Assembly: GCF_000379465.1 (NCBI RefSeq)
Contig: NZ_KB905407.1
Span: forward strand, 1-45,232
DNA: 45,232 nt
DNA from: Sciscionella marina DSM 45152
Lineage (GTDB): Bacteria; Actinomycetota; Actinomycetes; Mycobacteriales; Pseudonocardiaceae
Reading direction: 5' to 3'
The notes beneath the pieces are model-generated. The model saw only the letters and a list, made by a program, of their open reading frames with translations, made no database searches and was not told the origin of the DNA. A program made the translations under genes and the position numbers. Numbering within the stretch: position 1 is the first letter of the stretch; the number at the start of each line of letters is the position of its first letter. Shown piece by piece: positions 1 through 45,232 of the stretch.

Positions 1-40
1 GGGGAGGGAGTGTCCGTGCTTGTGCGGGCACTCCCTCCCC
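1..40 (-). terminator. Hairpin terminator downstream of the secreted protein gene
   Basis: Positions 1-12 (GGGGAGGGAGTG) are exactly complementary to 29-40, giving a 12-bp stem. The loop can pair further through CCG at 14-16 and CGG at 25-27. It begins 6 nt past the TAG stop of the minus-strand gene that ends at 47. There is no U-run in view, but the window edge cuts the sequence off. GC-rich stems without a U-tract are common as actinomycete terminators. Confidence 0.65.
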
Positions 41-46
41 CGTGTT

Positions 47-589
47 CTAGCGTTCCGGGGTGGGCGCGGTCCCCGCGTGCACGGCACCGACATCGATGGT
101 GTGGCTGTCCGCATTGGCATCCACCGCACCGAGATTCCAGCCCAGGCTCACGTTCGGATCGATCGGATCCCCGTGCGGATTACTCCCCGCCGCAGCGGTG
201 TAAGTGATCGCGTTCGGCGTCTGCTGCTCCTCGGCGACCGCTGTCCAGTGCAAAGGCACATAAGCAGAACTGCCATCAGCGATCCCGACAGCAGGCGCAC
301 CACCGGCCGCCTCGTTGTCCACCAACACGTTGTGCGCACCCACCAGCCCGACCTCCGGCACCCCGGCAAGCGCACAACGCTCACCCTGCTTCGCGGTGAA
401 CTGGATCGCCCCGGAACGATTCCCCATACCCGCATCACCAGGCACGAGGTTGGTCGTGAACTGATTCGCAGTACACGGCAGCAAACCCGCACCAGAAGCC
501 TCAGCAGCACTCGCGGTAGCACCGAGCACACCGACACCGATCCCGGCCACCGCGAACCCGGCCACCATCCGACGCACCACACTGTTCAT
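47..589 (-). CDS. Secreted DUF4232-like protein
   Basis: The protein has 180 residues. It starts MNSVVRRMVAGFAVAG, a basic N-terminus followed by a hydrophobic stretch and Ala-rich cleavage region (about 1-30), so it is probably exported by the Sec pathway. The mature part has two Cys (LLPC and GERC) and a GDAGMGNRSG segment followed by a Gly/Pro-rich beta-type sequence. This resembles the DUF4232 family of secreted actinobacterial proteins, whose function is unknown. The ATG at 589 was chosen over an upstream in-frame ATG because GGGGAAG lies just upstream and the signal peptide begins there. No link to the polyketide genes is visible. It has its own terminator at 1-40. Confidence 0.75.
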   Translation of the reverse strand: MNSVVRRMVAGFAVAGIGVGVLGATASAAEASGAGLLPCTANQFTTNLVPGDAGMGNRSGAIQFTAKQGERCALAGVPEVGLVGAHNVLVDNEAAGGAPAVGIADGSSAYVPLHWTAVAEEQQTPNAITYTAAAGSNPHGDPIDPNVSLGWNLGAVDANADSHTIDVGAVHAGTAPTPER

Positions 590-980
590 GACTTCCCCTT
601 CCCAGGCACCCCAAGCAGGGCACCACCATCGGTGAACCACTCACCACGATTGATCTCTCACCGGAAAAGATGCACAGACCCACGGGAAGGAGGCCAAAAC
701 ATGACACCGCTCGCCAAAAGACAACCCCGACGCCACCCACACGTCCACAGGGCAGCCTCGTCGCCGATGGTGGTGCGCTTGAGATTCCCGCGAACCGCAC
801 CCGATGACCCGAGTTCACGCATCAACCGTTCCACGGTGCGGCGCGCCCACCCGAACGCCTTGACGATTCAGCGTCGGCCGTGACTTTCTGGCCCCACGAA
901 CACCGAAATTTTCCTCCTCCAGTCGCGCGGAGCGCGGAGCCGATGCCCGCCGAACCAGCACGACAGTATCCCGTCCCGGT
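590..980. other. Gene-poor stretch between the secreted protein and the HxlR gene
   Basis: These 391 bases hold the upstream region of the secreted-protein gene (590 to about 660), a decayed IS3 transposase fragment (about 751-868, minus strand), and the 3' flank of the HxlR gene. A weak hairpin (CGCGC 924-928 with GCGCG 932-936) could end HxlR transcription. No intact gene is convincing here. A 60-codon plus-strand frame at 701 has a good ribosome-binding sequence but lies antisense to the transposase remnant. Confidence 0.6.
751..868 (-). pseudogene. Remnant of an IS3-family transposase (OrfB)
   Basis: Read leftwards from 868, one frame gives a peptide with the core WARRTVERLMRELG, then GAVRG and KRTTIGDEAA. 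IS3-family OrfB transposases carry a matching stretch ahead of the DDE catalytic domain (typically TVxRLMRxLGLxGxxRG followed by RTT). The frame opens after a stop codon and leaves recognisable homology after about 751, and no DDE domain, OrfA or terminal inverted repeats are present. It is a short fossil of an insertion sequence, not a functional element. The match is from memory of the family. Confidence 0.6.
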
Positions 981-1628
981 TCAGCTCGGCGGCTTTCCAG
1001 GAGTCGGGGCATTGAAGACGGCTCGTACGGCTGTTTCATCGCCCTCGATCTCGACGAGCCCAGGGGTGTCGTCGAGATCGAGCACGCCGGCCGCCAATCC
1101 GAGCACGATCGCGCCATCAGCGCGCAGGACGGCGTCCAGATCGCCGCCGTCATGTGCCTTCGCCTCGATGCCCGAGCGTGTCGCCCGCAGCTGGAAAAGC
1201 TGATCCTCGACCGCGATCCCCACCGTCGCGGACCGGTGCGGGGCCGCCCTGCCCTCGAACAGGGCCCGCAGGGGTACGACCAGCCATCCGGCACGGAAGT
1301 GGTCCTCGCCCGGACCACGCACCATCAGTGGTGTGGACCAGCGGATGAGACCTTCGATCGGCTCGCGCAACTCGGCGCCCCACGGAGTGAGCGCGTACCG
1401 GACGGCGTTGCCTTCTTCGGCCAGTCTCCGCTCGATCACTCCTGCGGTCTCGAGATCGCGGAGGCGGTCGGTGAGCAGGTTCGTGGCCACGCCGGGAAGG
1501 CCATCGAGCAGTTCGCGGTAGCGGGCGGGAGCGATCAGCAGTTGGCGGACGATGAGCAGATTCCACCGGTCGCCGACCACATCCAGTGCCCGGGCGAGGC
1601 CGCAGTACTGACCATAGCTTCGACTCAT
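981..1628 (-). CDS. HxlR-family transcriptional regulator
   Basis: This is a 215-residue regulator. The N-terminal 100 residues form the HxlR winged helix, with YCGLARALDVVGDRW and LLIVRQLL, then the recognition region LPGVATNLLTDRLRDLETAGVIERR and the wing ending in YALTPWG. A Cys at residue 9 is in the usual HxlR place. The C-terminal half, with LDAVLRADGAIVLGLAAG, resembles the SCP2-like extension found on many actinobacterial members, which makes it twice the length of a minimal HxlR. It is divergent from the DinB-type enzyme at 1714 and the short shared region contains an inverted repeat, so it probably controls itself and that enzyme. The ligand is unknown. Confidence 0.88.
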   Translation of the reverse strand: MSRSYGQYCGLARALDVVGDRWNLLIVRQLLIAPARYRELLDGLPGVATNLLTDRLRDLETAGVIERRLAEEGNAVRYALTPWGAELREPIEGLIRWSTPLMVRGPGEDHFRAGWLVVPLRALFEGRAAPHRSATVGIAVEDQLFQLRATRSGIEAKAHDGGDLDAVLRADGAIVLGLAAGVLDLDDTPGLVEIEGDETAVRAVFNAPTPGKPPS

Positions 1629-1646
1629 GCCGACTACTTTACAATC

Positions 1647-1660
1647 TCAAGTCGGCTTGA
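1647..1660. promoter_or_regulatory. Inverted repeat, candidate HxlR operator
   Basis: TCAAG (1647-1651), a 4-base spacer, then CTTGA (1656-1660) form a perfect inverted repeat in an AT-rich island between the divergent starts at 1628 and 1714. HxlR proteins bind short dyads in such positions. Assignment is by location only. Confidence 0.5.
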
Positions 1661-1713
1661 TAAACCTGTATCGGCGGAACCGCCGCGAGAAACACCGGCA
1701 CGGGAGCGCATCG

Positions 1714-2550
1714 ATGACCGAGACCTCAACCTCCGGGCAGGACGCGGATTCCCTGCTTCGGGCTCGTGCGGCACTGCGCGAGCTCGTCCCCGACCTCCTC
1801 ACGCTCGTACGCGGTATCCCGGACGCCAGCTCGGCCTCGGTCGGCACCTGGACGGTAAGCGATGTCGCGGCTCACCTGTCCCACTCCTTTCGCGCCGACA
1901 CCGACGCCATCGCCGGAAGGACTGTCCCGCAAGCGATCGTGACGAAGAAGGGAATAGCCGAGGCCACTGCTAAGCTGCTCGCCGAGGACGGTGAACGGGA
2001 CCCGGCGGCACTCGCGGATCGCATCGACACCCTTTCCGGCGAGTTCGACCGGATCGCGTTGCATTCTCAAGCAGCCACCGTGAATTGGCTGCAGGGTACC
2101 CCTCTGCCACCTTCGGCGGTGGCCGGTCATCTGCTCACCGAATGCCTCATCCACGGCCACGACATCGCCACAGCCACCGGGCACCCGTGGCCGATACGGC
2201 GGCACCAGGCCCTGCTCGCGATCGAGGTCTTCCTGCTGCCGCTGATCGCGGTGCTGCCGCCGACCGCTTTCGTGAATCAGGAAAAGGCCGGATCCTTCCG
2301 AGCACGCGTCGAACTGCGCCTGCGCGGCGGAGGACGCACGACAATGGTTCTCGACCACGGTTCGCTCACACTCGAACCCGGGTGCACGCGTGACGTCGAC
2401 GCCCATATCTCCGCCGACCCACCGGCTCTGATGCTGACGCTCATCGGCCGGCAAGGAATCGGGAAACCGCTCCTCGAAGGCAAACTCGCCGCCTGGGGAA
2501 TCCGGCCGTGGAAGCTCACCCGCATGCTCAGCGTCATGAGCTTCCCGTAG
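1714..2550 (+). CDS. Maleylpyruvate isomerase-family (DinB-like, mycothiol-dependent) protein
   Basis: The protein has 278 residues. The N-terminal helical bundle shows the metal-binding pattern of the DinB/mycothiol-dependent maleylpyruvate isomerase superfamily: TWTVSDVAAHLSHS early, then HLLTECLIHGHDIATATG, which supplies the E and HxxxD-type ligands. The C-terminal part (DVDAHISADPPALMLTLIG) looks SCP2-like, the same type of tail seen on the divergent HxlR protein. Members transfer or isomerise thiol-activated small molecules, and the substrate here is not known. The ATG at 1714 was chosen because GGGAG lies 7 nt upstream. A start at 1627 would overlap the HxlR start codon and add a non-conserved basic leader. 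The 3' end overlaps the convergent methyltransferase by 17 bp. Confidence 0.82.
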   Translation: MTETSTSGQDADSLLRARAALRELVPDLLTLVRGIPDASSASVGTWTVSDVAAHLSHSFRADTDAIAGRTVPQAIVTKKGIAEATAKLLAEDGERDPAALADRIDTLSGEFDRIALHSQAATVNWLQGTPLPPSAVAGHLLTECLIHGHDIATATGHPWPIRRHQALLAIEVFLLPLIAVLPPTAFVNQEKAGSFRARVELRLRGGGRTTMVLDHGSLTLEPGCTRDVDAHISADPPALMLTLIGRQGIGKPLLEGKLAAWGIRPWKLTRMLSVMSFP

Positions 2551-3694
2551 CCACTCGCTCGTCGCGACCCGGATGCGGTGTTCCGTACGACACCGGGAAC
2601 AGTTCCCGGTAGAAGTCGTCGCCGCGGAATCCGGCGGTGTGGTGCGGGGAATCCCACTCCAGCGCCATGACCTCGCTTCCGTCGGCGGGCCGGAGTTCCC
2701 CGGACAGGCGGTAATCGGGGTGCACGCCGTCGTCGCTGGGGGCCCAGTCGAAGGTGAGCGGGATACGGTCCCCGGGGGATACCGCGATCCCGTCCTGGGC
2801 GATCGGAGCATAGAGCGGTGGCCAGTTGGTGAGCTGCTGGACGGAGTCGATGGGCTCGCCGGTTTCGTCCACCCAGAGCCGTACCCCGAGCGCGAAACCG
2901 TGCAGCATGCCCTCCGTGGTCACCTCCAGTTCGAAGTGATCGGTGCCGGACCGGGCCAGCTCGCCGTTGAACTCGAGGGGTTCCACCTCCGCTTGGCCGG
3001 ACAACAGCGTCTCCCCGGTGATGCCGAAAATGCACATGCGTACATCGAACGGCCGCCCGACATCGGTGAAGATGTTCTGCAGCCATCCTTCGCTGCCCTC
3101 GACGAGCGCGGGCAGGCACGGACTGGGCAGCCGGTTCAGGTCCACCGCGGCGACCGTGCTCGTGCTGCGGTGCGGGATGAACCGGCCGCCGGGTTTGAGA
3201 AACCGCTTCCGGGCGTCGTGCAGCACCTCTGCGACACCTTCGGAACTGCTGATCGTGCCGATGATCTCGGAGACGCACAGGTCCACCGGTTCGGGCAGGG
3301 ACAGCTGGGTGGACAGTCCCTCCAGGATCGTCACGCGGTCGGTGAATCCGGCCCGCGCCACGGCGGCCCGCGCCAGTTCCGCGGACTCCGGCATCACCTC
3401 CATCGCATAGACGTGGCGCGCGCCGGACCGGACGCCCTCGATCGCCCAGATGGCGTCCGCGCCGGTGCCGATGTCCAGCACGGTCCGTCCGGGAGCGAGC
3501 CGCTGGACGGCGGTCCGGTACCACTCGGTCCGGAGCTCGTCCTCGATCATGTACTCGTAGAGCGTGCTGTCGAAGACGGGGTATTCGCCGACCGAGGGGA
3601 ACATGAAAAACCCTGCCTGCTCCCAATCCCGGTAGACGGAGACACCGATCTCCTCGGCACCGGCCTTGAGATTCCTGACCGTCCTGTCCTGCAT
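2534..3694 (-). CDS. PRMT-like SAM-dependent methyltransferase
   Basis: The enzyme has 386 residues. From the ATG at 3694 the SAM-binding motif I is TVLDIGTGAD (about 71-80), the acidic ribose contact is AMEVMPES (about 98-105), and the post-II loop is SEIIGTISSSEG (about 142-153). That loop has the two Glu of the protein arginine methyltransferase double-E loop. A beta-barrel-type C-terminal half follows, as in PRMTs. Bacterial relatives include enzymes that methylate the guanidine of free arginine in natural-product pathways, and others of unknown substrate. The ATG at 3694 has GAGGAA just upstream and is preferred over 3748. Membership of the PKS cluster is possible but not shown, because a TetR/membrane pair and the SARP gene lie in between. 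Confidence 0.78.
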   Translation of the reverse strand: MQDRTVRNLKAGAEEIGVSVYRDWEQAGFFMFPSVGEYPVFDSTLYEYMIEDELRTEWYRTAVQRLAPGRTVLDIGTGADAIWAIEGVRSGARHVYAMEVMPESAELARAAVARAGFTDRVTILEGLSTQLSLPEPVDLCVSEIIGTISSSEGVAEVLHDARKRFLKPGGRFIPHRSTSTVAAVDLNRLPSPCLPALVEGSEGWLQNIFTDVGRPFDVRMCIFGITGETLLSGQAEVEPLEFNGELARSGTDHFELEVTTEGMLHGFALGVRLWVDETGEPIDSVQQLTNWPPLYAPIAQDGIAVSPGDRIPLTFDWAPSDDGVHPDYRLSGELRPADGSEVMALEWDSPHHTAGFRGDDFYRELFPVSYGTPHPGRDERVATGSS

Positions 3695-3810
3695 CGATTC
3701 CTCATTCCTCAGCCCGGATCCCGATGGCGCTCCGGCGATGCACTCCATCGTGCCCCGCGCGGCCCTCCCCCGGTCCCCGGTCGGGCGGATTTCGGCAGGA
3801 TGCTCGTTTT

Positions 3811-3837
3811 CCCGCCGCGACCGGCGGTCGCGGCGGG
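3811..3837 (-). terminator. Hairpin terminator after the membrane protein gene
   Basis: CCCGCCGCGACC (3811-3822) and its exact complement (3826-3837) form a 12-bp stem with a 3-nt loop, 4 nt past the stop of the minus-strand gene ending at 3842. There is no U-tract on the minus strand. It separates the TetR/membrane operon from the methyltransferase promoter region. Confidence 0.7.
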
Positions 3838-3841
3838 ATCG

Positions 3842-4432
3842 TCAACGCGTGGAGGAGTCGTAGCCACTCCGGTCTTCGCGGTCCCTGTTCGAGTCCCCGC
3901 TCTTGGTCGAGCCGGGCCCGAAAAAGAACCACGCCACCACGACGATGGCCAGGATCACCAGTGCCGCCCAGTACGGATGCCCGAACGCCTGACCGACGCT
4001 TGACGGCACGAACCAGCCCTGGAGCGCGATCATGACCAGCAAGCAGGCCGCGGCGATGATCGCGGCGAACAGGAGCCGGAACCATTCGGCCCACAGCGAC
4101 TGGTTGTATTCCTTGGAACCCTTGACCGGCTTGCTCGGCCTCGGGCCGTCCGCGAATCGGTACCGGAACCAGGCATCGGCGCGCCGGATGATCGAATGCC
4201 CGAACGCCACGGTGAAACCGAGATACATCGACGCCAGCGCATGCGCCGCGGTCGGTGGGGCCCCGCGCACGACATCGACCGCGACCAGGATGACCAGGCC
4301 GAGATCGACGAGCGGGACACCGGCGAGTATGACGGAGCTCAGACGCTGGGCCTTGACCAGATAGCGCACCGCGAGACCGCCGACCAGAAGCACCCAGAAG
4401 GCGACCTCGGCCACCACGATCGCCGCGATCAC
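3842..4432 (-). CDS. Small integral membrane protein, unrecognised family
   Basis: The protein has 196 residues and I do not recognise a specific family. Hydrophobic segments at about 2-25, 32-55, 63-82, 119-141 and 152-173 suggest four or five membrane spans. The two blocks are separated by a charged cytoplasmic-type loop (RRADAWFRYRF, then KPVKGSKEY). The tail is hydrophilic and Asp/Arg-rich. The GTG start at 4432 overlaps the TGA of the upstream TetR gene (GTGA), so translation is probably coupled and the protein is likely a partner or target of that regulator. Export or stress sensing would be possible roles, but nothing in the sequence decides this. Confidence 0.75.
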   Translation of the reverse strand: MIAAIVVAEVAFWVLLVGGLAVRYLVKAQRLSSVILAGVPLVDLGLVILVAVDVVRGAPPTAAHALASMYLGFTVAFGHSIIRRADAWFRYRFADGPRPSKPVKGSKEYNQSLWAEWFRLLFAAIIAAACLLVMIALQGWFVPSSVGQAFGHPYWAALVILAIVVVAWFFFGPGSTKSGDSNRDREDRSGYDSSTR

Positions 4433-5064
4433 GAGGTCACCTCCGGCGCCAGCAGCTCCAGCTGCGTATCGAGGATCTGCCGCATCTGCTCATCACTCAA
4501 CAGTTCCGGGGCGGTCAGCCGCCGCAGTACGAGGCCGTCCATCACGACCGCCAGTTCGCGGGCGGCCGCACGGCGGTCGAAGTCCGCGCCGACCGCGCCC
4601 GCCTCCAGCAGATAGTCGAAACAGTACACATAGAAGTCCTCCAGTTCCCGATGACCGCACCGTGCCGCCTCGCCGAGCGGCTGATGCACGACCGCCTTGA
4701 CGATGAACTGCAGGTGCGCGTGGAAATCCGCGGTGCTCTCCTCCGTCGTCGGCAGCACCTGCAGCAGCGCCGACCGGACCCGTTCACGGGCCACCGCCGG
4801 AGACAGGCCCGCGCCGGAACCGGATTCCCCGGCGACGAGCACATCCCCGACCCGCGCGGTGATCCGGCGGCCCAGCTCCTCCATTGCGAACACGTGCAGT
4901 TCGTCCTGCGTGGTGAAGAAGTGCCGCACGGAACCGGTGGACAGCCCCGCCTCGGCCGCCACCGCACGCACCGACGCCGCCTCGAGCCCGTCCTTGCGCA
5001 GCAGCCGCCACACCGCGTCGGCAAGCAGTTGCCGACGCGCTTCACCATCGATCGTCCGAACCAC
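4429..5064 (-). CDS. TetR-family transcriptional repressor
   Basis: The protein has 211 residues from the GTG at 5064. The N-terminal DNA-binding domain is clear: RRQLLADAVWRLLRKDGLEAASVR, then helix-turn-helix VAAEAGLSTGSVRHFFTTQDEL (about 35-55). The helical C-terminal ligand domain has the usual TetR length. A longer in-frame reading starting at 5301 was rejected because it would translate through a perfect palindrome at 5070-5097 and add about 79 non-TetR residues. The GTG lies 6 nt downstream of that palindrome with no clear ribosome-binding site, so the mRNA may be nearly leaderless. The gene overlaps the membrane protein by 4 bp. Autoregulation through the palindrome is very likely. 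Confidence 0.88.
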   Translation of the reverse strand: MVRTIDGEARRQLLADAVWRLLRKDGLEAASVRAVAAEAGLSTGSVRHFFTTQDELHVFAMEELGRRITARVGDVLVAGESGSGAGLSPAVARERVRSALLQVLPTTEESTADFHAHLQFIVKAVVHQPLGEAARCGHRELEDFYVYCFDYLLEAGAVGADFDRRAAARELAVVMDGLVLRRLTAPELLSDEQMRQILDTQLELLAPEVTS

Positions 5065-5069
5065 GCTGT

Positions 5070-5097
5070 TCAAACTATCACACGTGTGATAGTTTGA
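5070..5097. promoter_or_regulatory. 28-bp perfect palindrome, TetR operator
   Basis: The half-site TCAAACTATCACAC (5070-5083) is followed without spacer by its exact complement (5084-5097), centred on ACACGTGT. It sits directly upstream of the TetR start in locally AT-rich sequence. Size and position are typical of a TetR-family operator, and binding would occlude the regulator's own transcription start. Confidence 0.85.
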
Positions 5098-5242
5098 CTC
5101 GGTGACGCGCCCCACCTGCACGACGCGCTGACGGACCCGCCCAAGAACCAACCGTCCACAACGGACACTCGAGCGGTCCCGGTACCAGCGGCACCGACCA
5201 TCGTCAAGCCATCCGGCGGTTTCTGGCACCGTCCTGGTTCGT

Positions 5243-5259
5243 AGTGGCAAGCTGCCACT
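5243..5259. promoter_or_regulatory. Inverted repeat upstream of the SARP gene
   Basis: AGTGGCA, a 3-nt spacer and TGCCACT form a 7-bp perfect dyad about 84 nt before the SARP start, in the 278-base region between the TetR start and the SARP gene. It could be an operator or part of the SARP promoter. The binding protein is unknown. Apart from this dyad and the TetR palindrome, nothing else stands out in that region. Confidence 0.4.
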
Positions 5260-5342
5260 CTCGGCCCGCAGACGTTGTCCCGGCGCCGCGGGACCCGGCA
5301 TCGTGGAATCGTCTTCGCAGGCTGCAGGCAGGGCGGTATTCC

Positions 5343-7763
5343 ATGCGCTTCCATCTTCTCGGTCCCTTCGACATCGTCCACAACGGGCGCCCGGTGGTGC
5401 TCAGAGGATCGACGCAGCGAGCCGTACTCGCCTACCTGCTGCTGCACCACAACGAAGTTGTCGCGACGAGCTCCCTGCTTTCCGCGCTCTGGCCGGAGCA
5501 GATCCCGGCCACGGCGCGCAAGATGGTGCAGAACGCGGTCTCCGGGCTGCGCTCGACGCTCGCGGCGGGCACCAATCCCGGTGAACAGGAACCGATGCTG
5601 CTCACCCACGCGCCCGGGTACCTGCTGCGGATCGATGATGAGCAGCTCGACCTCGCCCGGTTCCGCCGGCTCGCGGCCGCGGGCCGTGCCGCGCGGGACA
5701 GCGGGGACACCGATGGCGCCGTCTCGGCCATGGGCGAGGCACTCGCGCTGTGGCGTGGCCGCATGCTGGCCGATCTCGCCGAGACCGGAGTGAACTGGCC
5801 CGAGCTGAGCACGCTCGAGGATGAGCGGCTGGCGGTGCACGAAGACCTGTTCGCCCTGGAACTCGACCGCGGCAGGCACCGCGAGGTGCTCAGCGCGCTG
5901 CAGGAGCAGGCAACGGCGAACCCCAACCGCGAGCGGCTCAACGCCCAGCTGATGACCGCGCTCTACCGGTGCGGGCGGGCGGTCGACGCGCTCGAGGTCT
6001 TCCGCGCCACCCGGGCGAGCCTCACCGATGAGCTCGGCCTCGAGCCCGGACGCGAACTGCGCGAACTCGAACGCGCGATCCTGCAGCACGACGAGGCGGT
6101 GCTCGATCGCACTCACCCGGCGGAAGCCGGTCCCCAGCCGATGGCCGCGGTCGTCTCGGCTTCCCCCGTGGTCCCGATGCCCGCTCCCGAGCCCGCGGAC
6201 GAACCGGCCGAAGCCGGGGACGAGCGCCCCGAATCCTGGCGGCCACGGGAAACCGAGGCCGAACGCAAACCCGTCGTGGCGGTCGGGATCGCCGCCGCCA
6301 CCTCCGACGACCCCGAGGAGGCCGGCGAGGTGCTGGCCCGGCTCTTGGCCGTGGTGGAGGAAGAGGCCGCCACCGAGGACGCCCATCTGCCCGGCATGCA
6401 CGGCCCGGTCCTGCTCGCCGTGTACGGGCTTCCGCGCACCCGCGAGGACGACGCGGTCCGGGCGGTGCGCACCGCGCTGCGGATCCGGAACCGGCTCGCC
6501 GAATCGGGAATCGCCGTGCAGGTGAGCGTGGAAACCGGGGATGTGCTCACCACGCCTTCGGTGATCGGCGAGGAATCGGTCACCGGGCCGGTCCTCGATC
6601 GGTGTGTCCGGTCCACGCTCAGCGCACCGGAAGGCCGCGTCCGCGTCGTGGAGGCAGTCCGTGAGGCGAGCGAACCCGAGGTCGGCTACACCGCCACCGA
6701 GGAGGACGGCCGGTGGGAGGCTTGTCTGCTGCGGCCCCGTCCGGTGCCCGAACCGCCGGACACCCTCACCTTCGCCGGTCGCGACCACGAGCTCGAGCTG
6801 CTGCACCAGTTCCTGGGTTTCGTCGAACGCGGCCGTCATCCGCATCGGGTGACCGTGCGCGGCGAGCCCGGTATCGGCAAGACGCGCCTGCTCATCGAGT
6901 TCCGCCAGCTTCTCGAGGAACACCCGCGGATCCGGGTGCTCGACGTGGCCGGTGACCTGCTCACCGCGTTCGCCTCGGCCCCGGGATTGCTGCCCGGTAC
7001 GGTGACCGGCCTGCGCGGTGGGGAGAGCGGACCCGCCCTCCGTGCCGCCGCGACCGAGCTGACCGCCAATGGTCCGCTGGTCGTGCTCGCCGACGATGTC
7101 CAGGACGCGGAGCTGCGCACGAGGCTGTCCTGGCTGGGCGAAGCCAGCGCGGGACTGCCGGTCCTGAGCGTCACCGCCGAACGCCCCGACCCGCACGACG
7201 TGCAGCCGCAACCGGTCACCGGGCAGACGACCATCGTGCTGGCGCCCCTGGCCGACGAGGCGGTGTCCAAGCTGCTCGACGTGCTGCTGCCGAACACGAA
7301 CCGGCTGGCCCGGACCCGGCACGAGCTGATCACCCGGATCGGCGGCAATCCGCGGTTCGCGCAGGCGTACGCGCGAGCGGTGCACGACGACCGCACGACC
7401 CTGTCTCCTGCCCTCGGGCACACGGCACCTCCGACCCCGGCGAGCATCCGTCGCACGCTCGCCGCGGTGCTGGACAGCCTGGCTCCCGTGGAGAAGAGCG
7501 TGCTCAAGGCGGCCACCCTGACCGGCGAGGTCTTCGAGGCGGACGAGGTGACCGAGGTCTGCGACCGCGACCGGTCCGAGGTGGCCATGGCACTGGGCTC
7601 GCTTGCCGCGCAAGGCCTTCTCGAACACGCCGGGCACGGATTCGCCTTCCGCTGGGCGCCGCTGCGCGAACTGGCCTACCAGCGAATCCCGCGTTCGGCG
7701 AGCACCGAGCTGGTGCGGCGCTTCTCCGGCGGCCGCGTCGCGCGCACCGGGATTCCCGCCTGA
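5343..7763 (+). CDS. Large SARP-family transcriptional activator with AAA ATPase domain
   Basis: The protein has 806 residues. It begins MRFHLLGPFDIVHNGRPV, the classic start of the SARP winged-helix domain (about 1-95). A bacterial transcriptional activation (BTAD, TPR-like) domain runs to about 250 and ends in TDELGLEPGRELRELE. A Pro/Ala/Glu-rich linker leads to a degenerate class III nucleotide-cyclase-like region (VVAVGIAAATSD to LLRPRP). Next is a STAND/AAA ATPase with the P-loop GEPGIGKT near residue 507 and the Walker B-like PLVVLADDVQD. The C-terminal TPR region of full-length AfsR/LAL-type regulators is absent. The start at 5343 fits the domain, and the extension to 5244 is not conserved in type. 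Such regulators commonly activate adjacent PKS operons, so this is the best candidate for the cluster activator. Confidence 0.88.
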   Translation: MRFHLLGPFDIVHNGRPVVLRGSTQRAVLAYLLLHHNEVVATSSLLSALWPEQIPATARKMVQNAVSGLRSTLAAGTNPGEQEPMLLTHAPGYLLRIDDEQLDLARFRRLAAAGRAARDSGDTDGAVSAMGEALALWRGRMLADLAETGVNWPELSTLEDERLAVHEDLFALELDRGRHREVLSALQEQATANPNRERLNAQLMTALYRCGRAVDALEVFRATRASLTDELGLEPGRELRELERAILQHDEAVLDRTHPAEAGPQPMAAVVSASPVVPMPAPEPADEPAEAGDERPESWRPRETEAERKPVVAVGIAAATSDDPEEAGEVLARLLAVVEEEAATEDAHLPGMHGPVLLAVYGLPRTREDDAVRAVRTALRIRNRLAESGIAVQVSVETGDVLTTPSVIGEESVTGPVLDRCVRSTLSAPEGRVRVVEAVREASEPEVGYTATEEDGRWEACLLRPRPVPEPPDTLTFAGRDHELELLHQFLGFVERGRHPHRVTVRGEPGIGKTRLLIEFRQLLEEHPRIRVLDVAGDLLTAFASAPGLLPGTVTGLRGGESGPALRAAATELTANGPLVVLADDVQDAELRTRLSWLGEASAGLPVLSVTAERPDPHDVQPQPVTGQTTIVLAPLADEAVSKLLDVLLPNTNRLARTRHELITRIGGNPRFAQAYARAVHDDRTTLSPALGHTAPPTPASIRRTLAAVLDSLAPVEKSVLKAATLTGEVFEADEVTEVCDRDRSEVAMALGSLAAQGLLEHAGHGFAFRWAPLRELAYQRIPRSASTELVRRFSGGRVARTGIPA

Positions 7764-7772
7764 ACGTCCGAA

Positions 7773-7803
7773 GCCGCCGGGGCGCTCGGTCCACCCCGGC
7801 GGC
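7773..7803. terminator. Bidirectional terminator between convergent genes
   Basis: GCCGCCGGGG (7773-7782) and CCCCGGCGGC (7794-7803) form a perfect 10-bp stem with an 11-nt loop, midway between the SARP stop (7763) and the stop of the leftward gene at 7815. It probably ends both the SARP transcript and the long PKS operon. Confidence 0.75.
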
Positions 7804-7814
7804 GGTCCACCCGC

Positions 7815-8522
7815 TCAGCTCTCCCGGGCCTTCAGTGTGTCCAGACCGTACTTCGCCGGGGCCGCCTCGTGCCGGGAGGTGAACGGGCACTTCCAGTCCG
7901 GCTCGGTCATCCGCCCCGCGTAGTGCCGGGAGGGCATCTCGTACTCATAGGTCGTGAAACTCGGGTTCACCGAACCGTTGTTGTTCGTCTCCCGCTTGCG
8001 GATGGCGTCCTGCATCGAGAAAAACTTCTCACCGAGCAGCATGAACTGCATGAGGGAGTTGAACGCGATCGCCGGTCGTACGAACCGGCGGCTGGCCCGG
8101 GACGAGCCGGGGTGCATGCCCACCAGGAAGAAGGCGTGGCCCGCGACGTGAAAGCCGAAGTGCGGCTCGTTCGGATCCGAGGTGGCGCCGTCGTCCAGGC
8201 CGTAACTACGGCTGTCGATATCGTGCATCAGCTGCAGGTGCCGCCAGAGCAACCGCTCGAACTCGAGCTCCTCCAGCACCTCACCCGGCGTTTCGAAACT
8301 CGCCACGAAGGTGCGGAAGCTCTTGTCCGACAGGGTCGGGCGGATATCCCGGGCATAACCGAGCAGTTCCCGGTAGTTGGCGCGCGCCGACTCCGGCTCC
8401 CCCAGTGCCGGGTAGTGGCCGTGCCGGATGGTGCCTTTCTTGAGTGCCGAACGGGCACCGAGACAGCTGAATTCTTTGCTCTGAATGAACTCCTCGAGTT
8501 CGGCTCGGGCATCGGTGGTCAT
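7815..8522 (-). CDS. YqcI/YcgG family protein, GntA-like heme-dependent N-hydroxylase homologue
   Basis: The protein has 235 residues. Conserved blocks of the YqcI/YcgG family are present: HFGFHVAGHAFFLVGMHPGS (121-140) followed by SRASRRF, and NPSFTTYEYEMPSRHY (186-201). Characterised relatives are heme-dependent oxygenases that N-hydroxylate guanidines, namely GntA in guanitoxin and AglA (arginine) in argolaphos biosynthesis. By analogy this enzyme may hydroxylate an arginine- or guanidine-derived group, but family members with other roles exist. It is the last leftward gene before the terminator at 7773-7803 and follows the thioesterase after 146 nt, so it may belong to the same operon or have its own promoter. 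AAGGGG lies upstream of the ATG. Confidence 0.75.
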   Translation of the reverse strand: MTTDARAELEEFIQSKEFSCLGARSALKKGTIRHGHYPALGEPESARANYRELLGYARDIRPTLSDKSFRTFVASFETPGEVLEELEFERLLWRHLQLMHDIDSRSYGLDDGATSDPNEPHFGFHVAGHAFFLVGMHPGSSRASRRFVRPAIAFNSLMQFMLLGEKFFSMQDAIRKRETNNNGSVNPSFTTYEYEMPSRHYAGRMTEPDWKCPFTSRHEAAPAKYGLDTLKARES

Positions 8523-8668
8523 GACGCAACCCCTTCATCTCGGGCTCTGTTCGATGGCCGGTCGAAAACGCGCACGCGCACCCCGCGCCGGATCCGGTAC
8601 CGGCGTCGATCCGGGTGATGGTCCGATCGCGCGGCTGCCGCGCCGCGTCCGGGAAAGCGCCATCGCGC
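8523..8668. other. Intergenic region between thioesterase and GntA-like gene
   Basis: These 146 bases contain two small dyads: CCGGATC (8588-8594) with GATCCGG (8608-8614), and GCGCGGC (8629-8635) with GCCGCGC (8637-8643). They might weakly attenuate the PKS transcript or belong to a separate promoter for the GntA-like gene. I see no convincing -35/-10 pair. Confidence 0.35.
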
Positions 8669-9412
8669 TCAGCGCCCCAGCTTCGTTCGCACGGTGTGCA
8701 ACAGTTCCGGAACCCTGTTCTCGAGGTAGAAATGCCCGCCGGGATAGAGGAACAGGTCCGGATCGCTGCCCACTTCCAGCCACGACGCGAGCTCCTCGGT
8801 GTCGGCGCGCGGATCGTGATCGCCGCCGAAAACGGTCAATGGCACCGGAAGCACCGCTCCGGGCACGTGCCGATAGGTCTCGTTGACCGCGAGGTCGGCG
8901 CGCAGCAGCGGCAGGAACATCGACAGCAGCTCCGGTTCCCGGCGCAGCACCTGCGGCAGCCCGCCGAGCGCGTCCAGTTCGGCGGTGAGCCGGTCGTCCG
9001 GAAGCCCTCGCAGCGGCGGACGGTTGTCCGGAAGCTGCGGTGCGGCCCGGCCGGATACGAACAGGTGCCGTGGCGGGTGGGCACCGCGTTCCACGAGGCG
9101 CCGGGTGATCAGGTAGACGGCCAGGGCTCCCACACTGTGCCCGAAAAACGCGTAGTCTCCGGTGAACGCCTCACCGAGATCGTCCAGCGCATCGTCCACA
9201 AAGGACTCGATGTTCTGGTGCGGGCGTTCCCGGCCACGCTCGGCACGGCCGGGCGGTTGTACCGGGAGCACGGCGAGCCCGTCCCCCGCCTCGGCCTGCC
9301 AGTCGCGGTACACCAGCGCGCTTCCGCCTGCGTGCGGGAAGCAGAACAACTTGGTCACCCCGGTGCCGGGCATCCCGCCCGGCAGCCAGGGGCGTTCCGG
9401 CGCGCCAGTCAC
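8669..9412 (-). CDS. Discrete (type II) thioesterase
   Basis: This is a 247-residue alpha/beta hydrolase of the type II thioesterase family. The start region KLFCFPHAGGSA is the family's N-terminal signature. The nucleophile elbow is GHSVGA (Ser about 93), the acid lies in GGDHDP (about 197-201), and the His is in GGHFYL (about 227). Such enzymes remove stalled or wrongly primed acyl groups from carrier proteins. No PKS in the window has a fused TE, so this protein may also release the final product. The GTG start at 9412 overlaps the FkbH-like stop by 4 bp, indicating coupled translation. Confidence 0.9.
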   Translation of the reverse strand: MTGAPERPWLPGGMPGTGVTKLFCFPHAGGSALVYRDWQAEAGDGLAVLPVQPPGRAERGRERPHQNIESFVDDALDDLGEAFTGDYAFFGHSVGALAVYLITRRLVERGAHPPRHLFVSGRAAPQLPDNRPPLRGLPDDRLTAELDALGGLPQVLRREPELLSMFLPLLRADLAVNETYRHVPGAVLPVPLTVFGGDHDPRADTEELASWLEVGSDPDLFLYPGGHFYLENRVPELLHTVRTKLGR

Positions 9413-10476
9413 CGCACGTCCACGGTCAGATAACCGGGAGGCGGCTGGATCTGCGCCAGATCCGACTCCAGAACCAGTCGCTCGCCGTCCCGGGAGAGCT
9501 CGCGGAATCCGGCGAACGCGTAGGTCACGTACATGACGCGATTGCGGCCGGTCTCCACGAAGTCGGCGCGTAACGTGGCACCGTCGGCCTTGGCCAGCCC
9601 CATGATGTGATTGAGCAGCACCGTACCGACTCCGCGGGACATCACCCGGCAGGACATCAGCATCATCCGCAGGTGCCAGGCGGGTGTGCCGCGTTCGACA
9701 AGGGCCAGCCCGATCTTGCCGTATCCGCCGTACTTGTCCGAGAGCGAAGCCACGAGCAGCACGTGATCGGGCGAGTCGCGCAGCTCGTCGAGCTCGTCGT
9801 AGGAATAGACCCGCCCGGTCGAATTCAGCTGATTGGTGCGCACCGTCAGCTCTTCGGCCCGCTGCAGGTCCTCCCGCTGCGCCCGGCTGATCGTGAACGT
9901 CATGTCCAGTGTGGACAGGAATTCCTCGTCGGTGCCCTGATACTCCTGCTCCACCCGGTCCCGCTCGGCAGCGGCGCGGTAGAGCTGGCGGCGGATCCGC
10001 GACTCGTCGGTGACGAACCGGGGCCGGAACTCCTCCCCCGCGAGTACCTGTTCGAACCGGGCGGCGCCGACGGTCGTCACCGATGGCAGCGCGTGCGCCA
10101 CCTCGTCCAGCTCGAACTGCTGATCGTCGACGAACGCGATCGCGTCCAGGCCGATATTGAGCGCTTCGGCAACCCGTTCCACAGAGCCGGATTTGGGGTT
10201 CCAGTTGATCTGGGGATACAGGAAGTACTCCTCGAGCCCGGCGGCCCGCAGCCGTTCCATCGCCGCGTCGTGGTCATTGCGGCTGGCCACCGAATGCAGC
10301 ACACCCAGCTCGTCGAGCCGCTTGATCTCGGCGACCACCTCCGGCCGGACGGTCACTTCCCCGTCCTCCAGCAGCGTGCCCTGCCACAGCGTGTTGTCCA
10401 GATCCCAGACGACGCATTTGATCCGGCCCCTGCCGGGCTTCCGCGACGTGCCGGGCTCGGTTTCCGTGCTCGTCAT
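9409..10476 (-). CDS. fkbH: FkbH-like HAD-family glyceryl-ACP synthase
   Basis: The protein has 355 residues. The HAD motif I is VVWDLDNTLWQG (nucleophile Asp about 25, general acid Asp about 27), with SRND and FVDDQQFE as later HAD motifs. The C-terminal half is the GNAT-like part of FkbH proteins, with SDKYGGYGKIGLALVE and MSCRVMSRGVG. FkbH enzymes take 1,3-bisphosphoglycerate, remove a phosphate and transfer the glyceryl unit to a dedicated ACP. With the ACP, acyl-CoA dehydrogenase-like and 3-hydroxyacyl-CoA dehydrogenase-like genes next to it, this is the first step of an ACP-linked hydroxymalonyl or methoxymalonyl extender. ATGA/GTGA overlaps join it to both neighbours. Confidence 0.92.
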   Translation of the reverse strand: MTSTETEPGTSRKPGRGRIKCVVWDLDNTLWQGTLLEDGEVTVRPEVVAEIKRLDELGVLHSVASRNDHDAAMERLRAAGLEEYFLYPQINWNPKSGSVERVAEALNIGLDAIAFVDDQQFELDEVAHALPSVTTVGAARFEQVLAGEEFRPRFVTDESRIRRQLYRAAAERDRVEQEYQGTDEEFLSTLDMTFTISRAQREDLQRAEELTVRTNQLNSTGRVYSYDELDELRDSPDHVLLVASLSDKYGGYGKIGLALVERGTPAWHLRMMLMSCRVMSRGVGTVLLNHIMGLAKADGATLRADFVETGRNRVMYVTYAFAGFRELSRDGERLVLESDLAQIQPPPGYLTVDVR

Positions 10477-11612
10477 CGCGCCACCTCTCGATACGCTTCA
10501 TCGGCGATGGTCAGCTCCTGGATCTGGGTGCTGCCCTCGATGATTTCCATGACCTTCGCGTCCCGGTACAGCCGCGCGACCGGATAGTCCGGGCCGCACC
10601 CGTTCGCACCGTGGATCTGCACGGCATCCGAAGCGGCCCGTGCGGCGGCGGTGGACGCGAAGTACTTGGCCACCCAGGTGGCCATGATCGTCGCCGGATC
10701 TCCGGCATCCTTGAGTCGCCCGGCTTCCGCGCACAGCAGGCGCGCCGCATTGCGCGCGGTGACCATCTCGCTGATCTTCGCCCGGATCTGTGGCTGATCC
10801 CGCAGCAGACCGCCGCCCGCGCGACGCTGCGAGGTGTAGGCCGCCGAGGCGTCCAGGGCGGCCCGGATGATTCCCACCGAACCGCTGGCGACGCTGTACC
10901 GGCCGAGGTCGAGCGCACCGGTCATCACCGTGCCCGCCGCCCAGCCGGGCGGGCCGACCAGCGCGTCCGGGCCGAGCCGCACGTGGTCGAACTCGATCGC
11001 GGCGAGCATGCTCGCGGCGGTGCCCAGCACCCGTGAGACCGGGCTGACCCGCACGCCGGGATGGTCGGCCGGTACGAGGAACGCGCTCATCCCGCTCTCG
11101 GTTTCGGCGAACACCAGCAGCACCCCGGCCCGTTGCCCTCCGGTGATCCACTTCTTGGCGCCGTTGAGCACCCAGCCGTCGCTCTCGGCGACCGCCGTGG
11201 TGCCGGCCACCGTGGCATCGCTGCCGCTGAACTCGGGCTCGGTCAGGCAGAACGCGCCCAGGGTTCCGCCCGCGGCGAGTGCGGGCAGCCAGCGCTCGCC
11301 CTGCTCGGCTGAGCCCCAGCGCTGCACGGTCGCGGTCACCATGGTGTGCACCGTCAGCAGGCTGCGCACCGAGGAACAGCCGCGGCCGATCTCCTCGTGT
11401 ATCCGGCCGAGGGTGACCATATCCATGCCGGTACCGCCGGACTCGGCGGGCAGAAACGGGCCCCACAGTCCGAGTTCGCCCAGCCGCCCCTGCACTTCGG
11501 CGGGAATCTTCTCGGTCCGCTCCCACTCGTCCGCGTACGGGGCCACCTCCTCGTCCACGAACCGCGCGATCGTGGCGAGATCGGGTATGGCCGCCCGGGT
11601 CCCGGCGGTCAT
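10473..11612 (-). CDS. fkbI: FkbI-like acyl-CoA dehydrogenase family protein
   Basis: This 379-residue flavoprotein has the acyl-CoA dehydrogenase fold. Visible family marks are FCLTEPEFSGSDA and GWVLNGAKKWITGG in the N-terminal and middle domains, and DAVQIHGANGCGPDYPVARLYRD near the end. The catalytic Glu lies in IIEGSTQIQ (about 359). In the fkb-type cassette this enzyme acts on the ACP-bound C3 unit after oxidation of the 3-hydroxyl and helps form the free carboxylate of the malonyl-type extender. It overlaps both FkbH-like and ACP genes by 4 bp. Its place in the cassette supports the role more than its sequence alone. Confidence 0.9.
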   Translation of the reverse strand: MTAGTRAAIPDLATIARFVDEEVAPYADEWERTEKIPAEVQGRLGELGLWGPFLPAESGGTGMDMVTLGRIHEEIGRGCSSVRSLLTVHTMVTATVQRWGSAEQGERWLPALAAGGTLGAFCLTEPEFSGSDATVAGTTAVAESDGWVLNGAKKWITGGQRAGVLLVFAETESGMSAFLVPADHPGVRVSPVSRVLGTAASMLAAIEFDHVRLGPDALVGPPGWAAGTVMTGALDLGRYSVASGSVGIIRAALDASAAYTSQRRAGGGLLRDQPQIRAKISEMVTARNAARLLCAEAGRLKDAGDPATIMATWVAKYFASTAAARAASDAVQIHGANGCGPDYPVARLYRDAKVMEIIEGSTQIQELTIADEAYREVAR

Positions 11613-11872
11613 GTCACCGCCCCGCTCTCGGCGGCCTCCGCACGGCGCTGCACGAGTTCGGCCATCAGCACCACGGTGCGGAAATTCTCCAGCCGCAGCT
11701 CCTCGTTCGGAATCTTCGTGCCGAACGTCTTCTCGATGAACATGACCAGTTCCATCGCGAACAGGGAATTCACGAATCCCAGCGCGAAAATGTCCTCGTC
11801 GTCGGTGAACGACATTCCCGGAAACTTCGCGGCGATGAAACTACGAATGTCGTCGCGCACATCCTGCGCCAT
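11609..11872 (-). CDS. fkbJ: FkbJ-like discrete acyl carrier protein
   Basis: This is an 87-residue acyl carrier protein. The phosphopantetheine site is in GFVNSLFAMELV (Ser about 36), a typical sequence of carrier proteins that hold glyceryl-derived extenders. It carries the growing extender unit while the FkbH, FkbK and FkbI homologues modify it, then hands it to an acyltransferase. An AAAGAGG ribosome-binding sequence lies before the ATG. Its stop overlaps the start of the acyl-CoA dehydrogenase-like gene by 4 bp, and a 37-nt gap separates it from the dehydrogenase gene upstream. Confidence 0.92.
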   Translation of the reverse strand: MAQDVRDDIRSFIAAKFPGMSFTDDEDIFALGFVNSLFAMELVMFIEKTFGTKIPNEELRLENFRTVVLMAELVQRRAEAAESGAVT

Positions 11873-11909
11873 GGGGGAACCTCTTTCCTGTGGAATCGTC
11901 GGGCCGGTC

Positions 11910-12758
11910 TCAGGCGTGGGAGTAGCTGTGGAAACCCTTGCCGCTCTTCCGGCCGTGCAGTCCCGCCGCGGTCATCTGTTTGAGCAGCGGGCACGGCCGG
12001 TACTTGCTGTCGTTGAACTCCTCGTAGAGCACCTCCACGCTGTAGAGGATCGTGTCCACGCCGATCAGGTCCGCGGTTTCCAGCGGTCCCATGGGATGCC
12101 CGAAGCACTCGCGGAACACCTCGTCGACGGTGGCCGCGTCGGCGACCCCCTCGTGCACGAGGAACGCGGCCTCATTGACGGTCAGCATGAGCACTCGATT
12201 GGACACGAAACCGGACGCGTCGTTGACCGGGATGGGTTTCTTGCCCATCGACTCCAGCAGGGCCCGTACGGTGTCCTTTGTGGCCTCGCTGGTGTGATAC
12301 CCGGGAATGAACTCGCAGGCGGATTTCATCGGGACCGGGTTCATGAAATGCACCCCCATCACCCTGTCCGGGCGGCCGGTGCATGCGGCGAGCTTGGTGA
12401 TCGGGATGGCCGAGGTGTTGACCACGAATACCGTGCTGTCCTTGCAGGCCGCGTCGAGCCGCGGGTAAAGCCGCGCCTTGAGATCCCAGTTCTCGGTGAT
12501 GTTCTCGATCACCACCGCCGATTCGGCCAGTGTCTCCAGCTCGGTACCGGTGCCGATCCGCGCGAGCACCGCGTCCGCATCCAGCTCCGGCCCGCCCAGC
12601 ATCCGGCTCATCCGGCACTCCAGCCCGATGCGGTCCAGGGCAGCGGAGAGGGTGGCCCCGTCGACATCCACGAGCGTCACCTCGTGCCCGCTGGTGGCGA
12701 GGTTCTGCGCGACACCGGTGCCCATCACCCCGGCACCGACCACTCCGACCTTCGTCAT
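11910..12758 (-). CDS. fkbK: FkbK-like 3-hydroxyacyl-CoA dehydrogenase
   Basis: The protein has 282 residues. The N-terminal Rossmann motif is VGVVGAGVMGTGVA (about 4-17). Catalytic-region motifs of 3-hydroxyacyl-CoA dehydrogenases follow: NTSAIPITKLA, the HFMNPVP loop with the active-site His, and GFVSNRVLMLTVNEA. HPMGPLETADLIGVD closes the C-terminal domain. In the extender cassette it oxidises the 3-hydroxyl of glyceryl-ACP with NAD(P). The start overlaps the stop of PKS D by 4 bp (ATGA), tying the cassette translationally to the PKS genes. Confidence 0.92.
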   Translation of the reverse strand: MTKVGVVGAGVMGTGVAQNLATSGHEVTLVDVDGATLSAALDRIGLECRMSRMLGGPELDADAVLARIGTGTELETLAESAVVIENITENWDLKARLYPRLDAACKDSTVFVVNTSAIPITKLAACTGRPDRVMGVHFMNPVPMKSACEFIPGYHTSEATKDTVRALLESMGKKPIPVNDASGFVSNRVLMLTVNEAAFLVHEGVADAATVDEVFRECFGHPMGPLETADLIGVDTILYSVEVLYEEFNDSKYRPCPLLKQMTAAGLHGRKSGKGFHSYSHA

Positions 12759-15733
12759 CGTTCCTCCTTGGCTGCGTTGCTCTCGGCCGCATTGCTCATC
12801 GTCAGGTCCAGCACGCCGTCCAGCCGCCCGTGTGCGGCCCGCACCGCCTCGGCCCCGCCGGGGTGTTCGGCGGCGAACACCACCGTCGCGCCCAGCTCCG
12901 AACCGAGCCGGATCGCCAGATCGCGGGCCGTGCGGTCCACCGGGCCCTCCACCAGGTAGACCGGTTGCGGACGCGCCGCATCGGCTTCGCGGGCGCCGAG
13001 GGCGACCTCGGTCGCGGACCGGGCCGCCGTCGGCTCGATCCAGTACCGCTCACCGCCGAACACGTAGCCGGGCACCGTGGTCTTCCGCGGTTGTCGTCCC
13101 TCGTGGTAAGCGCGCCAGTCGAGCTCCACTCCGGACAGCCAGCACCGGCCGAGCGCCCCGGCCAGCACTTCGGTGTCCGGTCGGGGATCGGCCTCGCCGG
13201 GCAGGGTCGGCACGAGCAGCCTCCAGGACTCCTGCGGGAAGTCCGGGTGACCGCGGAACATGGCCCCGAGTGACTGCCCGGCACCGAGTTCCAGCAACAC
13301 CGTGTCAGGCAGGGCACTGGCCGCATGCTCGATCATCGCCGCGAACTGCACCGGACGGCACATGTGCTCGGCCCAGTAGCCCGGATCGCGGAGCTGCTTT
13401 GCGGTGATCGGCGCCCCGGTGAGGTTGGACAGGTACGGCACATCCGGTTCCTGCGGGTTCAGGTGCTGTCGCGCCCACGCGGTCAGTTCGGCGGCCACCG
13501 GGCGCAGGGTGCGCGAATGGAAAGCGTGCGTGGTGCGCAGCGGGCGCGCGGGGACACCGTGCTCGGCGAGGGCGTCCGTCAAGCCGGTCATCCCCTCGGC
13601 CGCGCCGGAGACCACGACCAGCTGCGGACCGTTGATCGCGGCGATATCCACCCCGAACGCCGCCGGATCACCCACCAGCGCGGTCAGTTCGGCCGCACCG
13701 AGCGGAACGGCCGACATCGCCCCGCGCGACAGCTTCTCGATCAGCCGGGCGCGGAACGCGACGAGCTCGGTCGCTTCCTCGAGCGTCAGCGCGCCCGCGA
13801 GCGCCGCGGCCGCGAACTCGCCGACGCTGTAACCGGCCAGCACCGAGGGCTCGATCCCCCAGGCGCGCAGCAGCCTGCCGAGCGCATAGCCGAGAGTGAA
13901 CACGGCGGGCTGGGTGAGCGCCGGGCCGGCTTCCTCGGTGTCGGCGGCACGGCCGAGCAGCCGCGCGAGCTCGCCGCCGCCGTCCGCGCGGGGCCCACGC
14001 AGGCTTTCCGTCGGATCGCTGCCGAGATCTCCGGCGAACAGGGCAGCGCACTCGTCGACCGCGGCCTTGAACTCCGGTTCGCTCTCGTAGAGTCCACCGG
14101 CCATACCGCGGTACTGCTCGCCGACCCCGGGGAGCAGAAACCCGGCCCGGCGCGGAATGCTGTCGGCCTCGGCGAGGATCCGGGTGTCCTGGGCGGCAAA
14201 GACTTCGGCTGCGTCCTCGGGCGAGGACACGACGGCCATCCGCCGGTGCGCGAAGGTCTTGCGCCCGGTCTGCAGCGTGTACGCCACATCGGCGAGATCC
14301 GTCCAGTTCTCCCGATCGGCGGCGAGCCGTTCGCCGGCGGCCGCGGCGGCTTCGGCGGTCCGGGCCGACCAGACGAGCAGCTGGTGCGGGCGCGCGGCGG
14401 GACGCGGTGCCGGTTCCGGCTCCGGGGCCTCTTCGAGCACCACGTGTGCATCGGTTCCGCCGAAGCCGTTGGCGCTCACCCCGGCCAGCCGTGGGCGCCC
14501 CCCACGCGGCCACGCGGTGGGTTCCCGCGGCACGACGAGTTTGTCTCCGCTGTGCGCGAACTGCGGATTCGGGCGTTCGAAGTTGATCGCGGGTGGCAGT
14601 TCCTCGTGATACAGCGCGAGCGCGGCCTTGATCAGCCGGGCGATCCCACCTGCCTGGTTGATGTGCCCGAGGTTCGCGTCGATCGAGCCGAGTGTGACCT
14701 GTTCGACGTCCTCGACGTCGAAGATCCGCTGCAGCGCGGCGATCTCGGCCACGTCGCCGAACGGAGTCCCCAGCGTGGACACTTCGACGTGATCGATGTC
14801 CGAGGGTTCGACATCGGCCGCGGCCATGGCCTCCGCGACGACCGCTGCCTGGCCGGGAACACCGGGGCGGTTGAACGACTGGCGGCCCTGCCTTCCCTCG
14901 TGGTGGATCGCCCAGCCGCGGATTACGGCGTAGACGCGGTCCCCCTCGGACTGCGCGTCCTCCAGTCGCCGCAACACGATCACGCCGAGACCATTACCGG
15001 GTACCTTGCCGGTGGCCTCGGCGTCCAGGATCCGGTTGACCCCGTCCGGGGCGAACCGGCTGTCCGAGCGGTAGAGGTACCCCGGCTCCTGGGGCACCAC
15101 GACCGACACCCCGCCGGCGACGGCGAGATCGGACTCGCCGGTGAGCAGGCTGGAGCACGCCTGGGCGACCACGCTCAGCCCGGTGGAGCTGCAGCTCTGC
15201 ACACTCACCGAGGGCCCGGTGAAATCGAGCGCGAACGACAGGCGCGAGGCGAGCAGATCCTTCTCGTTCTGCAGGATCAGCTGATCCGGCCCCACGGTCA
15301 GCGCCGTGACATCGTTCTGCAGCAGGTTCGACATCAGATAGGTGCTCGGCGCGCCACCGGTGAACACCGCGGCCAGGCCCTCGACCCCGTCCGGATCGAT
15401 TCCCGCGTCCTCGAGCGCGTGCCACGCGCACTCCAGGAACAGCCGGTGCTGTGGGTCGAGCAGTTCGGCATCGGCCCGGTCATAACCGAAGAACTCCGCG
15501 TCGAACCGGTCGATGTCGGGCAGCATCCCGGCCGCGGCGACGAACGCGGGATCGTCGGCCAGTTCCGCGGAGACGCCCGAGTCGAGCAACTCCTCGCGGG
15601 TCATCCGGGTGATGCCGTCCCGCCCCGCGCACAGATCAGCCCAGAACTTGTCCAGGGTGGGGGCCCCCGGAAAATTCCCGGCCATGCCGACGATCGCGAT
15701 GTCGTCGGCGGTGTCCCGTGGTTGCATGGCCAT
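12755..15733 (-). CDS. PKS D: discrete KS-AT protein with non-catalytic KS and KR remnant
   Basis: The protein has 992 residues and resembles a truncated PKS module. The KS domain (about 10-430, DIAIVGMAGNFPG) aligns without gaps to hybrid-type KS domains. In the active-site stretch VQSCSSTGL (179-187) the Cys column holds Ser182, with a Cys one residue earlier, and EAHGTGT has become EVSTLGT (Ser319 for His). The second His (NLGH, 357) remains. The AT looks complete: GYSVGE (Ser636) and THAFHS (735-738, malonyl-like). After the AT only a scrap of KR follows (YLVEGP to RLDGVLDLT, about 924-975). There is no ACP and no docking helix. ATG 15733 has GGAAGGTG upstream; a GTG at 15745 overlapping the PKS C stop is the alternative. 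Inferred role: in-trans acyltransferase for module C2. Confidence 0.85.
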   Translation of the reverse strand: MAMQPRDTADDIAIVGMAGNFPGAPTLDKFWADLCAGRDGITRMTREELLDSGVSAELADDPAFVAAAGMLPDIDRFDAEFFGYDRADAELLDPQHRLFLECAWHALEDAGIDPDGVEGLAAVFTGGAPSTYLMSNLLQNDVTALTVGPDQLILQNEKDLLASRLSFALDFTGPSVSVQSCSSTGLSVVAQACSSLLTGESDLAVAGGVSVVVPQEPGYLYRSDSRFAPDGVNRILDAEATGKVPGNGLGVIVLRRLEDAQSEGDRVYAVIRGWAIHHEGRQGRQSFNRPGVPGQAAVVAEAMAAADVEPSDIDHVEVSTLGTPFGDVAEIAALQRIFDVEDVEQVTLGSIDANLGHINQAGGIARLIKAALALYHEELPPAINFERPNPQFAHSGDKLVVPREPTAWPRGGRPRLAGVSANGFGGTDAHVVLEEAPEPEPAPRPAARPHQLLVWSARTAEAAAAAGERLAADRENWTDLADVAYTLQTGRKTFAHRRMAVVSSPEDAAEVFAAQDTRILAEADSIPRRAGFLLPGVGEQYRGMAGGLYESEPEFKAAVDECAALFAGDLGSDPTESLRGPRADGGGELARLLGRAADTEEAGPALTQPAVFTLGYALGRLLRAWGIEPSVLAGYSVGEFAAAALAGALTLEEATELVAFRARLIEKLSRGAMSAVPLGAAELTALVGDPAAFGVDIAAINGPQLVVVSGAAEGMTGLTDALAEHGVPARPLRTTHAFHSRTLRPVAAELTAWARQHLNPQEPDVPYLSNLTGAPITAKQLRDPGYWAEHMCRPVQFAAMIEHAASALPDTVLLELGAGQSLGAMFRGHPDFPQESWRLLVPTLPGEADPRPDTEVLAGALGRCWLSGVELDWRAYHEGRQPRKTTVPGYVFGGERYWIEPTAARSATEVALGAREADAARPQPVYLVEGPVDRTARDLAIRLGSELGATVVFAAEHPGGAEAVRAAHGRLDGVLDLTMSNAAESNAAKEER

Positions 15734-15741
15734 CGCGCGGT

Positions 15742-18700
15742 TCACCTTCCGGTCCGGCTCGGTCGTTTGCGGAGATTCGCGGCGCGGGCACGGCGGCGCT
15801 GTCCGCGTGCGGAGACATCCTCGGTCACCCCGCCGGGCCCCGCGGGCGCCTCGTCGGATTGCGGTTCGCCGAGCAGGGTGACGAATTCGGCAATGGTCGG
15901 CTTCTCGAAAAGACCGGCCGGGGCCAGCTCGACACCGAACTCCTTGGCCACCCTGCCGATCAGCACAAGCCCGATCAGCGAGGTGCCGCCGAGGTCGAAG
16001 AACGGATCGTGCACACCGACCCGTTCCAGGCCGAGGCATTCGCACCAGGCCGCGGCGACCCGCTCCTCGACCGGAGTGCGCGGGGCGAGGAACGCGGTGC
16101 GCAGCTCCGGGCGCGGGTAGCGCTGTCCGGACGGCACTCCGGTCTCGGCACCACCGAGCAGCGCGTCCACCGAGCCCATCCGGCCCAATGCGCCGAGTAC
16201 CTCGGTCAGCGGCAAGGGCAACACGGTCACCTGCGGCTCGGCCGAGGCGAGGATCCGGGTCAACAGCTCGGTGCCTTCCTCGGCCCCGATGCCGAACTCC
16301 TCCCGGAACCGGCGCGCACCGTCCTGCAGCTCGGCCGATCCGGAGAGCCCGGAGCTGGTCCAGGCATCCAGCTGCCACGGTCCCCAGGCCACCGAGACCA
16401 CCCGTTCGGCCGCCTTGCCGAGCGCGTTCTCCACCGCGGCGAACCCGTCGAGGAAGGCGTTGGCCGCGGAGTAGTCGGTCTCGCCGACGCCGACGGTGAG
16501 CGTGACCGTCGAGGAATACAGCACCAGCACCTCGACCGGTTCCGCGCGCAGTGCCTCGGCAAGGGCCAGGGTGCCGTCGATTTTCGGGGCCAGCACCGCG
16601 GCCGCCTGCTCGCGGGTCTTGTTCTGCAACAGGCCGCCTCCGGCGATACCGGCCGCGTGCACCACTCCGTCCAGTGCGCCGAAGTGACCGCGCACCTCGG
16701 CCAGCAACGCGGCCGCCTCGCCGGGAACGCTCACATCGGCCCGCACCGTCAGCACCTCGGCACCAAGCGCGCGCAGGTCCCGGATCGCGAGCAACACCGA
16801 GCTGGTCCGGTCGTCCACTCCGTGCGCGCCGATCCAGTCGTCCCAGCTTTCCTCCGGCGGCAGTGCACTGCGACCGGCGAGTGCGAGGTTCACCCCGAGC
16901 GGGGCGAGCCGCCGCGCGAGGGCCAGCCCGAGCACCCCGAGCCCACCGGTGATCAGGTAGGTGCCACCGGGTTTCCACGCCTGCTCCGCGGCGGCCTCGG
17001 GCAGCTCCACGACATCGAAATCCCGCAGCCAGCGACGGCCACCACGCCAGGCGGCCACCGCGACCCCGTCCACCGTGTCCGATGCGGATACCGGAGAGGC
17101 GGCGAGCAGATCGAGTTCGCTCAGCGCCTGGTCCGCCGGGTTCCCGGTTCCCGTCCCGGTTTCGGCGAAATCGGCGTACTGCGCGCGGACCAGGGGGTAC
17201 TCCGCGGCGATCGCGTCACCGGCAGCGGCCAGCGTCGGACTGAGCGGATCGGTGGCGTCCGCCCCGAGCACGTCGAAACCACAGCGGCCAAGGGTCAGCA
17301 GCTCCACGCGGCGCGCGGAACACTCGGCACCGATCGCCTGGCCGAGCCACATCAGGCTGTAGAAACCGGATTCCCGGTCGCTCGCGGTCAGCCCGTGCGC
17401 GTGCACCACCCGCAGCGGACCGTCCCCGCCCGTGGCAGCCAGCACCCGGCGGTAACCGTCCACATCGGACGGTTCGCCACCGGCCAGGGTGACCCGATGC
17501 CCCGCTTCCCTGGCACGCCTGGTGAACTCCTCGGCGAACGGGCCCGGCTCGGCGAACAGCACCAGTTCCCCCGGTTCGGCGGGGATCCGGCGCGTGTTGT
17601 CCCTGCGCCAGGTCGGAACATGAGTGACCAGTCCGTCGCGCTCCGGTGCCGGTTCCGCAGCGGTCTCGTTCCCGGTTCCGGTCATCTGGGACATCGACCA
17701 GCTGCTGCCTCGCGATTCGACCTCGGGCCAGTAACGCGTGCGCTGGAAACGATAGGACGGCAGGCGGACGAACTGGCGACCCGGTCCGGCCCCGGCACTC
17801 CAGTCGATCCGCACACCCAGTTCCCACAGCCTGCCGAGCGCGGTGAGCCAGCACCGCCGGTCGTCCCCCGGCGCAGGATCGGCGAGCAAGGACACCACCG
17901 GAGTCCGCGGCGCGCACTGTGCGGCCGTTTCGGCGCCGATCGCGTCGAGCCCGGCCTCGACGAGGATCTCGGCATAGTCGGTGGCGGCCCGCAGCCCGTC
18001 GATGAACCGGTCGGCAGAACCGGCCCAGTGTTCCGGATCCGTGGCCTCCGCCGCGGTGAGCTGCTTGCCGGTGCGCGCGGAGATCACCGGGATCGCGGGC
18101 GCCCCTGCGGCCGGAATCGTCGCGCTAAGCGCAAGTTCGAGCCCCTCGGCGAGACCGAACAGCCCACCGGCGACGGCCGCGACGCACTCCCCGGTGCCGC
18201 GGCCGAGCAGCACCGCGGGCTCCAGGCCCCAGGCGGTCAGCAACCGCCAGTAGGCGTATTCGACGGCGAAAACCACAGCGCGCTCGTCGGCCTCGGCCGT
18301 CCCGGCCAGGGCGGCGAGCAGATCGACCGCACCGTCCGGATCCGCCCGGCGGGCCAGCACGACGGCGCATTCCTCGATGGCAGCGCGGAAGGCGGGCTCG
18401 GTGCCGTAGAGCTCGTCGGTGACCTGTGTCCATGGCCGCACGGTTCCGGGCAGCACCAGGCCGAAGCGCCGGCGGTCGGCGCTCGCCGTTTCGTCGGTGT
18501 CCGCACCGCCCTGCAGATCACGCAGTGCCGTGACGGCCTCGGCGGCATCGCGCACCACCACCGCCTTGCGCCGGGGCAGCGCGCTGCGCCCCGCCTGGGT
18601 GGTGAAAGCGACGTCGGCGAGTTCGAGGTTCCGCTCCGTCTCCAGGTGTTCGGCCAGCGCCTCGGCATTGGCGCGCAGCCCGGCCTCGCAGTGACCGGAT

Positions 18701-21700
18701 ACGGTGAGCAGTTGCCAGTCCGGACCCGGCCGCGGCGCCACGGCGGGCGTGGCCGCGTCGAGTACGAAGTGGACATTCGTCCCGGACCAGCCGAAGGAAC
18801 TGACCCCCGCTCGCCGCAGGCCCTCGGCATTGACCGGGAACGGCAGCACACCGGGCACCGGCCGCACCGTGCCCTCCGGTGTGACGACCGAATTCGGCTC
18901 GGTCAGATTCAGGTTTCCGGGCAGCGTCGAGTGTTCCAGCGCGAGCACCGTCTTGATCAGGCCCGCCATGCCCGCGGCAGCGAGGGTGTGCCCGACGTTC
19001 GTCTTCACCGCGCCGACATACAGCGGATCCGGCGCGGTGCGCTCGGCGAAGATCTCCTTGAGCGCGGTGAACTCGATGGCATCTCCCAGCTGGGTACCGG
19101 AGCCGTGCGCCTCGACATAACCGATCTCGTCGGGCAGCGCCCCCGCATCGGCGAGGGCCGCGCGGATGACGGCGTGCTGCGCGGCACGGTTCGGGGCGGT
19201 GAGGCCGTTGCTGCGGCCGTCCTGGTTGGTCGCGGTGCCCCGGATGACCGCCCGCGCCCGCCCGGCCGGGCCGACCTCTCCGGCACGGCGTAGCACCACG
19301 ACCCCACCGCCCTCACCGATCACGTAGCCATCGGCCGATTCGTCGAAGGTCTTCGTACGCCCGTCGGCGGCGAGCATGCTCATCTTGCAGGACTGGATGA
19401 AGACGTCCGGGTTGATCATCGCCGAGGTGGCTCCGACGATGGCGATATCGCACTCGCCGCGGCGCAGGCTCTGCACCGCGAGATGCGCCGCGCTCAGCGC
19501 CGAGGAGCAGGCCGTGTCCACGGTCAGGCAGGGCCCGCGCAGATCGAGCAGGTGCGCGATCCGGCCCGCCGCGGCGGACAGTGAGCTCCCGAGCCCGAAG
19601 TACGGATCGTCGGCCGCCCCGACACCGTCGGCCTCCAGCTGACGCATGCTGTACTGCATGGTGTCGATCAGGCCTGCGAACACGCCGGTACGGCTGCCAC
19701 GCAGCTCCTCGGCGGTGAGCCCGGCGTCCTCGATCCCTTCCCAGACCAGTTCCATCAGCAGCCGGAAGGACGGATCGAGGCGGCGCGCCTCCTGCGGCGA
19801 GAGGCCGAAGAACGAGGCGTCCCAGCCGTCGAGTCCGGAGACGAACGCTCCCTGCTGGGTGTATGCCTTGCCCGCGGCGGTGCGATCCGGGTCGTAATAG
19901 TCGGCGGCGCGCCAGCGTTCCGGCGGGACCTCGCGCACCAGATCCCGGCCCTCCACGAGGTTCGTCCAGAATTGCTCGGGTGTATCGCTGCCGCCGGCGA
20001 ACCGGCAGGAGAGCCCGGCGACGGCGATGTCGAGGCCCGCGGAGCCGGGTTCGGTCACGGTCGCGCCGGTCCCGGCAGAGGCCGCGGGCCCCAGTTCGGT
20101 CAGCAGCTGCGCGGCGAGCGCGGCGGGGGTGGCGTGGTCGAACACCATCGTCGGCGGCAGTGCGAGGCCCGTCTCGGTGTTGATCCGGCCGCGCAGTTCG
20201 ATCGCGGTCAGCGAGTCGATGCCGAGTTTGGTGAACTGCTGCCCGGCCGGGACACCTTCGGTGTGCCCCAGCACGGCTGCGGTGTGCGTGCGGACCAATT
20301 CGGTGAGGACGCGTTCCCGCTCCGCCTCCGGCATCCCGACGAGCCGGGCGCGCCACGCTTCGGCGGTCTCGGTTCCCTCCTGCGCGCGAGCGGCCTCGGC
20401 CTCGGCGATCGCGCGGACCTCGGGCAGTTCGGCGAGCAACGGGCTCGGTCGCAGCGCGGCGAACGGCGGCGCGAACTTGTCCCAGTTCAGTTCGGCGACG
20501 GTGAGCGCCAGCGCGTTCCGGTCGAGTGCGTTGCCGAGAGCCGCGAGCCCGGTCTCCGGTGCCATCGCGGGTACCCCGAGGCCGCTCAACAGCTCGTCCA
20601 GTTCGGCACCCACACCCATGCCGACCTCACCCCAGCGTCCCCAGGCGATCGAGGTCGCGGGCAGGCCCGTGGCCCGGCGCCGTTGCGCGACCGCCTCCAG
20701 GTAGGCGTTCGCCGCCCCGTAGGCGCTCTGCACGGCATTGCCGATGGATGCGGCGATCGAGGAGAACAGCACGAACGCGTCGAGTTCGAGGTCTGCGGTC
20801 AGTTCGTCGAGATTGCGCGTACCGGCAACCTTGGGGCGCAGTACATCCGCGTAGCGCCCGCGGTCCATGGACTCGACAAGGCCGAGATCGAGCACACCGG
20901 CAAGGTGGAACACCGCGCGCAGGTCCGCCCGGACGGGCCGCAGCACCGCGTCGAGGGCCTCCCGGTCGGCGACATCGCAGGCGAGCACGCTCACCCGCTC
21001 GCCGAGTTCCGTGATCAGTTCCGCCGCGCCCGGTGCCGCACTCCCCTGCCGGGACACGAGGACGACCCGTTCGGCGCCGTGCTCCACCAGCCAGCGGGCC
21101 AGGATTCCGCCCAGGCCGCCGGTTCCACCGGTCACGAGCACCGTGCCACGCGGTCGCCAGGATCGTACCCGCTCGGTGTGCTCGGCATGCGTGAGACGGC
21201 GGCCGAAGGCTCCGGTGGCGCGGATCGCGACCTGGTCCTCAGCGCGCGGACCGGTGAGCACCCCGCGCAGCAGTGCGACGGCGGATTCGCTCACCTGCTC
21301 GGGAACATCGACCAGACCGCCCCACCCCTGCGGGTTCTCCAGCGCGGCGGCACGGCCGAATCCCCACAGCTGAGCCTGTTCCGGCGCCTCCGGCGCCTCG
21401 TCTTCGGCCGCGCACACCGCCCCCCTCGTCACCGTCCACAGTGGACCCTGGGGTTCGCGCGCGGACAGCTCTCTGACCAGTTCCATGCTCGCCTCGGCGC
21501 CGAACGAGAGCCCCTCGGTCTCGGTCTGGTCGAGTGCCAGCAGCGAGACGATGCCGTCGTAGGGTTCGCCATCCGGGAGTTCGTCCAGGGACACCTCATC
21601 GGGGCGATCGAGCACCAAGCGGCGCACCTCCGCGCCGGAGAGCGCCTGGAGCGTCGCCGCCGTCCAGGGATGTTCCTCGGAAGCACTGGAGCTGACCAGC

Positions 21701-24639
21701 AGCCAGCGGCCACTGGCGGTGGTGCTCGCGGGCGTGCACGGCTGCCAGCGGATCTCATAGCCGAGCGCGTCCGCCTCGGCCGCCGCCGAACGGGCGCGCC
21801 GATAGCGGGTCAGCGCGGGCAGCACCGTGCCGAGCGGGGCCTCGCTGTCGGAGAGCTTGAGCTCGGCGGCGAACTCGCCCACATCGCCTGCTTCGACGAC
21901 CGACCAGAACCGACTGTCCTCGGTTCCGCCGACCACACGATCCGCACCGGGGTCCTCGAGCCAGAACCGCTTGCGCTGAAAGGAATAGCCCGGCAGCGCG
22001 ACGGTGCGGGCGCCGCTGCCCGCCAGGTACTCGGCCCAGTCCACGGCGGCCCCGTTGCTGTGCAATCTGCCGAGCGCGGTGAGCAGGGTCTGCGCCTCGT
22101 CCCGGTCCTTGCGCTGGCTCGCCGCGAACACCGCGTCATCGGGGCGGACCGACTGGCCCATCGGGGTCAGCGCGGCATCGGGCCCCAGTTCGAGAAACAC
22201 CCTCGCATCGTGCGCATGCAGTGTCTCGACGGCGTCGGCGAACCGGACGGTGCCGCGGACGTGCTCGGCCCAGTAGCCGGGGTCGGTGAGCCGCTCGGCG
22301 AAAGCACCGGTCAGTGTGGAGACGATCGGAATCGAGGGCTCGTGGTAGGTCAATGTCCTTGCCACCGCGGTGAATTCGGCGAGCATCGGTTCCATCAGCG
22401 CCGAGTGGAACGCGTGCGAGACCGTCAGCCGGGTCGAGCGGCGGTCCGGGAACCGCGCGGCCACCGCGAGGGTCGCCTCCTCCGCGCCGGAGAGCACGAC
22501 CGCGCGCGGGCCGTTGACCGCCGCCAGCGCCACCTCCCCGGACAGTTGCTCCCGGACTTCCTCCTCGCTCGCTTCCAGGGCGATCATCGCGCCACCCGGC
22601 GGCAGCGCCTGCATCAGCCTGCCGCGGGCGAGCACCAGCTTCGCCGCGTCCTCCAGGGAGAACACCCCGGCCACATGCGCGGCGGCCAGTTCCCCGACCG
22701 AGTGCCCCGCCAGGAAATCCGGGCGCACCCCCCACGCCGCGAGCAGTCGGTAGAGCGCCACCTCGAAGGCGAACAGCGCGGGCTGGGCGAATTCGGTGCG
22801 CTCGAGCAGACCGGGATCCGTGCCGAAGGCCACCTCCCGGACCCCGGGCAGGTGCGCGCATGCCTTGTCGAAGGTCTCGGCGAACACCGGGAAGCACTCG
22901 TAGAGCCGCTGGCCCATCCCGAGCCGCTGCGCCCCCTGTCCGGTGAACAGCGCCGCGAGCCGCCCGCCGGTGTCGCTGCCGGTCACGGTGCCCGCATCCC
23001 CATCGGCGAGCGCGCGCAGTCCCGCGGCCAGCTCCTGCCGGTCCGCCCCGGTGACCACCGCCCGATGCTCGAGCACCGTCCTCGTGGCCACGAGCGAATG
23101 CGCCACATCGACCGGTTCGGCCCCCGATTCGTCCACTGTGGACAGCAGCGCGGCGGCCTGAGCCCGGAGCGCGCCCGCCGAGGCACCGGACAGCGGGTAC
23201 GGGATCACCGGGGGCGTGCGGACCATCCGCTCGGCCGCGGCCTCCTCGACTGCCTGTTCGAGGACGACGTGCGCGTTGGTGCCGCTGATACCGAACGCCG
23301 AGACCCCGGCGCGGCGCGGCCGCTCGGTTTCGGGCCACGGCCGGGATTCGGTGAGCAGTTCCACCGCGCCACTCGTCCAGTCGACGTGCGGGGACGGTTC
23401 CCCGGCGTGCAGCGTCGCGGGCAGCACACCGTGCCGCATCGCCTCGACGGCCTTGACGATTCCCGCGATACCGGCCGCCGCCTGCGCGTGACCGATGTTG
23501 GATTTCACCGAACCCAGCCACAGCGGCGCGGTCGAGTTCGTGGCGGTCCGCTCACGTCCGTAGGTGGCCAGCAGGGCCTGGGCCTCGATCGGGTCACCGA
23601 GCGCGGTCCCCGTCCCGTGCGCCTCGACCATGTCCACGCCTGCCGCATCCACACCGGCATCGGCCAGCGCCGCCCGGATGACGCGTTGCTGCGCGGGTCC
23701 GTTCGGTGCGGTGAGCCCACTGGACGGTCCGTCCGAGTTGACCGCGCTCCCCCGGATCACGGCCAGCACCGGATGACCGTTGCGCCGGGCATCGGAAAGC
23801 CGTTCCAGCATCAGCATTCCGGCGCCCTCGGCCCAGTTGGTGCCATCGGCGGCCGCCGCGAACGGCTTGCATCGCCCGTCCGGTGCCAATCCGCGCTGAC
23901 GGGAGAACTCGACGAACGCGCCGGGCGTCGCCATCACCGTCACCCCGCCCGCCAGCGCCAGCGTGCATTCCCCGCTGCGCAGCGAACGGGCCGCCAGGTG
24001 CAGCGCGACCAGCGAAGAGGAACACGCCGTGTCCACCGAAACCGAAGGCCCCTCCAGCCCGAGCACATAGGAAACCCGGCCGGACACCACCGAGCCGGAC
24101 GTGCCGATGCCGAGATAGCCCTCGTGCTCCTCGGGAAGCGCGGTCAGCCTCGAGGCGTAATCCGTGAAGCCCACCCCGGCGAACACGCCGGTGGCGCTGC
24201 CCTTCAGCGAGTCCGGGGCGATCCCGGCCAGTTCCACGGCCTCCCAGGCGGTCTCCAGCAACAGCCGCTGCTGCGGGTCCGTCGCCTCCGCCTCCCGCGG
24301 CGAGATGCCGAACAGTTCGTTGTCGAACTCGGCGGCGTCGTGCAGGAAACCGCCCTCGCGGACATAGCTGGTGCCAGACTTCGACGCGTCCCGGTCGTGG
24401 ATGGCCTCGACGTCCCAGCCGCGGTCGGTGGGCCACGGCGAGATCGCGTCGACGCCGTCGGCGACCACATCCCAGAGCTGCCCCGCGCTGCGGACGCCAC
24501 CGGGGAACCGGCAACTCATCGCGGTGATCGCGATGGGCTCACGCTCCCTTTCCCGCACATCCGCGAGTTCGCGGCGAGTTTCGCGCAGGTCGGCCGCCAT
24601 CCGCTTGAGGTAGTCGACGTACTGCTCTTCCGAAGGCAT
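15742..24639 (-). CDS. PKS C: two modules, KS-AT-KR-ACP and KS-AT(dead)-KR-carrier
   Basis: The protein has 2965 residues. A docking coiled coil (1-33) opens the protein. Module C1: KS (Cys206, His341), AT (GHSVGE Ser647, HAFH 742-745, malonyl-type), KR (about 1166-1345, Tyr1307; LDL rather than LDD, so not clearly B-type), ACP (Ser1476). Module C2: KS (from about 1536, Cys1711, His1845) of the hybrid NRPS-PKS-like type, a broken AT, KR (GGLGVLG about 2560, Tyr2723), and a carrier with LGGTSL (Ser2887) like peptidyl carriers. The C2 AT reads GRGTGE where GHSxGE is expected (Gly2148 for Ser) and lacks about 110 residues including the HAFH/His region. There is no TE or C-terminal docking helix; the tail is basic. 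C1 predicts a beta-hydroxy ketide; C2 needs its extender in trans. Confidence 0.95.
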
Positions 24640-24671
24640 GGGTCATGGCTCCCGGGGACTGGTGGTTGGGG

Positions 24672-27600
24672 TCAGCGCGAACCGAACTCGTCGTCGATCA
24701 GGGCGAGGAGATCCTCCGGCGAAGCGGCTTCCAGATCGGCAGTGGATTCCGGGACACGATCCGGTTCCCTGGCCGACCAGGCGGTCAGCAGCCGCCGCAG
24801 CCGCACATCGATGTCCGGGTCGGCGGGATCGGCTTCGTCGAGAAGGGCTTCGAGCCGGGTGATCTGCTCGGTCACCGCGACTGCCGGGCCGGTCTCCGCG
24901 AGCAGTTCGGCTCGCAGATATTTGGCCAGCGTGTCCGGTGCCGGGTAGTCGAACACCACCGTGGTCGGCAGTTGCAGCCCGGTTTCGGCGGCCAGCGCGG
25001 AGCGGAACTCGACCGCAGTGAGTGAATCGAATCCCAAGTCCAGAAAGCCCCTTGCCGGGGCGATCGCGGCCGGTCCGGCATGCCCGAGCACGGTCGCGGC
25101 GTGCCCGCGGACCAGGTCCAGCAGGGTGCGCTCCTGCTCCGGGCCGGACTGCCCGGCGAGCCTGCGCCGCAGTTCTCCGGCCTCGGCCGCAGCCGCGCGG
25201 CGGCGCACCACGGGGACCAAGCCCCGCAGCACCGGTGGAAGCAGACCCGCTCCGGCGGCCGCGGCCAGCGCGGTCCGGTCGAGCCGCACCGGTACCGTCG
25301 CGGCCGGTTCGGTGGCCAGCGCACGGTCGAACAGCGCCAGACCGTCCGTTGTGGACAGTGCCGGGAAACCGGTGCGATTGAGCCGCTGTGCGGCCGTTGC
25401 GTCGAGTGCGCCGCCCATGCCCTCGGCCCAGCGGCCCCAAGCAAGCGAGCGCGCGGGCAGGCCGAGCGCCCGCCGATAGGTGGCCAGGCCATCGAGGAAC
25501 GCGTTCGCCGCCGCGTAGTTGCCCTGCCCGGCATTGCCGAGCACCCCGGCGGCCGAGGAGAACAGTACGAACGCGGCGAGCTCGCGTTCCTTGGTCAGTT
25601 CGTGCAGTTGCCAGGCCGCGACCGCCTTCGGTTCGAAGACATCGGCGAGGCGCTGCGGAGTCTGGGCCTCGACCAGCCCGTCGTCGACAACACCCGCCGC
25701 GTGCACGACCGCGCGCAGTTCCGGGATTCCCGCCAGCAGCCCGGAAAGTGCAGCGCGGTCGGCGACATCGCACGCCTCGATCCGCGCGGTCGCGCCGAGC
25801 TCGTTCAGTTCGGCGAGGAGCTCGGCGGCCCCGGGGGCCTCCGGTCCACGGCGGCTCGCCAGCACCAGATCGGTCACCCCGTACGTTCGGACCAGGTGCC
25901 GGACCACGTGGGCGCCGAGGCCGCCCGTGCCACCGGTGACGAGTACCGTGCCGTCGCCGAGTCCGGGGGCATTCGAGGCGGGCTCCCGCACCGGTTCCAG
26001 CCGCGGTGTGTACGCCACACCGTCCCGCAGCAACAACTGCGGCTCGCCGGTGGCCAGCGCCCGGCCCAGCAGCGCGGTATCACCGTCCCCGTCCACGAGA
26101 ACGAACCGGTCCGGATGCTCGGACTGCGCGGAACGCACCAGGCCCCAGACCGCGGCGGCGACCGGATCGGCGCCGTCGTACTCGGACAAGGCCACGGCAC
26201 CCGTGGTCAGCACGACCAGACGGCTCTCGGCGTACCGCGGTTCGGCCAGCCACTCCTGGACGGCGGAGAGCACCCGCGCGGTCGTCGCCCGCGCCGCACC
26301 GAGGAGATCACCGTCCGATTCGGGCAGTTCGAGCACGACCGCGGGCGGAACCTCGGTCCCTGGCTGCTCCCAGCGCGCCCACGCCATTTCGGTGCCGCCG
26401 AGCGCGGCCTGGTTCCAGGCCAGCCGGTGCAGGTTCTGCTCCTCGCCCCCGGGAACGGCCGGGCGCTCACCGAAGGCGATCTCGGCGGAGAGAACCGGGG
26501 CGCCCGAGACATCGAAGACGGTCAGCTCGCCGTCCTCGGTCAGCCGGGCCCGGACGGTGGTCGCTCCGGCGGCGTACAGGGTGACGTTGCGCCAGGCGAC
26601 CGGCCAGCCGTACGTGCCGAGCAGCGGTTCGAGCAGACCGGGCGGCAGGCCGTAGAGCTGCGCGGTGTCGTCCGCGGCATCCGGGGCGAGCAACTCGGTG
26701 AGCGGGCCTTCCGGTGCCACCGGGGCCGGGACGGGTGCGCTCACCAGGTATCCGGTGGCGTGCCGCTGCCAGTCGCGGCCGGCCCGGGAGTGAATGGACA
26801 CCGCGCGCCTGCCGTCCTGCTCCGGTCCGACCGCGACCTGGACCTCGCGGTCCCCGGCCAATGGCGCCTCGACACGCAGTTCGGCCAGGGTGCCCGAACC
26901 TGCCTCGTCACCCGCCCGGATCGCCAGCTCCACCAGCAGGGTGTCCGCCAGTTCTCCCGGCAGCACAGCGCCGGGCAGCATCCCGCTGCACAGCACCGAA
27001 CCGTCACCGGCCGAGGTGACCGCGGTGGCCAGCACCGGGTGTCGCAGTTCGCCGGACGCGGCCGCCCGCGCGGGTTCGCGCAGCCAGAACCGTTCGTGCT
27101 GGAACGCGTAGGTGGGGAGCTCCACGGTGTTCGGTCGGGCCGGCGCGAAGTAGCCGGACCAGTCGACCTCGACACCGCGCACGTGCAGGCGGGCCAGCGC
27201 GGTGACGGCCGCGGTGGCTTCGTCGTGACCGGCGCGCAGGACCGGGATCGCCGTCGCGCTGTCGGCGGCCAGCGCGGACAGGACCGCGTCCGGGCCGATC
27301 TCCAGGAAGGTGGTCACGCCTTCGGCGCACAGCGTTTCGACGGCATCGGCGAACCGCACCGGTTCCCGCACATGGCGCACCCAGTGATCCGGATCGCCGA
27401 GCTGGGTGCCGAGATTCCCGGTCCGGGTCGACACGATCGGGATCGACGGTTCGGCGTAGTTCAGATTCCCGGCGATCTCGGCGAATTCGCCCAGCATCGG
27501 ATCCATCAGCGCCGAGTGGAAGGCGTGCGAGACCTCCAGGCGTTTCACCTTGCGCCCCCGCGCTTCCAGTGCCGCCGCGGCTCCGCCCACCGCCGTTTCG

Positions 27601-30600
27601 GTTCCGGAGAGCACCACCGACCGCGGACCGTTGACAGCGGCCAGACCGGCGCCGTCGGAGAGGAATTCGGCGACCTCGGCTTCACTCGCCTCGACGGCGA
27701 CCATCACGCCCCCCTCGGGCAGGGCCTCCATCAGCCGTCCCCGCGCCTCGATCAGGGTGACCGCGTGCTCCAGGGACAGCACCCCGGCGACGTGCGCCGC
27801 GGCGATCTCGCCTATCGAGTGCCCGGCGAGGAACGCGGGCCGTACTCCCCAGGACTCGAAGAGCCGGTAGAGCGCGACCTCGAGAGCGAAGATCGCGGGC
27901 TGAGCGGAACCGGTCCGGCCGAGTGTTGCGGCATCGTCCACATCCCGCACGGCGGGCAGCAGTGCGGCGATCTCGTCGTAGGCCGCCGCGAACGCGGGAA
28001 ACGCCGCGTACAGCTCGCGGCCCATCCCGGCCCGCTGGGACCCCTGACCGGTGAACAGGAAAGCCGTCCGGCCCGGGGCAGTCGCACCGGTGATCAGGTT
28101 CGCGGCCGCGCCGTCGATCACGGCCGTTCCCTCGGACAGGGCGTCCAGTCCGGCGGCCGCATCCCCCACGATCACGGCACGGTGTTCGTGCTGGGTCCGC
28201 GTAGTGGCCAGGGAGAACCCGACATCCGCCGCGGCACCGAGTTCGTCCACAGTGGACGCGAGCCGTGCGGCCTGCGCGGCCAGTGCCTCCGGGGTGCGGC
28301 CCGCCACCGGATAGGCGGCGACCGGCAGCGGCTCCGAGGGCCGTGGTTCGGGTTGTTCGGGTGCCTGTTCCAGGATCACGTGTGCGTTGGTGCCACTGAT
28401 CCCGAACGAGGAGACACCGGCCCGGCGCGGGCGATCGGTCTCCGGCCACGCGCGCTTGTCGGCCAGCAGGGCGACATTGCCGGACTCCCAGTCCACGTGC
28501 GGGGAGGGCTCGTCCAGGTGCAACGTCTTCGGCAGCATGCCGTGCCCGATGGCCTCGACCATCTTGATGATCCCCGCGACACCGGCGGCCGCCTGCGTGT
28601 GCCCGATATTCGACTTGATCGAGCCCAGATACAGCGGTTCCGCGCGTCCCTGGCCGTAGGTGGACAGCAGCGCCTGCGCCTCGATCGGATCACCGAGAGC
28701 CGTACCGGTGCCGTGCGCCTCGACAGCGTCCACTGTGGACGCTTCCACCCCGGCATTGCCCAGTGCCGCACGGATCACCCGCTGCTGCGAGGGACCGTTC
28801 GGCGCGGTAAGCCCGTTCGAGGCACCGTCTTGATTGACCGCGGACCCCTTGACGACCGCCAATACGCGGTGCCCCTTGCGCCGTGCCTCGGAAAGCCGCT
28901 CCAGGACCAGGAATCCGACGCCCTCGGCCCAGTTCGTTCCGTCGGCGGCACCCGCGAACGGTTTGCACCGCCCGTCCGCGGCCAAGCCGCGCTGCCTGGA
29001 GAATTCGATGAACATGTCCGGAGAGGCCATCACGTTGACCCCGCCGGCCAGTGCCAGTGTGCACTCGCCCGCGCGCAGTGCCTGCGCCGCCAGGTGCACC
29101 GCGACCAGCGAGGAGGAACACGCCGTGTCCACCGACACCGCCGGGCCCTCCAGGCCGAGCGCGTAGGCGACCCGGCCGGAGATGACGCTGCTGAACGAGG
29201 CCGTGCCGAGGAAACCCTGCACCTGCTCGGGAATTGCGCTCAGCCGGGAAACGTAATCGTTGGACAGCGCCCCGGCGAACACCCCGGTTGTGCTGCCACG
29301 TAAGGACGCCGGATCGATCCCGGCCCGTTCCACCGCCTCCCACACGGTCTCCAGCACCTGGCGCTGCTGCGGGTCCATGGCAAGAGCCTCGCGCGGCGAG
29401 ATCCCGAAGAACTCCGGATCGAAATCGCCCGCATCGTAAAGGAATGCGCCTTCGGAGGCGTACGTCGTACCGCGGTGATCGGGATCCGGGTGGAACAGCG
29501 AGTCCAGCGGCCAGTCCCGGTCGGCGGGGAACTCACCGACACCGTCGCCGCCCTCGGCGACCAGCTGCCACAACTGTGCCGGTGAGCTGACACCGCCCGG
29601 ATAGCGGCAACCCATGCCGACGATCGCGATCGGATCGGCCGTCGTGCCGGTTCCCGTCACTTCGGGAACCGTGGCGACCGGAACCGCTTCCGCGGAGCCG
29701 AGGAGTTCGGTGCGCAGATAACTGCTCAGCGCCGCGGGTGTCGGGTGATCGAAGACGAGCGTCGCGGGCAGCCGCAGCCCGCTCGCGGCATTGATCCGGT
29801 TGCGCAGTTCCACCGCGGTGAGCGAGTCGAAACCGATCTCGTTGAACGCCCGGCTCGCGGCGATCCCGCTCGCCTCACCGTGCCCGAGCACCAGCGCGAC
29901 CTCGCGGCGCACCAGGTCGAGCAGCAGTTCCTCCTGCTCGGCCCCAGGCAGCCCGGCGAGGCTGCGGCGCAGTTCGCCCGCCTGCTCGGCGGTGGCCGTC
30001 CTGGCCTTGGCCCGTGCGGAACCGCCGACGAGAGCGCGGATCAGCGGGGAGATCGGCGCCTCGCTGGCCCGCACCGTCGCGCGGTCGAGCTTCAGGCCGA
30101 GCAGCACGGCGTGGTCGAGGCCGACCGCGCGGTCGAACATCGCCAGGCCCTCGGCACCGTCGATCGGCGGGAAACCGCTGCGCCGCATGCGTTCCTCGCC
30201 CTCATCGCCGAGCTCGCCGCGCATCCCGCCGGACCACAGGCCCCAGGCGATCGACTGCGCGGGCAGTCCTTCGGCCCGGCGGCGGACCGCGAGACCGTCG
30301 AGGAACGCGTTGGCAGCCGCGTAGTTGCCCTGCCCGGGATTGCCGAGCATCCCGGCGGCCGAGGAGAAGTTCACGAACCAGCGCAGCGGAAGGCCCGCGG
30401 TCAGCTCATGCAGCTGCCAGGCGGCGTCGGCCTTCGGGGACAGCACCCGGTCCAGCCGCTCCGGGCTCAGCATCTCGATCGGGCCGTCGTCGAGCACACC
30501 GGCGGCGTGCACCACACCGGTGAGCGGGTGCCCGGCCGGGATCCCGGCGAGCAGCGCGGCCACGGCCTCCCGGTCGGAGCTGTCGCAGGCGGCGATCCGG

Positions 30601-33600
30601 ACGGAGGCGCCCAGACCGGTCAGCTCCCCGGCCAGTTCCGCCGCGCCGGGAGCGTCCGGTCCGCGACGGCTGGTCAGGATCAGGTTGCCGACGCCGTGTC
30701 CGGTGATCAGGTGCCGGGCCAGCATCGCACCGAGCCCGCCGGTGCCCCCGGTGATCAACACGGTCTCGTGTGGCTGCGGTCCGCGCGGGATGGTGAGCAC
30801 CAGCTTGCCGACGTGCTTCGCCTGGCTGAGCAAGCGAAACGCCTCGGGCGCGCGCCGCACGTCCCAGACCCGGCGCGGCAGCGGAGCGAACGTGCCCGCC
30901 CCGAACAGTTCCAGGACCTCGGCCCACATCCGGGAGAACTGGTCCGGCCCCGCCTCGATGAGGTCGTAGGGCCGGTAGTGCACGCCCGGGTGTTCGGCGG
31001 CGACTTCCTCCGGATCGCGCAGACCGGCCTTGCCCATCTCGAGGAACCGGCCGCCGCTGGGCAGCAGCCGCAGGGACGCGTCCACGAACTCCCCGGTGAG
31101 CGCGTCGAGCACGACGTCGACGCCGCGGCCCTCGCTGGTGGCCAGGAACTGCTGCTCGAAATCCAGGGTGCGGGAGTTGGCGATGTGTGTCTCGTCGAGC
31201 CCGGCTTCGCGCAGCAGGTACTGTTTGGCCGGGCTGGCGGTGCTGTACACCTCGGCGCCGAGATGCCGGGCGATCTGGATCGCCGCCATCCCTACCCCAC
31301 CGGCTCCGGCGTGGATCAGCACGCTCTCCCCGGCACGCAGCCCGGCGAGCTCCTTGAGCCCGAAGTACGCGGTGAGGAAGACCAGCGGCACGGATGCGGC
31401 CGCTTCGAACGTCCAGCCGTCCGGGATGCGCGCGCACATCGAACGCTGCGCGGTGGTGACCGTGCCGATACCACCGAGGGCGACACCCATCACCGGATCA
31501 CCGGGAGCGAGGTCGTCCACGTCGGCTCCGACCTCGATGACGGTCCCCGCCACCTCGTTGCCGAGCGGTCCGGGTTCACCGTCGAACATGCCGAGCACGT
31601 TCAGCGCGTCCCGGAAGTTCAGGCCCGCCGCCGAGACCGCGATGCGGATGTCGCGTGGTGCCAGGGGATCCAGCGCCTGCGGGCACGGCTCGATGCGCAG
31701 GTCCTCCAGCGTCCCTCGCGCGGCCATGCCGAGCCGCCAGGCTTCCTCCGCTGGCGGGGACAGGACATCGGGTCCGGGCACCGGGCCGAGACGCGGCACG
31801 GAGAACTCCGCCTCGCACACCGCCAGCTGTGGTTCACCGGTCGCCAGCGCCGCGGCGATCTCCGCACCGGAGAGATCTCCGGTGTCGCTGTCCACGAGGA
31901 CGAACCGCCCCGGGGACTCGCTCTGCGCGGACCGGACCAGGCCCCAGACCGCGGCCGCGGCCGGATCGACCCGCTCACCGGTGGCGCCCGTGGTGAGGAT
32001 GATCAGCCGCGCCTCGGCGAAGCGTTCCTGGCTCGACCACCGCTGCAGGACGCCGAGGACTTCCCGGGTGGCCAGCCGCGCACTGCCCGCGGCGTCCACC
32101 GGATCGGTCAGCACGGGCAGCACGACGACCGGTGGGACCGGGCCGTCGCCGAGGCGGCCGTGAAAGGACCACTCCACGGCTTCGGGCTCCGCGGGTACCG
32201 GGAGCGGGGCCCAGTCGAGCCGCCACAGCGCGTCCATCCCGGGCGCCGCGGGCACGGTAAGCGGACCCGCGGTGAGCTCACGCAAGGTCAGCGAGCCCAC
32301 GGTGACCACCGGCGCACCGGTGCCGTCGGCCGCGCGCAGCGTCACGGCGCCGGATTCCTCGCGACCGATCCGCAACCGCAGCCGATCGGCGCCACCGGCG
32401 TGCAGGGTGACGTGCTGCCAGAGGAACGGCAGCTGCGCACCTCCGCCCTCGCCGGTGAGCAGGCCGATCGCGTGCAGTCCGGCATCCAGCAGCGCGGGAT
32501 GCAGACCGAACCGTCCGGCATCGGAGGTCACCGAGGCATCGGGCAGTGCCGCCTCGGCGAAGACCTCGGTTCCCGCGCGCCAGGCCCGGGTCAGGCCACG
32601 GAAACTCGGCCCGTACTCCATACCCGCGGCGGCGAACGCCGGATAGACCTCGGTGAGATCGATCGGCTCGGCATCGCGCGGGGGCCATGCCGTCAGCTCG
32701 AACCCGGCACCGGGAGCGACCGGTGCGAGGGTTCCGGTGCCGTGCAGCGTCCAGGCGTCCTGTCCGGATCGGGAGTAGACCGCGGCCGCGCGGCGGCCGG
32801 TTTCGTCCGGCCCGGCCACCGCGACCTGCACGTCGACCGCCCCGGCAAGCAGCATCGGCTCCCGTAGCGTCAGCTCCTCCAGGTGCGCGCAGCCGGCCTC
32901 ATCACCCGCGCGCAGCACCAGTTCGACCAGCGCGGTGCCCGGGACGATCACCGAGCCGCCGACAGCGTGATCGGCCAGCCAAGGGTGAGTGGACGGGGAG
33001 ATCCGGCCGGTGAGCACCACCCCGGAGTCCTCGGCCAGCGCCACGGATGCGCCGAGCAACGGATGAGCGGCGTCGGCGAGGCCGAGCCCACTCGGATCAC
33101 CGGCTCCCCCGGTACCGCGCAGCCAGTAGGTGTCCCGCTGGAACGGGTAAGTCGGCAGGTCCACGGTCCGGGCGCCGGTGCCCGCGTAGAACCTCGTCCA
33201 GTCCACCGTGGCGCCGCGCACGTACAGCTCGGCGAGTACGGACAGCGCGGTCCCGGTCTCCGGCCGGTCACGGCGCAGCACCGGCACCGTCAGCGCGCCC
33301 TCGGCGGGCAACGTCCTGGCCGCCATCCCGGCAAGCACCGAGTCCGGCCCGATCTCGATGAACCGGGTAACGCCCTCCTCGCGCAGAAACCGGACACCGT
33401 CGGCGAACCGGACCGGTCGCCGCACGTGCCGCGGCCAGTAACCGGGAACAGTCACCTCGTCCGGGCCGGCGAGTCGTCCGGTCACATTGGACACCACCGG
33501 GATCGTGGGCTCGTGGTAGCTCACCTGCTCGGCGATCGTGCCGAATTCGGTCAGCATGCCGTCCATCCGCGCGGAGTGCGAGGCATGCGAGATGTTGAGC

Positions 33601-35816
33601 CGTTTGGTCTTCCTGCCGCGCTCGGCGAACGTCGCCGCGAGCGCCTCGGCCGCCGCCTCCTCGCCGGAGACCACGACCGAATCGGGCGCGTTGAGGGTGC
33701 CGATCGCGAGGCCCTCGGGCAGTTCCGCGCTGACCTCTTCCTCGCTCGCCTGGATACCGATCATGGCGCCACCGGGTGGCTGCGCCTCCATCAGGCGACC
33801 GCGGGCCGCCACCATCCGCGCCGCGTCGGCGAGGTCCCAGACCCCGGCGACGTGCGCGGCCGCGAGCTCACCGGCGGAGTGCCCCACGACGTAGTCGGTC
33901 CGCGCTCCCCAGCTCTCCAGCAGCCGGAACAACGCCACCTGGAGAGCGAACAGCGCGGGCTGGGCATACCCCATCCGGTCCAGTGGTGCCTGTTCGGTAC
34001 CGAACACCAGTTCGGCGAGCGGCCGGTCGAGGTGTTCGTCGAGTGCGGCACACGCTTCGTCGAATGCCGCCCGGTACACCGGAAAGGCGTCGTAGAGCTC
34101 CCGCCCCATCCCGCAGCGCTGGGATCCCATACCGGAAAACAGGAACGCGGTCCGCCCGTGCGACGGATCGCCGGTGACCACCCCCGGAGCGGGTGCGCCG
34201 TCCGCGAGCGCGGTCAGTCCGGCAGCGAGGTCCTGGCGCGTGCTGCCGATCACCGCTGCGCGTGATTCGAGCGCGGTGCGAGTGCTCGCCAGCGACCAGC
34301 CGAGGTCGAGCGGGTCGGTTTCGTCCACTGTGGACAGCAGTTCGCGCGCGGTCGCCTGCAGTGCCGCCGGGCCACGGGCGGAGAGCACCCATGGCTGGGC
34401 GGCAGGCGGAGTCCGCGCACCGGTCTGCTCCTCGGCGGCGGGCGCCTGTTCCAGGATGATGTGCGCGTTGGTCCCGCTCAGGCCGAACGCCGAGACCCCG
34501 GCCCGGCGCGGCCGCTCGCCCGAGGGCCAGGCGCGGCGCTCGGTGATCAGCTCCACCGCTCCCGCAGACCAGTCCACATGCGGCGTCGGTTCGTCGATGT
34601 GCAGCGTCTCGGGCAGCACGCCGTGGCGCATCGCCTCGATCATCTTGATGATTCCGGCCGCGCCCGCCGCGGCCTGAGTGTGCCCGATGTTCGACTTGAT
34701 CGAGCCGAGCCACAGCGGCTCCTCCCGGTCCTGGCCGTAGGTGGCCAGCAGGGCCTGCGCCTCGATCGGGTCACCGAGCGCGGTACCGGTGCCGTGTGCC
34801 TCGACCGCGTCGATTTCGGCCGCATCGAGTTTCGCGCTGGCCAGCGCCGCCCGGATCACCCGTTGCTGGGAAGGACCATTCGGTGCGGTCAGTCCGTTGG
34901 ATGCACCGTCGGAGTTCACCGCCGAGCCACGGATCACCGCGAGGATGCGGTGCCCGTTGCTCCGGGCGTCGGAAAGCTTCTCCAGCAGCAGCATGCCCGC
35001 GCCCTCGGACCAGCCGGTGCCATCGGATGCCTTCGCGAACGCCTTGCAGCGACCGTCCGCGGCCATCCCGCGCTGGCGGGAGAACTCCACGAAGGTCTCC
35101 GGGGTGGCCATCACCGTGACACCACCGGCGAGCGCGAGCGAGCACTCCCCCGAGCGCAGCGCGTGCGCGGCCAGGTGCACCGCGACGAGGGACGAGGAAC
35201 AGGCCGTGTCGATCGTGACGGCCGGGCCCTCGAGACCGAGCGTGTAGGCGATCCGGCCGGAGAGCACACTGCTGGAGGCACCGGTACCGAGAAACCCTTC
35301 GACCTCCTCGGCGGCCCCGTCGAAGCCGGACACGTACTCGCTGCGCATCGCCCCGGCGAACACCCCGGTGTCGCTGCCCTTGAGCCGCGCGGTGTCCAGG
35401 CCCGCCCGTTCGAAGGTCTCCCAGGTGACCTCCAGCAGCAACCGTTGCTGCGGGTCCATGGCCAGTGCCTCCCGCGGCGAGATACCGAAGAAGCCCGCGT
35501 CGAACTCGGCCGCGTCGTGCAGGAACCCGCCCTGATCGCAGTAGGTCGTGCCGCGGTGTTCCGGATCCGGGTGGTACAGCGCCTCGATGTCCCAGCCGCG
35601 GTCGGCCGGGAAGGCCGAGATGCCGTCGCCGCCACCGGAAACCAAGTCCCACAAGCCTTCCGGCGAGGTCACCCCGCCCGGGTAGCGGCAGGCCATACCG
35701 ACAACGGCCAGCGGCTCGGAACCGCTCTGCTCGGCCTCCTGGAGCCGGCGCCGCGTCTCGCGCAGTTCGGCGGCCAGTCGCTTGAAATAGTCGAGCGTGC
35801 GCTCGTCGGTGGTCAT
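24672..35816 (-). CDS. PKS B: two modules, KS-AT-DH-ER-KR-ACP and KS-AT-DH(dead)-KR-ACP
   Basis: The protein has 3714 residues. An N-terminal docking helix (1-33) is followed by module B1: KS (Cys206), AT (GHSAGE Ser647; specificity motif HASH 744-747, between malonyl HAFH and methylmalonyl YASH), DH ([10 protein letters not shown] His950, HPALLDA Asp1111), ER (LNFRDAL about 1400, [10 protein letters not shown] about 1503), KR (about 1685, LDD, Tyr1832), ACP (Ser1998). B1 should give a fully reduced unit. Module B2: KS (Cys2233), AT (Ser2667, HAFH 2764-2767, malonyl), a DH remnant lacking both catalytic motifs, KR (VDD B-type-like, Tyr3434), ACP (Ser3598), giving a hydroxyl. The C-terminus (about 3640-3714) is an acidic helical docking region for PKS C. 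AGGAGGA lies 8 nt before the ATG. Confidence 0.95.
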
Positions 35817-35863
35817 AGCGGTGGTCCTCCTAGCGGCGACGGAGCCGTGGCGCCGGGCCCGGG

Positions 35864-38800
35864 TCAGAGTTCGTTGTCCAGCAGGGCGAACATGTCGTCG
35901 ATGGTTTCCACGTCGAGGTCGGCGTCGTCCTCGCCTTCCGGCCTGGACCGCTGCTGCCAGAGCGTGACCAGCTTCCGGAGCTTCGCCTCGACCTCCGCGC
36001 CTTCGGCCTCCGATACGTCCACTGTGGACAGTTCGGCGGCGAGCCGGTCGATTCCGGCGGTCACCCCGGGTTCCGGTTCGGTGGCCGCGGGAACCACTTC
36101 CGACTGCAGGAATGCGGCGAGCGCGTTCGGGGTCGGGTAGTCGAAGACGAGGGTCGCGGGCAGCCGCAGCCCGGTGGCCGCGTCGAGCCCGTTGCGCAGT
36201 TCCACGGCGGTCAGCGAGTCGAAGCCGAGTTCGGTGAACGCCCGGTCCGGTTCGATCGCGCCCGGGCCCGCGTGCCCGAGCGCGGCCGCGGCCTGGCCAC
36301 GGACCACGCCGAGCAGCACCTGTTCCGCGTCCGGCCCGGACAGTCCGGCGAGCCTGCGCTTGAGCCCTTCGGCCTGTGCCGCTCCGGCCACCGGTGCGGC
36401 GCGGCGGGCGGACCCGCGCACGAGACCGCGCAGCAGCGGCGGAATCGGTTCCTGCTCGGCGCGCAGCCCGGCCAGGTCCAGTTTCACCGGAACCGGCACC
36501 GGTTCGGCGAGGCCGATCGCCCGGTCGAAGAGTTCCAACCCCTCCGCGGGGGTGAAGCTGCCGATACCGTTCCGGCCGATCCGGTCACTGTCCGCCGAGT
36601 CGCCCATCCCCCGGGCCCACAGACCGAAGGCGAGCGAGGTGGCGGGCATACCGAGGGCGCGCCGGTGCTGGGCGAGACCGTCCAGGAAGGTGTTGGCGGC
36701 GGCGTAGTTCGCCTGCCCCGGCGCGCCGAGCACCCCGGCCGCCGAGGAGAACAGCGCGAACATCGCCAGGGCACGATCCCGGGTGAGCTCGTGCAGGTTC
36801 CATGCCGCATCCACCTTGGGGCGCAGCACCTTCGCCAGCCGCTCGGTGTTGAGCCCGGTGAGCAAGCCGTCGTCCAGCACCCCGGCAACGTGGATCACCC
36901 CGGTGAGTTCCGGGATCCGGTCCAGCACGGCGGCGAGCGCCGCGCGGTCGGCGGCGTCGCACGACTCGATCCGGACGGTGGCTCCCAGCCCGGTCAGCTC
37001 CGTGGCCAGTTCGGCCGCGCCGGGCGCGTCCGGGCCGCGACGACTGGTCAGCACCAGATCGGTGATGCCGTGCCGGGAAACCAGATGCCTGGCCAGCATC
37101 GCGCCCAGTTCTCCGGTGCCGCCGGTGATCAGCACGGTGCCACCGGCCGGGTGACGCGGAACGGTCAGCACGACCTCGCCACCGGGCCGTTGATCGGAGT
37201 GTCCCTGTTCGAGATGACGCAGTGCCTCCGGCGCGCGGCGCAGATCCCAGGCGCGGGTCGGCAGCGGAGTGAGCACACCGGCCTCGAACAAGGCGCTCAG
37301 CTCCTCCCATATCCGCGCGATCCGGTCCCGGTCCGCGTCGATCACATCGCCGACCCGGTAGGTCACACCGGAATCCTGCCCGTCCGGGCCGCCGTCCGGA
37401 CCGGACTCCGCCTTGCGCATTTCCACGAACCGCCCACCGCGCGGTAACAGGCGTTCGGCCGCCCCGGCGAACTCCCCCGGCGACTGGTCGAGCGCCACCT
37501 CGGCACCGCGGTCCTCATCGGTGTCCAGCACCACGGCGCCGAAGTGCCTCGCCAGCTGGACGGCGGCCGTCCCGGCCCCCCTCACCGCGGAGTGGATCAG
37601 CACCGATTTCCCCGCCTCGAGCTCCGCGAGATCGGTCAGGGCGTGGTAAGCGGACAGGAACGCCAGCGGTGCCGCGGCGGCCTGCTCGAACGTCCAGCCC
37701 TCCGGAACGCGGGCCAGCAGCTCGCGGTCGGTGAAGGTGAGCGGCCCGAACCCGCGGTGCACCAGGCCCATCACCGGATCACCGGGCGACAGATCACCGA
37801 TCGCCGAGCCGGTTTCCACCACCACACCGGCGGCCCCGCAGCCGAACCGAGCCGGTTCTCCCGGATCCGTGCCGAGCGCGGTGCGCGAGGAGCCCGCATC
37901 GGCCGCACGGACCGCGATCCGCACCGAGCGGGGCGCGAGCTCGGCGGTGGCCTCCGGATACGGCTCAAAGCTCGGTCCGGTGAGGTCCAGGAGCCAGGCC
38001 GCCTCCTGTGGGGGCGGCAGGAGATCGGTGGAGGAGACCGCGGTGAACAGCCGGGCGGCGTGCACAACACCGTGCCGCACGGCGAGCTGCGTCTCCTCTC
38101 CCAGCACGGCGAGCGCGGTCTCCACTTCGGACTCCTCGGCGTCCAGCAGCACCAGCCGTCCCGGGTTCTCGGACTGGGCGCTGCGCACCAAGCCCCAGAC
38201 CGCCGCGGCGGCCGGATCGACGTCGTCCGCCGCGGACACCGCGACAGCATTCTGGGTGCGCACCACCAGCGGAGCCGGATCGCCCTCCGGTTCCGCATCG
38301 GCCAGTTCCTCGTGCAGGCCCGCCAGGACCCTGGTCAGCAGTTCGTGGGTGACCGCAGGGGTATCCGCCCCATCGGGTACCGCGGCGAGCACCCGAGCCC
38401 GCGGAACCGGTCCGGGCTCGTTGGCGACCGAGGCCCAGTCCAGCCGGTACAGGTCACCGGAACTCCCCGGTCCCGGCTCGGTGATCTCGCGCAGCGCCAG
38501 CGCCCCGACCGTCAGGACCGGGGCACCGGCTCCGTCGGTCAGCTCCAGCCGGACCGTGTCCGATCCGGCGGCGGTGACCCGGACGCGGGCGGCCGTCGCC
38601 CCCACCGCGTGCAGCACCACATCCCGCCACTGGAACGGAAGCCGGGTCGCGTGTGGATCCGCCGAGGGCAGCAGGCCGATCGCGTGCAGCGCGGCGTCGA
38701 GCAGCGCCGGGTGCAGCCCGAACCGGGCGGCGTCCTGGTGCAGCGCGGCGGGCAGTTCGAGCTCGGCACAGACATCCTCACCGATCCGCCAGGCCGCGCG

Positions 38801-41800
38801 CAGCCCGTGGAACGCCGGACCGTAGTGCAGCCCGGCCTCGGCCAGCTCCGTGTACAGCTCGGAGATCTCGAGCGCCTCGGCCCCGGGCGGTGGCCAGGCC
38901 CCGTCCTCGGCGGCGGGATGGGTCTCCGCGCAGCCGAGCAGGCCGCTCGCGTGCGCCGTCCAGGGTTCGCCCGTGGGCGCGTCGACGTGTCGCGTGTGGA
39001 CCGATACCGGGCGGCGGTCCTCGCCGTTCGGGGCGCCGACCACGATCTGCACGGCCAGGGCACCGCGGTCCGGCAGCACCACCGGCGCGGCCAGGGTCAG
39101 CTCGGCCAGTTGCCCGTAACCCAGTTCCGCACCGGCCCGCACGGTCAGTTCCACCAGGGCCGCTCCGGGCACCAGCGCGGTGTCCCGCACCGCGTGGTCG
39201 GCAAGCCAGGGAGCGGCCGTGCGGGACAGCCTGCCGTAGGCGATCAGTCCGTCTTCGGCGGCCGTCGAGGAGATCGCCCCGAGCAGCGGGTGCCCGGTGG
39301 AGGTCAGCCCGAGCCCGGCCGCATCACCGGTGTCGGCGGGCGCCTCCAGCCAGAAGCGCTCCCGCTGGAACGCATAGGTCGGCAACGCGACCTCGCGGGC
39401 ACCGGTGCCCGCGAAGAACGTGGCCCAGTCGACCTCCGTGCCACCGGCGAGCAGCCGCGCGAAGGCGGTCTCCGCGCTCGCCGATTCGGCGCGGTCCTTG
39501 CGCAGCACCGGAACGAACACCGCGTCCGGGGCGCTGTCGGTCCCGGCGGCCGAGAGCACCCCGTCGGGTCCCAGCTCGGCGAACCGGGTCACTCCGGCCT
39601 CGGTGAGTGCCCGGACACCGTCGGCGAACCGCACCGGTTCCCGAACATGGCGCACCCAGTAGGCCGGATCGGTCAGCTGCTCGGCGAACCGGCCGGTGAC
39701 GTTGGAAACGACCGGGATCGACGGCGCGGCATAGTCGATCGAGCGCGCCACGGCTTCGAATTCCGCCAGCATCGGCTCCATCAGGACCGAGTGGAACGCG
39801 TGCGAGACGGCCAGTTCCTTCGTGCGGTGGCCACGTTCGGCAAGGGCCACGGCCGCGGCCCGCACCTCAGTGTCCACACCGGACAGAACCACGGATTCCG
39901 GCCCGTTGACCGCGGCCAGCCCGACCTCCGCGGAGCAGAACTCGGTGGCCTCGGCCTCGCTCGCCTGCACCGCGATCATCGCCCCACCGGCGGGCAACGC
40001 CTGCATCAACCGGCCACGGGCCGCCACCAGCCTCGCCGCGTCCGCCAGCGAGAACACCCCGGCCACGTGCGCCGCGACGATCTCCCCGATCGAGTGCCCG
40101 GCAAGGAAGTCCGGCCGGATACCCCAGGATTCCAGCAGCCGGAACAGCGCCACCTCGAGCGCGAACAGGGCGGGTTGCGCCGTACCGGTGCCGTTGAGCG
40201 CTTCGGCGTCCGGGACTGCCCGGAGCTCCGGCAACAGTGCGAGTACTTCGTCGTATGCGGCGGCGAAGACCGGGAACGCTTCGTAGAGCCCGAATCCCAT
40301 GCCCATCCGCTGCGATCCCTGCCCGGTGAACAGGAACGCGAGCTTCCCTTCCTTCGCCCGGCCGGTGACCACCCGGTCCGTGGCATGCCCCTCCGCGAGT
40401 GCGGTCAGCCCGGCGCGCAGCGTCTCGGTGTCACCGGTGAGCACGGCACGCCGCTCGAACGCCGTGCGCGTGGTCGCCAGCGAATACGCGATGTCGACCT
40501 GGTCCGCGGAGCCGAGCGTGCCCAGCAGCTGCCCGGCCTGAGCGGACAGCGCCTCCTCGGTCCGGGCGGAAAGCAGCCACGGCAACAGCGCGGGCGCCGA
40601 CACCGTGCGCGCGGTCTCCGGTTGTTCGGGCGCCTGTTCCAGGATCACGTGCGCGTTGGTGCCACTGATCCCGAACGAGGACACCGCTGCCCGGCGCGGA
40701 CCGTCGTCCTGCCGCCACGTGTGTCCCTCGGTCAACAGTGCGACACTGCCGGAATCCCAGTCCACGTGCGGAGAAGGCTCGTCCACATGCAGCGTCCTTG
40801 GCAGCATCTCGTGGTTGATCGCCTCGACCATCTTGATGATCCCCGCGACACCGGCGGCCGCCTGCGTGTGCCCGATATTCGACTTCACCGAACCCAGCCA
40901 CAACGGCTCTTCCCGCTCCTGACCGTAGGTCGCCAGCAAGGCCTGTGCCTCGATCGGATCGCCCAAAGCCGTACCCGTGCCATGCGCCTCGACAACGTCC
41001 ACTGTGGACGGATCAACCCCGGCATTGTCCAGTGCCGCACGGATCACCCGCTGCTGCGAAGGACCGTTCGGCGCGGTCAGACCGTTCGAGGCACCGTCGG
41101 AGTTGATCGCCGAACCCTTGACCACGGCCAGTACCCGATGCCCATTACGGCGCGCATCGGAAAGCCGCTCCAGCAACAGGAATCCGGCGCCTTCGGCCCA
41201 GCTCGTCCCATCGGCGGCACCCGCGAACGGCTTGCACCGCCCATCCGGGGCCAGACCACGCTGCCGGGAGAACTCGATGAACGGATGGGGACTGGACATC
41301 ACCGCCGCACCACCGACCAGTGCCAGACCGCATTCGCCCGAGCGCAGCGCCTGCGCCGCCCAGTGCAGCGCGACCAGCGAGGAGGAACACGCCGTGTCCA
41401 CCGAAACCGCCGGCCCCTCCAGACCGAAGGTGTAGGCGACCCGGCCGGACAGCACACTGCCCGCGCTGCCGGTGCCCAGCAGTCCTTCCATGCCTTCCGG
41501 TGTCGCGGAGAGGCGGGAGGCGTAGTCGTCGTACATCACCCCGGCGAACACCCCGGTGGCGCTGCCGCGCAGCGAGACGGGATCGATTCCCGCCCGTTCG
41601 AAGGCCTCCTGCGCGGTCTCCAGCAGCAGGCGCTGTTGCGGGTCGAGGGTGAGCGCCTCGCGCGGCGAGATGCCGAAGAACTCCGCGTCGAATTCCGCGG
41701 CCTCGTGCAGGAATCCGCCCTCGCGGGTGTAGGACGTGCCTGGATGATCCGGGTCGGGGTCGAACAGCCGGTCCAGATCCCAGCCGCGGTCGGCAGGAAA

Positions 41801-44800
41801 GGTGGTGATGGCGTCGGTGCCCTCGGCGACGAGTCGCCACAGATCCTCGGGTGAGCGAACCCCGCCGGGGAAGCGGCAGCTCATCGCGACGATCGCGAGC
41901 GGTTCATCCGGTTCGGTCCGGTGCGCTCGCTTCCGGGGAGTCTCGGCGGCCGCACCGACCAGCTTGGTGCGGATATGGGTGGCCAGTGCCGCGGGACTCG
42001 GGTGGTCGAACACCAGTGTCGCGGGCAGTCGCAGTCCGGTCGTCTCGCCGAGCCGGTTGCGCAATTCCACCGCGGTGAGCGAGTCGAAACCCAGCTCGGT
42101 GAACGCGCGCCCGGCCTCGATGGATGCCGTGCTGTGCCCGAGTACGTTCGCCACCTGCCGCCGGACCAGTTCCAGGAGGTGGCTATGCTGGTCGGCGGCG
42201 GACAGCCCGCTGAGCGTGGCCGATAGTCCCTCCGCGCCCGCCGCGTTGGCCGCACCCCGCCGGTTCGGCACCCGGACCAGTCTCCGCAGCACCGCGGGCG
42301 GCTCCGCCGTCCGGGCCAGGGCACGCAGTACGGGCAGGTCGAGTTCGACCGGTACCGGGACCGGGGTCTCGACGGTTTGGGCCGCATCGAAGAGGGCAAG
42401 CCCCTCGGGCACGGTCAGCGCGCCGAACCCGGACCTGGCGAGCCTGTCCACATCGGACTGTCCACCCATTCCGTCCGCCCACAGGCCGTAGGCCACCGAG
42501 ACCGCGGGCAGTCCCTCGGCCCGGCGGCGGCGGGCGAGGTCGTCGAGCAGGGCGTTGGCGGCCGCGTAGTTCGCCTGGCCGGGGCCACCGAGAATGCCGG
42601 AGACCGAGGACAGCAGCACGAACCGGGTCAGCGGGCGCTCGCGGGTCAGCTCGTGCAGGATCCGGGCCGCCTCGGCCTTCGGCCGCAGCACGGTCTCGAA
42701 CCGCTCGGGGGTCAGCTCGGTGAGCACACCGTCGTCGAGAATCCCGGCGGCGTGCACGATCCCGGTCAGATCCTCGATGCCGTCGAGGAGTTCGCGCACC
42801 GCGATCCGGTCGGTGACGTCACAGGCGACGACCTCGGCGCCCAGTTCCTCGGCGAGCTCGGCCGCTCCGGGGGCTTCCGGGCCGCGGCGGCTGGTGAGCA
42901 CCAGCTTGCCGACCCCGTGCGCGGTGACCAGATGGCGGGCGATCGCCGCACCGACGCCGCCGGTTCCGCCGGTGACGAGCACGGTGCCCGTGCCCCAGCC
43001 GACGGGTTCGCCCGGTCGGCTCCGGGTGAGCCGGGGCACTTCGGCGGCCCCGTCCCGGACACGGACCTCGGGTTCACCGGTGGCCAGCGCGGCGGCCACA
43101 TCCTCGCCGTCCAGGATGACGAGGCGGTCGGGGTTCTCCGAGGCGGCGCTGCGGGCCATGCCGCGTACGGCCGCCCCGGCCGGGGAATCCCCGGTGCGCA
43201 GCACGAGCCGGGACTGTGCGAACCGTGGGGCGGCGAGGAATTCCTGGACGACCCGCAGGCTCGAGGCGAGCGCCTCGTGGGGCTCGGTGTCGAGGACGGT
43301 GTGCACGACGGCGGGCGGAGGCTGTTCGCCCGGGTCCTCGAGCAGTGCAGCCTCGATCGGGGCGAACGCGACGGGTTCGCCTGCCGGTTCGGCGGTGATC
43401 CAGCTCAGTTCGTACAGCGAATCCGTATCCGACCGCGCCGGAAGCTGCGCGGTACGCACCGTGACGGCGCCGAGCGTGGCCACCAGTGTTCCGGCGGCAT
43501 CGGTGGCGAGTACCGACACGCTGTCGGTTCCCCGCGCCTCGGCCCGGACCCGCAGTGCGGTGGCTCCCGTGGCGTACACGGCGACCTCGGCGAAGCCGAA
43601 CGGCAGTCGGCCGCTTTCCCCTGGCAGCAGGGCGATCGTGTGCAGGGCAGCGTCCAGCAGCGCCGGGTGCAGCCCGAAGCCGTCGACCTCGGTGTGTTCC
43701 GGCAGGGCCACCTCCGCGAGAACGGCATCCCCGTCCCGCCAGGCGGCGGTGAGCCCGCGGAACGGCGGCCCATAGTCGAGGCCCGCGGCGGACATGTCCG
43801 CGTAGAAGCCGTCCAGCTCGATCGGTTCCGCGGTGGGTGGCCATTCGCGGAGACCTTCCGGTGCGGCCGGGTGGGCGGCGGCGAGGGTGCCGCTGGCGTG
43901 TTCGGCCCAGTCGCCCTCTTCGAGGCGGGAGTGGATGGAGACCGGGCGGCGTCCGGAGGCATCGGCTTCGCCCACGAGGACCTGGACCTCGATCGTGCCG
44001 CGCTCGGGCAGTACCAGGGGCGCGGCGAGGGTCAATTCCTCGACCGCCGCGCAACCGGCCTCGTCTCCGGCACGGATCGCGAGTTCGAGCAGTCCGGTCC
44101 CGGGAACCAGAACCTCGCCGAACGCGCGATGTCCGGCCAGCCACGGGTGCGTGGCCGCCGAGAGCCGTCCGGTGAGCACCCAGCCGTCCCGGTCGGCGAA
44201 CGGCACCGCGGCGCCCAGCAGCGCATGCCCGGCCGCCTGCAGCCCGGCCGCGCGGACGTCCGCCGCTCCGGTGCCGGTGGCCAGCCAGAACCGGCGGCGC
44301 TCGAACACCGAGGTGGGCAGGTCGACCGTTCGGGCGCCGGTGGGCCGCAACAGCGCCGCCCAATCGACCGGCACTCCGCGGGTGTGCGCGGCGGCCAGGG
44401 TGGTGACCGCGGCACCGGCCTCCTCGCGGCCGTCGCGCAGGAAGGAGGCGGCGAAGACCTCGCTTCCGGTCAGCGCGGTGAGGACCGCACTGGGACCGAT
44501 TTCCAGGTATTTCGTGACATTGGCTTGGGCGAGCCAGGACAGGCCGTCGGCGAACCGGACGGTGGCGCGGACGTGCTCGACCCAGTAGTCCGGTTCCGCG
44601 ACCCGTTCGGTCCGTTCTCCGTCCACGGTGGACACGAACGGAATCCGCGGAGCCGAGAACTCCAACTCCCCCACCACCGCAGCAAACTCGGTAAGCATCG
44701 GCTCCATCAACACCGAATGAAACGCATGCGACACCTCCAACCGCCTCGACCGGCGACCAGCAAACCGATCCACCACCCCGGAAACCGCACCACCCACACC

Positions 44801-45232
44801 CGACAACACAACCGACTCCGGACCATTCACCGCAGCCAACGACACCTCATCCGAAAGAAACCCGGCAACCTCAGCCTCACTCGCCTGCAAAGCAACCATC
44901 ACCCCACCCCCAGGCAACGCCTGCATCAACCGCCCACGAGCCCCCACCAACCTCGCCGCATCCTCCAACGACAACACACCAGCCACATGCGCCGCCGCGA
45001 TCTCCCCAACCGAATGCCCAACCACAAAATCCGGCCGAACACCCCACGACTCCACCAACCGAAACAACGCCACCTCAAACGCAAAAATCGCCGGCTGCGC
45101 CACCCCCGTCCGATCAAGTCGCCCAACATCCCGCACCACCGGCAACAACCCGGCAACCTCATCAAACGCCGCCGCAAACACCGGAAATGCCTGGTACAAC
45201 CCCGATCCCATCCCGGCACGCTGCGAACCCTG
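35864..45232 (-). CDS. PKS A (5'-truncated by the window): (AT)-DH-KR-ACP and KS-AT-DH-ER(dead)-KR-ACP
   Basis: At least 3122 residues are in view and the open frame runs off the right edge inside an AT (QGSQRAGMG). Residues are counted from 45232. Module A1: AT (GHSVGE Ser74, HAFH 169, malonyl), DH ([10 protein letters not shown] His368, HPALLDA Asp527), KR (about 750, LDD B-type, Tyr889), ACP (Ser1051), predicting a double bond. Module A2: KS (about 1108, Cys1282), AT (Ser1714, HAFH 1811, malonyl), DH ([10 protein letters not shown] His2013 with Asp for the usual Gly, Asp2179 in HPALLDA), an ER remnant, KR (about 2697, LDD, Tyr2843), ACP (Ser3006). The ER lacks LNFRDV and has [10 protein letters not shown] for the NADPH loop. 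A C-terminal docking region ends at 3122. A2 predicts a double bond or, if the DH is weak, a hydroxyl. Confidence 0.95.

Follow-up and report, generated by a model that had tools for sequence, protein, structure and literature searches.

We analysed a 45,232-nucleotide stretch of the Sciscionella marina DSM 45152 genome (the window), in which two polyketide synthase (PKS) proteins, PKS C and PKS D, are followed by an extender-unit cassette (Table 1). The gap between PKS D and the stop of PKS C is 8 nt. C2 is the last module of PKS C and starts near 20040; the span in which the initial annotation had joined C2 and D (12755 to 18470) therefore takes in the whole of D and cuts through C2. The description of C2 given there, a module with live KS, KR and carrier and a dead AT, agrees with the motifs. 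The KS has DTACSS, EAHGSGT and KTNVGH, the KR its Ser-Tyr-Lys and the ACP GGTS, while the AT lacks its nucleophile and HxFH, and no HxxHS was found between the C2 KS and KR. A model of the AT region (mean pLDDT 65.7; residues 30-210 mostly above 80) is consistent with a large subdomain only. In Amycolatopsis, the omega (dN/dS) of this remnant is 0.14, the same as that of the live AT of module C1, and given this constraint the remnant may itself serve some function. C2-KS values were excluded for Amycolatopsis and Herbidospora, where the segment search picked a different KS. All 33 C2 orthologues examined carry a similar Arg-rich tail, whether the KS of D is live or dead, and this tail probably docks to D. 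The window's five other readable ATs have GHSxG and HxxH, with R or K at the first RXR position; only C2 has no active AT, which rules out a full trans-AT PKS.

Table 1. Features around module C2, PKS D and the extender cassette in the window.
Feature	Position	Strand	Remarks
Module C2, the second in PKS C (2965 aa, 15742-24639)	15742..20040	-	Dead AT; intact motifs in KS, KR and ACP
Degenerate AT region of C2	17710..18711	-	GRGTG at the GxSxG site; HxFHS absent, as apparently is the small subdomain
Arg-rich C-terminal tail of C2	15742..15870	-	Probably docks to D
PKS D, made up of a pseudo-KS, an AT whose catalytic motifs are intact and a short tail	12755..15733	-	992 aa
Pseudo-KS of D, residues 10-436	14426..15706	-	Ser182 for Cys, Ser319 for the first His, Asp352 for Lys; second His (His357) retained
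AT of D, residues 530-835	13229..14146	-	Has GYSVG, R661 and HAFHS; partial ACP-type signature
C-terminal tail of D, a remnant weakly resembling a KR	12758..13021	-	About 87 aa after the AT
FkbK-like 3-hydroxyacyl dehydrogenase of hydroxymalonyl-ACP cassette	11910..12758	-	4-bp overlap with D
FkbJ-like discrete ACP	11609..11872	-	
FkbI-like acyl-ACP dehydrogenase	10473..11612	-	
FkbH	9409..10476	-	TIGR01686, above cutoff
Type II thioesterase (TEII)	8669..9412	-	

All three KS motifs are present in the window's other five KSs. Compared with its live relatives, the KS of D has Ser at the position of the nucleophile Cys (VQSCSST, with a Cys one residue earlier), VEVSTLGT instead of VEAHGTGT at the first His, and DANLGH instead of KxNxGH at the active-site Lys; only the second His is retained. 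The Cys and the first His are missing at their motif positions in all 24 dead-KS proteins, counting D and its paralogue D'. Judged by motifs only, the AT is the sole catalytically competent domain of D, since there is neither an ACP nor a complete KR. The dead KS, intact AT and missing ACP of the initial annotation are thus upheld, but its KR of about 50 residues is replaced by the C-terminal tail, whose similarity to KR domains is weak (best E = 0.002, from the D' tail) and which is missing from the Lentzea and Allokutzneria proteins read. The KS and AT folds of D are both predicted to be intact.

The cassette contains FkbH, an ACP, an acyl-ACP dehydrogenase and a 3-hydroxyacyl dehydrogenase, which fits the fkbHIJK hydroxymalonyl-ACP type, and no O-methyltransferase was found beside it among the six genes read from 7815 to 12758. 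Overlaps of 4 bp had been noted from D into the cassette; between D and TEII there are five junctions, of which four show such an overlap and one, between FkbK and the ACP, has a 37-bp gap.

We then compared the AT of D with those loading carrier-borne extenders. GYSVGE, R661 and HAFHS are invariant in a 29-row alignment, with Ser636 and His739 as the catalytic pair, and all 24 ATs of the dead-KS D and D' proteins have GYSVG. The accessible part of PMC4207774 describes a trend for ATs of ACP-linked extenders to have GYSxG together with a non-basic residue at RXR position 1. Inspection of the motifs indicates that the D AT carries this signature in part: its RXR is PAR, with Pro rather than a basic residue at position 1 and Arg rather than a hydrophobic residue at position 3. 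P-x-R is common to most butyrolactol-type ATs read, and GHSxG ATs outside the window sometimes also have a non-basic first position (Q, H or A in GHSQGE-type ATs). The hydroxymalonyl-ACP-specific ZmaA-AT of zwittermicin, another GYSxG enzyme in the available text of PMC4207774, is a sequence relative of the D AT (4qbu, E = 1.3e-38), but it is a domain within a PKS that loads a downstream ACP and has MCM where D has PAR. In a midpoint-rooted AT tree of 157 of 162 rows (L104, L105 and L107 among those left out), the smallest clade with all 104 GYS-scored tips has 108 tips (support 0.78); the other four are three GHS tips and one mis-scored GYS.

Purifying selection acts on both domains of D. In four dead-KS groups, omega is 0.07-0.20 for the pseudo-KS and 0.09-0.18 for the AT; the KS values are slightly higher than those of the live C1-KS in all four groups (up to twofold in Allokutzneria), and the AT values are below those of the live C1-AT (0.14-0.28) in each. 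Random decay of D is rejected on this selection and on the conservation of the dead motif.

A genome search for co-occurrence of D with AT-dead modules and fkbH cassettes, as the initial annotation had suggested, bore out the association. The arrangement of an AT-dead C2, a dead-KS D and FkbK-ACP-FkbI-FkbH-TEII is found in at least 22 loci of five genera, the window included. Among the matches listed, every one of the 22 loci with a stand-alone dead-KS D beside the PKS has an AT-dead or AT-less C2; in the same loci the KR and ACP motifs of C2 are intact (22 of 22), as is the KS wherever it is covered (21 of 21), and the cassette lies directly downstream in all. This layout, recurrent in all dead-KS D loci found, is more than chance, although the co-occurrence reflects inheritance and not 22 independent events, because dead-KS D has one origin. 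Of 301 relatives in the genome scan, the best 80 (76 loci) were retained, and the family search covered 390 genomes with the matches ordered, dead-KS ones at the top and lower ones fetched in part; further stand-alone copies of D may thus exist. Two duplicates, L104 (of L017) and L105 (of L013), are uncounted. The genus of some loci was taken from named members of the same genus group in the family search; L023, recorded as Nocardia sp., groups with Lentzea.

In a tree of D (56 tips), the dead-KS proteins form one clade (support 1.00) nested within a C2-AT-dead clade (0.97) that also holds butyrolactol-type loci. The tree was rooted by hand on L044, where, as in L045 and L046, the matched module is a later one and not that of the D position; C2-AT states were also assigned by hand, and L043, L050, L051, L053-L087, L101, L104, L105, L107 and L109 were left out. 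The nesting indicates that KS death occurred once, after loss of the C2 AT. Among the 32 live-KS tips, the C2 AT is live in 23, dead or absent in eight and unreadable in one (L040). One C2-AT-dead locus, L102, lies apart from the main C2-AT-dead clade, a placement with weak support (0.23); loss of the C2 AT may thus have happened more than once. In this genome (98% complete), D has intact KS motifs and no AT (n = 1), and FkbH has no match. The joint absence of the D AT and FkbH favours the view that D is kept as a hydroxymalonyl AT.

Among the closest published systems is the butyrolactol A PKS of Streptomyces sp. TP-A0882. In the accessible portions of PMC5355916 and PMC5932044, it has an AT-less counterpart of C2, a counterpart of D in the first module of protein 10-17, and the same FkbK-ACP-FkbI-FkbH-TE order. 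Protein 10-16 ends in KS/KR/ACP, 10-17 consists of two AT-bearing modules and 10-18 has no AT (PMC5932044), and the feeding data reported there derive C1-C8 from hydroxymalonyl-type units (PMC5355916). Colinearity with this architecture and feeding implies that the counterpart of C2 installs the C7-C8 hydroxymalonyl unit. The published D counterpart differs from ours in having a live KS, a KR and an ACP and in preceding two more modules, one with an AT and a third without, whereas D stands alone with a dead KS; and eight carbons come from such units there, against the one unit proposed here. Three loci (L026, L028 and L088, the last a relative from a plasmid search) have butyrolactol-type architecture as far as they reach. 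The losses in C2 and D had been explained as the splitting of a single module. We reject this origin, since relatives carry a complete two-module protein whose first half corresponds to D; this architecture and the D tree point instead to D as the remnant of the next module, decayed beside a C2 whose AT was lost before the KS of D died.

We therefore asked what D does now, and think it probable that D, once a full PKS module in a butyrolactol-like line, has eroded and serves as a trans-acting hydroxymalonyl-ACP acyltransferase for C2. FkbH, FkbI and FkbK would make hydroxymalonyl on the discrete ACP, the D AT would move it to the C2 ACP, and the live KS of C2 would condense it before the C2 KR reduces the new keto group. 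The non-condensing KS of D would be kept as a folded pseudo-enzyme, probably as a dimer scaffold and a docking face for the Arg-rich tail. Its ancestors would be butyrolactol-type polyol synthases in which C2, already without an AT, borrowed that of its neighbour, D being the first module of that neighbour minus KS catalysis, KR, ACP and the downstream modules. Motif states, synteny, the AT class signature, tree order and selection were computed; from these we infer the transfer itself, its substrate, the docking and the role of the pseudo-KS. The central claim of the initial annotation, one in-trans step from an ACP-borne extender to C2 in an otherwise cis-AT line, is thus supported by the partial AT signature, the layout, selection, tree order, the butyrolactol counterpart and L102.

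ZmaF (aminomalonyl-ACP) and OzmC (methoxymalonyl-ACP) likewise place an AT that loads carrier-borne extenders on a separate protein, and ZmaF shares GYSxG with D, but in the available text of PMC6164871 and PMC4207774 they are discrete ATs, while D joins its AT to a pseudo-KS in one didomain protein and derives from a cis-AT module. No description of D as a trans-acting AT and no paper on inactive-ketosynthase didomains was found in the open-access library searched. As to how such a protein arises, we are evenly divided on a stepwise conversion of a cis-AT module to a dedicated in-trans hydroxymalonyl-ACP AT, in which the C2 AT was lost, the KS of D then died together with loss of its post-AT part, and selection retained the pseudo-KS as a docking and dimer scaffold that places the AT at C2. 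If so, a route from cis-AT to trans-AT logic would be preserved, in an assembly line caught between two known modes of building-block feeding. End states alone hardly show how cis-AT lines give rise to trans-AT feeding; here the sequenced strains still include all-cis loci (in Herbidospora, among others), butyrolactol-type loci that share an AT, and loci with a dead-KS D, and these intermediates make each step testable. D itself would be an evolved KS-AT part for hydroxymalonyl addition to AT-less modules.

Amycolatopsis azurea, the species of the octacosamicin A cluster, has in strain DSM 43854 an orthologous C2-D-cassette-GntA block, in which D is 80%, FkbH 85% and the GntA homologue 80% identical to those of the window. 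The guanidine N-hydroxylase GntA of the window scores 198.8 bits (cutoff 145), and octacosamicins are produced by A. azurea according to the accessible record; from its genes, the window cluster looks octacosamicin-type. The upstream genes of the window cluster lie on another contig. The abstract of the octacosamicin biosynthesis paper (Liao et al. 2024, doi 10.1002/cbic.202300590) reportedly describes a terminal module that is non-canonical, with neither ACP nor TE, which we take to be the counterpart of D, and the amino acid at release is said to be glycine. Unlike that reported terminal module, D is read here as a trans-acting AT, a testable alternative to an extension or release role for the final PKS protein of octacosamicin.

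Such release is the main competing role. D is last in the line without ACP and TE, and as a terminal module its KS could pass the chain from the C2 ACP to an amino acid, perhaps diaminopropionate in Sciscionella, as the KS of CalA3 does, with the AT secondary. The title of the octacosamicin paper names product release by intermolecular amidation; purifying selection on the KS and the tight gene row of D' with SbnB and SbnA would also suit this role. CalA3, the calcimycin release module, resembles D in having no ACP, in lying at chain release and in being partly non-enzymatic, but it combines a live KS with an inactive AT, of which D is the mirror image. In the accessible text of PMC10006239, C197A, H332A, H372A and K367A each abolish amidation; matched by motif, D has no counterparts of three of these four residues, two of the losses being common to all dead-KS D and D' proteins, and its AT is the part that was kept. 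Amidation by the D KS is disfavoured on these residues, and we regard the release role as unlikely.

Very unlikely, in our view, is that D is a non-functional relic, C2 being fed by the C1-module AT, or with malonate by FabD, and the cassette serving something else. Other explanations of a dead-AT module do exist, such as iteration of M11 for irumamycin M12 (available text of PMC11672594), but selection on both domains of D and a layout conserved across five genera argue against a relic, as does the search for other ACP-type ATs: in the window there is none, and D' is the only one across the 45 kb of contig C1 that adjoin it. D might instead act in trans on C2 as a malonyl-CoA AT, with hydroxylation later. 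HAFHS is a malonyl-type AT motif, and the Arg retained at RXR position 3 would agree with this substrate. GYSxG, the 4-bp overlap of the cassette with D, and nearest live relatives in butyrolactol-type lines, where the accessible feeding data support hydroxymalonyl units (PMC5355916), make the malonyl-CoA reading highly improbable.

A PKS D without an AT-dead module had been named as evidence against in-trans transfer to C2, and D' is in part such a case. This paralogue is 67% identical to D and its AT has the same signature, with no cassette or AT-dead module adjoining. However, 287 nt at the end of the window are identical to the beginning of contig C1, which places D' in the same gene cluster as D, and the reading of D' as a separate, partnerless cluster was given up; the transfer model thus stands. 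The row of D' with SbnB and SbnA may point to a further job for the D fold.

On its minus strand, the window encodes the terminal part of a modular type I PKS, including PKS D, followed by the genes for FkbK, an ACP, FkbI, FkbH and a type II thioesterase, which form a hydroxymalonyl-ACP extender cassette. Near the cluster edge, a methyltransferase-like protein is encoded (2534-3748; weak Pfam matches including PRMT5). Reading the motifs of C2, the second module of the bimodular PKS C, we found the KS, KR and ACP motifs all intact. Its AT has GRGTG at the nucleophile motif and is missing HxFHS, and the predicted structure of this remnant (mean pLDDT 65.7) fits an AT that keeps its large subdomain and lacks the small one. 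In D, the KS Cys, first His and Lys are replaced by Ser182, Ser319 and Asp352, with His357 retained, and the AT motifs are GYSVG, R661 and HAFHS. In the D model (mean pLDDT 87.1), the KS and AT folds are both intact, and the top PDB match is the ClbI KS-AT didomain. The D KS is the sole exception among the six window KSs; the Cys, His and Lys-His motifs are present in the other five. The motif states of both proteins thus confirm the complementary losses claimed in the initial annotation, an AT-dead C2 beside a dead-KS, live-AT D.

Coordinates of PKS proteins and related features (window positions unless a locus or contig is named)
Feature	Position	Strand
Type I PKS protein, 3122 aa, cut by contig end	35864-45232	-
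Type I PKS protein, 3714 aa	24672-35816	-
Bimodular PKS C	15742-24639	-
PKS D	12755-15733	-
Tight gene row D'-SbnB-SbnA-nitrilase-like	L010:9717-15801 = contig C1:29717-35801	
D relative and C2 relative	L102:6459-10823	
Third module, KS and KR, no AT match	L028 about 19059-21591	
Third module, KS and KR, no AT match	L029 about 19472-21971	
Third module, KS and KR, no AT match	L088 about 31666-34060	

GTDB genomes were scanned with D and its paralogue D'; 390 genomes of the family were searched and the stretches fetched. At least 22 distinct loci, including the window, have a stand-alone dead-KS D flanked by an AT-dead C2 on one side and the cassette on the other (Sciscionella, Amycolatopsis, Lentzea, Kibdelosporangium and Allokutzneria). 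A dead or absent C2 AT, intact C2 KR and ACP motifs and the cassette are each found in all 22, and the C2 KS is intact in 21/21 loci covering it. The three Allokutzneria loci have lost the C2 AT entirely, and their D KSs carry different lesions (QAHSATS, TNASGT). Beyond these loci, the D' proteins of this genome and of S. sediminilitoris (L016) also have a dead KS.

In relatives whose KS is live, the D module opens a bimodular protein with the domain order KS-AT-KR-ACP-KS-AT-KR-ACP (by Pfam for L027 and L031, by domain strings for other loci). In a D tree rooted by hand on L044, the stand-alone dead-KS D proteins form one clade (support 1.00), nested in a clade (support 0.97; L026-L029, L088, L097, L110 and the 22 loci) in which the C2 AT is dead or absent wherever readable; D' and L016 have no adjoining C2. 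Live-C2-AT loci fall outside this clade, as does the C2-AT-dead but weakly placed L102. The nesting thus indicates that loss of the C2 AT preceded the death of the D KS.

The loci of the C2-AT-dead clade with a live D KS match the published butyrolactol architecture, in which 10-16 is described as ending in KS/KR/ACP, 10-17 as having two AT-bearing modules and 10-18 as having no AT (PMC5932044), with the same cassette following (PMC5932044, PMC5355916). Feeding is reported to support hydroxymalonyl-ACP as the origin of C1-C8, four two-carbon units (PMC5355916). Colinearity would assign C7-C8 to the last module of 10-16, which lacks an AT and corresponds to C2; this module would then need an AT from elsewhere. 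D's counterpart there is the first of the two AT-bearing modules, whereas D in the window is reduced to little beyond its AT. The third module of L028, L029 and L088 lacks an AT match, and its KS and KR lie 2.4-2.5 kb apart, roughly 0.9 kb closer than in C2 modules that have an AT. Four modules in these butyrolactol-type loci thus appear to share two ATs.

GYSxG and loss of the basic RXR residues have been linked to ATs using ACP-linked extenders, as outlined in PMC4207774. The D AT has GYSVG and reads PAR at the RXR position; since the third residue is Arg, it fits this pattern only in part. The five window ATs besides those of C2 and D, all readable, have GHSxG and R or K first in RXR. GYSVG is common to 24/24 dead-KS D and D' ATs, and 108 tips make up the smallest AT-tree clade (support 0.78) that contains all 104 tips with GYS. 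L102 offers a natural control: its D relative has intact KS motifs and has lost the AT, and its C2 relative has lost both AT and KR. A genome search gave no FkbH match in this genome (98% complete) and a match in each of five others searched alongside. In this single case, the AT may have gone with the extender.

Omega was compared in four groups of dead-KS loci: it is 0.09-0.18 for the D AT versus 0.14-0.28 for the live AT of PKS C's first module. The dead D KS (0.07-0.20) is slightly higher in each group than that module's live KS (0.05-0.20), and these low values indicate that it is maintained. Constraint on the C2 AT remnant is evident in Amycolatopsis (0.14) and Sciscionella (0.19) and weaker in Lentzea (0.41); Allokutzneria has no remnant left. 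An Arg-rich C-terminal tail of C2 has a recognisable counterpart in 33/33 C2 orthologues examined, with D live or dead; this hints at continued docking of C2 on D but is no proof of it.

The window ends in 287 nt (44946-45232) that recur without a mismatch at the beginning of contig C1 of the same genome (L009:1-287), so the PKS and its gene cluster continue there. This contig holds more PKS modules, SbnA and SbnB (above cutoffs), D', and FAD-binding oxidase-like, discrete FabD-like AT and nitrilase-like genes (family matches below cutoffs). D' is 67% identical to D and matches it in both the dead KS and the AT signature; comparing the D' proteins of the two Sciscionella gives identities of 97% for the KS and 89% for the AT. 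The diaminopropionate genes SbnB and SbnA lie beside this dead-KS, intact-AT-motif protein, likewise in S. sediminilitoris. Another contig with PKS modules encodes a second FkbH homologue (G000:C30:25990-26943; 48% identical). Window 7815-8522 matches the guanidine N-hydroxylase GntA (198.8 bits, cutoff 145), which would fit an N-hydroxyguanidine product. Amycolatopsis azurea DSM 43854 (L025) carries an orthologous block, and together with the guanidine chemistry this may point to an octacosamicin-type product. Between its TEII and GntA homologue lies an Sfp-type phosphopantetheinyl transferase-like gene, named from sequence reading (L025 about 17050-17829), for which there is no room in Sciscionella.

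The best available reading, and in our view a probable one, is that D's AT would load the ACP-linked extender in trans on the AT-less C2, as the initial annotation proposed. Its idea that one module was split is corrected: D would be the neighbouring next module, eroded to little more than its AT. Alternatively, D could be a terminal PKS protein without an ACP that releases the chain by amidation through its KS. The octacosamicin biosynthesis paper stresses amidation in its title and, reportedly, its abstract. Such release is described for CalA3, a terminal ACP-less PKS protein that amidates with its KS (PMC10006239). However, in CalA3 the KS is live and the AT inactive, the reverse of D, and its C197A, H332A, H372A and K367A mutations are reported to abolish amidation (PMC10006239); three of these four residues are missing in D. 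We therefore set this improbable role as a release module aside. As for the preferred in-trans loading by D's AT, loading of an AT-less module from an ACP-linked extender is already known (ZmaF, OzmC); new is its performance by an eroded KS-AT module with surviving intermediates.
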